The position numbers and the translations under genes are program-made. Positions 1 through 49,825 of a DNA stretch of 49,825 nucleotides are shown one piece after another. Origin of the DNA: Methanobacteriota archaeon (lineage in GTDB: Archaea; Thermoplasmatota; Thermoplasmata; RBG-16-68-12); NCBI GenBank assembly GCA_005878955.1, contig VBMI01000097.1, forward strand, positions 1-49,825, read 5' to 3'. Position 1 is the stretch's first letter. Every line of letters begins with the position of its first letter. The notes beneath the pieces were generated by a model that was given only the letters and a program-made list of their open reading frames with translations, searched no databases and had not been told where the DNA came from.

Positions 1-2072
1 ATCCCGATGATCTGTACCGCGCCCGACCGGACTTCGGGCGAACCGATCGTGTTTGCCTGGACGAGGACGTCCGAACTCGAGTCCACGATCACGCCCCATG
101 CGCTCCCCACGAGAACGTTCGAGAGGAGATTGACGAACGACGCACCGAACAGGTTCACGCCCGCTTGGTTGCCCGATAGATGGTTTCCCCGGACGATCAC
201 GCCCGAGGTCTCGAAGACGAGAATCCCCGCGGCGTTGTAGCACGTGAGGTAATCCCCGCACGGGTCGTACCAGTTGTCGCTGACGGTGTTGTCCCTCACG
301 GTTCCGGCCGCGCCCCGGCTCACCTGGATCCCGTTCTGGGCGGTGACCCCAGTGGGTCCGGCGCCGACGACAATGTTGTTCTCAATCGTGGCGGAAGATC
401 CGGGGCCGTCGACTACAATGCCCCCCTTCTGGTAGCCCTGGATCGTGTTCCCCGAGATCGTCGCGCCCCCGGAGGTTTCGGCGAAGGCCTGCCCTACACC
501 GATGCCGACGCCGTTCTGGCACCCGCTAAAGGGCGTGTCCCGGATGTCGACGACGTGGTTGCCCGTGATGACTGCGTACCCGCCGCCGTCGACCAGGACC
601 CCGTATTCGATGCTGTCGCAGCTGCCGCCGCCCGGGCCGGAAATCGTGAAGCCTCTGATTTCGACGTCGCTCGATCCCGAGACCCGGACGATCGCTTTCG
701 CGCCCGTCATCGTGGCCGGCGCTCGGATCACGGCCTCGAGGGGCACGGTCGACACGAGGGCGAGACCGCTCCTCGTGGAGCCGGAGATCGTGACCTGCTC
801 GACGTACGTACCCGGGTCCACGTAGATCGTGTCCCCCGTGTGGCCGACCGTCACCGCGGGCTGGATCGTTCCGAAGCTCACATCGATGACGCCGTTGCTC
901 CCGATGTCCAAGTGGACCGGGCCGCCTCCGAGGCCCCCGCAGGGCGCAGGGGCGGGGACGGAGAGCCACGGCACGAAGTTCACGACGCTGTCCGGGTCTA
1001 CGATCGCGTCCCCCAGGCCGCCTAGGTTCGTCGGCGCGGCGGGGCCGGAAGCGCTCCCCCACCAGTTGCAGTCCGCTTGGAGGGTCCCGACGTAAGAGCC
1101 CGACACGACGCCGATTCCCGCGACCGTGTTCCCTACGATGTTGTTCTCGTGGACCGCGACGTTAGACACGACGCCGGGTTCGCCGAACGCGCCCGCATAC
1201 ACGCGAACCGCGCGGAAGTCGCCGGCGAAGAAGTCGTTCCCTACAATCGTCACGCCGTCCACGCCGCCGCCGAGAAAGACGGAACTCCCGCCGGAGTGTG
1301 ACCACGAGTTCCCGAGGATGAAGACGTGCGCCGCGTTGAAGAGGACGACGGAGCCCGCGTCGTCGGCGATCTCGTTGTTCGAGATCGTGAGGCCAGACTG
1401 GAGGCCCTCCGGCGGGGAGAACCCGCCGGCGAACACCATCGCGGCGGAGGCGTGCCCGGTGAAGCGGTTCCCGTCAATCGCGACATCCACCGCACCGAGA
1501 TCGGAGTAGATCGCGTCCCCGCTCGCGGCCCCTAGTTCGTTGTTGTCCCGGAACAGGTTGCCGGACACGGTGGTGGGGGACCCGCCCTGGCTGTTCAGGT
1601 AGACGCCGATCGTGTTGCCCTGGATGATGTTGTTCACCATCATATAGCCGGAGTGATCCCCGCTCGTCCAGATTCCCGCACCGAGGCTCGAGATCCCCGA
1701 GGCACCCACCACGCCCTCGATCGTGAACCCGTCGATGACGACGCCGTCCGCGAGGAGCTGGAAGGCCCCGTCCGTCGTCCCGACGATGGATTCGGACGCG
1801 CCGCCGCGGGCCCATCCGGCCACGCCCGCCTGGGCGCCCTTGAGTGTGATGCTCTTTGCCACGACGACGACCTCGGGGTACGTCCCGGCGTCGACGAGCA
1901 CGCTGTCCCCGTTGTTCGCGGCGTTCACGGCACCCTGGATCGTTCCAAAGTCGAAGTCGATGACGCCGTTGCTCCCCACATCCAAGTGGACGGGGGCTGC
2001 GGCGGGCTCGAAATCGTATGTGGTGGTCGAGGATCCCACGCCGATCAGGGGGAGTTCACAATCCGGGTCCCC
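1..2072 (-). CDS. Secreted right-handed beta-helix protein, C-terminal part (cut by window edge)
   Basis: Reading the minus strand from about 2072 down to base 1 gives one frame without stops, about 690 codons, that runs off the window. It is dense in short G-N-x-I/V and N-N-x-I units (for example ISGNTIQGYQKGG, VRGNHLSGNQAGV), the signature of parallel beta-helix (NosD/pectate-lyase-like) repeats. Two larger units begin alike, with HLDVGSNGVID and HLDIGSNGVID, each followed by FGTIQ and a GD...D.GTY segment. The domain has no start of its own: it continues the secreted N-terminal part at 2045-2752 through an apparent one-base frameshift near 2069-2072. A gene caller would probably begin it at a GTG near 2039. 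Such proteins are usually extracellular carbohydrate-binding or carbohydrate-processing surface proteins. The exact function, and any C-terminal sorting signal, cannot be seen. Confidence 0.85.
883..918. repeat. Internal direct repeat of the beta-helix gene, copy 2
   Basis: This 36-base segment matches 1957-1992 at 32 of 36 positions. Both encode the G-S-N-G-V-I-D start of a beta-helix unit, so the gene contains an internal duplication of a large unit of about 1.07 kb. Confidence 0.8.
1957..1992. repeat. Internal direct repeat of the beta-helix gene, copy 1
   Basis: Partner of 883-918, in the same orientation. It marks the start of the first large beta-helix unit, right after the secreted N-terminal domain. 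Confidence 0.8.
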
Positions 2073-2752
2073 GGCTGGGCAGCGGTGTAGCTCGCGAGGG
2101 TGACGAGGGGCGGGCCGAAGGACCCGGCATTGAGGGACCACCAGCCGCCGACAAGGGCGTCCCAGCCCTGCCACGTGTCGAGGACGGGCGCCCCCTGCGC
2201 CGGGACCGGGGCGCCGGAGTACGCACCGGTCTGGTAGCAGGGCTCGAAGAAGAGGAGGTCGTCCGTCACGCCGTCGAAGTTCCAGTCCACGTTCAGGATG
2301 AGGTACGGGGCTTGGCAGCCCGCGAAGACGGAGACGTACGTGTCGTAGCGCAGGGTCGTGAGCGAGGTGAGCGGGACCCCCGCGTAGCCCGGCTGCCGGA
2401 CTTGGACCCCGCCGTCGCCATTGCTCCCCACGGATAGCTCCAGGCTCCCCGCGCCCAGCGGGGACGTCCCCGGACCAACGACGCAGGCGCTCGAGGCGGT
2501 CAACGCGCCGCCGTCCGCCGAGGTCGAAACGACCCAGCCCGCAGGGGCGCTCGCGGAGACGACGATCAGGCCCGCCGGCGGGAGAGCGGACGCGACCATG
2601 GGTGCCAGGGCGAAGGCAATGAGCAGACCGAGGACGACCATCGAGGGGGGTCCCGTTGCGGACCGCCGACGCCCGGTGCTCCACCCGATCTGGGTCCGCC
2701 TTCGTTCCACACCCGAAGCCACGCGCCGAGCTATAGCTGTCTCAAAAGCCAC
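2045..2752 (-). CDS. N-terminal part of the beta-helix protein: signal segment plus beta-rich domain
   Basis: This 235-residue frame starts with GTG at 2752, preceded by GGGAGGGG on the minus strand. Internal GTGs at 2722 and 2710 are alternatives, and a CTATAG box at 2731-2736 would suit 2710. A basic region leads into a hydrophobic signal segment (MVVLGLLIAFALAP, then ASA). A beta-rich domain follows, containing NVDWNFDGVTDD, which resembles a Ca-binding D-x-D-G loop. The frame ends in a TGA at 2045, just after ..PGTRIVNSP. The overlapping frame reads ..GDPDCELPLIGVGSS and leads smoothly into the beta-helix domain, so this is best read as the 5' part of one gene of more than 2.7 kb. Either the gene is a pseudogene or the base is missing only in the assembly. 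Confidence 0.75.
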   Translation of the reverse strand: MAFETAIARRVASGVERRRTQIGWSTGRRRSATGPPSMVVLGLLIAFALAPMVASALPPAGLIVVSASAPAGWVVSTSADGGALTASSACVVGPGTSPLGAGSLELSVGSNGDGGVQVRQPGYAGVPLTSLTTLRYDTYVSVFAGCQAPYLILNVDWNFDGVTDDLLFFEPCYQTGAYSGAPVPAQGAPVLDTWQGWDALVGGWWSLNAGSFGPPLVTLASYTAAQPGTRIVNSP

Positions 2753-2982
2753 GTCTACCCCTCCCTAACTCCTCCTTACGGAGCAAACCCCTCGAAGAAG
2801 CCCCGCCGCCGCGGGCGGCACCCCTCCGGACGAGGCATCTCGGTTGCTTCTATTTCATCCTGCCGTGCGTTTGCATATTGGACGCGGAGTCGGATGCACC
2901 CCTTTCGACACGGCGGGCGGAAACGCGTCATCGGGGGATGCGAAGGCACGGGTCACTTTCGGCCACCTCCCCCACGGGGCCC

Positions 2983-2990
2983 CAAATACG
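2983..2990 (+). promoter_or_regulatory. Candidate TATA box of the 3014 gene
   Basis: CAAATACG lies about 28 nt before the ATG at 3014 in otherwise GC-rich DNA, consistent with leaderless transcription. Confidence 0.4.
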
Positions 2991-3013
2991 TCGCAACATC
3001 TGGGGCTGAGCCC

Positions 3014-3475
3014 ATGGGCTACGACGATCTCAAGGAGTTCGAGGGCGACGAATACACGGGGATGTCCGTCGGCGGGGAACATTCCTGGATCTACCCCCAC
3101 GGCCTCTGGCGAGAGCGGAAGGTCGCCCCGGACCGGTGGGAGTTCACGTTCACCTCCTTGAAAGAGCGGGAGAGGAGCGCGCCGGAAGGTTCGGGGGTCC
3201 CGCCGAAGACGCAATATCACTGGTACATCCTCGCACACCAGCGGGTCCGGAAGATCGACCAGGACACATACCACACGTTCATGTCGGGGGTCAAATACAG
3301 GATTGCGCACCGGAGGCCGCAGTGGCGGAAGTGGAGCTCCGAATACCCGGGGCAGGCCTCCGAGCGCGACCGGGTCACCGCGATCCTCGAGGCGACCCTC
3401 GCGGGCCTGGAGGGAGGAACCTCGCCCCCTAGGCAGCTCGTCCTCGTCGAGGCCGCTCCGGGCGAGAACCGCTAG
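3014..3475 (+). CDS. Hypothetical protein, 153 aa
   Basis: I do not recognise this family. The ATG at 3014 is chosen over the upstream in-frame ATG at 2894 because the CAAATACG element at 2983-2990 lies about 28 nt before it, as expected for a leaderless archaeal transcript, and because the extra 40 residues are low-complexity and proline-rich. The product is soluble and charged, rich in W, Y, H and R (YHWYILAHQRVRK, HRRPQWRKWSSEY), with an acidic N-terminus (MGYDDLKEFEGDEY). It has no signal peptide, membrane segment or cysteine cluster. Its 3' end overlaps the convergent acetyltransferase gene by 4 bases. Confidence 0.7.
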   Translation: MGYDDLKEFEGDEYTGMSVGGEHSWIYPHGLWRERKVAPDRWEFTFTSLKERERSAPEGSGVPPKTQYHWYILAHQRVRKIDQDTYHTFMSGVKYRIAHRRPQWRKWSSEYPGQASERDRVTAILEATLAGLEGGTSPPRQLVLVEAAPGENR

Positions 3476-4056
3476 GTCCTGCGGCGCTTCCCTTTCGACA
3501 CCGGCTTTCGCGGGAGCCTTCGGGCGGGGATCGATACCGTCTTCCGATCGTGGGCGCACCAGTTCCTCGCGTCGAGCGGGCGCCCGCATTCGCAGACCCA
3601 CCCGATAATTCTGGCGGGGACCCCCGCGACGAGGGCGTGCGCGGGCACATCCTTGGTCACGACGGCCCCCGCCGCGACCATCGCACTCCGTCCGACCGTG
3701 ACCCCGCACAGGATCGTCGCGTTCGCTCCGATCGATGCGCCGTCCTCCACATGTGTGGGGACGATCTCCCAGCCCGTGGAGTCCGCCCGCGGATACAGGT
3801 CGTTCGTGAAGCACGCGTGGGGGCCGACGAACACCCGGTCCCCGATCGTCACGCCCTTGTAGATCGTCGCGAAGTTCTGGACCTTGCATCCGTCCCCAAG
3901 GATCACGTCCGCGTCGATGTAGGCGTCCTTCCCGATGCGGCAGTCCCGCCCGATGCGGGCGCCCTCGCGGACCTGCACCCAGTGCCAGATTTGCGAGCCC
4001 TCGCCGATCGTCGCGTCCGGGGAGACGTCTGCGGTCGAGTGGATGCGGGATGCCAT
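3472..4056 (-). CDS. WbpD/WlbB-like sugar N-acetyltransferase, left-handed beta-helix
   Basis: The 194-residue product is built of hexapeptide repeats ([LIV]-G-x4: IGEGSQ, IGRDCR, IGKDAY, ILGDGC, IGDRVF). It has the FTNDLYPRA segment of the WbpD/WlbB family, which acetylates UDP-2-acetamido-3-amino-2,3-dideoxyglucuronate or related UDP-3-aminosugars using acetyl-CoA. The typical ending AGVPARIIGWVCECG carries clustered Cys (CECG, then WC), as family members do. The start is ATG 4056; an ACTTTAAGTT element at 4084-4093 lies about 32 nt upstream. It is a single divergent gene beside the glycan operon and probably modifies a nucleotide sugar for it. The exact substrate is inferred: the whole WbpD-like group shares these motifs. 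Confidence 0.88.
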   Translation of the reverse strand: MASRIHSTADVSPDATIGEGSQIWHWVQVREGARIGRDCRIGKDAYIDADVILGDGCKVQNFATIYKGVTIGDRVFVGPHACFTNDLYPRADSTGWEIVPTHVEDGASIGANATILCGVTVGRSAMVAAGAVVTKDVPAHALVAGVPARIIGWVCECGRPLDARNWCAHDRKTVSIPARRLPRKPVSKGKRRRT

Positions 4057-4211
4057 TCGAGGGGGCGTGAAGCGAGGCTGCTGACTTTAAGTTTGGCACG
4101 AAGCCTCCGCCGACTTGGCTCCTACAATCGAAAGCGCAGACCCGGAGCCGCCAGGAATCGAGCGGCCAACCGTCGATCGCGACCGGGCGTCTCAACTTCG
4201 TTCGCCAGGGG

Positions 4212-4787
4212 ATGGCCTTCGAGGGCCGTCCGATAAGCCTTATGACGCGAGGAGAAGGTCGGGAGCGACCATCAGTCTCAAGGGGGAGGTCTTCCGCGGT
4301 CGCGAACGGTGACGGTTGGAGAGCGAAGCTCGTCCGATGGTTCGCCTACGGCCAGCCGGACGAACCGTACAAGCCCCCTCAGAAGCGGACGTGGGCAGAG
4401 AAAATCACCGATGACGGGAACGCCTGGCTCCTCGCGCGGCGCTTGGAACTCGAGGGCGACCTCCTCGGAGCTACGCGCGCCTACGCGCAAGACGGGGAGT
4501 TCTGGCGGGGGCAGGGCCACTACGCCCGCGCGGCGCTGAGCACCGCCTCCGCCGCGCGGTGTTTGGAGATCCGGGGAATCGACCCCCTCCTGGGCTTTAC
4601 ACGAGCGGGGGCCTTGTATGTGGAGGCGGGCAAACAGGCGCTCGACCGAGACCCGCGGGAAGCCCTTCAACTCTTCGAGCTCGCGACGGAGTGCTTCGCC
4701 CGCTCGGGCAACGGCGGGCAGGCGGAGGCGTCCGCGATTTGCGACTCTCTGAGGAACGCGCTGGACTCCTCACGCGGCCACCGGTGA
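4212..4787 (+). CDS. Helical-repeat (TPR-like) protein upstream of pelF
   Basis: A protein of up to 191 residues whose C-terminal 120 residues are alternating amphipathic helices (ARRLELEGDLLGATRAYAQ, ARAALSTASAARCLEIRG, EALQLFELATECFARSG), like TPR repeats. There are no membrane segments. The first 35 residues are basic and low in complexity, so the start is uncertain: ATG 4212, ATG 4242 or later. It ends 6 bases before the PelF-like gene and is clearly co-transcribed with it. In bacterial pel operons the TPR protein PelE supports PelF and PelG, so this could be a position-matched scaffold, but no sequence likeness to PelE is claimed. Confidence 0.65.
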   Translation: MAFEGRPISLMTRGEGRERPSVSRGRSSAVANGDGWRAKLVRWFAYGQPDEPYKPPQKRTWAEKITDDGNAWLLARRLELEGDLLGATRAYAQDGEFWRGQGHYARAALSTASAARCLEIRGIDPLLGFTRAGALYVEAGKQALDRDPREALQLFELATECFARSGNGGQAEASAICDSLRNALDSSRGHR

Positions 4788-4793
4788 GCCCGC

Positions 4794-6242
4794 ATGCGCG
4801 TTCTGTTCCTCGTGTCCGGGGTGTACCCACACTACATGGGCGGGGTGTCCACGTGGGCCGACCAGCTCGTCCGTGGGATGGGGGAGCATGAATTCCACGT
4901 CGTCAGCGTCGTGAGCAATCCCCACGTCGAGGTGCGGTACGCCCTCCCGTCGAACGTGAAGGAAATCATCACGGTCCCGCTATGGGGGACCGAGAAACCT
5001 GAGGAGTACCTTCCCGGCTCGCTGTCCGAGACGCTCCGGAACCGCTGGCGGACGACAGAGGGGACGGTCCGCGCGGACTTCGTGCACCACTTCGAGACCT
5101 TCCTGGAGGAGGTCAAGGTCGCGACGCCGGCCCCTCCGCGGCTCGCGGAGGCCCTCTACGGAATGCACCGTTTCCTCCTCGACCACGACTTTCGCGGCAC
5201 GATGCGCTCACGCGCCGTGTGGGACAGCTTCCGCGGGATGCTCGACCGTGACCCACTCCTCGCCTCAATGGACCTCTACGAGGCAATCGACACGCTCCGG
5301 TCCCTAGGCCGCTACCTCCGCGTCCTGAATGTGCGACCGCCGGCGGCGGACATCGCCCACGCTGCGATCGCGTCCGTCGCCGGGCTCATCGGGATCATGG
5401 CCCACATGGAGGACGGCACCCCGAACATCCTGACGGAACACGGCGTGTACGTGCGGGAGCGGATGCTCGACCTCATCAACCAGCCGATCAGCCCCCGCGC
5501 CCGCGTCTTCTGGACGAACTTCCATGCCGCGCTCGCAGCATTGAACTACCACTACGCGGAACGCGTGTACCCCGTCTGCACGTTCAACTCCCGGTGGGAG
5601 GACCGATTCGGGGTCCCTCGCGAGAAGGTGCACGTCCTCTACAACGGGGTGGACGGGGAGACGTTCCGGCCGCGGGAGATCCCGCGGCCCCACCCGGGGC
5701 CCACGGTCGTCGCGGTGATCCGAATCGACCGGCTGAAGGATGCCCTGAACCTGATTGAGGCGATGGGGTACGTGCGCGAAGCGATCCCAGACGCGAAATG
5801 CCTGATCTACGGACCGTCGCCGGACGCGGACTACGCGCGCCTGTGTGTCGCCGAGCGGGCCCGCCGAGGGTTGGACTCTGCCGTCGAGTTCTGCGGGTTC
5901 ACCCAAGAACCGGAGGTCGCCTACAACCTGGGAGATGTCGTCGTCCTGTCGAGCGTGTCCGAGGGATTCCCTTTCGCATTGCTCGAGGGCATGGCGAGCG
6001 GGAAAGCGGTCGTCGCAACGGATGTGGGCGGCGTCGCGGAGGCGCTCGGGGACACGGGCCTCTTGGTGCCTCCTCGGCAGCCCCGGAGGCTCGGGGAGGC
6101 GGTCGTCCGCGTGCTGAAGGACCCCGAGCTTCGCCGGGATCTGGGCGCGAGGGCGCGGTCCCGCGCGACGGGAAAGTACGGGCTCGGCGAGTTCATCGAT
6201 GCCTACCGGCGCGCGTACGCCGAGGTCGGAGGTGCCTCGTGA
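4794..6242 (+). CDS. PelF-like GT4 glycosyltransferase
   Basis: This 482-residue protein has the layout of PelF, the cytosolic GT4 enzyme that polymerises the Pel exopolysaccharide in bacteria. It starts MRVLFLVSGVYPHYMGGVST, has a long insert (about residues 60-195, as in the PelF-specific N-terminal domain), then LTEHGVYVRER, closely matching the PelF LTEHGIY-x-x-ER motif, then a GT4 C-terminal domain with the donor loop ESVSEGFPFALLEGMASGKAV-like segment (S-E-G-F-P then E-x7-G-x-x-V-V-A-T). PelF itself uses UDP-linked sugars; the sugar here is unknown. The stop overlaps the start of the PelG-like gene (TCGTGA), which implies coupled translation. The PelF identity is strong on motifs and neighbours; the function in an archaeon is inference. 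Confidence 0.85.
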   Translation: MRVLFLVSGVYPHYMGGVSTWADQLVRGMGEHEFHVVSVVSNPHVEVRYALPSNVKEIITVPLWGTEKPEEYLPGSLSETLRNRWRTTEGTVRADFVHHFETFLEEVKVATPAPPRLAEALYGMHRFLLDHDFRGTMRSRAVWDSFRGMLDRDPLLASMDLYEAIDTLRSLGRYLRVLNVRPPAADIAHAAIASVAGLIGIMAHMEDGTPNILTEHGVYVRERMLDLINQPISPRARVFWTNFHAALAALNYHYAERVYPVCTFNSRWEDRFGVPREKVHVLYNGVDGETFRPREIPRPHPGPTVVAVIRIDRLKDALNLIEAMGYVREAIPDAKCLIYGPSPDADYARLCVAERARRGLDSAVEFCGFTQEPEVAYNLGDVVVLSSVSEGFPFALLEGMASGKAVVATDVGGVAEALGDTGLLVPPRQPRRLGEAVVRVLKDPELRRDLGARARSRATGKYGLGEFIDAYRRAYAEVGGAS

Positions 6243-7831
6243 CCCCGCCGGAGCGGCTGGCCCTCGAGGCGATTGCGAGAACCGTCTCGGAGATCGAGCC
6301 CCACCCAAAGGACCTCCTCGAAACCGCGGTCGTCCTGGAGATCCTCGGGTATTCGGACTCGGACGCCCGCGCCCTCGGGTTCCGAGACGTTTTTGATCTG
6401 GCCGATGGGGTTCGGGGGATCGTCCTGCCGTACGCGTGGGACGAGCCGCTCCGGGAGCCCCCCCGCGCGCGGGAGAGCGGCGTCCGCCTGTACCTCTCCG
6501 GGCTGTTCTACAACGTCGGCTGGGTGATCATGCTCATCGCCCTGTTCCTCGGCGGCCAGTCGCTGTGGGCCGCTCGGGACCTCCCCGTCTCGGTGGGTAC
6601 CGCAATCGGGCTCGGCGTCGTGCTGGGGCTCGTGTCGACGGGCGGCCTCCAGCAGTTTGCCGCGTGGAAGCTCATCTACTACCACCTGCAGGGAAACCGT
6701 CCCCTGGCGAAGTTTGTGATGGAGCGCACGCTCGTCTTCGGTGGGATCATCGTCGTCGTCCTATCGGCGGGGTTCTTCGCGGTGGCGGCGACCGTGATCG
6801 GGCTCCCGTTGGAGATGGCCGCCCTCGGAAGCCTGTACCTCACGCTCATCGGGTTCTACCGCCTGGCGATGGCGCCCGTGTATGCCATGAGAAAGTTCGT
6901 CGCCCTCATCGTCATCTCCGTCCTCGCGCTCGCCGCGATGTTCGGCATCTACCGGGTCCTCGTCTTTGGCGGCGTGGACCGCCCCCTCGCAGTGATCGCA
7001 TCGCAGGTGGCCGGGCTCGGGGTGATGCTGGGGACGAGCGTCGCCTCGATGAACGCGTTCGTGTTCGCGGACCGGGACGAACCACGTCGGCCCGAGGACC
7101 CGCCCTTCTACGCCGCGCACGAGCTCCCGAAACACGTGAACCCACCGAGGTTCTGGGTCCTCGTCGTCGAGGGCGTGCCGTACCTGCTGTACGGGACGAT
7201 GTACTTCGTGTTCCTGTTCGCGGACCGCCTCGTGTCGTGGTTTGGAGGCCCGGGGCCCTTCGCGATTAACTACAATGGGCCGTATCAAATCGGGGTCGAC
7301 CTAGCGCTCCTCATGCTCGTGCCCATCACGGCGGTAAAATTCCCGCTCCTATATCGGTTCTCGGAGGTCCTCGAGAAGATCTCGAAGGCGGCCCCCGCGG
7401 TTGGGCCGGACCTGTTCACACGCGGGGTCGCGGCGTTCCACAACCGCCTTACGCTCCGGGTGGCCGCAGCTGCGGTCTCGTTCGCCGGGGTCGCATTCCT
7501 TTTCGGACCCGAGATTGTCGGTTTCGCGGGCGGGGACTCGCGGAGCGTCCTCGTCTTCCGCATCGCCCTCGTAGGTGTGGTCCTGTTCTCCCTATACCTG
7601 AGCAACGCGGTGTTTGCGATGGCTTTCCGGCGAATCGGCGCGATGGGGATGTTCCTCTTCGTCGGGGCCATCCTGAACTACGGCCTGAGCGCGTTCTTCG
7701 CAGCGAACCTGGGAACGAACGCGGCGGTGCTTGGATTCCTACTCAGCTCGTTCTTCCTCGCGGTCGCTTCGTTCGCGTACCTTCTTGGACTGCGGCGGTC
7801 CCCCGACTACGCATACTATTCCGCGTTCTGA
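6239..7831 (+). CDS. PelG-like polysaccharide transporter, 12 TM
   Basis: The start is GTG 6239, overlapping the PelF-like stop. The 530-residue product has a soluble N-terminal stretch of about 80 residues and then about 12 hydrophobic helices in two blocks, the number expected for PelG, the MOP-family inner-membrane protein that works with PelF to synthesise and move the Pel polymer. The seventh helix ends FLFADRLVSWF, similar to the acidic-basic pair in the equivalent PelG helix. Sequence likeness to PelG is weak by eye; the call rests on topology, length and the overlap with pelF. A more distant MATE/Wzx-type flippase is the alternative. No PelA, B, C or D homologue follows, so an archaeal export path through one membrane would need only these two. 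Confidence 0.7.
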   Translation: MTPPERLALEAIARTVSEIEPHPKDLLETAVVLEILGYSDSDARALGFRDVFDLADGVRGIVLPYAWDEPLREPPRARESGVRLYLSGLFYNVGWVIMLIALFLGGQSLWAARDLPVSVGTAIGLGVVLGLVSTGGLQQFAAWKLIYYHLQGNRPLAKFVMERTLVFGGIIVVVLSAGFFAVAATVIGLPLEMAALGSLYLTLIGFYRLAMAPVYAMRKFVALIVISVLALAAMFGIYRVLVFGGVDRPLAVIASQVAGLGVMLGTSVASMNAFVFADRDEPRRPEDPPFYAAHELPKHVNPPRFWVLVVEGVPYLLYGTMYFVFLFADRLVSWFGGPGPFAINYNGPYQIGVDLALLMLVPITAVKFPLLYRFSEVLEKISKAAPAVGPDLFTRGVAAFHNRLTLRVAAAAVSFAGVAFLFGPEIVGFAGGDSRSVLVFRIALVGVVLFSLYLSNAVFAMAFRRIGAMGMFLFVGAILNYGLSAFFAANLGTNAAVLGFLLSSFFLAVASFAYLLGLRRSPDYAYYSAF

Positions 7832-7861
7832 CCGGCGTTCTAATCGGCGTTCCAATCGGGT
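7826..7861 (+). repeat. Three-copy 12-base tandem repeat across a stop codon
   Basis: TTCTGACCGGCG, TTCTAATCGGCG and TTCCAATCGGGT follow each other directly. The first copy contains the TGA of the PelG-like gene. It could be slippage debris or part of the 3' end of the transcript. Confidence 0.7.
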
Positions 7862-8008
7862 CTTTTGTCGGTCGGTTCCTCGGAGAGAGTGCACAGGCAG
7901 CGCATTCGCAATGGATGAGCTCGGTCCCCAGCATCCCACGTTCACACCGCGCGTAGGGTACCCTTATAAGAACCTCGGCATTCTCACACCCGAAAACGAG
8001 GCCATCAG

Positions 8009-8016
8009 CCTTTAAG
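8009..8016 (+). promoter_or_regulatory. Candidate TATA box of the glycan operon
   Basis: CCTTTAAG lies about 29 nt before ATG 8042, the leaderless spacing seen elsewhere here. A second box, TTATAA at 7964-7969, would give a leader of about 50 nt. Confidence 0.45.
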
Positions 8017-8041
8017 CGGAAGGCGCTGGCTGGGCGAAGGG

Positions 8042-9127
8042 ATGAACATCGGCTCCCTAGAGGACATCCTGTCCCCCGCGTCCCAGATGCTCCTGCTCGC
8101 AATCGGGATGGCGTTCACGTTCTCCCTGGCGATCGCGGTCATCGCGCTCCCCGGGCTGATCAAGAAGATGCGGCAGGGCGGGATGGTGGGCAAGGACGTG
8201 AACAAGCCCGGGGATGTCCACGTCCCCGAGCTCGGCGGGATCGCCGCGGTGTTCGCGTTCACGATCTCCCTCTCGCTCGTCATCGGGATCGAGAAGCTGG
8301 CGGGCAACATCTTTGAACCCCCGTACCTCGCGGCGATCTCCGTGTTCTTCATCGCCTCGATGATCGGCTTGATCGATGACATCTCGAACATCAAGCAGCG
8401 GGTGAAGGCGATTGCCGTGGTCTTCGCAAGCCTCCCGCTCCTCCTGGTCCACTTTAAGAACGGGGGCAATGGCGTCGGGGTCATCGACACCGCCGTGAAT
8501 GCCTTCATCGCCCTCCCCCTCGGCGGGAAACTCCCGTTCGAGTGGTTCCCGTATCTTTACTGGTTCCTTCTCGTCCCCATCGGCGTGACCGGCGTGTCGA
8601 ACGCGATGAACATGTCCGCCGGCTACAACGGCCTCGAGAGCGGCCAGATCGCGATCGTGAGCGGGTTCTTGCTCGCGGTTTCCGCCTTCAAGGGCACCCT
8701 CGAGTCCGTCCTGATCTTCGCGTCCCTGACGGGAGCGGCCTTGGGGCTGTACATGTTCAACCGACATCCGGCGCGGGTCTTCATCGGGGACATCGGTACC
8801 CTGGGGCTCGGTGCGGCGATTGCGGCTGGCGCCGTCATCGGTGGGATCGAGGTGTACGGGTTCATCGCGATCGCCCCCGCTTTCTACGAGGCGGCGTCCA
8901 CGTTCTACTACTCCGTCATCCGGAAGGTCCCCGACCGCCGCCACGCGTGCCACAACCCGGTCATCCGAGACGACGGCACCCTGGAACCGCCGAAGGGCGC
9001 CGAACGCTACACGCTCGCGTACTGGCTCCTCTCGAGACGCCCGATGACGGAACGGAGGCTCGTGCGGGTCCTCCTCACGCTCTACGCCGCAGCGGGGGTC
9101 GCCGCACTCGCGCTGAGCGTGCTGTGA
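8042..9127 (+). CDS. Lipid-phosphate sugar-1-phosphate transferase (WecA/Alg7/MraY family)
   Basis: An integral membrane protein of 361 residues with about 10 helices and the family motifs in order: VNKPGDVHVPELGG near residue 53, the catalytic Asp pair in GLIDDISNIKQR near 115, NAMNMSAGYNGLESG near 187, and FIGDIGTLGLGA near 248. It transfers a sugar 1-phosphate, typically GlcNAc-1-P from UDP-GlcNAc, to a polyprenyl or dolichyl phosphate, the first step of a lipid-linked glycan. The N-M-x-x-G-x-N-G-L-E form is nearer the eukaryotic/archaeal Alg7 and AglH side than bacterial MraY. It is the first gene of an operon with no gap longer than a few bases down to about 17.6 kb, so it probably primes that glycan; it might also serve N-glycosylation. 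Confidence 0.92.
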   Translation: MNIGSLEDILSPASQMLLLAIGMAFTFSLAIAVIALPGLIKKMRQGGMVGKDVNKPGDVHVPELGGIAAVFAFTISLSLVIGIEKLAGNIFEPPYLAAISVFFIASMIGLIDDISNIKQRVKAIAVVFASLPLLLVHFKNGGNGVGVIDTAVNAFIALPLGGKLPFEWFPYLYWFLLVPIGVTGVSNAMNMSAGYNGLESGQIAIVSGFLLAVSAFKGTLESVLIFASLTGAALGLYMFNRHPARVFIGDIGTLGLGAAIAAGAVIGGIEVYGFIAIAPAFYEAASTFYYSVIRKVPDRRHACHNPVIRDDGTLEPPKGAERYTLAYWLLSRRPMTERRLVRVLLTLYAAAGVAALALSVL

Positions 9128-10009
9128 ATGAAGGCGGGAAAAGGACTCCGAGGCACCGCCCGGAGGGCGTCCCTCCTCCCCGCGCGGTATGGACTCACCC
9201 CGGACAAGCTCCGGACCCGAATCCGAGCGATGACGGCGGACCTCTCCCGGTGGGAGGCCACGCCGACCGTGCCCGTAACCGCGAACGCCTTGGACCGCCA
9301 TCCCGAAATCGCCGGGGACCTCGTCGGGTGCGATTCCGCGATTCATGGATACCGCCACGTTCGCTACGCGGGTCTGTCCGAAGCGGCGCAGTCCCACGAC
9401 CTCGACCTTGCGTCCCGGGCGTTCCGAAACCACCAGGTCCCCGTCCAGGGGTTCCGAGCCCCGTATCTGGCGGCGGACGCCACGACCCGCGCCCTACTGA
9501 AGTCGCGCGGGTTTGCGTACGACTCGAGCTCCCCTTCCATGGCCCTTCCGACGGACCACCCCGCTGCTGGAGAGATCGTCCGACTGGCGGAGGCCCGATA
9601 CGGGGACGTGCCGAGCGGACCCGCGAGGCCTACGCTGGAGGGGGGCCTTGTCGAACTCCCCGTCGCGCTCCCGGACGACGAGATTCTCATCGATGGACTG
9701 GGAATCGACAATGAAGAAGGACTCGGGCGTATCTTCCAGGCAATGCTAAGACCCGCCCTCGATGCGGGGGCCCTCCTTGTCCTCCAGATCCACCCGGAGC
9801 GGTTCCACCTGTGCTCCAAGGCAATTGAGGGGGTCCTCCGGTCCGCGACGGACGGGGGCGCGTGGATTGCCCCCCTGTCCGAGATTGCCTCGCACGTCCG
9901 CGCCTCCCCCAGCGGCTGGCCCGCCGGCCACGCGATGGCCCTTGCGGTGACAGGGGACCTGGACGCCGTTTCTTTGCTCGACTTCGCGCGCCGCGTGTGG
10001 GAGGGCTGA
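9128..10009 (+). CDS. Polysaccharide deacetylase-like (CE4/NodB fold) protein lacking motif 1
   Basis: The 293-residue product carries CE4 landmarks: RYGLTPDKL, ANALDRHPEIAGD, the metal-binding HGYRH, the GFRAPYL motif and a late LQIHPERF. CE4 enzymes remove N- or O-acetyl groups from glycans using a metal held by Asp-His-His. Here the usual N-terminal T-F-D-D (or DVE) segment with the catalytic and metal Asp is missing; the protein begins where the region after it would begin. The ATG at 9128 directly follows the previous stop (TGAATG), so a longer protein is not possible without a frameshift. It may be inactive, use another acid, or bind glycan only. Deacetylases of this form sit beside FemAB genes in bacterial exosortase loci, as here. 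Confidence 0.78.
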   Translation: MKAGKGLRGTARRASLLPARYGLTPDKLRTRIRAMTADLSRWEATPTVPVTANALDRHPEIAGDLVGCDSAIHGYRHVRYAGLSEAAQSHDLDLASRAFRNHQVPVQGFRAPYLAADATTRALLKSRGFAYDSSSPSMALPTDHPAAGEIVRLAEARYGDVPSGPARPTLEGGLVELPVALPDDEILIDGLGIDNEEGLGRIFQAMLRPALDAGALLVLQIHPERFHLCSKAIEGVLRSATDGGAWIAPLSEIASHVRASPSGWPAGHAMALAVTGDLDAVSLLDFARRVWEG

Positions 10010-10011
10010 GC

Positions 10012-10989
10012 GTGGACATCACCGCGGACCTCTCGGACACGGAGTGGTCCTCGTTCCTCTCCCAGGCGCCCGACGCCAACATCTTCCAGAGCCCGCTCCT
10101 TGCGCGGGCCTTCCGCCGTGCACGGGGGCACCGGCCGCACGTCCTCGCTGCGCTCTCGGGGGGCGCGGTGCGGGCGCTTCTCTCTGGCGTGATCGTCTCG
10201 TATTCGAAGGGTCGCGTTTCCCCCATGACATCCCGTGCAATCGTCGCGGGAGGGCCCATCGGCAATCCTACCGCGTTCCCCGCCCTGCTCGCTGCCCACG
10301 ACGCCGTCGCCGCGAAGAGAGCGCTCTTGACCCAGATCCGGAACCTGCGCACGCCGCCGGACGGGCGTCCGTTCGAGACCGCGGGGTACCGATGGGAGGA
10401 CCACCTCAACTTTGTTCTCGATCTACGCGCGGGTGAGGAACCCGTGCTCGCGGGGATGTCCAAGGCCCGGAGGAAGGGGATCTCTCGAGCAGAACGGTCC
10501 GGCCTCACGGCCCTGGAGCCGGGGCTCAATGACGTGGATTCCTTCTACCCGCTCCTCCTTGGAACGTATGAGCGGGCGAAAGTCCCGCTCGCGGACGCCA
10601 CCCTCTTCCGGTCGGTCTTCGAGGCCTCGGAGGGCGGGGAATGGCTGTGGGGCCTCACCGCCCTCCATGAGGGGCGACCGTGCGCGGTCCGCCTTTGCCT
10701 CCGATCGGGGCCCGTCGTATACGACTGGTACGCGGGCTCCTCCGACGAGGGACGGTCCCTCCACGCGGACGAGTGGCTCGTGTGGGAGGTCCTGCGGCGC
10801 GCGATCCGCGCGGGGTGCACGGCCTTCGACTTCCAGGGAGCGGGCGCTCCCGGGGAGGCGTACGGCCCCGGGGAGTTCAAGCGCCGCTTCGGCGGGGCGG
10901 AGACGAACCCGGGTCGCTTTGAGAAGGTGTACCGCCCGCTGACTCTCAAGGTGTCGAAGATCGCGTACGAGCTGTGGAGGCGGTGGTGA
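10012..10989 (+). CDS. FemAB-like (GNAT-fold) acyltransferase 1
   Basis: The GTG start at 10012 lies 2 bases after the previous stop; the product is 325 residues. It shows the double-GNAT pattern of FemAB/FemX proteins: NIFQSPLLARAF at the start, a basic KARRKGISRAERSG segment mid-way, VVYDWYAGSS, and the diagnostic end AFDFQGAG..GEFKRRFGG. FemAB proteins transfer amino acids from aminoacyl-tRNA to peptidoglycan peptides. Archaea of this kind lack murein, and the related FemAB proteins of exopolysaccharide/PEP-CTERM loci have no fixed substrate. Aminoacylation of an aminosugar is a reasonable guess given the DegT gene nearby. It is a distant paralogue of the gene at 11657, and its stop overlaps the methyltransferase start by 4 bases. 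Confidence 0.82.
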   Translation: MDITADLSDTEWSSFLSQAPDANIFQSPLLARAFRRARGHRPHVLAALSGGAVRALLSGVIVSYSKGRVSPMTSRAIVAGGPIGNPTAFPALLAAHDAVAAKRALLTQIRNLRTPPDGRPFETAGYRWEDHLNFVLDLRAGEEPVLAGMSKARRKGISRAERSGLTALEPGLNDVDSFYPLLLGTYERAKVPLADATLFRSVFEASEGGEWLWGLTALHEGRPCAVRLCLRSGPVVYDWYAGSSDEGRSLHADEWLVWEVLRRAIRAGCTAFDFQGAGAPGEAYGPGEFKRRFGGAETNPGRFEKVYRPLTLKVSKIAYELWRRW

Positions 10990-11654
10990 CGGCGGGCCCG
11001 GAGTCCGCCAACGACCCCTGGACGGAGTATATCGATTCCGCCCTCGTGTGGGCCCCCCTCGAAGGCGTGCACCTCCGGGAAGGCGCGCGCGTCCTCGACG
11101 TCGGGTCCGGGGACGGGCGCATCACCGCCCGCCTGCGCGCCCGGGGGTTCCGAGCCATCGGGGTCGAGCTCCGGCCGGGGCCCGGGGCGGACGTCATCGC
11201 CCGCGCGGAGGCGCTCCCCTTCCGCTCCGAGCGCTTCGAGCTCGTCCTCATGGTGCTCGTCCTCATGCACATCCCTGAGGCGCGACAGGCGTTGCAGGAG
11301 GCCCACCGGGTCACCAGGCCGGGCGGGAGGATCCTCGTGTCCGTCGGGAACCGGCGGAGCTTCACGGCGCTCGCGCTCCGGGAGGAGAGCCCGCGGTTCC
11401 TCGGGCGCAAGGTCCCCTACGACCACTACCGATCCTACACGGAGCGGACCCTTACGGGAGCCCTCGAGGCGGTCGGCTTCCGGGTCCGCTCGGTCCGCTG
11501 CGTCACGTACATTCCGCGGGTTTTCGGCAAGGCGCCCCGCCCGCTGCTGCGGGGACTCATCCCCCTCGTGCGCGGGCTCGAGGAATCGATCGCCCGCGTG
11601 CCCCTGGTCGGGAAGGTCGGGGTCCGCCTCGTGGCGATTGCGGAGAGGCCCTGA
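10986..11654 (+). CDS. Class I SAM-dependent methyltransferase
   Basis: The start is taken as GTG 10986 because it overlaps the previous stop (GTGA); GTG 10974 and 10983 are in-frame alternatives. The 222-residue product has the SAM-binding motif VLDVGSGDGRIT near residue 40, an acidic end of strand 2 (GVELRPG), motif ALPFRSERFELV near 81, and the RPGGRILVSVGN strand. This is the Methyltransf_11/UbiE-like type. In this operon it most likely methylates a sugar or an acyl group on the glycan. The substrate cannot be read from the sequence. It lies between the two FemAB-like genes, so the three products probably act on one modification. Confidence 0.85.
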   Translation: MTAGPESANDPWTEYIDSALVWAPLEGVHLREGARVLDVGSGDGRITARLRARGFRAIGVELRPGPGADVIARAEALPFRSERFELVLMVLVLMHIPEARQALQEAHRVTRPGGRILVSVGNRRSFTALALREESPRFLGRKVPYDHYRSYTERTLTGALEAVGFRVRSVRCVTYIPRVFGKAPRPLLRGLIPLVRGLEESIARVPLVGKVGVRLVAIAERP

Positions 11655-11656
11655 GG

Positions 11657-12670
11657 ATGACCGACATCGAGGTCGATCCGGGGAGGGAACGGCTCCGGGC
11701 CGCCTGGCGGGCCCTGGGGCGCGACGGGTTCTACCAGGACCCCGAGTACGGGGACCTCTACGAGGCGACGACCCGCCACGAGGCCGTCCGCGCGATCGCC
11801 TGGTCGGGGGACGCACCGGTCGGCTTCGCGCAGGCGATCGTCTTCCGCGAAGGGCCCAAGCTGGTCGGCTCCCTGGGGATCCACGCGACGATCCGCCACG
11901 GCCCCGTCTTCCCGAAGGGGGGCCGGCGGGACGATGCCCGCGCCCTCCTCGAGGGGCTCGTGGAGGGGCTCCGACCCCGGGTCGCCTATCTGCGCGTCTA
12001 TCCCGGGAGGGAGGACGTCCCGGGGCCCGCCTTTGCCTCCGCGGGATTCAAGAGGACCGCCTGGCTGAACTATTACGTGGACCTGACCGGCACGGAGGGC
12101 GAGGTCCTCGAGCGGGTCTCCAAGAAGAGGCGGTACGGCATCCGCAAGGCGACCGACCGCGGCATCGCGGTCCGGGAGGCCTCGTCCGTGGCGGACGTCC
12201 GCGAGGCGCACCGCCTGCTCGCCGCGACCCATGCGCGTGTCGAGTTCCCACTGGAGCCACAGGCCTTCTTCGAGCGGGCGTTCGAGCGGTTCCATCCGCG
12301 GCGCCTGCGCGTCTTTCTTGCGGAACTCGGCGGGAGACCTCTGGCGACGACCGTCGTCGCTGTCGACGGGACGGCCGCGGTGAATTGGTTCGCCGGCTCC
12401 GAGCTCGAACCTGAGACCTCCAAACTCTACCCGAACGACGCGGTGCTCTGGGCGGCCATCCGCTGGGCGAGATCCCAGGGACTCGCTTGTTTCGACATGG
12501 GGGGTGGCGGGCCCCCCGAGAACCTCGCGGGCTTCGTCGACTTCAAGCGCCAGTTTGGCGGGCGGGAAATCGACGTGGGGCAATACACGTTCGTCCCCTC
12601 CGAGTGGAAGCTCGCCGTCGCGGGCAGGGGCTTCGAACTCCTCCGCAAGATCCGGGGGATGCGGCGATGA
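11657..12670 (+). CDS. FemAB-like (GNAT-fold) acyltransferase 2
   Basis: The product has 337 residues and an ATG start 2 bases after the methyltransferase stop. It has the same layout as the gene at 10012: FYQDPEYGDLYEA at the start, the basic SKKRRYGIRKATDRG segment, AVNWFAGSELE, and the ending CFDMGGGG..VDFKRQFGG. It is a second member of the FemAB/lipid II aminoacyltransferase-like family. The two copies are well diverged, so they probably add different residues or act in sequence rather than serve as backups. It overlaps the DegT gene by 4 bases (ATGA). The substrate is unknown; a surface glycan or its lipid-linked precursor is inferred from the operon. Confidence 0.82.
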   Translation: MTDIEVDPGRERLRAAWRALGRDGFYQDPEYGDLYEATTRHEAVRAIAWSGDAPVGFAQAIVFREGPKLVGSLGIHATIRHGPVFPKGGRRDDARALLEGLVEGLRPRVAYLRVYPGREDVPGPAFASAGFKRTAWLNYYVDLTGTEGEVLERVSKKRRYGIRKATDRGIAVREASSVADVREAHRLLAATHARVEFPLEPQAFFERAFERFHPRRLRVFLAELGGRPLATTVVAVDGTAAVNWFAGSELEPETSKLYPNDAVLWAAIRWARSQGLACFDMGGGGPPENLAGFVDFKRQFGGREIDVGQYTFVPSEWKLAVAGRGFELLRKIRGMRR

Positions 12671-13854
12671 ACCGCACCGACGTCCCGCGCCGGCAACTCC
12701 GGCCCCGCCTCCCCGTGGCCTTCAACGGCGGGGACTTCCTCTCCACAATCCGGAAAGGGGAGCGGGGTCCGGGCCGGTCGTGGCCCGCGGGGGATGCGCG
12801 GACCTTCCTCCTCTCCAGCGGGCGCGCTGCATTGTGGCTGTTGCTGAAGGGACTCGGCTTGCCCGCCGGCGCCCGTGTCGGCGTCCCGCTCTTCTGTTGC
12901 GAGGCGGTCTTCGAGGCGGTCGAGCGCGCGGGGTGCGCACCGACGTTCCTCGACGTAAATCCCGAGACCTTCGTGCTGGACGCGGAGGACGCGTCGGTTT
13001 CTGTCGACGCGGTCGTCGCCGTCCACCTCTTCGGGAACCCCGTCGATCTCACCCGTCTGCGATCTCCCCGAGGCGCCCCGGTCGTCGAGGATTGCGCCCA
13101 CAGCTTCTTCGGGGAGATCCACGGAACCCCCGTCGGCTCCCTCGGGGTCGGCGCGATGTATTCGTTCGGACTGGGGAAGCCCGTGTCGTTGGGACGCCTA
13201 GGGGCGGCCGTGACGAGGACCACTGGCCTATCGGAACGGGGGCAAGACCTTCATCGCTCCCTCCCCGCCGAGGGGGCGCGCGGGAAGGTCTCGCGGGCGG
13301 TGACCTCGAAGCTCGTCGCCGCCTTGTACCGGGAGCCCTGGTACGGGATGTTCGCGTTCAAGGTCGCCCAGCAATACGAGTCCACGATCGACCCGATGGG
13401 GAAGGAGGCCGCGAGCTACCAGGCGGCGCCTTCGGAACTCATCGGGATCGTCGCCGACAAGGTGGACCGGTACAGGGGGACGATCGAGGCCCAGCGGGAC
13501 GCATGGAAGCATCTCGCGGATGTGGTCGCCGACGTCTCCAAGAATCGATTCGTGCCTCAGGCGACGACGAAGGGCTGCATCTCCGACCGGTGGCTCTTCG
13601 CGCTCCGATGCCCGTCCACGCGAGACCGGGACGAGCTGGTGGACCGGCTCGGCCGACAAGGGGTCGACTCCATCAAGTTCTACGACCGCGTGCCGGCCAT
13701 CGCCAGAGAGCGGTTCGGGTACAAGGGCGGCGCCCCCAGCGCGGAGTCGCTGTGCAAGTCCACGGTGGTGGTCCCGGTGCGCGTCCCCACCGACCGCGAC
13801 GACGGCGGTCGTCTCGCGGCCGCGCTCGCCAACGCGATCCGGGGTGCGGGATGA
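12667..13854 (+). CDS. DegT/DnrJ/EryC1/StrS-family aminotransferase
   Basis: The 395-residue product follows the PLP sugar-aminotransferase pattern: LSSGRAALWLLLKGL near residue 53, GVPLFCCEAV, FLDVNPETF near 100, AVVAVHLFGNP, VVEDCAHSFFGE near 140 and YSFGLGKPVSLGRLGA near 162. The Lys of the last motif is the expected Schiff-base residue, although the following G-E-G-G of classical members is replaced by G-R-L-G. Family members aminate keto-sugars on a nucleotide, or act as PLP dehydratases or epimerases. The product would supply an aminosugar for the FemAB-like enzymes just upstream. It overlaps both neighbours by 4 bases. Confidence 0.85.
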   Translation: MNRTDVPRRQLRPRLPVAFNGGDFLSTIRKGERGPGRSWPAGDARTFLLSSGRAALWLLLKGLGLPAGARVGVPLFCCEAVFEAVERAGCAPTFLDVNPETFVLDAEDASVSVDAVVAVHLFGNPVDLTRLRSPRGAPVVEDCAHSFFGEIHGTPVGSLGVGAMYSFGLGKPVSLGRLGAAVTRTTGLSERGQDLHRSLPAEGARGKVSRAVTSKLVAALYREPWYGMFAFKVAQQYESTIDPMGKEAASYQAAPSELIGIVADKVDRYRGTIEAQRDAWKHLADVVADVSKNRFVPQATTKGCISDRWLFALRCPSTRDRDELVDRLGRQGVDSIKFYDRVPAIARERFGYKGGAPSAESLCKSTVVVPVRVPTDRDDGGRLAAALANAIRGAG

Positions 13855-14897
13855 ACGTATCGATCGAGGTCGGCCACCCGGCGCATGTGCACTACTGGCG
13901 GTGGGTCCGCCAGGGGCTCCTGGATCGCGGGCATCGGGTTAGCGTCCTCGCCCGGGGGAAGGAGACCACCTTCCGCCTCCTGGACGCCCTCGGGATCCCC
14001 TTCGTGGAGGTCGGCCGCAACTACCCTACGATCGTCGGGAAGGGCCTTGGGATGTTCGCGAACAGCTGGGACGTCCTTCGAGAAGCGACACGGGAGGGGG
14101 TCGATATGATGCTCAGCGGCGGGATGCCGTACAGCGCCCAGGCGAGCGCGATCCTCGACGTCCCCCACCTCGCGATCATCGACACGGAGCACGCGTCCCT
14201 CACGCTCGCGGCGACGATCCCGTTCACGGACGTCGTGTGCACCCCGGCCTGCTTCCGCAGGTCGTTCCGAGGACCGAAGCACGCGCGCTTCCGGGGCTAC
14301 GTGGAGAGCATGTACCTCCGGCCCGAGCACTTCACGCCCCGGATGGAGGTCCTCGACCGCCTCGGCCTCGAGGCGGGCACCCCCTTCAGCGTCGTCCGAT
14401 TCTCGTCCTGGGACTCGAGCCACGACATGTTCGCGGTCCGGACCGGCCTCGAGACCGTCGCCGGACGCGAGCGTCTCGTCCGGGAACTGGAAGCGTTCGG
14501 CCCCGTGTTCGTGAGCAGCGAGGTCCCGCTCCCCGCGTCGATGGAACGGTTCCGGCTCACCCTCCCGCTCGAGGACATCCATTCCCTGCTCCACTACGCC
14601 TGGCTCTCCTGCGGGGAGGGCGCGAAGATGGCAGCGGAGGCGGGCGTCCTTGGCACCCCGTGGCTGTACATCGCCCCCGTGGGGCGGAGCTACCTCGATG
14701 AGCAGGAGTCCGCCTACGGGCTCGGTCGGACCGTCGGGGACCTGGGTTCGGCGATCGCACAGGCCCGGGCCTGGCTTGGGATGCCGGACCTGAAGAAAGA
14801 ATGGGCCAAGAAGCGGGAGAGGCTCATCAGTGACACAGTAGATGTCACCCAATTCGTGCTCCGGGAGATTGACGAGCTCGCGAGGAGAGACACGTGA
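13851..14897 (+). CDS. DUF354 protein, GT-B-like
   Basis: The 348-residue product starts MNVSIEVGHPAHVHYWRWVR, typical of the DUF354 family: a G-H-P-A-H-x-H segment, then GHRVSVLARGKETTFRLLD, and a C-terminal half with LSCGEGAKMAAEAGVLGTPW, like the donor-binding region of MurG/UDP-GlcNAc 2-epimerase-fold proteins. DUF354 genes are common in archaeal and bacterial polysaccharide loci. No biochemical role is firmly assigned; a glycosyltransferase or an epimerase of the GT-B fold are the likely options. It overlaps its neighbours by 4 bases on both sides. Confidence 0.85.
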   Translation: MNVSIEVGHPAHVHYWRWVRQGLLDRGHRVSVLARGKETTFRLLDALGIPFVEVGRNYPTIVGKGLGMFANSWDVLREATREGVDMMLSGGMPYSAQASAILDVPHLAIIDTEHASLTLAATIPFTDVVCTPACFRRSFRGPKHARFRGYVESMYLRPEHFTPRMEVLDRLGLEAGTPFSVVRFSSWDSSHDMFAVRTGLETVAGRERLVRELEAFGPVFVSSEVPLPASMERFRLTLPLEDIHSLLHYAWLSCGEGAKMAAEAGVLGTPWLYIAPVGRSYLDEQESAYGLGRTVGDLGSAIAQARAWLGMPDLKKEWAKKRERLISDTVDVTQFVLREIDELARRDT

Positions 14898-16087
14898 CCG
14901 CGCTGGACGTCCATGGGCGGACGGGCGGCACGACCGGGCCCATCCCCATCGCGTACATCGTGTCGATGGCGTCCGGGCTCCACAGCTTCGTATTTCGCGA
15001 GATCCGCGAACTCTACGGTCTGGGCTTCGCCGTCCGGATCTTTCCCACCAAGGTCGCGGCCGGGCCGTACATGCCGTTGGCGGGGTGGCCGGTCGACCGA
15101 CCCACCCCCGCGGGCTTCGTCCGCGGCCACGCCCGCATGATCCTCGGGCGCTTCCCGGAATACATGCGTTCCCTGCGGGAGGCCCTTCGATTCCGGGCCC
15201 TCGCGGACTTCGCGCTCGCGGGGTTCTTCGCCGCGCAGGTGGAGCGTTTCGGGGTCGAGCTCGTGCACTGCCATTTTGGCGACCACAAGCTCTTCATCGG
15301 GTACTTCGTGGGCCGGCTGTCGGGACGACCCGTCACGGTCACGATCCACGCGTACGAGCTCTACGACAATCCGAATCCCCGGCTGTTCGCCCGCGCCCTC
15401 GAGGCGGCGGCCGCGATTGTCACGGTGGCCGAGCACAATCGCGGGGTCCTCGCAGAGAGATGGAACGTCCCCCGTGAGAGGGTCGCGGTGATTCCGCTGT
15501 TCGCGGACCTGCCGTCGGGCTCGAATGGGGGCCCGTCAACGCGCAGAAGCAAGACCGTCCTCACCGTCGCGAGGTTCGTCGAGAAGAAGGGGCATCGCAC
15601 GCTCTTCCGCGCCCTTGCGGATCTCCCCCACGACTGGGAGGCGTGGCTGATCGGCGACGGGCCCCTCGATATCCGAGGGCTCGCGGCATCCCTCGGAGTC
15701 GCGGACCGGGTGCGGGTCCTCGGCCGGGTGACGGACCGGGAACTCCAGGAGGCCTATCGGACGGCGACCGTGTTCTGCCTACCCTCGGAACGCTCGGAGA
15801 CCGGGGACCAGGAGGGCGTGCCCGTCGCTCTTATGGAGGCGATGGCCGATGGGCTCCCCGTGGTGGCGACCCGACATGCGGGGATCCCGGAGCTCGTCGA
15901 GGAGACCCTTGTGGAAGAGGGGGACGCGACAGGACTCGCTCGCGCCCTCCAACGCATCGGGGAGGATCCTGCCCTCGCCGCCAGACAGGGCCGCCGAAAC
16001 CGGGAGATTATCGAGTCCCGATTCTCCCGGAGAAACGTTTTTCAACTAAAGCAATTGTTCGAGGGGCTGGTCAATGATCCTCGCTAA
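14894..16087 (+). CDS. GT4 glycosyltransferase
   Basis: The start is GTG 14894, overlapping the DUF354 stop. The product has 397 residues with a GT-B fold: IAYIVSMASGLHSFVFREI at the start, VHCHFGDHKLF, VTIHAYELYDNPN, then VLTVARFVEKKGH (the GT4 second-domain entry near residue 220), and the donor motif EGVPVALMEAMADGLPV with RHAGIPELVE. The layout fits retaining GT4 enzymes of the WcaL/AmsK/EpsF type, which extend exopolysaccharide repeats on the cytosolic face. The C-terminal end is intact (REIIESRFSRRNVFQLKQLF), unlike some of the GT4 genes downstream. It overlaps the following membrane-protein gene by 14 bases. Confidence 0.9.
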   Translation: MTALDVHGRTGGTTGPIPIAYIVSMASGLHSFVFREIRELYGLGFAVRIFPTKVAAGPYMPLAGWPVDRPTPAGFVRGHARMILGRFPEYMRSLREALRFRALADFALAGFFAAQVERFGVELVHCHFGDHKLFIGYFVGRLSGRPVTVTIHAYELYDNPNPRLFARALEAAAAIVTVAEHNRGVLAERWNVPRERVAVIPLFADLPSGSNGGPSTRRSKTVLTVARFVEKKGHRTLFRALADLPHDWEAWLIGDGPLDIRGLAASLGVADRVRVLGRVTDRELQEAYRTATVFCLPSERSETGDQEGVPVALMEAMADGLPVVATRHAGIPELVEETLVEEGDATGLARALQRIGEDPALAARQGRRNREIIESRFSRRNVFQLKQLFEGLVNDPR

Positions 16088-17633
16088 GCGGACGGTCTAT
16101 TCCCTGCTCCTCGCCCTCGTCTGCGCGGACCTAGTGTTCCGATATCCGCTCGACGTGCCCCACGAGCTGGGGGCGGACACGACCTTCATCCACACCCTCG
16201 CGACGAGCATCGCCGTGGAGGGGCGAGCGTCCTGGATCGTCCACCCGACGTCCTATTTCGGCCTCTACGCCCTGTCGTATCCGAGCGCGATCCCCTTCTA
16301 CTTCGCGGCGGGGACGATCCTCACCGGGATCCCGGTCGAAGGGATCATGCTCATCCTCGGCTGGGTCACGAGCGTCGTCGGAGTCCTTGGCGCCTTCCTC
16401 GTCGCGAGGAAGCTCCGCCGGGACGACATCTTCGCGCTCACCCTCCTTTTGGCCATCGGGAGCCTGCGGACCCACCAGCTCCGCCAGGTCGCCCTCGCTT
16501 TCGTGCTGTTCATCGTCCTCGCTGCGATCCACCGGATGGGGTTCCTCGTGTTCTTCGTGATCGTCGCGTACATGTTCGCGGTTCCGTTCCACAAGCTGAC
16601 CCAGAGGCTCCGCTTCGCGCTCTACAAGTACGAGCGGGTCGCCCGCTACGCGTTCGTCTTCACGACCCTGGGGAGCTTCATCGGGGTGTTCTACGTCCAG
16701 TTCCTCTACCCCGGGGTGGGGGGGGCGGACGTCGCCGAGCAGTACGGTTCGGGGGCGTTCTTTCATGGAGACTCCTTCCCCGTGCTCCTTGCAAACATGG
16801 GAGTGAGCCTCACGGGAAAGGTGGGGCCGCTGTTTCCCGTCGCGCTCGTCGGCCTGGTCGCCTACACCTGGCGAAGACCGAAGGAAGCCACGGACAAGTT
16901 CGTGTTGACGACGATGCTCCTGTTTCTTCCGCTCCTCTCCCTCCGGGACTACATGGGAGAGTTCCTCATTCCCCTCTTCACCATCCTCGTCGTGATCGGG
17001 CTTGTATCCGCCCGTCGCTTCTTCCCGAAGCGGGGGAAGCTGGTCGCCATTGGACTCGCGGTGTTGGTCATCGCTTCCGTGGGGTTTTCTTGGGAAATGA
17101 AGGACTACTGGAGAGAGCGGTATGTAACGGATGCCCCGATCGAGGACGGGACCTACGACGCGGCAGTGTATCTCCGCTTCTCAACGGACGAGACCATCAT
17201 CGCGAATGAAGGGCTCGGCGGTGGCCAACTGGCGGCGATTTCCGGACGACCTGTCTTGCCGATTGGAGGTGCGTCCCAGCACTGGACGGGGCCACAGCAG
17301 ATCGCCTGGCACTTCGTCGATCCCGGCACTGTTTCCGTCAGGCTCCTTGAGTTCGGGAACGTCTCCTTCAACAGCGACGAGGTGTACGTTCCCGTGGGCG
17401 TTCGCAACGCGGAGATTGATTGGGAGACAATCTTCTTCTACCGGGAACCCGCCGCGGCAGATCAGCAGTTTCTCCGATACCACATCCACTATGTCGTCGT
17501 ATTGGCAACTCTCCCCGACTCTTTCATTTCCTATGGGTTAGAGCGACCCTCGCCATACCTCACAACGGTCCTGCCGACCACGTCCTACGTGGTCTACGAC
17601 AACGGTGCCTACAGGATATGGTTCCGAGGATAG
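16074..17633 (+). CDS. GT-C-like multi-spanning membrane protein 1
   Basis: A protein of 519 residues with about 9-10 membrane helices in the first 340 residues and a soluble, probably extracytoplasmic, domain of about 170 residues ending YVVYDNGAYRIWF. The first loop has an acidic site (HELGADTTFIHTLATSI), where GT-C glycosyltransferases carry their catalytic Asp. The gene at 47474 has the same plan and a similar end (SLIYDNGWTRIYAV). Both may be lipid-linked sugar transferases or glycan polymerases; no specific family is recognised. GC falls markedly inside this gene, from about 17.0 kb on, so its 3' third belongs compositionally to the following cassette. Confidence 0.7.
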   Translation: MILAKRTVYSLLLALVCADLVFRYPLDVPHELGADTTFIHTLATSIAVEGRASWIVHPTSYFGLYALSYPSAIPFYFAAGTILTGIPVEGIMLILGWVTSVVGVLGAFLVARKLRRDDIFALTLLLAIGSLRTHQLRQVALAFVLFIVLAAIHRMGFLVFFVIVAYMFAVPFHKLTQRLRFALYKYERVARYAFVFTTLGSFIGVFYVQFLYPGVGGADVAEQYGSGAFFHGDSFPVLLANMGVSLTGKVGPLFPVALVGLVAYTWRRPKEATDKFVLTTMLLFLPLLSLRDYMGEFLIPLFTILVVIGLVSARRFFPKRGKLVAIGLAVLVIASVGFSWEMKDYWRERYVTDAPIEDGTYDAAVYLRFSTDETIIANEGLGGGQLAAISGRPVLPIGGASQHWTGPQQIAWHFVDPGTVSVRLLEFGNVSFNSDEVYVPVGVRNAEIDWETIFFYREPAAADQQFLRYHIHYVVVLATLPDSFISYGLERPSPYLTTVLPTTSYVVYDNGAYRIWFRG

Positions 17634-18787
17634 CGCCTCATCGAGAGGCGGAAAGCGTTAGCGGCCCGTTCCGGGTCCTCATCGTTACCAACGCATACGC
17701 GCCTCGAATCGGAGGGATTTCACGATATCTCTCTGACTTGGTGAGCGGATTGGAAAAGCGAGGCGTATCGATAGAGGTTTCCGCGACACCGGAGAGCTTC
17801 AATCGGCTCGACGAGGCCGCGAAAGGGAGCGTCCTATGGTGGCGCTCAATCCACCTTCTTTTCGTCACCACGTTCGTGATGCAGTCGCTTCGGGTAATCC
17901 TTCGGCTGCGCAAGATGGGCACTCCTCTGATCGTCCACTCCCATAGCGCAAGTTTTTGCCTCGTCTCTGGCGTTATCTCGAAACTTCTTGGCTCATCGTC
18001 TGTCCACACCTTCCACTCGCCGCTCGGCAGACCTTCCGCCCTCCTTAGGGCGCTCGCTCCCAAGAGCGACGCCTTGGTGTTCGTCTCGCGTGCCCTTCAG
18101 GATCTCTACGAAGGTTTGGGCGTCCGTGCGGCCGAGATTCGGATCATCCCCGGGGGGGTCGACACGTCTGTCTTCCATCCGCCGAGCCCTCCCCAGCATC
18201 TCCACGCGCGCGAAAAGTCCCAGATGTGGTTTGGAAGGCCGCTTGGTGAACACCTCGTCCTCTTCGTGGGACGTGTGGTGCCCGAGAAGGGGGTCCACGT
18301 CCTCCTAGCCGCGTGCCAAGAGATCTGCCACGCCAGTCCGAACACGAATGTCCTCATAATCGGACCGTTCGACCGAAGCGCGGCTGGCCAGGCCTACATG
18401 GCGCAGAGCCGAGCGATGATTCAACACGGGTCGTTGCAAGACCGCGTCGCCCTGAGCGGGCCTGTATCGCCGACCGAGGTGTTAGCCGCATTCCAAGCCG
18501 CGGATGTCCTGGTATGTCCCTCCACCTGGCCCGAGCCCGCGGCGGTGGTGGTTTCCGAGGCGATGGCGTGTGGGCTACCGGTCGTGGCGTCTCGAGTGGG
18601 CGGGCTTCACGAACGCGTGGACGACGGGGTCACGGGACTGCTCATCCCTCCAAACGATCCTCATGCACTGGCTCAGGGGGTCCTCCGAGTGCTCGCAGAC
18701 CGGGCGTTCCGGCATCTAAACCTCTATTCCTCCGTGCTTGGGGGCTCCGGAGGCAAATCAGATCAGGAGGACCGCACGAGTGCCTGA
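17618..18787 (+). CDS. GT4 glycosyltransferase with abnormal C-terminus
   Basis: ATG 17618 lies inside the end of the previous gene (16-base overlap); the typical core then starts at FRVLIVTNAYAPRIGGISRY. GT4 features follow: VHTFHSPLGRP, IPGGVDTSVF, VLFVGRVVPEKGVHVLL and the donor loop PEPAAVVVSEAMACGLPVVA with VGGLHERVDDGVTGLLIPP. After residue 360 the usual final helices are replaced by about 28 residues without family likeness, ending in SGGKSDQEDRTSA. Together with the missing start of the next gene this suggests a deletion or recombination point near 18.71-18.84 kb. The base composition is lower in GC than the operon before 17 kb. Activity is uncertain because the last helix normally packs back on the N-terminal domain. 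Confidence 0.82.
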   Translation: MVPRIAPHREAESVSGPFRVLIVTNAYAPRIGGISRYLSDLVSGLEKRGVSIEVSATPESFNRLDEAAKGSVLWWRSIHLLFVTTFVMQSLRVILRLRKMGTPLIVHSHSASFCLVSGVISKLLGSSSVHTFHSPLGRPSALLRALAPKSDALVFVSRALQDLYEGLGVRAAEIRIIPGGVDTSVFHPPSPPQHLHAREKSQMWFGRPLGEHLVLFVGRVVPEKGVHVLLAACQEICHASPNTNVLIIGPFDRSAAGQAYMAQSRAMIQHGSLQDRVALSGPVSPTEVLAAFQAADVLVCPSTWPEPAAVVVSEAMACGLPVVASRVGGLHERVDDGVTGLLIPPNDPHALAQGVLRVLADRAFRHLNLYSSVLGGSGGKSDQEDRTSA

Positions 18788-18838
18788 ACGGGATCGATAC
18801 TGCAGGGCAGTCCAGGGGGTGTTCGTTCGCGCCTTCTA

Positions 18839-20020
18839 GTGGTGTCGGAGTTCGTTGACTCACCGTCCGCCGCAAGCGCGGCCGGGACTAGGGTTCGTGC
18901 GCTGCGAGATTTCTTCCTCGGGAAGGGATGGGACGTCCAATTGATTGTGCCCATGGAGGGAATCAAATGCGAAGGATCAGCACTGAGCAATGGTGGCGTT
19001 CTGAGGCTCCGAACCTACGAGACGCATCGCCAGCAGCTGCAATCGCCCGCAGCGGCCCTCCTGTTGCCGCTGACCCTCGGAGCATACCTCGCCGCGTTCC
19101 GAACGTTTCACCCGGACGTCGTTGTCATCTCGGCGTATTCGCCGTTCTTACTCGTCGAGCCTCTCTTGGCGGCTCGACTGCGGGGCGTCCCCGTCGTGTA
19201 CGACGTGCTCGACTCCTGGATCCTATTGAGTGCCTTCCATCCTGGCCGAATTCGCAATTGGCTGAAACGGTCAATCGAGCGGTTCGCGTTCTCCTGCGGA
19301 AACCTCGTGGTCGGAGTCACGAGGACCCAGCTCGACTTGATCCAGGAACGCTACCGTCTCGACCCCGGAAAGGTGGCCCTTGTGCCTAGAGGAACCGATC
19401 CGCCCACAAGCCCTCCTATGGACAACCCCCCCGACTACGACATCATCCATGTGGGTCCTCCGCGGGATTACTACGACAATGAAGGGATGGTCGACTTCCT
19501 AGCCCGCCTGGCTTCCTTGCGCCCCGGGTTTCGGGTCGCATTCTTAGGAATCGGGGAGGGCCCCGAGAAAAATCGTCTCCAAAAGAACCTGGCGCAACAC
19601 GGGCTGGGTCCCAAGACTGATTTAATCCCGCCGGTTCCCCGATCGGAGGTCTCGAGATGGACGGCGAGGTCGAGGGCGGGGCTCATTGCGCTAACGAAGA
19701 ACCCTTTGTACCGCGCGGCCATCAGCACGAAGGCATACGACTACATCGTGGCGAGAATCCCAATTCTCTTTTTGGGGCCGTCGGACTCGGAACAGGCCGA
19801 GTTCATCATGAAGCTGGGCATTGGACGCGTGTGTGAGGGCCCGGCACAGCTCGCCGTCGAGGCCAATGCCCTTCTATCAGACGAAAGAGCTTTGAACGAG
19901 ATCCGGGCCCACGCCGATATCGCGGCCTCCTCGCTCGCTTGGAGTGAAGTCCTGAAACCACTTTACGAAAAGGTGGTCACGCTGTCGCGACCGGTTGAAC
20001 AGCGGGGTGGCGCACATTGA
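18839..20020 (+). CDS. GT4 (WbuB-like) glycosyltransferase, short at the N-terminus
   Basis: The only usable in-frame starts are the tandem GTG codons at 18839 and 18842, but the frame is open back to 18788 and reads RSRLLVVSEF, the expected first beta strand of a GT-B enzyme. The natural start therefore seems lost. The 393-residue product then shows AAGTRVRALRDFF, VVYDVLDSWILL, the IIHVGPPRDYYDNEGM domain-2 entry and a weak donor region (KAYDYIVARIPILFLGPSDSEQAEF), in the manner of WbuB-type GT4. A donor Glu motif as clear as in the neighbours is not visible. It is in the low-GC cassette and overlaps the next gene by 4 bases. Confidence 0.78.
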   Translation: MVSEFVDSPSAASAAGTRVRALRDFFLGKGWDVQLIVPMEGIKCEGSALSNGGVLRLRTYETHRQQLQSPAAALLLPLTLGAYLAAFRTFHPDVVVISAYSPFLLVEPLLAARLRGVPVVYDVLDSWILLSAFHPGRIRNWLKRSIERFAFSCGNLVVGVTRTQLDLIQERYRLDPGKVALVPRGTDPPTSPPMDNPPDYDIIHVGPPRDYYDNEGMVDFLARLASLRPGFRVAFLGIGEGPEKNRLQKNLAQHGLGPKTDLIPPVPRSEVSRWTARSRAGLIALTKNPLYRAAISTKAYDYIVARIPILFLGPSDSEQAEFIMKLGIGRVCEGPAQLAVEANALLSDERALNEIRAHADIAASSLAWSEVLKPLYEKVVTLSRPVEQRGGAH

Positions 20021-21018
20021 GTGGGCCGTTTCTTCAATCAACCGACGAGCGGCTCGGGTATCTCGTGCACCTCGAACCAGCGGAGATGGCTTCGTTCGTG
20101 AGGAAGGACTATGAAATTCTCTCCTCCCGATTCCGGATGAATCGCCACTTCTATCGTGGTTCCTGGCATGCCTTGCCGGACCGTGCCGCAATCTACTTGG
20201 GGACCCGGCGGGCCGACTTCACTTTCTCGTGGTTCGCCTATCTTCAAGCCTACTGGGCTATCCGATATTCGCAAGCCCTCGCGAAGAAGTCTGTCGTGGT
20301 CCTGGGAGGATTTGATGTATGCCGGGACGAGGATCCGCATCTCTCCGAGCGGCTAGCGTCGATTCGCTACATCCTGCGACATTCGAGCGTTCTTCTGGCT
20401 GTTTCGGAACGGGTTCGACAGCAGGCTCTTGAAATCGAACCTAGCGCCAGGATTCAGCTAATCTATCACGGCTTCGACGCCGATGCGTACTCCGTTGGTC
20501 TAAAGGAGCCTATCGCGACGACCGTGGGGTATGTGCGGCGGGGAAACCTGGAACGAAAAGGGCTCGAGGTTTTCGTAAGAGCAGCGGCGAGGCTTCCGAC
20601 GATGAAGTTCTTCCTAGTAGGTGCGTGGCTCGACGACTCCATCGAGTACCTGAAATCCATCGCGTCTCCCAATGTGACGTTCACAGGGTTCCTTTCTGAT
20701 GAACGTCTTCTCGACCTACTTCGAAAGACCAGCGTGTACGTTCAAGCATCGACACACGAAGGGTTCGGATGTTCTTTGGCGGAAGCGATGCTTTGCGGGT
20801 GCGTTCCCGTCGTGAGTGACCGGGGCGCAATTCCGGAGGTCGTGGGTGATAGCGGAATATACGTTAGTCCCCTGGAAGCAGAGACTGTCGCCAAGGGAAT
20901 CCGCGAGGCGACCCTCGTCACGACATTGGGCGCGCGGGTTCGCAACCGAGTCGCAACCCTTTTCCCCCTGGAACATCGCCGCCGGCAGCTGCTCGAATCG
21001 GTAGAGGACATGTTCTGA
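20017..21018 (+). CDS. GT4 glycosyltransferase
   Basis: The start is taken as TTG 20017, which overlaps the previous TGA in TTGA; ATG 20086 is the only nearby ATG in frame. The 333-residue product is short for the family. It shows VVVLGGFDVCRDEDP, AVSERVRQQALEIEP, IYHGFDADAYS, TVGYVRRGNLERKGLEVFV and the donor motif STHEGFGCSLAEAMLCGCVPVV with DRGAIPEVVGDSG. The first domain appears reduced, beginning without the usual glycine-rich start. The C-terminus is complete (LFPLEHRRRQLLESVEDMF). By eye this is the lowest-GC stretch, near 50 percent in places. Confidence 0.82.
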   Translation: MSGPFLQSTDERLGYLVHLEPAEMASFVRKDYEILSSRFRMNRHFYRGSWHALPDRAAIYLGTRRADFTFSWFAYLQAYWAIRYSQALAKKSVVVLGGFDVCRDEDPHLSERLASIRYILRHSSVLLAVSERVRQQALEIEPSARIQLIYHGFDADAYSVGLKEPIATTVGYVRRGNLERKGLEVFVRAAARLPTMKFFLVGAWLDDSIEYLKSIASPNVTFTGFLSDERLLDLLRKTSVYVQASTHEGFGCSLAEAMLCGCVPVVSDRGAIPEVVGDSGIYVSPLEAETVAKGIREATLVTTLGARVRNRVATLFPLEHRRRQLLESVEDMF

Positions 21019-22340
21019 TGAGAGTCGCCCTCGTCTCTCCCAACTTCTACCCAAAGGCCGGAGGCGTCGAGAGTCACCTCATTGAATTGCTTCGATCCCT
21101 GAGGGGCGTGAAATTTTCCGTGCTGACCAACTGGAGACCCGGAATCGAGAAGGCGTACTCCCTCTTCCCCGATGTCGACTTCTATTTCGGTTGGCCCGCC
21201 GATCGACCGATAAGGAGGTGGTTCGTGTGGTCCCGGATCGCAATGGCCCCCTACAGGGGTCTCAGAGCATCGCTGGAAATCCTCCGAACGCTCAATCGAC
21301 GCAACTGGTTACGGCGTATCGACGCGGATATCTTCCACTTTCACCACATCGACTTGGATCAGGCGGACCGGATTGCAAGCAGGCTCGGGATGGCGAGAGC
21401 GCTGCCCCGCTGGTACCGTTGGGCAACCGAACCCGCCGATGACGAGGCAAAGACCCTGTTGACCGACCACACCGTTTTCACCGCGCCGGAGGAGACGGTT
21501 CCGGAAGGAGCAAAGCGGGCTCTTCTCGAAACGTTCGCGAACGTCGTCTCCGTTGATGCCGAAAGTTTCGAAGTGGTCAAAGCGTTTCAGAGAGGCCACG
21601 GTGGGCGGGCTTGGTTCATCCCTAACTCGGTCGACACGGATCGTTTCCGGAATCACGAGCAGAACCACCATGGATTCGTTGTGGGCTATGCTGCGCGCGC
21701 GGGCAAGTCCGGAGATGATCTGCTCGAATCCCTCATTCGACGACTTGGGACCGAGGTAAGGTGGCGCTTTGCCTTGGCCGGAGAGGAACACGATGTGCGA
21801 ACGGCTCCCATGCTCAAGGCTGCTCCAAGGGGGGACCTTTGTTTCAACCTGAGTTATCTGCAGATGCAGGAATTCTATCCGACCCTAGACCTCCTCGTGA
21901 ATCCCTTTCCTGGGGAGGGGGTCGGCCGCACAACTCTGGAAGCGATGTCGTGTGGAGTCCCTGTCATCGGGGTGGGCACAGGGGATAAGTACCCAATCAT
22001 CAACGGAAAAACGGGGTACCTGCTCCCCCCAGATCCCGATCTGGTGGCGCACACGATACAAGAATTGGTGCGAAGTCCCGAAGTCTTGTCGGAAATGGGG
22101 CGGCAGGCGCGATCACTCATCGGGGCCCCCATAGGGGGCTCGGCTCAATCACGGACGCGGGAGAGGGAGGACCAGTCGGAGATGTCGGCCCAGGCCAAGG
22201 TATACTTCGCGGTCGACCACTCTAAGGGAGAATACATACACGAGGCCTCCAACCGCAAGAGCGGCAACCAGTGCAACCAGATCCGCCACCAGACCGGATT
22301 GCGGGTTGAGGACCAAGGCATAGAGAATCCACTTCGTTAG
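21018..22340 (+). CDS. GT4 glycosyltransferase whose 3' end reads into the antisense of a flippase gene
   Basis: The ATG overlaps the previous TGA by one base. The normal GT4 core is present: MRVALVSPNFYPKAGGVESH, FHFHHIDLDQAD, IPNSVDTDRF, VVGYAARAGKSGDD, and a donor region FPGEGVGRTTLEAMSCGVPV. After MGRQARSLIGAPIGG (about 22140) the family likeness stops, and the last 60 or so codons simply read the opposite strand of the flippase gene, a 192-base overlap. The true C-terminal helix seems missing, so the gene was probably truncated by a rearrangement at about 22.12-22.15 kb, next to a small hairpin. The enzyme may be inactive or weakened. Confidence 0.78.
   Translation: MRVALVSPNFYPKAGGVESHLIELLRSLRGVKFSVLTNWRPGIEKAYSLFPDVDFYFGWPADRPIRRWFVWSRIAMAPYRGLRASLEILRTLNRRNWLRRIDADIFHFHHIDLDQADRIASRLGMARALPRWYRWATEPADDEAKTLLTDHTVFTAPEETVPEGAKRALLETFANVVSVDAESFEVVKAFQRGHGGRAWFIPNSVDTDRFRNHEQNHHGFVVGYAARAGKSGDDLLESLIRRLGTEVRWRFALAGEEHDVRTAPMLKAAPRGDLCFNLSYLQMQEFYPTLDLLVNPFPGEGVGRTTLEAMSCGVPVIGVGTGDKYPIINGKTGYLLPPDPDLVAHTIQELVRSPEVLSEMGRQARSLIGAPIGGSAQSRTREREDQSEMSAQAKVYFAVDHSKGEYIHEASNRKSGNQCNQIRHQTGLRVEDQGIENPLR
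22125..22139. repeat. Perfect GC-rich hairpin at a gene junction
   Basis: GCCCCC-ATA-GGGGGC forms a 6-base-pair stem with a 3-base loop. It sits exactly where the GT4 coding likeness ends, 10 bases from the stop of the convergent flippase. It could help end transcription from either side, or mark a recombination join. Confidence 0.55.
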
Positions 22341-23666
22341 TCCGGCGGTAATCCCTGCGGTCTCGGCGGCGAGCAACGGACCCGCCAAGCGTGTTACGAA
22401 ATCACCGATTCTGGCCTTTAGGAGGCCCGCTGCCCAATGGAAGGCCACCACCACGGCTACAGAAATCGGAAGCAGCATTGCGACCGCCGTCCCGGCGATT
22501 CCGAACATCAATGTGAGGGGGAAAAGCAGGAGCACGGACCCGCCGAGAATCAGCCCGTTCAACCGAGGAAGAGCCTTCGGCTGCCCCATGGATGCGAATA
22601 GAGGCGCTGTGAAATCAACAAGGGCCTTTGCGAACCCGTAGAACGCGAGAATAACCAAGGGGACGATAGAGGGAGTCCACACTGCCCCGAGCAACACCCG
22701 AACAATTTCGGGAGCCATCACAGCCAGACCAATAGCGATGGGTGCGACTGTCGCCGATGCGTATGCGAAACTCTCAAGATACCCGCGTCTCACTCTCTCG
22801 GGGTCCGCCTGAATCTTAGAGAGGGATGGAAAGAGGGCCGAGGCGGCCGAACCAGAGACCATCGAAGAGAATAGACAAAGGCTGTAGGCGATCGCATAGT
22901 ACCCAAGCGTCGCTGGACCAAGGAGATAGCCGACAGTGAAGTTGTCAACGTTCGTCATCAGGAATGTGAGGAGAGAGGCCAACAAAAGGTGTCGGGAATA
23001 TGAAAGGAGCGGCTTCGCCACAGCTCTGCTGAAGCGAAAGCGCGGGCGCCATGGGTGTGCGAATGAGACGCTGACGACCCAAGCTATCTGAGACACGACC
23101 ATCGCCGCGATTAACGACCAGAATCCAAAGCCTAGAATCGCCAATCCGATTGACAGGCCAGAGTTGACGACCTGGAGCAATACGTTCGGGACGATCAAGC
23201 GCCGGTAGTCGAGTTTTACCAAGAGCTTGACAGTCGGTACAAAACCCCAGGGGGTAATCAAGTACACAATCGCGAGAACCTGGCTCGCACGCGCCAAAGC
23301 GGGAACCCCGAAGAGCGCGGCCCACGGGAAGGCTACGACCATAGTCGTTGCAAGCAGAATCACTGACAGAGCAACACGGAGGGACATAGCCACCTCGTAG
23401 TCCTCCTCGCGCGCTGCGTCAGACCGTTGAATCAGGGCGTAGTCGAGACCGAAGTTACCGAGGACGGTAGTGATGCCAATCAGTCCCGCTGCCAGTGCGA
23501 AGATTCCGAAATCCTCCGGAAACAGGATTCTGGCGAGGACAATCTTTGTGACGACCGCAAAGACCCTGATGATCCACTGTAAGACGAGGAGTATCGCCAC
23601 GTTCTCGGCTGTGCGGGCACGGACGGATGGGGGGCCCAGGAATCGACTTTCAGACGACTCCGCCAT
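22149..23666 (-). CDS. Wzx-type flippase / lipopolysaccharide biosynthesis protein (MOP superfamily)
   Basis: A 505-residue membrane protein with about 12-14 helices. It begins with a short polar tail, then NVAILLVLQWIIRVFAVVTKIVLARILFPEDFGIFALA, the characteristic opening of Polysacc_synt/oligosaccharide flippases. Further family segments are NFGLDYALIQR, SLRVALSVIL, LDYRRLIVPNVLLQVVNSGLS and NVDNFTVGYLLGPATLGYYAIAY. It moves lipid-linked oligosaccharide across the membrane. It is on the minus strand inside a cassette otherwise on the plus strand, convergent with the truncated GT4. It probably serves the glycans made by the cassette. The PelG-like gene at 6.2 kb is a second, different carrier. 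Confidence 0.92.
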   Translation of the reverse strand: MAESSESRFLGPPSVRARTAENVAILLVLQWIIRVFAVVTKIVLARILFPEDFGIFALAAGLIGITTVLGNFGLDYALIQRSDAAREEDYEVAMSLRVALSVILLATTMVVAFPWAALFGVPALARASQVLAIVYLITPWGFVPTVKLLVKLDYRRLIVPNVLLQVVNSGLSIGLAILGFGFWSLIAAMVVSQIAWVVSVSFAHPWRPRFRFSRAVAKPLLSYSRHLLLASLLTFLMTNVDNFTVGYLLGPATLGYYAIAYSLCLFSSMVSGSAASALFPSLSKIQADPERVRRGYLESFAYASATVAPIAIGLAVMAPEIVRVLLGAVWTPSIVPLVILAFYGFAKALVDFTAPLFASMGQPKALPRLNGLILGGSVLLLFPLTLMFGIAGTAVAMLLPISVAVVVAFHWAAGLLKARIGDFVTRLAGPLLAAETAGITAGLTKWILYALVLNPQSGLVADLVALVAALAVGGLVYVFSLRVVDREVYLGLGRHLRLVLPLPRP

Positions 23667-23723
23667 TTCTCCTCGGCATCCCCCTTAGCTGCTTAATTCT
23701 AGCCCGCCACTCTCGCCCTCGGG

Positions 23724-24587
23724 CTAGTGCCTAGGCTCTGCGGTTTGATCGCCAAGAATCTGCCGCATACCTTTCGTGAGGTCCGGTCGATCAAGGGCGA
23801 GTTCAAAGTTTGCACGCAACCAGCCAAGCTTGTCCCCAATGTCATATCTCGTCCCGTTGAACACGCACGCGTACACATCCTCCTTCTTGAGGAGCGTCGC
23901 AATCGCGTCCGTGAGCTGGACCTCGCCTTTCACGCCAGGTCTTGTTTTCCGGAGGTCGCTGAAGATCTGCGGTGTGAAAACATATCGCCCGAGCGTCGCG
24001 AGATCCGAGGAGGCCTGACGCGGCGTAGGTTTCTCGACGATGTCCTCGACCAGGAACACACCCTCTTCTCCCGCCTCTTTGCCGACGACCATCCCATAGC
24101 GCCCGATAGCTTCCAATCCCACGTGCTGTACGGCCAACACAGAGACTCCTTTCTTTGCGTGGATGCGAAGGAGGCCTTGCTGGCAGGGGATGCGGCTGAA
24201 CGTCAGATCGTCACCGAGTAGAACCGAGAAAGGCTCCTTGCCCACGAACTTCTCTGTAATTAGGACAGCGTGGCCTAGTCCGCGATGCTCGGTCTGTCGG
24301 ACATAGAAGATTCGCGCCCGCTCCAACAATTCATTGAATTCCTGCGCTCCCGGGACGCTGCCGGGATGACTCTGCTCCAGTTCGAGGTTCCGGTCGAAGT
24401 GATCCTCGATCGCCCGCTTCCCTCGCGCGGTCACGATCAGAATCTCTTCGATACCGCTCTCCACCGCCTCTTCGACCACGTATTGAATCGCGGGCTTGTC
24501 GACAACCGGCAGCATTTCCTTGGGCTGGGACCGCGTGTAAGGAAGAAATCGTGTCCCGAGGCCCGCAGCCGGAATGACCGCTTTCAT
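23724..24587 (-). CDS. galU: UTP-glucose-1-phosphate uridylyltransferase
   Basis: The start is ATG 24587: MKAVIPAAGLGTRFLPYT is the canonical opening of GalU, and a TATA-like GTTATAAAAA element lies about 28 nt upstream, so the transcript would be leaderless. The 287-residue product has the nucleotidyl-transferase signature, the KEMLPVVDKPAIQYVVEEA segment, LGDDLTF (usually LGDD with nucleotide contacts), the EKP of VEDIVEKP, GRYVFTP and the late GEVQLTDAI. GalU makes UDP-glucose from UTP and glucose-1-phosphate. The divergent neighbour oxidises UDP-glucose, so the pair feeds UDP-glucose and UDP-glucuronate to the glycan operons. It lies in the lower-GC cassette, unlike its high-GC neighbour. 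Confidence 0.95.
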   Translation of the reverse strand: MKAVIPAAGLGTRFLPYTRSQPKEMLPVVDKPAIQYVVEEAVESGIEEILIVTARGKRAIEDHFDRNLELEQSHPGSVPGAQEFNELLERARIFYVRQTEHRGLGHAVLITEKFVGKEPFSVLLGDDLTFSRIPCQQGLLRIHAKKGVSVLAVQHVGLEAIGRYGMVVGKEAGEEGVFLVEDIVEKPTPRQASSDLATLGRYVFTPQIFSDLRKTRPGVKGEVQLTDAIATLLKKEDVYACVFNGTRYDIGDKLGWLRANFELALDRPDLTKGMRQILGDQTAEPRH

Positions 24588-24610
24588 GAACGCCCGCCCA
24601 CCATTATCGC

Positions 24611-24640
24611 TTTTTATAACGCTTTGCACAACGTTATTAC
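24611..24640. promoter_or_regulatory. Divergent promoters between galU and UDP-glucose dehydrogenase genes
   Basis: On the minus strand, GTTATAAAAA (24611-24620) lies about 28 nt before galU ATG 24587. On the plus strand, GTTATTAC (24633-24640) lies about 30 nt before TTG 24666. Both fit leaderless archaeal promoters. Confidence 0.6.
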
Positions 24641-24665
24641 CCACGGTAACCGGTCGCCCGCGACG

Positions 24666-25961
24666 TTGGCGCGTATCGCGGTCATCGGCATGGGGTACAC
24701 GGGCCTGGGGACCTCAATCGCCCTTGCGAAGCGTGGGCACACGGTGACCTGCGTCGACACGAACCCCGAGAAGGTGACGCTCCTTTCGAAGGGGCGCTCG
24801 CCGCTCTTCGAGCCCGGGTTCAGCGGGGAGATCGCCGCCCTCTCGCGTCGCCACCGCTTGATCGCCTCAATCGACACTCCCGCCCCCGTCCGCGACGCGG
24901 ACATCATCTTCCTGTCGGTCGGGACGCCGTCCCAGCCCGACGGATCCCTGGACACGACCCAACTCGGGGCTGCATGTCTCTCCGTCGGGGAGGGGCTCCG
25001 CGGGCGGCGCCGGCAGCTCGTCGTCGTCAAGAGCACAGTCGTCCCCGGGACCACGGAATCTGTGGTAATCCCCGCCCTCGAATCGAAGTCCTCGCTCCAC
25101 GCCGGGGACTTCGGCGTCTGCGTGAACCCCGAGTTCCTGCGCGAAGGGCATGCCCTCGAGGACAGCCTGCGCCCCTCGCACATCGTCATTGGCGAACGGG
25201 ACCGCGCGAGCGGGAACGCCCTCCTGCGGATATACGCGGGGTTCGCTTGCCCGAAGGTCCGGACCTCGGTCCGCATCGCGGAGGCGGTGAAGTACGCCAC
25301 GAATGCTTTCCTCGCGACGAAGGTCACCTTCGCGAACGAACTCGCGAACATCTGCACCCGGCTCGGCCTCGATGTGGACGAGGTCCTTCGCGGGATGTCC
25401 CTCGATCCCCGGATCAACCCCCGCCACCTGGTCCCCGGCGTGGGGTTCGGGGGCTCGTGCTTCCCGAAGGACCTGCGGGCGCTCGTCAGCCTCTCCCGCG
25501 GCGTGGGGTACGAGCCGTTCCTCCTGACGACGACGCTCTCCGTGAACGAGCGGCAGCACATGGAGGCGGTCCGCCTCCTGGAGAACGAACTCCGCCCCCT
25601 CTCGGGGAAGCGGGTCGCGATCCTGGGCCTCGCGTTCAAGGGGGGGACGGACGATGTCCGCGAGTCGAAGGCGCTCGCCGTGGCCTCGGAGCTCCTCCTC
25701 CGCGGGGCGCATGTCGTCGGGTACGACCCGAAGGCCGCCGCGAACTTCACGAAGGCGTTCCGTGGCGTCGAGATCGCCGCGACCGTGGAGGACGCCCTCC
25801 GGGGTTCGGACGCGTGCATCATCCAAGCGGCGTGGCCCGAGTTCTCCCGCCTCGGGCCCAAACAGTTCGCACTGATGCAGACCCCCATCGTCATCGACGG
25901 GAGGCGGACCTGGACTCCGCGTCGCGTCCCCAAGGGGATCCGGTACCGCCGGATCGGCTGA
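24666..25961 (+). CDS. UDP-glucose/GDP-mannose 6-dehydrogenase family protein
   Basis: The start is TTG 24666, since LARIAVIGMGYTGLGTSIAL begins the NAD-binding fold immediately and a TATA-like box is well placed upstream. The product has 431 residues. It shows the G-M-G-Y-T-G dinucleotide loop, VGTPSQPDGSLD near residue 83, KSTVVPGTTE near 120, NPEFLREGHALEDSL near 152, the catalytic cysteine in VGFGGSCFPKDLRAL near 261, and LGLAFKGGTDDVRES near 323. These enzymes oxidise C6 of a nucleotide sugar in two NAD+ steps; with galU divergent to it, UDP-glucose to UDP-glucuronate is most likely, but UDP-GlcNAc or GDP-mannose cannot be excluded from motifs alone. Confidence 0.93.
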   Translation: MARIAVIGMGYTGLGTSIALAKRGHTVTCVDTNPEKVTLLSKGRSPLFEPGFSGEIAALSRRHRLIASIDTPAPVRDADIIFLSVGTPSQPDGSLDTTQLGAACLSVGEGLRGRRRQLVVVKSTVVPGTTESVVIPALESKSSLHAGDFGVCVNPEFLREGHALEDSLRPSHIVIGERDRASGNALLRIYAGFACPKVRTSVRIAEAVKYATNAFLATKVTFANELANICTRLGLDVDEVLRGMSLDPRINPRHLVPGVGFGGSCFPKDLRALVSLSRGVGYEPFLLTTTLSVNERQHMEAVRLLENELRPLSGKRVAILGLAFKGGTDDVRESKALAVASELLLRGAHVVGYDPKAAANFTKAFRGVEIAATVEDALRGSDACIIQAAWPEFSRLGPKQFALMQTPIVIDGRRTWTPRRVPKGIRYRRIG

Positions 25962-26032
25962 ACCACATTTCGAAACTCACACCTATCTATTGAAATACAA
26001 CCCGAGCCACCTTGTGTCACGGGAGTGCGACG

Positions 26033-26314
26033 ATGTTCGTGAAGTATGCGTGGCTGAAGGAACTCGACCTCCTGAAGCGGCGGGGCGAGAGGATGAGCGT
26101 GCGCGACCTCCGGACGGAGCTCGATTCGCGCGGGTTTCACGTCCCCGAGAAGGAGCTCTCGGACGATCTCCTGAAAATGCGGGACATCGGCCTCGTTGAA
26201 TCGGACCTACTCCCGTCGGCGGACGGGGCCGCGATCGCCGCTATGGACGACTTCTCTTCCGTCGCGATCACCGCGGCCGGCCTCCGGAAGCTCACCGCGA
26301 TCGTGAAGATCTAG
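26033..26314 (+). CDS. Small winged-helix-like protein, 93 aa
   Basis: ATG 26033 is preceded by GGGAG at good spacing; TTG 26012 is a longer alternative. The product reads as a compact helix-turn-helix domain: FVKYAWLKELDLLKRRGERM, then SVRDLRTELDSRGFHVPEKELSDD-like helices and a beta-wing region with ITAAGLRKL near the end. The L-x-K-M-R-D-I-G-L-V-E segment is typical of winged-helix DNA-binding proteins and of small archaeal regulators. It has no cysteines, metal ligands or membrane segment. It is a single gene between UDP-glucose dehydrogenase and the convergent archaeosortase. The DNA target is unknown. Confidence 0.7.
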   Translation: MFVKYAWLKELDLLKRRGERMSVRDLRTELDSRGFHVPEKELSDDLLKMRDIGLVESDLLPSADGAAIAAMDDFSSVAITAAGLRKLTAIVKI

Positions 26315-26326
26315 GCCTGCGGGCTC

Positions 26327-27526
26327 TCAGGGCGAGGCGGGGCTTCCTTCCCCCGCGTCGGACACCTTCATCGGACGATGGCACCGGGGGCACTCCTCGA
26401 CCGTCGCGGCGCAGGCGACGTGGTAGAACTTCCCGCACTCGCACCGGTACCCCGGGAGCGCGGGCGTCAGCGCGTCCGCGCAGATCCCGCACAGCACCCC
26501 GTGCTTCCGAGGGGCCACCGTCGGCTCGGGTGCCGGCCTCCGGACGTAGAACCGGAACACGATGCCCCAGAAGAGCGAGATCCACCCGAGGAAGATGATC
26601 CATCCAAGGTTCGAGTGGGCGATGAGGAGGTTCTGCACGCTCGCCTCCGGGGAACTACTGTACGCCCCGATCAGGACGATAAGGACCATCCGGAGGACGT
26701 TCGCGACGTAGCTCGTGGCGAACCCGATGGCGAGGAGGCCAAGCACCTTCGGCTCGAACCGCTCGTACTCCGTAAGGACGAACGCCACGAACGCGCTCGC
26801 GAAGATCCCGAAGCTGTAGATCCCCGAGCAGGCGGTCGTGATGATCACGGTCAGGGGGGTCCCGGACTTTGAGACGAACGTGAGGGCGGGCGCGTTCGCG
26901 CCCGGGAACGGCCCGACGGACGCCTGGACCCCGAGGAGGTTCAGGACCCATGCGGTCTGCGGGGCGAGGAGTGTCCAAGAGTAGATGTCCACGCTCCTCT
27001 CGAAGTCATTATAGTAGAGTCGGGCGAGGAGGAGGGGCACCACCAGGATCAGGATGAGCGCGGTCAGGAACGCGAGGACGAAATCCCCCTCGCGCCCAAA
27101 CCTGGAGGGGACGAACGGGTAGGCGAAGAGACCGGCCGCGAAGAGGAGCACGGCCGTGTCCTCCCAGCCCAGGGAGATCGCCCCGGGGACGCGGGCGTTG
27201 TACGCGAGGTCCGCGGCGATCACCGCGATCGCGATTGCCGGGAACCAGCGGACCGCCCGCCCCCCGAGGGTGACCCGGGCCAGGAAGCGGGAGGCGAGGG
27301 TCCGCCGGGGCTCAGCGGGCGCCCCCGACGGGGCGGACCGGAGCAGAAGGGCGAACACCGCGAGGCCGCCGACGAGGAACGGAAGGCCGATGAGGTTGAT
27401 CCGGGACTCCGCCGACGGGTTCAGGAGGAGGTCGAATCCCGCGAAGGCGAGGAGGAGGGCGGACAGGACCGAGGCCGTCGCGTGTCGACGGACGAGGCCC
27501 TGCACACGGGCCAGGTCGACCTTCAC
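26327..27526 (-). CDS. Archaeosortase/exosortase-family protein with C-terminal RING-like zinc finger
   Basis: The 399-residue protein has about 8-9 membrane helices and the three catalytic residues of exosortase/archaeosortase enzymes in order: Cys233 in TTACSGIYSFGIF, Arg279 in VANVLRMVLIVLIG and His304 in AHSNLGWIIF. These transpeptidase-like enzymes cut C-terminal sorting signals (PGF-CTERM type in ArtA) and join the protein to a membrane lipid. The subtype cannot be named. After residue 340 there is an extra domain with C-x2-C, C-x-C, H-x2-C and C-x2-C spacing (GVLCGICADAL to CPRCHRPM), a RING-like or treble-clef zinc site. I know of no standard archaeosortase with this tail. The start has a CTTATAG box about 29 nt upstream. 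No sorting-signal protein is complete in the window. Confidence 0.87.
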   Translation of the reverse strand: MKVDLARVQGLVRRHATASVLSALLLAFAGFDLLLNPSAESRINLIGLPFLVGGLAVFALLLRSAPSGAPAEPRRTLASRFLARVTLGGRAVRWFPAIAIAVIAADLAYNARVPGAISLGWEDTAVLLFAAGLFAYPFVPSRFGREGDFVLAFLTALILILVVPLLLARLYYNDFERSVDIYSWTLLAPQTAWVLNLLGVQASVGPFPGANAPALTFVSKSGTPLTVIITTACSGIYSFGIFASAFVAFVLTEYERFEPKVLGLLAIGFATSYVANVLRMVLIVLIGAYSSSPEASVQNLLIAHSNLGWIIFLGWISLFWGIVFRFYVRRPAPEPTVAPRKHGVLCGICADALTPALPGYRCECGKFYHVACAATVEECPRCHRPMKVSDAGEGSPASP

Positions 27527-27550
27527 AGAGGCTCGCCACGGGAGGGCGGC

Positions 27551-27560
27551 CTATAAGAGG
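27551..27560 (-). promoter_or_regulatory. Candidate TATA box of the archaeosortase gene
   Basis: CCTCTTATAG on the minus strand is about 29 nt before ATG 27526. Confidence 0.5.
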
Positions 27561-27643
27561 GTTTTCATGCGGATATCGCCGCGAGCGGGATCCGCGAGTC
27601 TCCTCACGTTCCGGGCTCTCGGCGGTGATAATCAACCGCGAAC

Positions 27644-27650
27644 GTTTATT
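27644..27650 (+). promoter_or_regulatory. Candidate TATA box of the first Roadblock gene
   Basis: GTTTATT lies about 27 nt before GTG 27675. This spacing is the main reason for choosing that start over ATG 27726. Confidence 0.5.
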
Positions 27651-27674
27651 CGAGCGGGTCACCGGTCACGCGCC

Positions 27675-28121
27675 GTGGCCGAGGCGGACCATGCGTTGAC
27701 CGAACTCGCGCGTCCCGGTGCCGAAATGAAGCCCATGTCGGCGCCGGAGGCGTCCCTCCAGGAGATCCTGGATCGCCTCGTAGCCTCGGTTCCAGGGACC
27801 GTGGGCGCCGTCGTCGCCCATCGCAACGGGCTCCCGATCGCCAGCTCCCTCCGCGCCCGCAAGCGGGTCGAACTCATCGCGGTGTCCGCGATGGCCGCCC
27901 TCGCGGTCGAGGCGGGGGCGAGCGTTGCGAGAAACCTTGACTACAAGGGGACGCCCAGCGTCACCGTGGAGGGCGGGACCTGGAAGGTCGTGGCGGCGTC
28001 CACTCCTATGGGTTCCGCCATCCTACTGATCATGCTGGAGGAGCCTGCGAACCTCGGACTCCTGAAGATGAGCCTCCCAGGTTTCCTGGGGGCGATCGAG
28101 GCTGAAATCGCGAAGCTCTGA
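27675..28121 (+). CDS. Roadblock/LC7-domain protein 1
   Basis: GTG 27675 fits a leaderless start; ATG 27726 and 27735 are alternatives. The 148-residue product is a single Roadblock/LC7 (MglB-like) domain: helix SLQEILDRLVASVPGTVG, strand AVVAHRNGLPIASSL with the typical D/N-G-L-P-I, helix RVELIAVSAMAALAVEAG, then SVTVEGGTWKVVAAST and AILLIMLEE strands and a last helix FLGAIEAEIAKL. Such proteins dimerise and act as platforms or GAPs for small Ras-like GTPases; no GTPase gene is in the window. It is similar to the gene at 29841 along its full length and partly to the gene at 28133. Confidence 0.85.
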   Translation: MAEADHALTELARPGAEMKPMSAPEASLQEILDRLVASVPGTVGAVVAHRNGLPIASSLRARKRVELIAVSAMAALAVEAGASVARNLDYKGTPSVTVEGGTWKVVAASTPMGSAILLIMLEEPANLGLLKMSLPGFLGAIEAEIAKL

Positions 28122-28132
28122 TGCCCTACCCC

Positions 28133-28966
28133 CTACGAGACGGGCGGGTTGATGAGTTCCTCGAGCAACTGGTCGAGGTTTTTCAGCTTGTTCGCGTCCC
28201 CGGCCCATGGGTCGAGGGCGCCAGGGTTCGATTGCTCGAAGGCCCCGAGGGCCCCGAGAGCGTGATCAAGGAAGCGCTCTCCCAGGGGACGGGAGCACAC
28301 GAGGGCCAGGCTCGTGTGGCTACCCCGGATGAGACGCACGTGGAAGTTCGCAAGTCGCACCTCCTCGAGGGCCCCACCCTTCCCCTGGAACGAGTCCCTC
28401 ACGAACTCCTGGACGACGACCAACATCGCCCCGAGGACGTCGCGATCCGTCGGATGGATCATCTTGCGGGAGAGGTGCGATATCAAGACCCCTCCCTGTG
28501 TGAGCAGGAACACCTCCTCGAGTCCGGATCCGGCAGAGGGAGGGACGAGGCCGAGCTCCACCTCCAGCCGCTTCGCGGCGGTCTCGATCTGGAGCTTCAC
28601 GAAGCCGAGGTTCGCCTCGGGCCGAACGACCACGATGAACGTCGCTTGGCCGCCCCCGAGGTCGCGGATCACGATCTTGGCGTCGTCGGACTCGAGGACG
28701 ACCGCCCGCGGCGGTTTCACCCCGATGAACTCGGACACCTTCCGGGCGGACTGCATCCCGAGGGTACCCATCGAGGCAACACTCAGGAGGTCGAACGGCT
28801 CTTTGAACCCGTTCGCGATCGGCAGGCCGTCCCGGTCCGCCACCGCGCTTCCACGGACGCCATCGACCTGGCGCTCGAAGGCTTCCAGGATTCCAGTGAT
28901 GCGGGATTCCGTCGTCAGCCCGCGTACGTGCACAGTCGCCGCGGATGCGACGGCGCCCCCGCTCAC
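28133..28966 (-). CDS. Roadblock/LC7-domain protein 2 with extra C-terminal domain
   Basis: The start is GTG 28966, preceded by GGGGGGAG. The 277-residue protein has a Roadblock domain in its first half (ITGILEAFERQVDGVRGSAVADRDGLPIANGF, with the D-G-L-P-I-A turn, then LLSVASMGTLGMQSARKV and the IVVVRPEANLGFVKLQIETA strand-helix). The second half (EVFLLTQGGVLISHLSRKM, then DVLGAMLVVVQEFVRDSF) is a different alpha/beta domain resembling a longin-, PAS- or GAF-like sensor. The two halves look like a sensor attached to a GTPase-regulating platform. The gene is convergent with the Roadblock 1 gene and ends 11 bases from it. Its partner is unknown. Confidence 0.75.
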   Translation of the reverse strand: MSGGAVASAATVHVRGLTTESRITGILEAFERQVDGVRGSAVADRDGLPIANGFKEPFDLLSVASMGTLGMQSARKVSEFIGVKPPRAVVLESDDAKIVIRDLGGGQATFIVVVRPEANLGFVKLQIETAAKRLEVELGLVPPSAGSGLEEVFLLTQGGVLISHLSRKMIHPTDRDVLGAMLVVVQEFVRDSFQGKGGALEEVRLANFHVRLIRGSHTSLALVCSRPLGERFLDHALGALGAFEQSNPGALDPWAGDANKLKNLDQLLEELINPPVS

Positions 28967-29050
28967 GGGTCTCCCCCCGCCGTCGGACCGGGAGAGGCGA
29001 CCCGCTCCCGTCTGACCCCCCCAGTTCGCATCCCTGATGGGACCGTGGGA

Positions 29051-29416
29051 CTAAGAGGGCGCTCCGAATTTCTTGCGGATCGTTCGCGGCACATATAGGG
29101 ACTTGAAGAGATAGTACATCGAAAGAAGGGTCGCAACGAACCAGGCGCAGCTGCCCGCCAGGCCGATGTAGGGGGCTCCCGGGACCCCGACATTCGCGGG
29201 CACCGCGGCCAGGAGGATGACGGCGAAGGCGAGAGAGAGCAGGAGGAACCCCCGGCCCACCTTGTCCAGGTTCAGGAAGAGGCGCGCGCCGAGGACCTCC
29301 TTCGGTAGACCCCGGAGGCTAAAGTAGAGGACGATCCCGAACGAGCTCAGGAGAGTCCAGCCACCGAGGAGAAACGCCGCGGACACCCCTCGGATGATCT
29401 CCACTTCCGTCGCCAT
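29051..29416 (-). CDS. Small membrane protein, four predicted helices
   Basis: 121 residues with four hydrophobic helices (GVSAAFLLGGWTLLSSFGIV, GRGFLLLSLAFAVILLAAVP, PYIGLAGSCAWFVATLLSMY and a weaker first/last segment) and a basic tail RTIRKKFGAPS, suggesting that the C-terminus is cytoplasmic. It starts at ATG 29416, with CTTTAGG about 32 nt upstream. No conserved motif is recognised; similar small proteins often accompany Roadblock signalling genes. It lies between two Roadblock genes on the minus strand. Confidence 0.7.
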   Translation of the reverse strand: MATEVEIIRGVSAAFLLGGWTLLSSFGIVLYFSLRGLPKEVLGARLFLNLDKVGRGFLLLSLAFAVILLAAVPANVGVPGAPYIGLAGSCAWFVATLLSMYYLFKSLYVPRTIRKKFGAPS

Positions 29417-29507
29417 GGCAGGACCCGCAAGCGGGCCTCCGGGGCCTAAAGCTGGCGTCTCGATTATCCCGAGTGATAGAGAGACCTCACCCTAACGGGG
29501 GTGCGCA

Positions 29508-29648
29508 TCAATCCGATACGACCCGGGGCATCGCCACGGCAGGGCAGTCGCACGTCCGTTCGACGAGGAGGGTCTCGAGGCTCCGATCCTGGTAGACGAT
29601 TGTCAGTAGTTTGCGGCACGTCGGACATCTCGACTCAAGGACGCCCAT
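29508..29648 (-). CDS. Candidate 46-aa zinc-ribbon-like protein
   Basis: The frame from ATG 29648 reads MGVLESRCPTCRKLLTIVY, then ends in a CDCP pair before VAMPRVVSD. The C-P-x-C and C-D-C pairs would bind one zinc ion, as in small ribbon proteins. ATTATT about 29 nt upstream could be a TATA box. The frame is open further upstream with no clear sign of coding, so the start is a guess. It is divergent to the Roadblock gene at 29841. The evidence is mainly the Cys pairs and the clean ending. Confidence 0.4.
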   Translation of the reverse strand: MGVLESRCPTCRKLLTIVYQDRSLETLLVERTCDCPAVAMPRVVSD

Positions 29649-29840
29649 CGACCATGCAGAGGTGATCGACAACGGAATAATCCTCGTGCCCGGTTCTCGC
29701 GGCGGATACTCTTCGTCATTTCGCTTTGTGATAATCGTGAGCGAACCCTTATTGTCGATGACTGCCGAACGGGGGACGGAGGGAAACGTCCTCTGGCCGA
29801 AACGGAGCTGGTCCAATCGCAGCGTTGGGCCCCCGCGCCC

Positions 29841-30215
29841 GTGCTCGACGCCCTCATCGGATACTTCCTCGGGTCCTGCCCTGAGGCGACGGGCGTCGTG
29901 GTCACGGGGCCGAACGGGATCCCGATTGCCAGCTCGTTGCCGCCCGAGGAACGGATCCAGCTCATCGCGGCGACCGCGATGGCGAACCTGGCCGCGTGGG
30001 CGGGTTCCGCCGTTGCGGCCAACCTCCGCCTCCCGGGGATGTCCGAGGTGACCCTGGGGGGGCCGACCTGGAAGATCATCCTCGCCTCGACGCCATCGCT
30101 CTCCGCGGGGTTGATCGTGACACTCGTAGAGGGCGCGGACGAGGCCCCGATCCACCGGGCCCTCCCCGGCCTCCTGCGGGAGGTCGACCGGAGCCTCGCG
30201 GGCCCCGCAATTTAG
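29841..30215 (+). CDS. Roadblock/LC7-domain protein 3
   Basis: GTG 29841 gives a 124-residue Roadblock domain: VLDALIGYFLGSCPEATGVV, the turn NGIPIASSL, RIQLIAATAMANLAAWAG, WKIILASTPSLSAGLIVTLV, and the final helix LPGLLREVDRSLAG. It is a clear paralogue of the gene at 27675. The frame is open upstream and reads LAETELVQSQRW, resembling VAEADHALTELA at the start of that paralogue, so the true start could be a CTG at 29793. It ends 2 bases before the convergent hydrolase gene. It is a likely partner for a small GTPase elsewhere in the genome. Confidence 0.8.
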   Translation: MLDALIGYFLGSCPEATGVVVTGPNGIPIASSLPPEERIQLIAATAMANLAAWAGSAVAANLRLPGMSEVTLGGPTWKIILASTPSLSAGLIVTLVEGADEAPIHRALPGLLREVDRSLAGPAI

Positions 30216-30217
30216 GG

Positions 30218-30742
30218 TTATCGCCACGTCCGCGCGAGCTCGCTCGTCGCAGTAATCTCGCCGAGGTAGTTCGTCTTGATGTAGTCGAGGCCGTCCCGGT
30301 GGGCGTCCTCCGTGAAGGACTCCACCCCGTCCTCGGGGATGACGGGATGATAGCCCCGGAAGAACGCGTCCGCGCTCGTGTGCCGGGCGCAGATGTTCGT
30401 GTGGAGCCCGACGATGACCAGGTTCTCCGCTCGGAACGATCTCAGCAAGGTGTCAAGCGAGGTCTCGAAGAACGCGCTGTACGTGCGCTTTTCCAGAACG
30501 GAGTCCCCTCTCCGCGCCTTCAGCGCGGGGATCACCTCGCCACCCGGCGTGCCCTGCATCGAGTGCGGGCCCCATACCTTCAGCTCGAAATCCGTCGGGA
30601 GATGGGCGTCGTTCACGTAGATCACGGGCACCCCCGCGCCCCGGGCCGCCCGGGCCAGCCGGCGGATGTTCGGGATGATCCGCTCCGCCCTCGGGCACGC
30701 AAGCTTCCCGGTGACGAAGTCGTTCACCATGTCGACGATCAC
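30218..30742 (-). CDS. Isochorismatase-family cysteine hydrolase
   Basis: The family core is present: MIVDMVNDFVTGKL (catalytic Asp near the start), VEKRTYSAFFETSLDTLL-like K-R-x-Y-S-A-F, and VGLHTNICARHTSADAFFRGY with the catalytic Cys in N-I-C. These enzymes hydrolyse nicotinamide, isochorismate, ureidoacrylate or similar. The substrate is not fixed. The annotated GTG (30742) clips the first strand: the frame is open to 30775 and reads SLKDALVIVDM, so a CTG start at 30757, giving L-K-D-A-L-V-I-V-D, would restore the usual M-K-x-A-L-x-x-I-D opening. A TTTATT element at 30791-30796 (minus strand) is about 36 nt before that CTG. Confidence 0.88.
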   Translation of the reverse strand: MIVDMVNDFVTGKLACPRAERIIPNIRRLARAARGAGVPVIYVNDAHLPTDFELKVWGPHSMQGTPGGEVIPALKARRGDSVLEKRTYSAFFETSLDTLLRSFRAENLVIVGLHTNICARHTSADAFFRGYHPVIPEDGVESFTEDAHRDGLDYIKTNYLGEITATSELARTWR

Positions 30743-30827
30743 GAGGGCGTCCTTCAGGCTGGTTCCCCCGCCCGCCTACGGCGCGGCGGGAATAAACATT
30801 GCGGCGGGCGGCGCGGGAGCGGGACGG

Positions 30828-30835
30828 TTTATATC
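30828..30835 (+). promoter_or_regulatory. TATA box of the PRPP synthetase gene
   Basis: TTTATATC is close to the archaeal box A consensus. It lies about 37 nt before GTG 30868, so the leader would be about 10 nt. Confidence 0.6.
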
Positions 30836-30867
30836 GTGCGCGGCCTTGCCTATCCCTGGGTGGCTCG

Positions 30868-31737
30868 GTGAAGGTCGTCGCGGGGTCCGCGAGCGTGGGC
30901 CTGGCCCGCGAACTCGCGAAGGCTGCGGGCGGCGAGTTCATCGAGGTCGCCTACGAGAAGCACCCCGGCGGGTTCCCCGACGGCGAGCGGTACGTGCGAA
31001 TCCTGGCCCCCCTCGAGGGGCAGCGCGTCGTCGTGGTCGCCACGACCCACCCGGACCCCAAAATCGTCGAGCTCCTGCTGCTCCTCGACGCCGTGCGGGA
31101 CCTGAAGCCCCGGCGGGTAACGCTCGTGATTCCCTACTTCGGATACGGCCGGCAGGACAAGCGGTTCGAACCCGGGGAGGCCCTCTCCGCCCGGGCGATC
31201 GCGCGCCACCTGCAGGAGGGGGCGGACGAACTGCTCACGATGGGACTCCACCATCCGGACCTCCTCACGTTCTTCGACATCCCCGCGCGCGAGGTGAGCG
31301 GGATGCCCGCCATCGGGCGGTATCTAGGGGGCCGCGAGGTGGACTTCGTCCTCGCGCCGGACGACGGGGCGGCACGCCACGCGAAGGAGGTGGCGGAGAC
31401 CTCCGGAATCCCCTGGGACGCCCTCGAGAAGACGCGGATCGACTCGTACACCGTGAAGTTCGACCCGAAGCGCCTCGACGTGCGGGGCCGCCGGGTGGCG
31501 ATCGTGGACGACGTGATCTCCACGGGCGGGACCGTGGCCCTGGCGGCGAGGGAAATGAAAGCACAGGGAGCGAAGCACGTCCTCGTCGCCGCCCTTCATG
31601 GGCTCTTCGTGGGGAACGCGTGGGACAAGCTCGCGGTGTGCGACGAGGTCGCGACCTCGGACACGATTCCGTCCCGCGCCACGAAGTTCTCCGTTGCACC
31701 GGAGTTCGCAGGGGCCCTTCGGAAGGGCGGCCCGTAG
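30868..31737 (+). CDS. prs: Ribose-phosphate pyrophosphokinase, archaeal type
   Basis: The start is GTG 30868, giving VKVVAGSASVGLARELA, the normal archaeal opening. The 289-residue product contains FPDGERYVRI near residue 39, IPYFGYGRQDKRF near 86 with the ATP-binding RQD-x-R, GLHHPDLLTFFDIP, and the PRPP-binding loop VAIVDDVISTGGT near 211. The enzyme makes PRPP from ATP and ribose 5-phosphate for nucleotide, His and Trp synthesis. The length (shorter than bacterial 310-320) fits archaeal class enzymes. It is a single gene with a strong TATA box, unrelated to the glycan clusters. Confidence 0.95.
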   Translation: MKVVAGSASVGLARELAKAAGGEFIEVAYEKHPGGFPDGERYVRILAPLEGQRVVVVATTHPDPKIVELLLLLDAVRDLKPRRVTLVIPYFGYGRQDKRFEPGEALSARAIARHLQEGADELLTMGLHHPDLLTFFDIPAREVSGMPAIGRYLGGREVDFVLAPDDGAARHAKEVAETSGIPWDALEKTRIDSYTVKFDPKRLDVRGRRVAIVDDVISTGGTVALAAREMKAQGAKHVLVAALHGLFVGNAWDKLAVCDEVATSDTIPSRATKFSVAPEFAGALRKGGP

Positions 31738-31793
31738 CCCGGGGGCCATATTTCACGTCGATGGCGGGTAGCAGCTGGTTGAGGCGAGGCCGT

Positions 31794-32852
31794 CTAGGAC
31801 GATGAGGTCGACGGACGGCTCAGGTTCGTGGGCTTCTCCAGGTACCGGTTGAACGCGATCAGCGCGATCGACCTCGCGTACCCGCCGACCTGCGCGAACC
31901 CGCTGTAGATTCGCCCGAAGGGCAGCGTCCCCTGCGGGTCGCGGATCCCCCGAATCACTGCCCGGATGAGGTCCTGTTCCCGCCGGCCCAAATCCTCGCA
32001 CAGGTGAAGGGCCTCGTTCGCCTGCTTGAGGTCACGGGAGAAGAGGGCCCCCAGGGCCTTCGCGTACGCCTGGCCGATCACGTCGGCGAGGCTCTGTAGG
32101 GCCTTTAGGACGGAGGCGGGTATCGGGAGGTCCTGCCCGATGATCTCCTTCACCGCGGCGGCGATCTCATAGCAATGGTCTGCGACGACCTCGAGGTCTC
32201 GTGCGATCGCCCGGTTGCCGGCGATCTCCAGACGCGAGCGCATCCCGAGCTTCTCGACGAGGCCCTCGTCGAGCTGGGCGAGGAGAATGAGTCGGAGGAT
32301 CAACCAGTACATCGTGTCCGCGTCGTCCTCGCGCTTCATCGCATCCTCGGCAAGCGCGGCGTTGCCCTTGGCGAGCGCTTCGCACGATTCGGAGAGCATC
32401 GTCGCGCCCAAATTATACAGGCGCTTCAGCAGGGCCTCGATTGGGTAGTTCGAGGGATCGATAGAACAATGCAGGACGACCCGCGCCGGGCCCTCCTCGA
32501 TGATCCCCATGCCCATGAGGCGCCGAACCGCCCGCCGCACCTCGTCCTGATGTCCGCTGCGCAGCCTCTGGGCGGACCGGACGACAATCCGCTCCTTTCC
32601 GAGGACGTAGTTCCCCACGATGACGCGCTCAAGCATGCCATCTAGATCGCAAAGATCCGCATCCACCACGTATTCCTGGGCAGACCGCTGGCGCTCTTCT
32701 GCAGCGGGCCCCGGAAGGACCTTGAGCGCCTCTCCCTCCTCAAGCAGGAAGACTTGATCCCCCTTCTTCAGGTTGCGCCGGCGGGCCCATTCCTTCGGGA
32801 GGGAAATCGTCAGCGTCGCCGCTCCGACCTTCTGGATCTTCCGGGACTCCAT
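31794..32852 (-). CDS. PhoU-domain regulator with N-terminal AbrB/SpoVT domain
   Basis: ATG 32852 is chosen because the AbrB/SpoVT swapped-hairpin starts at once: MESRKIQKVGAATLTISLPK, EWARRRNLKKGDQVFLLEEG. The 352-residue product continues with two PhoU three-helix bundles (MLSESCEALAKGNAALAEDAM with REDDADTMYWLILR, and the helix ADHCYEIAAAVKEIIG with E-x-x-x-D/H metal-like spacing, then SLADVIGQAYAKALGAL). Archaeal AbrB-PhoU proteins are thought to control phosphate uptake genes; the DNA-binding half suggests direct transcription control. No phosphate transporter is in the window. TATATATA at about 32932-32940 and GATATA at 32903-32910 lie upstream. Confidence 0.88.
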   Translation of the reverse strand: MESRKIQKVGAATLTISLPKEWARRRNLKKGDQVFLLEEGEALKVLPGPAAEERQRSAQEYVVDADLCDLDGMLERVIVGNYVLGKERIVVRSAQRLRSGHQDEVRRAVRRLMGMGIIEEGPARVVLHCSIDPSNYPIEALLKRLYNLGATMLSESCEALAKGNAALAEDAMKREDDADTMYWLILRLILLAQLDEGLVEKLGMRSRLEIAGNRAIARDLEVVADHCYEIAAAVKEIIGQDLPIPASVLKALQSLADVIGQAYAKALGALFSRDLKQANEALHLCEDLGRREQDLIRAVIRGIRDPQGTLPFGRIYSGFAQVGGYARSIALIAFNRYLEKPTNLSRPSTSSS

Positions 32853-33169
32853 GGGAACCGCCTCGTTTGCTCGCTCCCTACTGTACACGCCCACCATTCG
32901 GGCTATATCCGGTATGTACGTCTCTAAGGTTGTATATATATTGTAAATGTTTGCATCCCTGAATCCGCTGGCACGGTTTGCGCCGCTGGACGTTCCGCGG
33001 CGGCGGAGCGCACCAACACCGCCTCGGTTTAGTCCCGAGCCGCACGCGGTTGCAGAGAATCTTGAACTGGATCGCCTAGCCCGTTTCATGGGGCCACGGG
33101 GCTCCACTCTTTTGTTCTCTTGCTCCCCTTATTATACGATACCGCCGATGGGCCGGGAGGGCCCACCGG
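32853..33169. other. Divergent intergenic region between PhoU-like and PAC2 genes
   Basis: 317 bases with no supported gene. It holds an AT-rich block of alternating TA at about 32931-32941 and a GATATA at about 32903-32910, both usable as promoter elements for the minus-strand PhoU gene, and a TTATTATACG element (33129-33138) for the PAC2 gene. The middle stretch (32950-33110) shows nothing recognisable. Confidence 0.5.
33129..33138 (+). promoter_or_regulatory. TATA box of the PAC2-family gene
   Basis: TTATTATACG lies about 37 nt before ATG 33170. GGGAGG at 33155-33160 would be its ribosome binding site, so this gene has a short leader. Confidence 0.55.
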
Positions 33170-33907
33170 ATGACGGAGATCACCTTCCGGACGTTCAAAG
33201 AGGTAGACCTGTCCGGCGGCACCATCATCGAGGCGATCCCAAGCGTCGGCCTCGTGAGCACGATTGCCGCGACGTACATGATCACCACCCTGCCCACAGA
33301 CCAGGTGTGCGCAATCGACTCGGATGACTTCCCGCCCCTATCGATGGTCTACGCGTTCAAGCCGAAATTCCCGGTCCGCATCTATGCCCTCCCTGCCGCG
33401 AAGTTGGCGATCTTCATCGCGGAGGTCCCCCTACCGCCCCGCGTCCACCGTTCGCTCGCCCTCGAGCTTCTGCGGTGGGCGACCTCGCACAAATGCCGCC
33501 AGATCGTGTCCCTCGAGGGCCTCCCGATGCCTGCGGAGGAGCCGGTGCGCGAGGTCGCGGTATGGGGGGTGGGGAGCACGGACTCCGCGCGGAAGTCGCT
33601 CTCCGAGGCGGGAATCCAGCAGCTGGAGACGGGGATGATCTCGGGGGTCTCGGGAGTCCTGCTGAACGAAGGGCGCTGGCAGTCCTATGACGTCATCACC
33701 CTCCTCGCCGAGGCACAGCCCGCGATTCCCGACGCGAACGCCGCGGCGCGCCTCCTGGAGGTCGTGGACACGCTCCTGCCGGAGATCAAGCTCAACCTCG
33801 AGCCCCTGAGAGAGCAGGCGAAGGCCCTCGAGACGCACCTCCGGAAGCTGAGGGACGAGGCGAAGCCCGCGACGACGACGGACACGTCGGCCATGATGTT
33901 CCGTTGA
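33170..33907 (+). CDS. PAC2-family proteasome assembly chaperone-like protein
   Basis: The 245-residue product fits the PAC2 (DUF75) family: GGTIIEAIPSVGLVSTIAAT at the start, with P-G-x-G-x-V-G replaced by P-S-V-G-L-V, then YAFKPKFPVRIYALPAAKLAIFIAEVPLP, and the IVSLEGLPMPAEEP and GISGVLLNEG-like segments. The last 45 residues form a helix rich in E, K and L, probably a coiled coil. Archaeal members are related to eukaryotic proteasome assembly chaperone PAC2, although direct proof of proteasome assembly is limited. The start has both an SD and a TATA box. It is a single gene. Confidence 0.85.
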   Translation: MTEITFRTFKEVDLSGGTIIEAIPSVGLVSTIAATYMITTLPTDQVCAIDSDDFPPLSMVYAFKPKFPVRIYALPAAKLAIFIAEVPLPPRVHRSLALELLRWATSHKCRQIVSLEGLPMPAEEPVREVAVWGVGSTDSARKSLSEAGIQQLETGMISGVSGVLLNEGRWQSYDVITLLAEAQPAIPDANAAARLLEVVDTLLPEIKLNLEPLREQAKALETHLRKLRDEAKPATTTDTSAMMFR

Positions 33908-33923
33908 GGCCGGGCGCCTTCCC

Positions 33924-34562
33924 CTAAGGGGAGCGGGGCGGTCGACCCCGAGGCGGGGACCCGCCCGCGCGGGACCTGACCCTCGCGTATCGGTCGCGGA
34001 ACAGCCGTTCGCATGAGGGGCAGCAAAGGTAGTGGAAACGTCCGTCGAGTCGGATCCGCAGTGGAGCTCCCTCAATCGGTTGCCCGCACTCGAAGCAACT
34101 CAGGACCGCAGCGATTCCATCTTCGATCACCGCCCGAGGAGACTCCTTCAGCGCCTTCGTCGCCACGTGGTGTTCGCACACGGCCACTCCGGGCACGGAG
34201 CGCACCCGCGCGAGGAATTCCTCGAGGGCGGCAGCCCGCGGCAGGACGGCCTCCGCGACGATGCGGTCGTCCCGCGTCCGCACGGTCCACCGGACGCCTT
34301 CAAGGGCAGCGATCCGGTTGCCTACCGCGTCTCCCGACCCGCGGGCGAATCGGACGAGCAGCACGACCCGTACCTGCCCCAGTTTCTCTGGGTCGACGGC
34401 GGCGTGGAAACCCGTGAGAATCCCAAGGTCTCGGAGGGTGGAGACCCTCGCGCTGATCGTCGGCACGCTCACGCCCAGGCGTCGCGCGAGGTCCCGGAAC
34501 GAAAGGCGGGCATCCGCCTGGAGGGCCTGGAGGATCCCGACATCGGTCCGGTCTAGGTCCAT
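33924..34562 (-). CDS. Lrp/AsnC-type copper-responsive regulator with C-terminal TRASH domain
   Basis: ATG 34562 gives MDLDRTDVGILQALQADARL, the usual Lrp/AsnC opening; a TTG at 34574 is longer. The 212-residue product has an HTH (SFRDLARRLGVSVPTISARV), an RAM-like effector domain, and, after about residue 155, a TRASH metal-sensing domain: CFECGQPIEG, then FHYLCCPSCERLFRDRY. The spacing C-x2-C to C-C-x2-C matches TRASH. Archaeal regulators of this kind (CopT/CopR in Sulfolobus) control a neighbouring copper ATPase, exactly as placed here. It is divergent to CopA with a palindrome between. Ag or other soft metals may also be sensed. Confidence 0.9.
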   Translation of the reverse strand: MDLDRTDVGILQALQADARLSFRDLARRLGVSVPTISARVSTLRDLGILTGFHAAVDPEKLGQVRVVLLVRFARGSGDAVGNRIAALEGVRWTVRTRDDRIVAEAVLPRAAALEEFLARVRSVPGVAVCEHHVATKALKESPRAVIEDGIAAVLSCFECGQPIEGAPLRIRLDGRFHYLCCPSCERLFRDRYARVRSRAGGSPPRGRPPRSP

Positions 34563-34592
34563 CGGCGGACTCAAGGCGGGCCCCCGATTAAG

Positions 34593-34610
34593 GCTTTACA
34601 TTTGTAAAGC
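34593..34610. promoter_or_regulatory. Palindromic operator between copper regulator and CopA
   Basis: GCTTTACA-TT-TGTAAAGC is a perfect 8-base inverted repeat. It overlaps the expected CopA TATA position (about 27 nt before ATG 34620) and lies beside CTTAATC (34585-34591), the likely box of the divergent regulator. A regulator bound here would block CopA transcription and could also influence its own. Confidence 0.8.
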
Positions 34611-34619
34611 GCAGGCGGG

Positions 34620-36794
<2,175 letters not shown>

Positions 36795-36867
36795 GTGTAC
36801 TCGGGTAGCGCACCACTGAACGTCCAGGTTTCTTATCCACCCCTTGCATGCCCGAGCGGGAGGCGAA

Positions 36868-37065
36868 ATGACGAGCCTTTGGGAACTGTGGCGCGGGGCG
36901 AGCGCGGGAGTCGCCGTGGCGCTCGTCCTGATCCTCGTTGTCCGTCACGTGTTCGAGGCGCGAATCGGGAGTCGCCTCCGTCGGGCCCTCGACATCGTCG
37001 CGGGACCCCTGTTCGTCCTGTTTGTCCTATACATCGCGACCGACTTCTACCGGGGAGTCCCATAG
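36868..37065 (+). CDS. Small membrane protein, 65 aa, after copA
   Basis: ATG 36868 has GGGAGG 6 nt upstream and TTCTTATCC about 36 nt upstream, good signals for a real gene. The product has two hydrophobic helices (SAGVAVALVLILVVRHVF and DIVAGPLFVLFVLYIATDF) joined by a basic loop (ARIGSRLRRAL). No metal-binding residues apart from one His are seen. It follows copA by 73 bases. It might be a small helper of the pump or unrelated; there is no family I recognise. Confidence 0.65.
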   Translation: MTSLWELWRGASAGVAVALVLILVVRHVFEARIGSRLRRALDIVAGPLFVLFVLYIATDFYRGVP

Positions 37066-37492
37066 GTCGCGGCGCCCTTCCCGTCCGTGCTAGACTGACG
37101 TGGCCTGCACGTGTATCCCGCCGTGCCCTACCGACTCCACAGGTGTACGTAGCGCACATGGCCCTTGTTGACGATTCCCGGGTGGAGGTGTTCACCAGAC
37201 TCGTCGGCTGTTCCGAGGACCGGCGCTGGACCGGAATCGGGGAGGGTGATCCGGGTCTCCCATGGCGGGTTTTCGCACGGACCTGGTCGCCTGGAACGTC
37301 CGGGACCGGCGCGTACCCACGGGAAGGGGAACCGCGGTTGTCCATAGCCCCGATCCGCCACTCCCCTCCCGCCTCGGCTTCTGCGGAGAAGGGGGGAGCC
37401 ATCGGGTGAACACAAAACAGCACACTAGAGCACCGGATAAAGATAAACGTCCCGCTCATCACTTCGTCGTCGAGGTAGGGAGGGGGTCCCGA
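37066..37492. other. Intergenic region without a supported gene
   Basis: 427 bases. Frames present are arginine/proline-rich shadow types; one plus-strand frame from ATG 37158 to 37409 looks slightly more protein-like but has no start signal or family. GATAAAGATAAAC at 37436-37448 is a possible promoter element for the ATPase gene at 37493. A non-coding RNA cannot be excluded. Confidence 0.4.
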
Positions 37493-39034
37493 GTGATCAA
37501 GTTCACGGCAACGCCGAGCGATGGCGACGAAGAAATGGAAACGCTCCTGCCGAGGGAGCTCGAGGAAAAACTAGGCCGCGAGAGTCTGCTCCTGCTCGTG
37601 AAGGGAGCGACGGGGACCGGGAAGACGACCGCGGCCCTCGAATTCATGGCGCGGCTCCAGACCGGGGCGGGAGACACCGTCCACATCTCCACCCGATCGT
37701 ACCCGGACAAGATTGCGACCCAGCACGCCCTGTTCACCAAGCTCGCCGCCCGGCCGAACGTCCATTTCTTCACGACGCTCGAATTCGATCCCTCTCAGTT
37801 CGTCGTCGCCCACAACGTCGTCTCCGGACTGCACCGGCTGCTTTCGAACATGCGGAGCCCGCTCGTGGTGCTGGACTCCTGGGAGGGCATCGCCGACTAC
37901 CTCCCGCAGGAGACCCGGATGAAGGTGGAGCAATCCCTCATGGCGGTCCTCGAGGACACCCACGCCCGCATGATTCTGGTGAGCGAGCGCCCGGAGACGG
38001 ATACGACCCTTGACCAGCTGGCGGACGCGATCATCGTCCTCCACCAGAGGACGATCGACGACCGGCGGGTCCGGGAACTCGAGATCCGGAAACTCCGCGG
38101 AATCCCGATTCGGCAAGAGAGGTACCTGTTCACTCTCGCGGGAGGCCGGCTCCGGTACCTGGAACCGTTCGCGTTCACCCTCCCCGAGCGGACCTCGATG
38201 TTCCGACCCCTAGAGAACTCGCCCACGCACATGTCGACGGGGAGCCGCGACATCGACGCCCTCCTCGGCGGGGGGGTCCCGCGGGGTTCGACGGTCCTGC
38301 TCGAGATCCGCGGCGAGGTCCCCTTCGAAGGGCAGGTGTACGTTCCCCTCACCGCGCTCCTGAACTTCCTGGCCACGAACAACGCGGTGATGGCGTTCAC
38401 GTACAGCGACTACGACCCGACGCGGGCCCGACTCTTCGCGACCCAGTTCATGCCCGAGGACGTATACAACGCGAACATGCGGGTGTTCACGACGGACCGG
38501 GTGGAAGACCCCGTCGCGATAAAGTTCTCCCTGAATCCAACGGAGGACTTCGACAAGTGGCTCGATACGTACAGCGCGTATAAGGCGCAGGGGAAGACAA
38601 TCTGGATGCTGATGGCCCTCGACACTGTGGAGAACTTCTACGGACAAGGTGTGATGAACTTCCTTGCGACGGTCGCGGCGCGCGCGGCGGTGAACAAGGA
38701 CATCCAATCGATCGTCGCGCGGCCCAACCTCGAGCTCACCCAGAAGGTCGCGAACATCTCGCAGATCCATCTCGTCCTCACCCAGCGGTGGGGCACCCTC
38801 ATCCTGTACGGCGTGAAGCCGCGGACCGGGTTCTACGGACTGCAGTTCACGTTCGACCACGGGTACCCGGAGTTTGAGCTGATCCCGCTCGAGGACATCG
38901 CTCTGATGTCCAGCGAGCACCAGCTCGTTAGGGCGATCCCGTCGACCCGCCTCCGGCCGCACCCCCACGGGTCCAGGGAGGATCTCTTCGAGGTCATCAC
39001 GAGATCACTGGAGCAAACGAAGGAGGTAGCATGA
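37493..39034 (+). CDS. RecA/KaiC-like ATPase (GvpD/HTR-like) with a degenerate second domain
   Basis: GTG 37493 is preceded by GGGAGGGG; ATG 37535 is an alternative. The 513-residue protein has a first RecA-like domain with Walker A GATGTGKTT near residue 43, Walker B PLVVLDSWEG near 124, and a second RecA-like domain (from about 240: MSTGSRDIDALLGGGVPRGS) whose Walker A is lost (EIRGEVPFEGQ). The first half resembles GvpD-like and related archaeal KaiC-superfamily regulators; the second resembles the lid/sensor half of KaiC. A dead second domain usually means a regulatory or binding role. It overlaps the next ATPase gene by 4 bases, so the two are probably a complex. Confidence 0.82.
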   Translation: MIKFTATPSDGDEEMETLLPRELEEKLGRESLLLLVKGATGTGKTTAALEFMARLQTGAGDTVHISTRSYPDKIATQHALFTKLAARPNVHFFTTLEFDPSQFVVAHNVVSGLHRLLSNMRSPLVVLDSWEGIADYLPQETRMKVEQSLMAVLEDTHARMILVSERPETDTTLDQLADAIIVLHQRTIDDRRVRELEIRKLRGIPIRQERYLFTLAGGRLRYLEPFAFTLPERTSMFRPLENSPTHMSTGSRDIDALLGGGVPRGSTVLLEIRGEVPFEGQVYVPLTALLNFLATNNAVMAFTYSDYDPTRARLFATQFMPEDVYNANMRVFTTDRVEDPVAIKFSLNPTEDFDKWLDTYSAYKAQGKTIWMLMALDTVENFYGQGVMNFLATVAARAAVNKDIQSIVARPNLELTQKVANISQIHLVLTQRWGTLILYGVKPRTGFYGLQFTFDHGYPEFELIPLEDIALMSSEHQLVRAIPSTRLRPHPHGSREDLFEVITRSLEQTKEVA

Positions 39035-39771
39035 TGCAGGGGAAAGTTTCGAGCCGGGTCGCCCTCGATGGGGACGCGAGAGTCGCCACGGGAATCCCGG
39101 GGTTCGACGAGATGTTGGAGGGCGGCTACCCGGCGGGGAGCCTGATCACCCTCGCGGGCCGGCCGGGCACGGGGAAGACGATCTTCGGGTCCCAGTTCCT
39201 GTACTACGGGGCGAGGGAGCACGGGGAGCCGGGCATGTACGTGTCGATGCTGGAGGGAGAGAAGACGTACCTCCGGAACATGCGGCGCCTCGGCTTCGAC
39301 ATCCCGCCCCTCCAGAGCAAGAAGATGTTCCGGTTCCTCGAGATGCCCACCCTCACCGCGGAGGGCTTGCCGGCGATCTGGGAGGAGATCGTCCGGAACA
39401 TCGACGAGTTCGGGATCGTCCGCCTCGTCATCGATTCGTTCACCGCGATGACCCAGGCCTTCGACAGCCCGGGCGAGCTCCGGGTCTTCACGCACATGCT
39501 CCTCGGGAAGATCGTGGGGGGCGCGGGGTGCACCACGCTCATGATCACTGAGACGCCCAACAACGACTCGTCCGGAGCCGCCGGGATGCATGAGTTCATC
39601 GCCGATGGGGTCGTCTACTTCTCCTTGGTGCCCGTCACCGGAGACGCCCGCGTACGCTACCTCGAGGTCACGAAGATGCGAGGGACGAGCCACCAGATGG
39701 GGCTTATCCCAGTGGACATCGGCAAGCGCGGGATCTCTGTGCGCTCCCCGCACATCCCCGCCCGAACGTAA
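39031..39771 (+). CDS. RAD55/KaiC-family ATPase
   Basis: The 246-residue product opens with ATGIPGFDEMLEGGYPAGSL, a KaiC hallmark, then Walker A AGRPGTGKTIFGSQF near residue 43, and Walker B VRLVIDSFTA near 133. A segment with MYVSMLEGEKTYLRNMRRLGF and the late LEVTKMRGTSHQM (K-M-R-G, the KaiC/RadA-like lid motif) complete the fold. Single-domain KaiC proteins of archaea act in signalling or in regulating type IV-like machinery (for example ArlH), but no ArlH context exists here. It is cotranscribed with the two-domain ATPase upstream and a small helical protein downstream. Confidence 0.88.
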   Translation: MMQGKVSSRVALDGDARVATGIPGFDEMLEGGYPAGSLITLAGRPGTGKTIFGSQFLYYGAREHGEPGMYVSMLEGEKTYLRNMRRLGFDIPPLQSKKMFRFLEMPTLTAEGLPAIWEEIVRNIDEFGIVRLVIDSFTAMTQAFDSPGELRVFTHMLLGKIVGGAGCTTLMITETPNNDSSGAAGMHEFIADGVVYFSLVPVTGDARVRYLEVTKMRGTSHQMGLIPVDIGKRGISVRSPHIPART

Positions 39772-39779
39772 GCTCGCCG

Positions 39780-40094
39780 ATGGAGGAGGCTTCCGTGCAC
39801 TTGGCCGGACGATTGGGCCTGAAAAACGACGACAAGTACCAGGCTGCGTACTGGAAGGCCTTCGAGGAGTTCTTCGGCGCGCACAACGCCCCGGTGGTCA
39901 AGGCGATGCTTCTCGCGCGGAAGGACAAGGTGGACACGGGCAACGCGGAAATCGACCGGGTCTGCTTCGGGCTCCGGCAGACGATGTCTTGGCTCGCCGA
40001 GGCGATTGAACGCAGGGCGATCGCCAGCGTCGGGAAGGAGTCCCCGCGGGCCACCCCCGCAAAGCAGGGCCGGAGGAGCACGACGAGCTCCTAA
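39780..40094 (+). CDS. Small helical protein, 104 aa, in the ATPase operon
   Basis: ATG 39780 lies 8 bases after the RAD55-like stop. The product is mostly helical (DDKYQAAYWKAFEEFFGAH, APVVKAMLLARKDKV, RVCFGLRQTMSWLAEAIERR) with a basic, serine-rich tail. No motif or family is recognised. Its place suggests a partner of the two ATPases. The codon pattern is like that of the neighbours and no better frame exists on either strand here. It ends 7 bases from the convergent RHH gene. Confidence 0.65.
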   Translation: MEEASVHLAGRLGLKNDDKYQAAYWKAFEEFFGAHNAPVVKAMLLARKDKVDTGNAEIDRVCFGLRQTMSWLAEAIERRAIASVGKESPRATPAKQGRRSTTSS

Positions 40095-40101
40095 GGCCAG
40101 G

Positions 40102-40638
40102 TCACACCAGGGAGAACCGCGCGAGGACCTGGTCGTCCGTCTTCTCCGTTTGGATCTCCGCGCCCTTGAGGAGGTTCCTGAGGGCGGTACGGAGCAGCGC
40201 CTCGTAGTACAGGGACCAGCGCGCGCCGCTCCCGTGCTTGAAGACGATCGTCCACTGACCGGCATTCGACCGCTCCTCGTACTCGAACGCCCGAGCATAC
40301 CGTGCGGTCAGGCGGGAATAGCCGACGACCACGGATTGCAGGCTGACCTCCTTGAACCAGAACGTCAAGAACTCGGGGAGGAGGTTCTGCCCGACCCATT
40401 CTCCGAGGGCCACGGACTCCTCGTCCGAGAGCGATTCCATCATCTTCACGAGGAGGGACCCGGGGAGGGCGATCATCCCGAACTTCTCCGCGAAGACGTC
40501 CCACTCCACCAATCGGCGGATCGCCTTGTTCACCAGGAAGTTGACGCTGATCCCCTCGCGGTCGGCGAACCGGCGGAGGAAGTCGTCCACATCCCTCTCG
40601 ATGCGAATCGTACGCGTAACGCTGCTGCTGGCTGGCAA
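40102..40638 (-). CDS. Ribbon-helix-helix protein, paralogue A
   Basis: The start is TTG 40638. The first 45 residues form a ribbon-helix-helix DNA-binding domain (SVTRTIRIERDVDDFLRRFA, then EGISVNFLVNKAIRRLVEWD). The remaining 130 residues form a conserved alpha/beta domain with LGEWVGQNLLPEFLTFWFK, SVVVGYSRLTARYARAFEY, and the end WTIVFKHGSGARWSLYYEALL, repeated almost exactly in paralogue B at 40686. The second domain may sense a ligand or mediate oligomers. No family name is recognised for it. The gene is convergent with the ATPase operon. Confidence 0.8.
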   Translation of the reverse strand: MPASSSVTRTIRIERDVDDFLRRFADREGISVNFLVNKAIRRLVEWDVFAEKFGMIALPGSLLVKMMESLSDEESVALGEWVGQNLLPEFLTFWFKEVSLQSVVVGYSRLTARYARAFEYEERSNAGQWTIVFKHGSGARWSLYYEALLRTALRNLLKGAEIQTEKTDDQVLARFSLV

Positions 40639-40685
40639 TGCCCTACGCTCCGACGGGAACGGCTACTCTGTCCGCAACCCACCGC

Positions 40686-41231
40686 CTACTTAATCCTTTT
40701 TTCCAGCCGCCGGAGCCGCAGGACGACTTGATTCTCGGACTTCTCCACGTGGACCTCGCGGTTGATAAGCTCCCGGAAGGCGGTCTCCGTCGCCTCTTGG
40801 TAGAACGTGGACCACCTCGGACCGCTCCCGTGCTTGAGGATGATCACGCGATAGTCGTCCTCGACGTGCTCCTCATACGCGAAGGCGTGGGCGTACTTCG
40901 CGAAAAGCCTCGGGAAGCCCTCGAGCAACGTCTCGGGAGTGATCTCCTTGAACCAGAACGTGATGAACTCCCTCAGGAGGTTCTTCCCCGCCCACGACCC
41001 GAGGGCGCGGGCCTGCTCATCCGTCAGGTGGTCCATGAGTTTCGTGAGCATGATCCCCGGGACGGCGACGAATCCGAACTTCTCCCCGTACGCGTCCCAT
41101 TCGACGAACTTCCGGAGGGCCCGATTGACGAGCGTGTTCACGCTCGTGTCGCTCTGGTCGGCCAGCGCTCGCAGGCGTTCGTCCGCGTCCTTTTCGATGC
41201 GGACCGACCTCGTCACGCTGCCCTTCAGCAT
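40686..41231 (-). CDS. Ribbon-helix-helix protein, paralogue B
   Basis: ATG 41231 is preferred: the GGGAGG at 41244-41249 leaves no spacing for the upstream ATG 41243, which is the longer alternative. The 181-residue product matches paralogue A in order and in many residues: SVTRSVRIEKDADERLRALA, SVNTLVNRALRKFVEWDA, EKFGFVAVPGIMLTKLMDHL, EFITFWFKEITPETLL, FAYEEHVEDDY and VIILKHGSGPRWSTFYQEA. The tandem pair arose by duplication. Two CCTTTGTGT direct repeats lie just upstream and could be its binding sites. Confidence 0.82.
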   Translation of the reverse strand: MLKGSVTRSVRIEKDADERLRALADQSDTSVNTLVNRALRKFVEWDAYGEKFGFVAVPGIMLTKLMDHLTDEQARALGSWAGKNLLREFITFWFKEITPETLLEGFPRLFAKYAHAFAYEEHVEDDYRVIILKHGSGPRWSTFYQEATETAFRELINREVHVEKSENQVVLRLRRLEKRIK

Positions 41232-41271
41232 TGTGCGCCTCATCCTCCCGACGAGGCCACACCTCTATCTG

Positions 41272-41300
41272 CCTTTGTGTTCTTAGATGTTCCTTTGTGT
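41272..41300. promoter_or_regulatory. Direct repeat, candidate RHH operator
   Basis: CCTTTGTGT occurs at 41272-41280 and again at 41292-41300, 20 bases apart, about two helical turns. RHH dimers often bind tandem repeats. The site lies upstream of paralogue B and of the divergent glycan operon. Confidence 0.4.
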
Positions 41301-41396
41301 GAGACATGCGCGCGGGTCGCACATAGGGGTACGGTTCCTCCGGTCCGAAACATACACCTCTTTTGAACCCGCGCCGAGTCGGGCGCCGTCCTTGCG

Positions 41397-42410
41397 ATGG
41401 CGACGAGTGTAATGGACCGGGGCGCAGGTCTTGGGCCAATCGCGGGGTCCGACCCCCGCCCTGCGCCCGCGCCCGAAATCGCCCGCCGCCCCGCAGGGGG
41501 AGACTTGCCGATGAACGGACCGGGATCGAGGACGGAAAGGACCGTCATGGCCGGGGCGACGGGGGCAATCGAGGGCCCTCCTCCCTCAGAGGCTGCGCCC
41601 CTCCCGGAGGGTCCCTCGCGTCAAGGCGATCGCCTGCGGGGCCAGGTTGTCGTCCTCCTCCCGGCCCTCAACGAGGAGGGCGCGATCGGCGACGTGATCG
41701 ACCGAATCCCTCGGGAAGGCCTCCGTTCCCTCGGCTACGACGTCGCCGTGTGGGTGGTCGACGGCCAATCGACGGACGCGACAATGGACATCGCGCGAGG
41801 GCGGGGGGCGACGACGTTCACGCAGACGGGGGCCGGGAAGGGGAACGCGATGCGCCAGGCGTTCACCCGCCTACTGTCCCGCCCGGGGACGACGGGCAGG
41901 CCCGAGAACCGGTTCTTCGTGATGCTCGACGCCGACGGGACGTACCCTCCCGAGGAGATTCCGCACTTCGTCGAGGCCCTCGAGGCCGGCGGGGACGTGA
42001 TCCTTGGCTCCAGGCTGCGGGGCTCGATCGCGGACGGCGCGATCAGCGGCTTGAACCTCGCGGGCAACCGCCTTCTCAGCGCGCTCGCGAGCCTCCTCTT
42101 CCGGGTACCGGTCACGGACGTGTGCACAGGGATGTGGGGGTTCCGGGAGGACGCCCTCCGGCGGTTCGGGCTCGTCGCCAAAGGGTTTGATCTCGAGGCG
42201 GACCTGTTCGCATCGGCCTGCCAGCGCCGCGCCCGGGTCCGGGAGGTGCCCATCTCGTACGGATGCCGCGTCGGGGAGGCGAAGCTCGTCCCGCTGCGGA
42301 CCGGGGTCGTCATCGCCTGGCGGCTCCTCGCGCGTCGATTCCGTCGGTCGCGGACGGACCCCCGGCCGACCCTCCCGGCGTCGAAGGCGATGCGGGAGGA
42401 GACCTCGTGA
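41397..42410 (+). CDS. GT2 dolichyl/polyprenyl-phosphate sugar synthase-like glycosyltransferase
   Basis: ATG 41397 gives 337 residues, but the first 80 are Pro/Gly/Ala-rich and disordered; ATG 41511 or 41547 may be the real start. The GT2 core is clear: VVVLLPALNEEGAIGDVIDRIP near residue 84, VWVVDGQSTDATMDIARGRG, the DxD-like metal site VMLDADGTYPPEE near 180, GGDVILGSRLRG and the TDVCTGMWGFREDAL acceptor loop, typical of DPM1/AglD-like synthases without C-terminal membrane helices. Such enzymes load a sugar on dolichyl phosphate for GT-C transferases; a GT-C-like gene is at 47474 in the same operon. It overlaps the next gene by 4 bases. Confidence 0.87.
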   Translation: MATSVMDRGAGLGPIAGSDPRPAPAPEIARRPAGGDLPMNGPGSRTERTVMAGATGAIEGPPPSEAAPLPEGPSRQGDRLRGQVVVLLPALNEEGAIGDVIDRIPREGLRSLGYDVAVWVVDGQSTDATMDIARGRGATTFTQTGAGKGNAMRQAFTRLLSRPGTTGRPENRFFVMLDADGTYPPEEIPHFVEALEAGGDVILGSRLRGSIADGAISGLNLAGNRLLSALASLLFRVPVTDVCTGMWGFREDALRRFGLVAKGFDLEADLFASACQRRARVREVPISYGCRVGEAKLVPLRTGVVIAWRLLARRFRRSRTDPRPTLPASKAMREETS

Positions 42411-43597
42411 AAGTCTGCCTCCTGACGCCCGAGTTCCTTCCGACGTGGGGCGGAATCGGGACGTACGCGTACAACCTTGCGATGGGGCTCCGGGACCGCG
42501 CCGAGGTCCATGTCGTGACCACGGCCCGCGGGGGAGTGGCGGCGAGCGCCCGGTCGCTCGACGGCATCCAGGTGCACGTGATTCACCCCGACGGAGCGAG
42601 CAAGGCGGGGCTCGGCTTGTCCTTCCAGCTTGCGGCGTTCAGACACCTTCCGCGGCTCGATCGCATCCACTCCTTCGACGTCGTGCACGCCAACCACGCC
42701 TACATGTCGGACCTGCTGGCCCGCTTGCGGCGGCTCTCGGGGGCCCGCGCGGTCACGGTGCACACCACCTTGGGCACCCAGGTCGAGGGGACGCTCCGCG
42801 CGGGGGGTCGCGCGCCCCGCGACGCCCGGGAGAAGACAATCGCGCGGTGGCGCCCTGTGTTCAGGAAGGTCGAAGGCCGCTACCTCCGGAACACGGCCGC
42901 GATGATCTTCGTTTCCCAGTGGGTCCGCAACCACGCCGTCTCCCGCTATCGCCTCGCCCCACGCGTGTCGGCGATCATCCCCAACGGGATCTCCATGGAA
43001 CCCTTCGCTCGCCTGCCTCCGGGGCACGACGCGGACCGCAATCGGGACGACGGCCAAACATTGCTTTTCGCGGGTCGGCTCCTTGCCCTCAAGGGAATCG
43101 AGACCTTGCTCCGCGCGATGACCCGCCTCGACCGGACGATTCGCCTCCTTCTCGCGGGGCCGGGTGACCCGGCGGCCTGGAGGGGGATGGCGGATGCAAT
43201 CGGGCTGGATCGCGAGCGATGCCGATTCCTGGGTTCGGTCCCGTACGGAGCGATGCCCGCGCTGTACCACCGTGCGGACGCCGTCGTCCTCCCGAGCTTC
43301 TCGGAGAGTTGCCCCATGGTCGCGCTGGAGGCGATGGCGAGCGGCACGCCTCTGATCGCAGCCGCCGCGGGAGGGGTGCGCGAGATCGTCACCGACGGGG
43401 AGTCGGGATGGCTGTTCCCGCCGGGAGATGTGGACGGGCTCGTCGATCGGGTCGAAACCGTCCTCTCCGACGCGGGTCGCGCACGGGAGGTCGCGGCGCG
43501 GGCCCGCGGGTGGGTGGAGGAAAACGCCACGGTCGAACGGATGGCCGACCGGACCCTCAGGCTATTCGAGGAAGCGTGCGGGGGTGCGGCGTCATGA
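42407..43597 (+). CDS. GT4 glycosyltransferase
   Basis: GTG 42407 overlaps the previous stop. The 396-residue product has a full GT4 pattern: VCLLTPEFLPTWGGIGTYAYNL, VVHANHAYMSDLLARL, VHTTLGTQVEGT, IPNGISMEPF, LLFAGRLLALKGIETLL and the donor motif SFSESCPMVALEAMASGTPL with GGVREIVTDGESGWLFPP. It lies on the cytosolic side and probably adds one sugar of the second glycan. The donor is unknown. It overlaps the radical SAM gene by 4 bases. Confidence 0.92.
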   Translation: MKVCLLTPEFLPTWGGIGTYAYNLAMGLRDRAEVHVVTTARGGVAASARSLDGIQVHVIHPDGASKAGLGLSFQLAAFRHLPRLDRIHSFDVVHANHAYMSDLLARLRRLSGARAVTVHTTLGTQVEGTLRAGGRAPRDAREKTIARWRPVFRKVEGRYLRNTAAMIFVSQWVRNHAVSRYRLAPRVSAIIPNGISMEPFARLPPGHDADRNRDDGQTLLFAGRLLALKGIETLLRAMTRLDRTIRLLLAGPGDPAAWRGMADAIGLDRERCRFLGSVPYGAMPALYHRADAVVLPSFSESCPMVALEAMASGTPLIAAAAGGVREIVTDGESGWLFPPGDVDGLVDRVETVLSDAGRAREVAARARGWVEENATVERMADRTLRLFEEACGGAAS

Positions 43598-45030
43598 AGG
43601 TCGCCCTCGTGAACCCGCCCCGATTCGACGGCGTCTCCGTTGTGCGGGAGGAACGGTGCGAGGTGGCGGAGCGGTACTCCGTGCTCGAGCCGTACAGCCT
43701 GCTCCAGCTCGCGGCGATGATCCGGGAAGCCGGGCACTCTGTCAACCTGTTCGACGCGAACGGCTTGGATGCGAATTACTCGCAGGTCGAATCCTGGCTC
43801 GGGAGGACGGACTACGACGCGCTGATCTTCCGGTTCACGCCCACGACGTACGACCATGACCTCGACCTGGCCCGGGCGTCGAAGCGGATCCGTCCCGGTG
43901 CGCGCACGATCGGGATGTGCTGGACCCTCCGGACCGTGCCGTTGGACGTGATGAACGATGCCCCGGGACTCGACATCTACCTCCGACACGAGTACGAGAC
44001 CGTCGGCCCGAGGCTGGCGGAGGCCCTCGAGGGCGGCGCCCCGCTCGACTCGGTCCCGGGCCTCGCGTTCCGGCACGACGGGCACGTCCGCCTGACACCG
44101 GACGCCCCGCCGATCAAGAACTATGACGCAATCCCGGTGCCGGCGTACGACCTCCTGCCGTCCCTCTCCCCCTACTTCGTGTCGGCCCCTGCGTGCAAGC
44201 CGTTCACGATCATGTACGCGAGCAAGGGGTGCCCGTACGCGTGTTCCTTCTGCACCGTCGCCAAGACCGCCTGGAAGTTCCGGTCGGCGAACAGCGTCCT
44301 CGCGGAGCTGAAGTACCTCGAGGAACGCTTCAAGATCCGGACGGTCTCGTTCTTCGATGAGACGTTCACGATGAGCAAGCGCCGGGTTCGCGAGCTGTGC
44401 GAGGGCATGCGGCGCGAAGGCCTGGACATCCGTTGGTACTGCAACACGCGCGTGCACCTCGTGGACCCCGACCTGTTGAGGACGATGCGGGGGGCGGGCT
44501 GTGCGGGAATCTCGTACGGGGTCGAATCGGGGAACCAGGCGGTGCTCGACCAGGTCAGCAAGCAGGCGACGGTGGAGCAGGCGGCGCAGGCGATCCGCTG
44601 GGCGAAGGAGGCGGGAATCAAGACGTATTGCGCGTTCATCCTCGGTCTGCCGGGCGAGACCCGCGAGTCGGCGATGGACACGATCCGGTTCGCCCTCCGG
44701 ACGCTCCCGAACGGGGCCCAGTTCAACGTCCTCGCGCCGTACCCGGGGACGGAGCTCTACGAGTCGCTCCGGCGGGCGGGAGCCCTGCCCGAGCTGAACT
44801 GGAGGAAGATGTACCAGGACGACGCGATCGTCGGCACGGGCGGCCTCACCCCGACGGAGCTGAACGGGCTCCGTAAGCTCGCGTACCGGAAGCTCTACCT
44901 CAACCCGCAGTGGTGGAGGCAGAACATCCGCTTTGCACTCGCAAACCGGGACGACTTCGAACTCGCGTCGCGCTACGCGATCCGGATTCTGAGGAACTAT
45001 TTCGTCCACGGGATGCGGGGGACGCACTAG
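43594..45030 (+). CDS. B12-binding-domain radical SAM enzyme
   Basis: The 478-residue protein has an N-terminal Rossmann-like domain of the B12-binding type (MKVALVNPPRFDG, then LEPYSLLQLAAMIREAGHSV, DYDALIFRFTPTTYDHDLDL; the cobalamin His motif D-x-H-x-x-G is not clear). The radical SAM core begins IMYASKGCPYACSFC, holding the CxxxCxxC cluster, with G-V-E-S-G and AFILGLPGETRES further on. Members of this large family methylate or rearrange unactivated carbons in lipids, antibiotics or sugars. Embedded between GT4 genes with 4-base overlap, it may modify the glycan or its lipid carrier. The substrate is unknown. Confidence 0.9.
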   Translation: MKVALVNPPRFDGVSVVREERCEVAERYSVLEPYSLLQLAAMIREAGHSVNLFDANGLDANYSQVESWLGRTDYDALIFRFTPTTYDHDLDLARASKRIRPGARTIGMCWTLRTVPLDVMNDAPGLDIYLRHEYETVGPRLAEALEGGAPLDSVPGLAFRHDGHVRLTPDAPPIKNYDAIPVPAYDLLPSLSPYFVSAPACKPFTIMYASKGCPYACSFCTVAKTAWKFRSANSVLAELKYLEERFKIRTVSFFDETFTMSKRRVRELCEGMRREGLDIRWYCNTRVHLVDPDLLRTMRGAGCAGISYGVESGNQAVLDQVSKQATVEQAAQAIRWAKEAGIKTYCAFILGLPGETRESAMDTIRFALRTLPNGAQFNVLAPYPGTELYESLRRAGALPELNWRKMYQDDAIVGTGGLTPTELNGLRKLAYRKLYLNPQWWRQNIRFALANRDDFELASRYAIRILRNYFVHGMRGTH

Positions 45031-45034
45031 AGCG

Positions 45035-46282
45035 ATGGAGACGCTTCGCTTCCTGATGGTGACGACGTTCTACCCGCCCTACCACCTCGGCGGGGACGCG
45101 GTCCACGTCCAATATCTGGCCCGTGCCCTCGCGGCGCGCGGCCACGAGGTCCACGTCGAGTTCTCCCCCGCGGCCTATGGGTTGAAGCGGAAGGAGAACG
45201 GGACGCCTCCCTCGGACTCCGAGGACGGCGTCCTCCTGCACCCGATCCCAGGGGACGGGTGGGGGGCCCCCGTCGCGGCGCACCTTCTTGGCCGCTCCGG
45301 GAGTGTGAGGCGGTTTCACACCCAACTCCTCGACAGGGTGAGGCCCGAGATCGTCCACCACCACAACATCTCCCTCCTGGGGCTGGACGTCCTCCAGCCT
45401 CGCAGGGATGCGCGGGCGTTGTACACCGCGCACGACTACTGGGTCCTGTGCCCGCGGAGCGACCTCTTCAAGTATGGCCGATACCCGTGTGACACCCCCA
45501 CGTGTCTCCGCTGCTCGCTGGTTTCCGGTCGCCCGCCGCAGCTCTGGAGGTACGGGAGGTCGTGGCGAGGACTACCAGGGGTCGACTGCGCGATCGCCCC
45601 CAGCGCCTACATGGCGCGCACGATTCGTACAACCATGGGCTGCCCGGTCGTGCACATCCCGAACTTTGCTCCGGACTCCGACCCTGATCCCGGGGCTGGC
45701 GGATCTGGCGGGTATTTTCTCTTTGTGGGCGTGTTGGAGACGCACAAGGGAGTCTCGGAGCTCGTCGCCGCGTCCGGTCGGAAAGAGTTCCCCATCCGGA
45801 TCGTAGGACGTGGTTCCCTGTACGAGCCGCTCCGACATCTAGCCGAAACACGGGCGGACGGGCTCCGGGTGGAGGGCTGGGTTTCGCGGGACCGTCTCCT
45901 GGAACTGTACCGCGGGGCCCGGGCGCTAGTCATCCCTTCCCTCTGGCCGGAGAACGCGCCCCTCGCGGCTGTGGAGGCTATGTCGTGCGGCACGCCGCTC
46001 TTGGTCTCCCGCCGAGGCGGGCTCGAGGAGTTGCTCCACGGTGGAGCGACCGGGTTCTCCTTCGAGCCGGACGCCGATGGCATCCTCGGGGCCATCGACC
46101 GCTTCGAGGGCACCGGGAACCCCTCGGTGCTCCGAATGGGCGCCCGGAGTGCGTACGAGCGATTCCATCACCCCGAGGCCTACCTCCGGACGTACCTCGA
46201 TGTGGTTCGGGGTGACGTGCCGGACGGAGGAGCTGACGACCCCGCGCCCGAGGGGACGGCGCCCACGGTGGGGTTGTCGTGA
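45035..46282 (+). CDS. GT4 glycosyltransferase
   Basis: ATG 45035 lies 4 bases after the radical SAM stop. The 415-residue product shows FLMVTTFYPPYHLGGDAVHV, VHHHNISLLGLD, YTAHDYWVLCPRSDLFK followed by a Cys-rich loop (CDTPTCLRC, seen in several GT4 enzymes), IPNFAPDSDP, LFVGVLETHKGVSELV, and the donor motif PSLWPENAPLAAVEAMSCGTPL with RRGGLEELLHGGATG. The last 20 residues are acidic and Pro-rich. It overlaps the next gene by 4 bases. Confidence 0.92.
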   Translation: METLRFLMVTTFYPPYHLGGDAVHVQYLARALAARGHEVHVEFSPAAYGLKRKENGTPPSDSEDGVLLHPIPGDGWGAPVAAHLLGRSGSVRRFHTQLLDRVRPEIVHHHNISLLGLDVLQPRRDARALYTAHDYWVLCPRSDLFKYGRYPCDTPTCLRCSLVSGRPPQLWRYGRSWRGLPGVDCAIAPSAYMARTIRTTMGCPVVHIPNFAPDSDPDPGAGGSGGYFLFVGVLETHKGVSELVAASGRKEFPIRIVGRGSLYEPLRHLAETRADGLRVEGWVSRDRLLELYRGARALVIPSLWPENAPLAAVEAMSCGTPLLVSRRGGLEELLHGGATGFSFEPDADGILGAIDRFEGTGNPSVLRMGARSAYERFHHPEAYLRTYLDVVRGDVPDGGADDPAPEGTAPTVGLS

Positions 46283-47487
46283 ACGTGGCCCTCGTCAATC
46301 CCATCGCCGCGACCCCGGCCTATCGGAGACGCGACTTTATCCTCCGTCCCACCGTCCCGAACGTCGCCAACGAGGCGCGCGCCCTGAGAGAGACGAACCT
46401 CGTCGAACTCGGGGCGGAACTCTCCCGGCGGGGCCATGACGTGACGGTCTTCTTCGGGGACATGTACATGGACGGCCAGGAACACGCCCTCGACCCCCGT
46501 CTTCGCGTCGTCCCTGTGCCCACGCGCCTCCGAGTCCCCTTCCACCCGGGCCTGGTACCGGTGACCCCGGGACTCCTCCGTCATCGCGCGCTCCGAGAGG
46601 CGGACGTGATCCAGGCCTCCGAATTCCACCAGCCGTCCACGTTCTTCGCGTCCCGCGTCGCCCGGGAGCGGTCCGTCCCCCTCGTCGTCTGGCAGGAGAC
46701 GTTCCGCCGCATGCGGTTCCCCGGGTCGGCGTACCAACGCGCGTTTGAGTCCGCCCTGGGCCGCCAAGTCCGCGCGACGGGACGGAGGTTCGTCCCGAGG
46801 ACCACGCGCGCGATGAACTTCCTCCGGTCTCTCGGAGTCGACGAGCGTCAGATCACCCCATGGATCCCGACCGGAATCGACACCGCGGCGTACGCTCCAC
46901 GGAACCACGGGGGTCAACGGCAGCGCTTCGGGTGGCCGGAGGACGCGCGCGTCCTCCTTCTCGTCGCCCGCCTCCACCGGTCGAAGGGCGTCGACCTAGC
47001 ACTGCGGGTGATGAAGGGGCTGGTCCGGCGCCACCCCGACATCCGCCTCGGGATCCGCGGGTCGGGGCCCGAGCTAGAGAGGCTCCGGGCGCTCGCCGCG
47101 GCCCTTGGGATCGGCGACGCCGTCCGTTTCATCGGACGTCTATCTCGGGAGGAAATGATCGACCTGTACAACGCGGCGGACGTCGTGCTCTGCACGAGCA
47201 AGAACGACCTCCTCCCATTCACCCTCATCGAGGCGAGCGCGTGCGGCCGACCGTCGATCGCCTCCGATGTCGGGGCGGTCCGGGACATCGTCGTGGATGG
47301 GGCGACCGGCTCCGTCGTGCGCGACCGAACAGTTGAGGCGTTCGGGAAGTCCATCGATTCCCTCCTCCGGGACGATGAGCGCCGCGTCCGCGAGGGGCGT
47401 GCGGCGCGGGAGAGGGCCGTACGGCATTTCGCCCTGCCCGTGGTCGCCGACCAGTTGCTGGAGGTGTACCGCGGTGCCGCAGGGTAA
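46279..47487 (+). CDS. GT4 glycosyltransferase
   Basis: GTG 46279 overlaps the previous stop. The 402-residue product has the GT4 layout: MNVALVNPIAATPAYRRRDF, the N-terminal domain with FFGDMYMDGQEH, IPTGIDTAAYAPRN, LLLVARLHRSKGVDLALRV, and the donor motif CTSKNDLLPFTLIEASACGRPSIA-like loop (L-P-F-T-L-I-E-A-S-A-C-G) with DVGAVRDIVVDGATG. It overlaps the GT-C-like gene by 14 bases, so both are translated from one message. Confidence 0.91.
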   Translation: MNVALVNPIAATPAYRRRDFILRPTVPNVANEARALRETNLVELGAELSRRGHDVTVFFGDMYMDGQEHALDPRLRVVPVPTRLRVPFHPGLVPVTPGLLRHRALREADVIQASEFHQPSTFFASRVARERSVPLVVWQETFRRMRFPGSAYQRAFESALGRQVRATGRRFVPRTTRAMNFLRSLGVDERQITPWIPTGIDTAAYAPRNHGGQRQRFGWPEDARVLLLVARLHRSKGVDLALRVMKGLVRRHPDIRLGIRGSGPELERLRALAAALGIGDAVRFIGRLSREEMIDLYNAADVVLCTSKNDLLPFTLIEASACGRPSIASDVGAVRDIVVDGATGSVVRDRTVEAFGKSIDSLLRDDERRVREGRAARERAVRHFALPVVADQLLEVYRGAAG

Positions 47488-49201
47488 CTCATCGGGCGGA
47501 GCATCTCCTCGGTCCCAAAATGGGCGCACCTCCCAGGCCGGGAACCGGTGCCGTCCGGAAATCGTGCTCGCGTACGCAATCACGGGGTTCGGCATCGTCG
47601 TCCTCTCCGGCCTGACGACGAAGGTGTACAATGTGCCCCTGAGCGCACAGCTCGGACTGTTCCAGCTGTTGCCGCCCGCGTATTGGATCGGTCTCTCCCT
47701 GATCGCGGCGTCGACCGTGATATCGGCATGGAGAGGTTCGGACGTTCTCGTCGCGGTGACCGGCATCATCCTTCTTGCGACGCTGGCGGGGACCCCTTCC
47801 CTCTTCGAACCCACGCCAAGGTACTGGGACGCGTACGTACACTTCGCTGAGTCCCAGAGCTTCATGGTCTCCGGCCGCCTCTCGTCGAACCCGTCCTCGT
47901 ACTCGGCGAACTGGCCCGGGGCGTTTCTCGTGATCTGGACCGTCTCCGCCGCCAGTGGCGTCCCGTCGATCGAATTCCTGGGCCTGTTCCCCTTCCTGAC
48001 CGGTGGGCTTACCTTCCTCGCCATCTTCGAACTCGTCCGCTCGATCTTCGGCCCGGTCGTCGCTCGTCAGGTGTCCGTACCCACGGCCCTTTTCGCGGTG
48101 TGGGCGCAGTATCACGTGTCCCCGCAGTCGCTGGGGTTCGTCCTCCTCCTGATGGTCCTCGCGACGTGCCGGCGGCGGGAAACGACCTGGCGGCTCATCG
48201 CGGTGACCCTCTTCGGGGGCCTCGTCGTCTCTCATCCCACCTCCTCGATCCTCCTGCTCTCGGTCCTCGGCCTCAACGCGGGGCTCTCCTCGATGCCCTG
48301 GTTCCACGGGGACGTCTCCCGCGAGGAGGCGAGGGCGGAGGGGAGGATGTCGCGCCGTGTCGCGGTGACCTTTGCGATCGTCTGGCTCGCCTGGTTGTTC
48401 TTCCTTGCGGTGGGCTCCTCCGAAGCCGCGAAGTTCGCAGTGCTGACCCGGATGGAGGACGTCCTGCTCGTCCCCGAGCAGACGGTGAACGTCGCGACGC
48501 ACCGGACGAGCGAGAGCCTCCTCACATGGGCGCCGCTAATCCGGTTCGCGAGCATGGGCATCTACGGTCTCGCGGGGATCGTCTCCCTGGTGGCCCTCTT
48601 CCGCGACCGAGGCTCTCGGGCTCTGTTCCGCCTCGGCCTGAGCGCGCTGATCGGACCCGGTCTCGTCGCGGCCGCCGACATCTTCGGGTTCGGGGGGCAG
48701 TTCTACGACCGCTCGCTCCTGCTCATCGCGACGTTCGTGCCCGCCCTGTGCTTCGCCGGACTGGGCAAGATCCGGATGCCGAAGGGCCTGCGCCGCGGGG
48801 CCCTGGTCGTCCTCGTGTGCGCGAGCGTCGCCACCGCGTCCACGACGTATTACCTTGAAGCGTTCAACCTCGTGCCCGTTGAGTCTATCGCGGCCGCGAA
48901 CTTCACGAACACGCTCCCCGCGGGCTGCGTCGTGATGGACGGGAAGTTCCCCATCCCAGTGTGGATCGACCCCGCCCGCCGATCCCCGATCTATCACTTC
49001 GATTTCAGCCAGGTCTACCCCATACCGCTCAACTACGTCGCGGGCCAAGTCACGACCTACGCCGTATACGACCCGACCGCCGAGCTATGGTACCGCCAGT
49101 GGTACGGGAGCGAAATCTGGGGCTTCTACTCGAGCGAGCAGGCCAACAACTCGCTCATCTACGACAACGGATGGACGAGGATCTACGCGGTGAGCCCATG
49201 A
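47474..49201 (+). CDS. GT-C-like multi-spanning membrane protein 2
   Basis: GTG 47474 lies inside the end of the GT4 gene. The 575-residue product has about 12 helices, then a soluble C-terminal domain of about 115 residues (from AFNLVPVESIAAANF) ending SLIYDNGWTRIYAV, like the membrane protein at 16074. The first large loop carries PTPRYWDAYVHFAESQSFM, an acidic site in the position used by GT-C enzymes, followed by NWPGAFLVIW. A role as a lipid-linked sugar transferase or glycan polymerase is inferred; it is fed perhaps by the GT2 at 41397. The exact family is not recognised. Confidence 0.75.
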   Translation: MPQGNSSGGASPRSQNGRTSQAGNRCRPEIVLAYAITGFGIVVLSGLTTKVYNVPLSAQLGLFQLLPPAYWIGLSLIAASTVISAWRGSDVLVAVTGIILLATLAGTPSLFEPTPRYWDAYVHFAESQSFMVSGRLSSNPSSYSANWPGAFLVIWTVSAASGVPSIEFLGLFPFLTGGLTFLAIFELVRSIFGPVVARQVSVPTALFAVWAQYHVSPQSLGFVLLLMVLATCRRRETTWRLIAVTLFGGLVVSHPTSSILLLSVLGLNAGLSSMPWFHGDVSREEARAEGRMSRRVAVTFAIVWLAWLFFLAVGSSEAAKFAVLTRMEDVLLVPEQTVNVATHRTSESLLTWAPLIRFASMGIYGLAGIVSLVALFRDRGSRALFRLGLSALIGPGLVAAADIFGFGGQFYDRSLLLIATFVPALCFAGLGKIRMPKGLRRGALVVLVCASVATASTTYYLEAFNLVPVESIAAANFTNTLPAGCVVMDGKFPIPVWIDPARRSPIYHFDFSQVYPIPLNYVAGQVTTYAVYDPTAELWYRQWYGSEIWGFYSSEQANNSLIYDNGWTRIYAVSP

Positions 49202-49825
49202 CGCCCGCGGGCGTGTTGCAGGCGAGTCCCGACCCACAGGACCTGCGAGACGGGCGGCTCCGGATTCTGTTCATCCCCGATACGGAGACGTCCGCGACCT
49301 CGGAGCGGACTCCCACGGTGCTGCGGACGCTCCGGCAGAAGCATGACGTCGTCGGCCTTCGACCTCCCTGGGACCGGATCATCTACAGCCCCGCCCGCGC
49401 GAAGTGGCCGAGGGCTCTGCTGTACCTGCTCGACAAGGTGGTCCTCGGGCTCCGGGGGGTGCTGCTCGCCCGGCGCTCTGGCGCGGAGGTTGTCTTCTGT
49501 GAAACGGCCCACCACGCCGTGGCGGGACTCGTCGTCGCGCGGATTCGCGGGTTGAGGTGCGTGTGGGACAGCCACGGGAACGGGAGGCTGTTCTACGAGA
49601 GCCTGGGGAAGAGCCGCAGGTCCGTCCGCCTCATCACCGCTTTCGAGAAGTTCCTCGGGAAGCGCGTCGATGGGCTGATCACGGTTTCACCCGTCGATGC
49701 CGACGCGTACTCCCAGATGGGGCTCCCGCCGTCGAAGATCCACGTCATCCCGCTCTGCGTCAACCTGAGACAAATCGACGCCGCGGCCACGCCGCAGGAG
49801 CGTCGGACCCCACGAGGGGAACGGC
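49198..49825 (+). CDS. GT4 glycosyltransferase, 5' part (cut by window end)
   Basis: ATG 49198 overlaps the previous stop (ATGA). About 209 residues are visible and the frame stays open to the last base. The N-terminal domain of a GT-B enzyme is recognisable: LRILFIPDTETSATSERTPT, then VFCETAHHAVAGLVVARIRG, CVWDSHGNGRLFYES, the helix KRVDGLITVSPVDADAYSQMG and SKIHVIPLCVNLRQIDA, which is where domain 2 would begin. The donor site is outside the window. It continues the second glycan operon. Confidence 0.85.
   Translation, partial: MTPAGVLQASPDPQDLRDGRLRILFIPDTETSATSERTPTVLRTLRQKHDVVGLRPPWDRIIYSPARAKWPRALLYLLDKVVLGLRGVLLARRSGAEVVFCETAHHAVAGLVVARIRGLRCVWDSHGNGRLFYESLGKSRRSVRLITAFEKFLGKRVDGLITVSPVDADAYSQMGLPPSKIHVIPLCVNLRQIDAAATPQERRTPRGER

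Follow-up and report, generated by a model that had tools for sequence, protein, structure and literature searches.

The DNA analysed is a stretch of 49,825 nucleotides from a Methanobacteriota archaeon (hereafter, the window). Three same-strand open reading frames are found where the initial annotation had placed a PelF-PelG pair preceded by a helical-repeat gene (Table 1). The genes are tightly packed, with a gap of 6 nt between the helical-repeat gene and pelF, and the overlap described earlier, in which the pelF stop codon and the GTG start of the PelG-like gene share the sequence GTGA, is confirmed at positions 6239-6242. Chance open reading frames are excluded since a second archaeal genome, CP070739.1, has orthologues arranged in the same way. 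The frames are open and their GC3 resembles that of the neighbouring genes.

Table 1. Genes and domains of the window that are discussed in the text, with positions counted from its first nucleotide
Feature	Position	Strand	Evidence
Sugar acetyltransferase-like gene, divergent, upstream of the three-gene set	3472-4056		
Soluble helical-repeat (TPR/SNAP-like) protein, 191 aa	4212..4787	+	Orthologue in CP070739.1
PelF-type GT4 glycosyltransferase, 482 aa	4794..6242	+	NF038011, DUF3492, conserved residues, tree
PelG-like 12-TM MOP-superfamily protein, predicted exporter, 530 aa	6239..7831	+	hhalign, AF2 model, Foldseek
N-terminal soluble helical domain of the PelG-like protein, ~residues 8-56	6260..6406	+	Common to bacterial PelG-like proteins
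Membrane phosphoglycosyltransferase (GPT/MraY-like), outside the conserved core	8042..9127	+	PF00953, 99 bits
Polysaccharide deacetylase-like protein, possible modifying enzyme, outside the conserved core	9128..10009	+	PF01522, E 7.8e-7; HGYRH (HxxxH) motif
Wzx-type MOP flippase	22149-23666		

The glycosyltransferase had been taken for PelF on account of the segment LTEHGVY-x-x-ER and a long insert preceding it. Both are present, the segment reading LTEHGVY-VR-ER, and the profile search places the protein within PelF, not outside it. Against the NCBIfam equivalog NF038011 (PelF; cut-off 100 bits) it scores 166.4 bits, residues 3-475 aligning with positions 2-489 of the 489 in the model, and the PelF of CP070739.1 scores 181.8 bits. 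The N-terminal domain of PelF, Pfam DUF3492, is matched at 158.7 bits (cut-off 23.3), and the families ranking after PelF remain far under their respective cut-offs. The tree described below agrees with this assignment. An alignment of 87 proteins of the PelF lineage, the canonical ones included, shows that the window PelF retains H189, H216, G217, E222, K315, E390 and E398. The UDP-binding lysine and the EX7E motif are likewise in place (R310, K315, E390, E398), and from what is known of the family the protein should be an active retaining GT4. Two residues before K315, archaeal PelF carries an arginine where 95% of the lineage has proline.

The membrane protein encoded by the third gene matches no Pfam or NCBIfam model, the Pfam PelG family PF16933 included, and family-wide and profile-profile tests were therefore used. 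Its counterpart in CP070739.1 reaches 18.2 bits against PF16933, under the cut-off of 29 bits. Among 56 members of the PelG-like family, 26 match PF16933 (best 6.9e-8; the window protein is not one of them) and none matches any other MOP family of Pfam. Aligned by hhalign with canonical PelG, the PelG-like profile gives 93.9-95.6% and is colinear across the membrane domain, over about 400-413 columns. The Wzx protein of the window, used as a control in the form of a single sequence, gives 0.2%, but single canonical PelG sequences score low too, so that profile depth matters for this control. BLAST relates the window protein to membrane proteins adjoining pelF in many bacteria, at 22-30% identity, mostly over the full length, the smallest E value being 1e-36 in a small database. 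Twelve long helices are seen in the AlphaFold2 model (pLDDT 88, pTM 0.84), and every PDB match listed by Foldseek is a MOP protein of the MATE, Wzx or MurJ type (E down to 1.7e-6); a sequence search of the PDB found no PelG relatives.

A helical domain of ~60 residues precedes the first transmembrane segment of the PelG-like protein; E34 and F52, which lie in it, do not vary among the 56 sequences. Canonical PelG, in contrast, is membrane domain from its very start and has no such N-terminal helical domain. A signature consisting of D[RK], then W, then Y[EDQ] is common to the archaeal PelG-like proteins (FADRLVSW..YQIGVD), their bacterial relatives (FVDRMIAW..YELGLD) and canonical PelG (WLDKFMFW..YDIPVF). 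Thus, of the earlier identification with PelG, the 12 transmembrane segments, the MOP fold, the position directly after pelF and a remote homology hold, whereas strict membership does not, PF16933 not being matched. Nor is the protein closer to unrelated flippases lacking a conserved pairing, as PelG is the sole MOP family that its relatives match and the pairing is kept in CP070739.1. Judged from its sequence, it is not a canonical PelG but a homologue from a sister clade that has its own N-terminal domain. In both archaeal PelG-like proteins E350 is replaced by Q and E368 by F, at positions that are acidic in 96% of the family; these replacements may alter the translocation path.

PelE consists of N-terminal transmembrane helices and a TPR domain, and the helical-repeat gene had been likened to it because of its place in front of pelF. 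The comparison fails. Alignment with canonical PelE by hhalign gives a probability of 1.1% (with a profile of two sequences), inspection reveals no transmembrane segment, and the CP070739.1 orthologue likewise has 0 TM. The identity with PelE is therefore rejected; at most, a general TPR-like solenoid shape may be shared. No Pfam family is matched above cut-off (SNAP, 15.4 bits versus 25). The AF2 model, built from two sequences only, shows paired helices over residues ~61-190 with a local pLDDT of about 90, and its fold matches, to Sec17/SNAP and TPR proteins, are weak (best E 2.2e-3). The orthologue has nothing corresponding to the first ~55 residues, for which the model is also of low confidence, so the true start of the reading frame may be further in. 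The protein occurs in 2 of the 61 genomes searched, precisely those with the PelG-like gene, and an iterated profile run over 80 bacterial loci returned the archaeal orthologue only. It is an archaeal-specific partner of the PelF-PelG pair.

The second genome, CP070739.1 (Methanomassiliicoccales archaeon isolate bin396, a single contig), comes from another family than the source archaeon and carries the same three genes in the same order, separated by a 14-nt gap and then overlapping by about 20 nt. Identity with the window proteins is 53% for PelF, 47% for the PelG-like protein and 34% for the helical protein. Directly upstream of the set lie an archaeal glmU (TIGR03992, 346.8 bits; cut-off 292.1) and glmS. 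GlmU and GlmS lead to UDP-GlcNAc, the precursor of UDP-GalNAc.

The search for the same set in other Thermoplasmatota thus yielded one further genome, hundreds of others being without it. The PelG-like gene is present in 2 of 400 genomes of the class. With a wide profile it was found, apart from noise, in 1 of 390 genomes of the phylum, a sample in which CP070739.1 gave no row; the further archaeal candidates retrieved this way were near-threshold matches of 50-70 residues and were judged to be noise. One of the 390 phylum genomes passes the PelF cut-off. When 84,980 species genomes were scanned, CP070739.1 was the sole archaeon, by title, among the best 80 PelF loci; the first filter consisted of two exact peptide patterns, so that other archaeal PelF proteins may have been missed.

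The two archaeal PelF proteins group together (support 100) on a long stem in the PelF tree, inside a non-canonical bacterial PelF clade (92) and outside the PelF of classical pel operons (99), and they are nested in no sampled bacterial phylum. The PelG tree is concordant. Both are quick trees with long branches, so that it is uncertain where precisely the archaeal clade belongs. They are compatible with an ancient transfer or with donors outside the sample, but not with recent acquisition from one of the bacterial groups included. Both archaeal pairs lie within a non-canonical bacterial PelF-PelG lineage, and the bacterial loci closest to theirs are not classical pel operons.

The initial annotation had also declared PelA, PelB, PelC and PelD absent. 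Canonical PelD is a c-di-GMP receptor with a GGDEF domain, the canonical Pel product is a partly deacetylated alpha-1,4 GalNAc/GalN polymer, and PelB and PelC, which serve outer-membrane export, are not expected in a single-membrane cell. The part of the claim that stands concerns GGDEF and GH114, the two domains searched for: neither occurs in the assembly of the source archaeon (2.15 Mb, 87% complete) or in that of CP070739.1 (81% complete). Control by c-di-GMP through a classical PelD is therefore unlikely. As for the deacetylase and GH114 activities of PelA, a deacetylase-like gene follows the set in the window only, being absent from the neighbours of the set in CP070739.1, and its product may or may not act on the polymer.

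The next same-strand gene, encoding the GPT-like enzyme, starts 210 bp after the set; it too is not near the set in CP070739.1. Because the downstream genes differ between the two archaea, the conserved core is the set of three. Two FemAB/GNAT-type transferases (9862-10989 and 11657-12670) stand beside an aminotransferase and a methyltransferase in this archaeal glycan locus. Farther on, the minus strand at 26327-27526 encodes an archaeosortase-family protein (TIGR04178 above cut-off, artC-like) with an additional C-terminal RING-like Cys/His-rich stretch, CGICAD..CECGKFYHVACAATVEECPRC. Positions 1-4056 and most of the 24-42 kb segment match two genomes of the same genus, which offer no substantial match for 4056-16000; in the same-genus genome G001, other glycosyltransferase and glycan genes stand behind the same left flank. 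With both flanks matched and ~4057-16000 unmatched, the three genes lie in a glycan island of variable content, on a chromosome native to the archaeon.

It is probable, in our estimation, that the three genes specify a minimal synthase-exporter, which would make and export a HexNAc polymer independently of c-di-GMP. PelF, a cytoplasmic GT4, would polymerise an N-acetylhexosamine from its UDP-activated form, with UDP-GlcNAc or UDP-GalNAc as the likeliest donor. The PelG-like MOP protein would bind PelF at the membrane and pass the growing chain out across the single archaeal membrane. The helical-repeat protein would be a cytoplasmic adaptor keeping PelF on PelG, free of c-di-GMP control; this role, similar to the one that PelD and PelE share in bacteria, is proposed because the conserved set consists of F, G and one small helical protein. 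What the analysis establishes is the family of PelF, the MOP fold with its remote PelG homology, the conserved tight gene set, the glmU-glmS neighbours in one genome and the lack of a GGDEF hit; polymerisation, the identity of the sugar, export and the adaptor function we infer. Consistent with the proposal, PelF scores above cut-off in both archaea, the gene order is conserved across two families, and glmU-glmS adjoin the set in CP070739.1 much as galE and glmS adjoin a canonical pel operon in Paraburkholderia. Moreover, a GH114 endo-alpha-1,4-polygalactosaminidase is encoded at several bacterial loci with the broader non-canonical PelF lineage. Against it stand the need of canonical Pel for PelD and PelE, neither of which is seen here, the loss of the acidic residues E350 and E368, the lack of GH114 in both genomes, the small number of archaeal examples (n=2), and the setting of the window genes in a general glycan island, with an MraY/WecA-like enzyme but without glmS-glmU next to the set.

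This setting suggests another interpretation, in which the PelF-like GT4 extends a dolichol-linked glycan begun by the MraY/WecA-like enzyme encoded from 8042, and the product, still linked to its lipid, is flipped by the PelG-like MOP protein in the manner of Wzx or MurJ, for an exopolysaccharide or surface glycan. The proximity of the GPT-type gene, the wealth of GT4 and sugar-nucleotide genes in the window and the presence of Wzx and MurJ among the nearest PDB folds are in keeping with it. We nevertheless regard this main alternative as unlikely: the window already has its own Wzx-type flippase, the GPT gene is not kept with the set in CP070739.1, the 56 PelG-like relatives match no MOP family of Pfam other than PelG, and the GT4 is an orthologue of PelF. 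It is less probable still that a polymer is made and exported but consists of sugars other than amino sugars, glmU-glmS being incidental. The bacterial PelF/PelG-like lineage may use other sugars, as its nearest loci differ from classical pel operons and are flanked by a variety of genes, and the arginine near K315 in archaeal PelF would accord with this; yet glmU-glmS directly adjoin the set in one archaeon, and GH114 lies beside several relatives. An assembly contaminated with bacterial DNA, or holding a decayed recent transfer, would account for the very patchy distribution but is rejected as highly improbable because both flanks match same-genus archaeal genomes; the open frames with neighbour-like GC3, the second copy in a single-contig assembly and the grouping of the two archaeal orthologue sets in one clade outside all sampled bacterial phyla also oppose it.

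On the minimal synthase-exporter reading, a Pel-like polymer of amino sugars may be produced in some archaea by a much reduced machinery. A bolder version, which we advance only tentatively, is that archaea have a Pel-like synthase-exporter of their own that separated long ago, with a soluble helical-repeat protein of archaeal type standing in for both PelD and PelE, and that this three-gene, c-di-GMP-independent assembly is the smallest Pel-type system known. If true, synthase-dependent Pel-type export would be extended to archaea. Pel is a major bacterial biofilm polymer; how PelF and PelG cooperate with each other and with their regulators is, to our knowledge, unsolved, and archaeal matrix polymers are poorly known. 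A natural three-gene version lacking the c-di-GMP receptor would reveal the minimal requirements of a Pel-type machine and offer a simple target for reconstitution and structure determination. The glycosyltransferase gene is discoverable, as automatic annotation with the NCBI PelF model would name it. No description of Pel in archaea was found in the literature searched, subscription papers being mostly outside the reach of the search, and the archaeal set, its partner protein and the PelG sister clade appear to be undescribed.

Compared with known systems, the PelG-like protein shares its fold with the Wzx, MurJ and MATE flippases of the MOP superfamily but has no sequence-family match with them. 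On plasmids of Deinococcus, Streptomyces, Thermus and Kocuria (loci L125, L127, L130 and L134), PelF is accompanied by a partner annotated as "hypothetical protein", with a GH114 polygalactosaminidase close by. As in the archaea, PelF is immediately followed by another gene, and the partners of Deinococcus, Streptomyces and Thermus match the PelG-like profile; the plasmid loci differ in their long branches and in the nearby polygalactosaminidase.

A bacterial PelF and PelG-like lineage is widespread outside canonical pel operons (L044-L122, e.g. L045:7968-15006 and L121:6347-16052). These loci, from Bacillota, Campylobacterota, Chloroflexota, Kryptonia and others, belong to the same lineage as the archaeal one and have the same exporter N-terminal domain, but other partners, none of them with the archaeal helical protein. 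In Bacillota the order is PelF, a ~360-aa gene product, the PelG-like protein and a ~660-aa protein with 10-12 TM and no Pfam family; in Sulfurimonas it is OEP, PelF, PelG-like, OmpA, a 724-aa 12-TM protein and an HD-domain protein. The nearest bacterial loci have varied neighbours, such as SDR, nucleotidyltransferase and oxidoreductase genes. Gram-positive loci with pelF and pelG only have been reported (PMC7112194, S3 Fig), in a bacterial survey that does not mention archaea.

In bacteria, PelF is recruited to the membrane by PelD, PelE and PelG, and soluble purified PelF alone is inactive (PMC8461298). Pel production in B. cereus requires D, E, A-DA, F and G, the need for PelD and PelE having been demonstrated by deletions (PMC7112168). 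Measured against the PelDEFG core (pelABCDEFG in Pseudomonas, pelDEADAFG in Bacillus cereus), the archaeal system differs in its host, in an exporter from a sister clade with an N-terminal domain, in the lack of PelE homology, and in that GGDEF and GH114 were not found in the archaeal genomes. It shares with that core the PelF GT4, a 12-TM MOP exporter encoded directly after pelF, the overlapping or tightly packed genes and, in one archaeon, adjoining genes for amino-sugar supply.

Follow-up and report, generated by a model that had tools for sequence, protein, structure and literature searches.

What does a surface-glycan operon in an archaeon of the order RBG-16-68-12 make, and is its product linked to the archaeosortase encoded nearby? 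The window, meaning the whole stretch of DNA that was analysed, is 49,825 nt of contig VBMI01000097.1 (GCA_005878955.1, Methanobacteriota archaeon, genome G000), and the comparison set for the order (RBG-16-68-12) comprised 37 genomes; G- and L-codes are genome and locus labels. Open reading frame and profile calls identified a co-directional operon running from a polyprenyl-sugar transferase to a GT4 glycosyltransferase, followed by a membrane protein gene.

8042-9127 (+), polyprenyl-phosphate sugar-1-phosphate transferase of the GPT/WecA/MraY superfamily (PF00953, 99 bits; MraY_archaea, 70 bits, below the cut-off of 450)
9128-10009 (+), circularly permuted NodB/CE4 deacetylase (PF01522, 29.5 bits, cut-off 23.1)
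10012-10989 (+), FemAB-family (GNAT) transferase 1, predicted aminoacyl transferase (PF02388 and PF13480)
10974-11654 (+), class I SAM methyltransferase, accessory (PF13489, 68 bits)
11657-12670 (+), FemAB-family transferase 2 (PF13480, 72 bits; PF02388, 53 bits)
12667-13854 (+), divergent DegT/DnrJ aminotransferase (PF01041, 101 bits; best NCBIfam match, 68.7 bits)
13851-14897 (+), DUF354 protein, possible GT-B/epimerase fold (PF04007, 22.3 bits, marginal against a cut-off of 22)
14894-16087 (+), GT4 glycosyltransferase (PF13692, 102 bits)
16074-17633 (+), polytopic membrane protein, possibly a GT-C glycosyltransferase (no Pfam family; alignment across 7 genomes)

These calls bore out the gene set and order of an earlier sequence-only reading of the locus. 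The deacetylase ATG directly abuts the transferase stop codon, and FemAB1 starts at a GTG at 10012, with 9997 as a possible alternative. The membrane protein was conserved in the 7 aligned genomes; its predicted model had a pLDDT of 38 and the fold was not used. An Rfam search gave no match at the gathering threshold, and an ARAGORN tRNA-Met call at 12617-12707 (-), within FemAB2/DegT, is probably spurious. Our main reading, with a probability of about 0.6, is that the operon produces a lipid-linked glycan with an amino sugar on which an amino acid has taken the place of the N-acetyl group; this sugar is likely the 2,3-diamino-uronic acid known from the Wbp pathway.

The deacetylase departs from the canonical CE4/NodB motif order of 1-2-3-4-5. 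In the available text of PMC5855634 motif 1 is defined by the base and metal aspartates, motif 2 by H..H, motif 3 by RxPY and motif 5 by a histidine. Here motif 2 (H73-x3-H77), motif 3 (R110-A-P-Y113) and motif 5 (H222) are followed by a C-terminal motif 1 (T-x-D277-x-D279). This TxDxD motif was C-terminal in all 43 homologues, which came from archaea and many bacterial phyla, and was ahead of motif 2 in none; among canonical relatives motif 1 came first in 20 of 23. Residues D277, D279, H73, H77, R110, P112, Y113 and H222 were invariant in an alignment of 33 of the 43 homologues. The AlphaFold model (pLDDT 95.7) has a TIM-like NodB fold and its best PDB matches were CE4 deacetylases (3rxz, Z 21.4, rmsd 2.8 over 220 residues), with SpPgdA, PdaC and ArnD also among the matches. 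The protein is a NodB/CE4 enzyme with its first catalytic motif relocated to the C-terminus. The earlier term "deacetylase-like" had the family right and overlooked that motif 1 is absent from the N-terminus and present at the C-terminus. As described in the available text of PMC5855634, PgaB/IcaB also carry a circularly permuted CE4 domain, with the shuffling point in Loop 5; in the family described here it is the motif-1 strand that moves to the C-terminus.

The PF01522 match covers only profile positions 34-122 of 124, as would be seen in a degenerate, inactive NodB protein that had lost motif 1. This is very improbable given the C-terminal TxDxD strand in 43 of 43 homologues, which hhalign placed in register with canonical motif 1 once the profile was rotated. 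The constancy of the C-terminal motif also ruled out a truncated or frameshifted gene. The hhalign score was 199.7 for the native profile and 206.8 for the rotated one (207.0 without the first 22 residues). None of 10 shuffles in a first run and 4 of 200 in a larger run (best 210.2) reached the rotated score, so the rotation test appears to lend moderate support to the permutation. A Pfam scan of native, rotated and shuffled control sequences gave no gain over the control for the window deacetylase (29.5, 29.7 and 29.7 bits) or for that of L067 (48.6, 48.8 and 48.9 bits).

The only NCBIfam match of FemAB1 was the XrtA/PEP-CTERM FemAB family TIGR03019 (59.8 bits against an equivalog cut-off of 260.35), and this family was matched by all 17 FemABs scanned from these loci (E<=1e-5). 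The solved structures nearest to the FemAB profile were a Lipid II glycyltransferase and FemX, with E values in the PDB search of 4e-24 (6snr) and 1.7e-16 (FemX), and all nine PDB sequences matched were Fem-type or aminoacyl-tRNA-dependent enzymes. Because the nearest structures are of this kind, the aminoacyl-modified aminosugars suggested earlier for this locus were a good guess. Other acyl donors are possible for FemAB relatives, which counts against aminoacylation. The FemABs might be plain N-acyltransferases using acetyl- or another acyl-CoA, in which case deacetylase and FemAB would tune acetylation and add no amino acids. PF13480 (GNAT) was the stronger Pfam match in both FemABs, and the donor of Caulobacter HfsK is unknown according to the available text of PMC5362036. 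We consider such a function unlikely, in view of the uniformly Fem-type or aminoacyl-tRNA-dependent PDB matches and of the exchange of FemAB for an ATP-grasp protein at some loci, a carboxylate-amine ligase fold that fits an amide bond with an amino acid.

The pairing of the two genes crosses the domains of life. FemAB was present in 26 of 39 permuted-deacetylase loci, directly next downstream in 16, and in none of the 10 loci with a canonical deacetylase that the same scan yielded. Of the 13 loci that lack FemAB, 4 have an ATP-grasp gene next to the deacetylase, as does G140. Neither protein was encoded at 9 of the 39 loci, which counts against deacetylation followed by aminoacylation, a sequence of steps that we still regard as likely; the next-gene count of 16 and the FemAB-or-ATP-grasp totals were made by eye from locus tables. 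Within the order, the GPT-deacetylase-FemAB arrangement was kept in all six deacetylase-carrying genomes and is therefore more than chance. A deacetylase match in G029 (93 residues, E 3e-6) was not included among the permuted enzymes, which gives six carriers and not seven. The gene immediately ahead of the deacetylase was the GPT-type transferase in G030, G003, G005, G006, G008, G140 and the TA06 locus L067, and DUF354 orthologues were located downstream of FemAB in G003, G005, G006 and G008. Read by eye, a DUF354-like stretch is fused to the deacetylase in the Nitrospirota locus L088.

Further surface-glycan genes and an archaeosortase gene are located in the window on either side of the operon.

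3472-4056 (-), WbpD-like hexapeptide sugar N-acetyltransferase (TIGR03570, 112.8 bits, below the cut-off of 160.8)
22149-23600 (-), Wzx-type MOP flippase (PRK10459, 136.7 bits, below the cut-off of 273)
23724-24593 (-), GalU UTP-glucose-1-phosphate uridylyltransferase (TIGR01099, 328.5 bits, above the cut-off)
24684-25961 (+), nucleotide-sugar dehydrogenase, nearest to the UDP-glucose dehydrogenase AglM (TIGR03026, 401.8 bits, above the cut-off)
26327-27526 (-), archaeosortase, ArtC-like, with a C-terminal zinc-finger tail (TIGR04178, 41 bits, cut-off 23; TIGR03762, 69.7 bits, below 100)

The WbpD-like protein is 69% identical to a protein adjoining the G030 operon, and homologues of Wbp E, B, A and I are encoded on contig C156 of G000, the genome of the window. 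Wbp A, B, E, D and I were found on the operon contig in G003 and Wbp A, B, D, E and I adjoin the operon in G140, while L100 has WbpB-WbpD-WbpE-deacetylase-FemAB contiguously. All Wbp assignments fall below NCBIfam equivalog cut-offs and are by homology only, and WbpB and WbpE homologues occurred in 29 and 24 of the 37 genomes of the order, so that operon carriers were not singled out.

The operon, the permutation, the CE4 fold and motifs, the FemAB family, the pairing across domains and the Wbp-like genes are computational results; from them we infer an order of action, the kind of sugar and substituent, and a possible use of the product by the archaeosortase. The transferase (8042-9127) would load a sugar phosphate onto polyprenyl phosphate, the permuted deacetylase would expose the amine of an N-acetylated amino sugar, and FemAB1, perhaps with FemAB2, would acylate that amine with aminoacyl-tRNA as donor. 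The glycan may then be extended by GT4 and further glycosyltransferases and exported by the Wzx flippase. The amino sugar is probably the Wbp-pathway 2,3-diamino-uronic acid, and the Wbp genes occur in the same genome.

The sortase system of Porphyromonas is PorU/T9SS. In the Wbp/Vim pathway of Porphyromonas gingivalis and Tannerella forsythia, deacetylation followed by aminoacylation yields the sugar to which the sortase joins proteins, as set out in the available text of PMC7468200. By that description both systems have a CE4 deacetylase (VimE) and a TIGR03019-matching transferase (VimA), Wbp A/B/D/E genes, glycosyltransferases and a sortase in the same genomes, and in some loci an AsnB-like WbpS (here G140 and L100). 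The gene logic of the operon is, by analogy, that of the linking-sugar pathway. It differs in being archaeal, in having an archaeosortase instead of PorU/T9SS, in having Wbp genes partly on another contig and possibly in the permutation of the deacetylase, VimE having been compared by description. The Caulobacter holdfast pair HfsH/HfsK, a deacetylase and a Fem-like acyltransferase thought to modify an exopolysaccharide precursor, is similar as described in the available text of PMC5362036, where, unlike at the present locus, no sortase is described.

The locus had also been taken for a counterpart of the XrtA/PEP-CTERM exopolysaccharide locus (TIGR03006, TIGR03019 and the amidotransferase TIGR03108), in which a deacetylase adjoins FemAB among glycosyltransferases and a sortase is present in the genome or contig. 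The likeness held for the FemABs, with TIGR03019 as the family matched throughout, and for the co-location of a sortase in the window, G030, G140 and G068. It failed at the equivalog level, as FemAB1 is far below the TIGR03019 cut-off and the deacetylase reached 24.7 bits against 276.2 for TIGR03006. Judged by these NCBIfam cut-offs, neither protein is an XrtA equivalog, and the permuted deacetylase represents a subfamily with different wiring. A further difference is the sortase without the pair in 13 of the 37 genomes of the order.

The archaeosortase is 16 kb downstream of the deacetylase and 8.7 kb beyond position 17633, as the predicted distance of about 9 kb from the operon end had it; G000 has two TIGR04178 matches over the cut-off. 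Of the order's 37 genomes, 18 had the window-type archaeosortase, and 13 of these 18 lacked the deacetylase; among 7 other loci read, the archaeosortase gene kept PRPP synthetase beside it in 6. A sortase was present in 5 of 6 deacetylase carriers and 17 of 31 non-carriers of the order, a difference that was not significant (p=0.37; p=0.09 for the window-type sortase), and the association was weak in Anaerolineae (11 of 19 against 57 of 180, p=0.039). Physical linkage was stronger than this weak presence/absence association. With a limit of 25 kb, chosen after the data were seen, a sortase neighboured the deacetylase in 4 of 17 genomes (G000, G030, G140 and G068), where 0.26 would be expected (P 1.5e-4). 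Without the window the count was 3 against 0.22 (P 0.0016), and without the window and G030 it was 2 against 0.21 (P 0.019). The 17 genomes were those that have both genes and in which the contig of the deacetylase is known, with contig positions entered by hand; five bacterial genomes with a sortase above the cut-off (G054, G055, G056, G060 and G061) were left out as their deacetylase contig number was unresolved, and no sortase was found in the stretches of these examined (8 seed sequences only). The closed archaeal genome G140 encodes a single archaeosortase, at 14 kb from the deacetylase, and the island around it includes an AsnB related to TIGR03108; in the bacterial G068 a TIGR02602 exosortase over the cut-off shares the deacetylase contig. 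No linkage was seen in G003 or in the counted Anaerolineae. A TIGR04178 match at G060:C20:4164 was rejected as a gene immediately downstream of the L092 deacetylase; the DNA at that place encodes, by eye, a different, flavoprotein-like open reading frame, so the two are on separate contigs.

A search for CTERM-tailed proteins, proposed with the sequence-only reading, found such tails at scores no better than the cut-offs. In the sampled part of G000 two cupredoxin-like proteins end in PTPG[FL]E-TM-basic tails. PF18204 gave no match in G000 at E<=0.001; at E<=10 one match was at the cut-off (18.8 in six frames, 16.3 in the gene call), and 11 of 14 control genomes also matched, two over the cut-off. 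The Heimdall-CTERM profile reached 21.5 in G000, below 24.

A link between sortase and operon is plausible. The proposed tie between protein sorting and glycan making is favoured by the repeated physical linkage and weakened by the 13 sortase genomes of the order without a deacetylase. In one form of it, the aminoacylated sugar would be the acceptor that archaeosortase or exosortase joins to CTERM-cleaved proteins, as Veith et al. speculate for exosortases in the available text of PMC7468200. The linkage in four genomes, the G140 island, the G068 exosortase and the tails in G000 are consistent with this. We nevertheless find it doubtful, as the archaeosortase often occurs without the deacetylase and with its own PRPP synthetase neighbour, linkage is missing in G003 and the counted Anaerolineae, the 25 kb limit was post hoc, and Haloferax archaeosortase substrates are lipid-anchored according to the available text of PMC7157517. 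A better candidate, at somewhat short of even odds, is that the operon makes an aminoacyl-decorated glycan, either a free capsule or exopolysaccharide or an S-layer N-glycan, the sortase being a mere neighbour in a general surface island. Genes for glycosyltransferases, the flippase and the conserved membrane protein predominate in the cluster, the archaeosortase gene is retained throughout the order, and the Caulobacter holdfast is decorated by a FemAB-like/deacetylase pair in the available text of PMC5362036; co-location in separate lineages is not explained by this alone.

Our open-access literature search found no paper that describes FemAB paired with an archaeosortase in archaea. Motif shuffling among CE4 enzymes has a clear natural example in the permuted deacetylase, whose family is easily overlooked or half-annotated by Pfam. 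A broader and still more speculative proposal, which we hold improbable, is a cross-domain linking-sugar module in which the permuted deacetylase with FemAB (or ATP-grasp) would generate an aminoacyl-diaminouronate carried by a polyprenyl-linked glycan, its free alpha-amine being the nucleophile by which archaeosortases and exosortases would release and anchor CTERM proteins. A portable aminoacyl-sugar module, shared across domains and repeatedly linked to sortases, would provide a concrete candidate for the acceptor to which exosortases and most archaeosortases attach their cleaved substrates.

All the genes named in the sequence-only reading were found, in a single co-directional run, and its archaeosortase was confirmed. 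The features of the window were as follows.

8042-17633(+): operon encoding a polyprenyl-sugar transferase (GPT), deacetylase, FemAB, methyltransferase, second FemAB, DegT, DUF354, GT4 and a membrane protein
26327-27526(-): archaeosortase
1-2641(-): large secreted protein that runs off the contig and seems to be split at ~2040; its C-terminus, where any CTERM tail would show, is absent from the contig
41547-49825(+): a second cluster of glycosyltransferases, which also encodes a further GT-C-like membrane protein and, at 43594-45030, what reads by eye as a radical SAM/B12-type protein

The transferase stop codon (9125-9127) abuts the deacetylase ATG at 9128, and the deacetylase stop (10007-10009) is followed by the FemAB GTG at 10012. 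The interval between operon and sortase holds a Wzx flippase, GalU and a nucleotide-sugar dehydrogenase, along with further glycosyltransferases recognised by eye. The membrane protein (16074-17633) has an in-frame gap of ~32 residues in the window copy, covering a KDTxW segment present in six homologues. The source genome (G000, window contig C166) is an archaeal MAG of 2.15 Mb in 180 contigs and is 86.6% complete.

The window deacetylase is circularly permuted. Its Pfam match was limited to profile positions 34-122, and motif 2 (H73-GYR-H77), motif 3 (RAPY) and motif 5 (LQIHPER) were all read in place with no motif 1 ahead of them, while a strand ALAVTGDLDA lies at residues 271-280. Six homologues from the window's order have their motifs arranged in the same way. 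Of the 49 loci retrieved by scanning 84,980 species genomes, 39 were full relatives and ten were canonical Rhizobiales proteins matching over short stretches only. Among 43 homologues (the 39 full relatives plus the window, G030, G005 and G140), TxDxD was on the C-terminal side in all 43 and ahead of motif 2 in none; motif 2 was visible in 41, and the remaining two sequences are truncated by contig ends. The 33 aligned members share without exception the two Asp, the two His, the RxPY residues and the motif-5 His, and canonical relatives from the same phylum carried an N-terminal motif such as FTVDVDRD in 20 of 23 cases. The AlphaFold model (pLDDT 95.7) matched CE4 deacetylases by Foldseek and VIA-align (3rxz, Z 21.4; PgdA, PdaC, ArnD). 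Canonical CE4 enzymes, when aligned sequentially, matched from a late point in the chain; SpPgdA was aligned from residue 279, with D275 (mutated in entry 2c1i) just ahead of the aligned part. Profile-profile alignment scored 199.7 in the native order and 206.8-207.0 with the C-terminal block moved first and TxDxD in register, a score equalled by 4 of 200 shuffled blocks. A Pfam scan of the rotated sequence gave no gain. Such a permutation is not without precedent in CE4 enzymes, since permuted members are described in the PgaB family, with the shuffling point in Loop 5 (PMC5855634); literature searches on permuted CE4 enzymes did not find this position and family. Bacterial permuted deacetylases (L073-L104, e.g. 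L074 10001-11260) were mostly ~420 aa, and most had ~130 additional residues separating motif 5 from the displaced motif 1.

By record and tree labels, the permuted deacetylase occurs in Thermoplasmata and Nanoarchaeota among archaea, and in TA06, WOR-3, Stahlbacteria, Chloroflexota, Planctomycetota, Verrucomicrobiota, Nitrospirota, Pseudomonadota and Auribacterota among bacteria. It was present in 6 of 37 genomes of the window's order, which includes Thermoplasmata and 'Euryarchaeota' MAGs (L081, L084, L066). Strong matches in the phylum sample were confined to two of 243 genomes, G000 and the closed archaeal genome G140; 23 other matches were weak, with E values from 1e-11 to 1e-17, and most of them were canonical proteins. 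A TA06 sequence (L067) was nested in an archaeal set (support 100/98), a placement that suggests inter-domain transfer unless the contig is misbinned; its gene order, GPT-deacetylase-FemAB-FemAB-DUF354, is that of archaeal G003.

FemAB relatives were found in 26 of the 39 permuted-deacetylase loci, as the next gene downstream 16 times, and in none of ten control loci, these being one narrow group. An ATP-grasp protein was the next gene in four loci without FemAB (L068, L071, L082, L103) and in G140, and several soil Chloroflexi loci had both. Neither was found in nine of the 39, two of which (L077, L102) have little downstream DNA. In a Nitrospirota locus (L088, 9896-12385) the deacetylase ORF continues in frame into a DUF354-like protein (by eye). 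The XrtA/PEP-CTERM FemAB family TIGR03019 was matched by all 17 FemABs tested (best E 2e-47), and solved relatives include Lipid II glycyltransferase, FemX and aminoacyl-tRNA-dependent peptide synthases. Two unrelated amide-forming folds beside the same deacetylase point to a module that would free an amine and then join a carboxylate to it.

Genes for a candidate sugar were found in the same genome. In G000, consecutive genes on contig C156 encode WbpE, WbpB, a WbpA-like dehydrogenase and a WecB/WbpI-like epimerase, and a WbpD-like gene lies in the window at 3472; the window's own dehydrogenase most resembles UDP-glucose dehydrogenase and so is probably not WbpA. In G003 the contig with the operon also carries WbpA, B, E, D and I; in G140 these genes abut the deacetylase operon, and one further locus (L100) reads WbpB-D-E-deacetylase-FemAB. 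All Wbp assignments scored under NCBIfam equivalog cut-offs, and WbpB and WbpE homologues in 29 and 24 of the 37 genomes of the order count against specificity. The same gene logic appears in the published Wbp/Vim pathway (PMC7468200), in which VimE is proposed to take off the C-2 acetyl and VimA to put on serine or glycine, the residue to which cargo proteins are linked by their C-termini; the authors point out the TIGR03019 match and exosortase neighbourhoods.

As evidence for a sortase connection, physical linkage was more telling than presence or absence. Of the 18 genomes in the order that carry the window-type archaeosortase, 13 lack the deacetylase, and the sortase gene retained its PRPP synthetase neighbour in six of seven other loci read. 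A sortase of any kind was present in 5 of 6 carriers of the permuted deacetylase in the order, compared with 17 of 31 non-carriers (p 0.37); the corresponding Anaerolineae figures were 11 of 19 and 57 of 180 (p 0.039, kinship uncorrected). A sortase lay within 25 kb of the deacetylase in 4 of 17 genomes (G000, G030, G140 and bacterial G068) versus 0.26 expected, using hand-entered distances and a limit chosen after seeing the data; leaving out the window gave 3 versus 0.22, and leaving out both family members (the window and G030) gave 2 versus 0.21. The single 1.437 Mb contig of G140 has one archaeosortase, 14 kb from the deacetylase. The island holding both also encodes an AsnB, which scored 400 bits to the XrtA system amidotransferase TIGR03108 (cut-off 817) and matched general asparagine synthase better. 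G068 has a true exosortase (TIGR02602, 148.8 bits, cut-off 105.55), whose neighbour is a secreted-looking protein ending in a TM-basic tail. This exosortase is on a 149 kb contig that also carries Wbp-deacetylase-FemAB, 22 kb away. A RING-like/C1-like zinc finger ends the archaeosortase in all 18 genomes (the window and 17 others, L016-L034 and L052).

Sampling of part of G000 turned up two cupredoxin-like proteins, secreted and encoded in tandem, with PTPG[FL]E-TM-basic, PGF-CTERM-like tails. A rhomboid protease with a zinc-ribbon tail adjoins the Wbp cassette or deacetylase operon in G000, G003, G005, G006 and G008; the last four also have, close by, a secreted protein that ends in a TM and basic tail. 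These proteases scored 32-49 bits to the TIGR03902 rhombosortase (cut-off 84).

L184 (G000:C10), 11759-12262 and 12361-12861: tandem cupredoxin-like proteins
L172, 6479-7384; L173, 3065-3952(-); L054, 1667-2539(-); L055; L056: rhomboid proteases

The gene observation of the sequence-only reading stands, but a straightforward archaeal counterpart of the bacterial exosortase/PEP-CTERM locus fails the equivalog test. We infer the biochemistry of the module throughout, and three results add weight to the underlying idea of an aminoacyl-sugar module with a sortase link: the Wbp genes, the swap of FemAB for ATP-grasp, and physical linkage across separate lineages.
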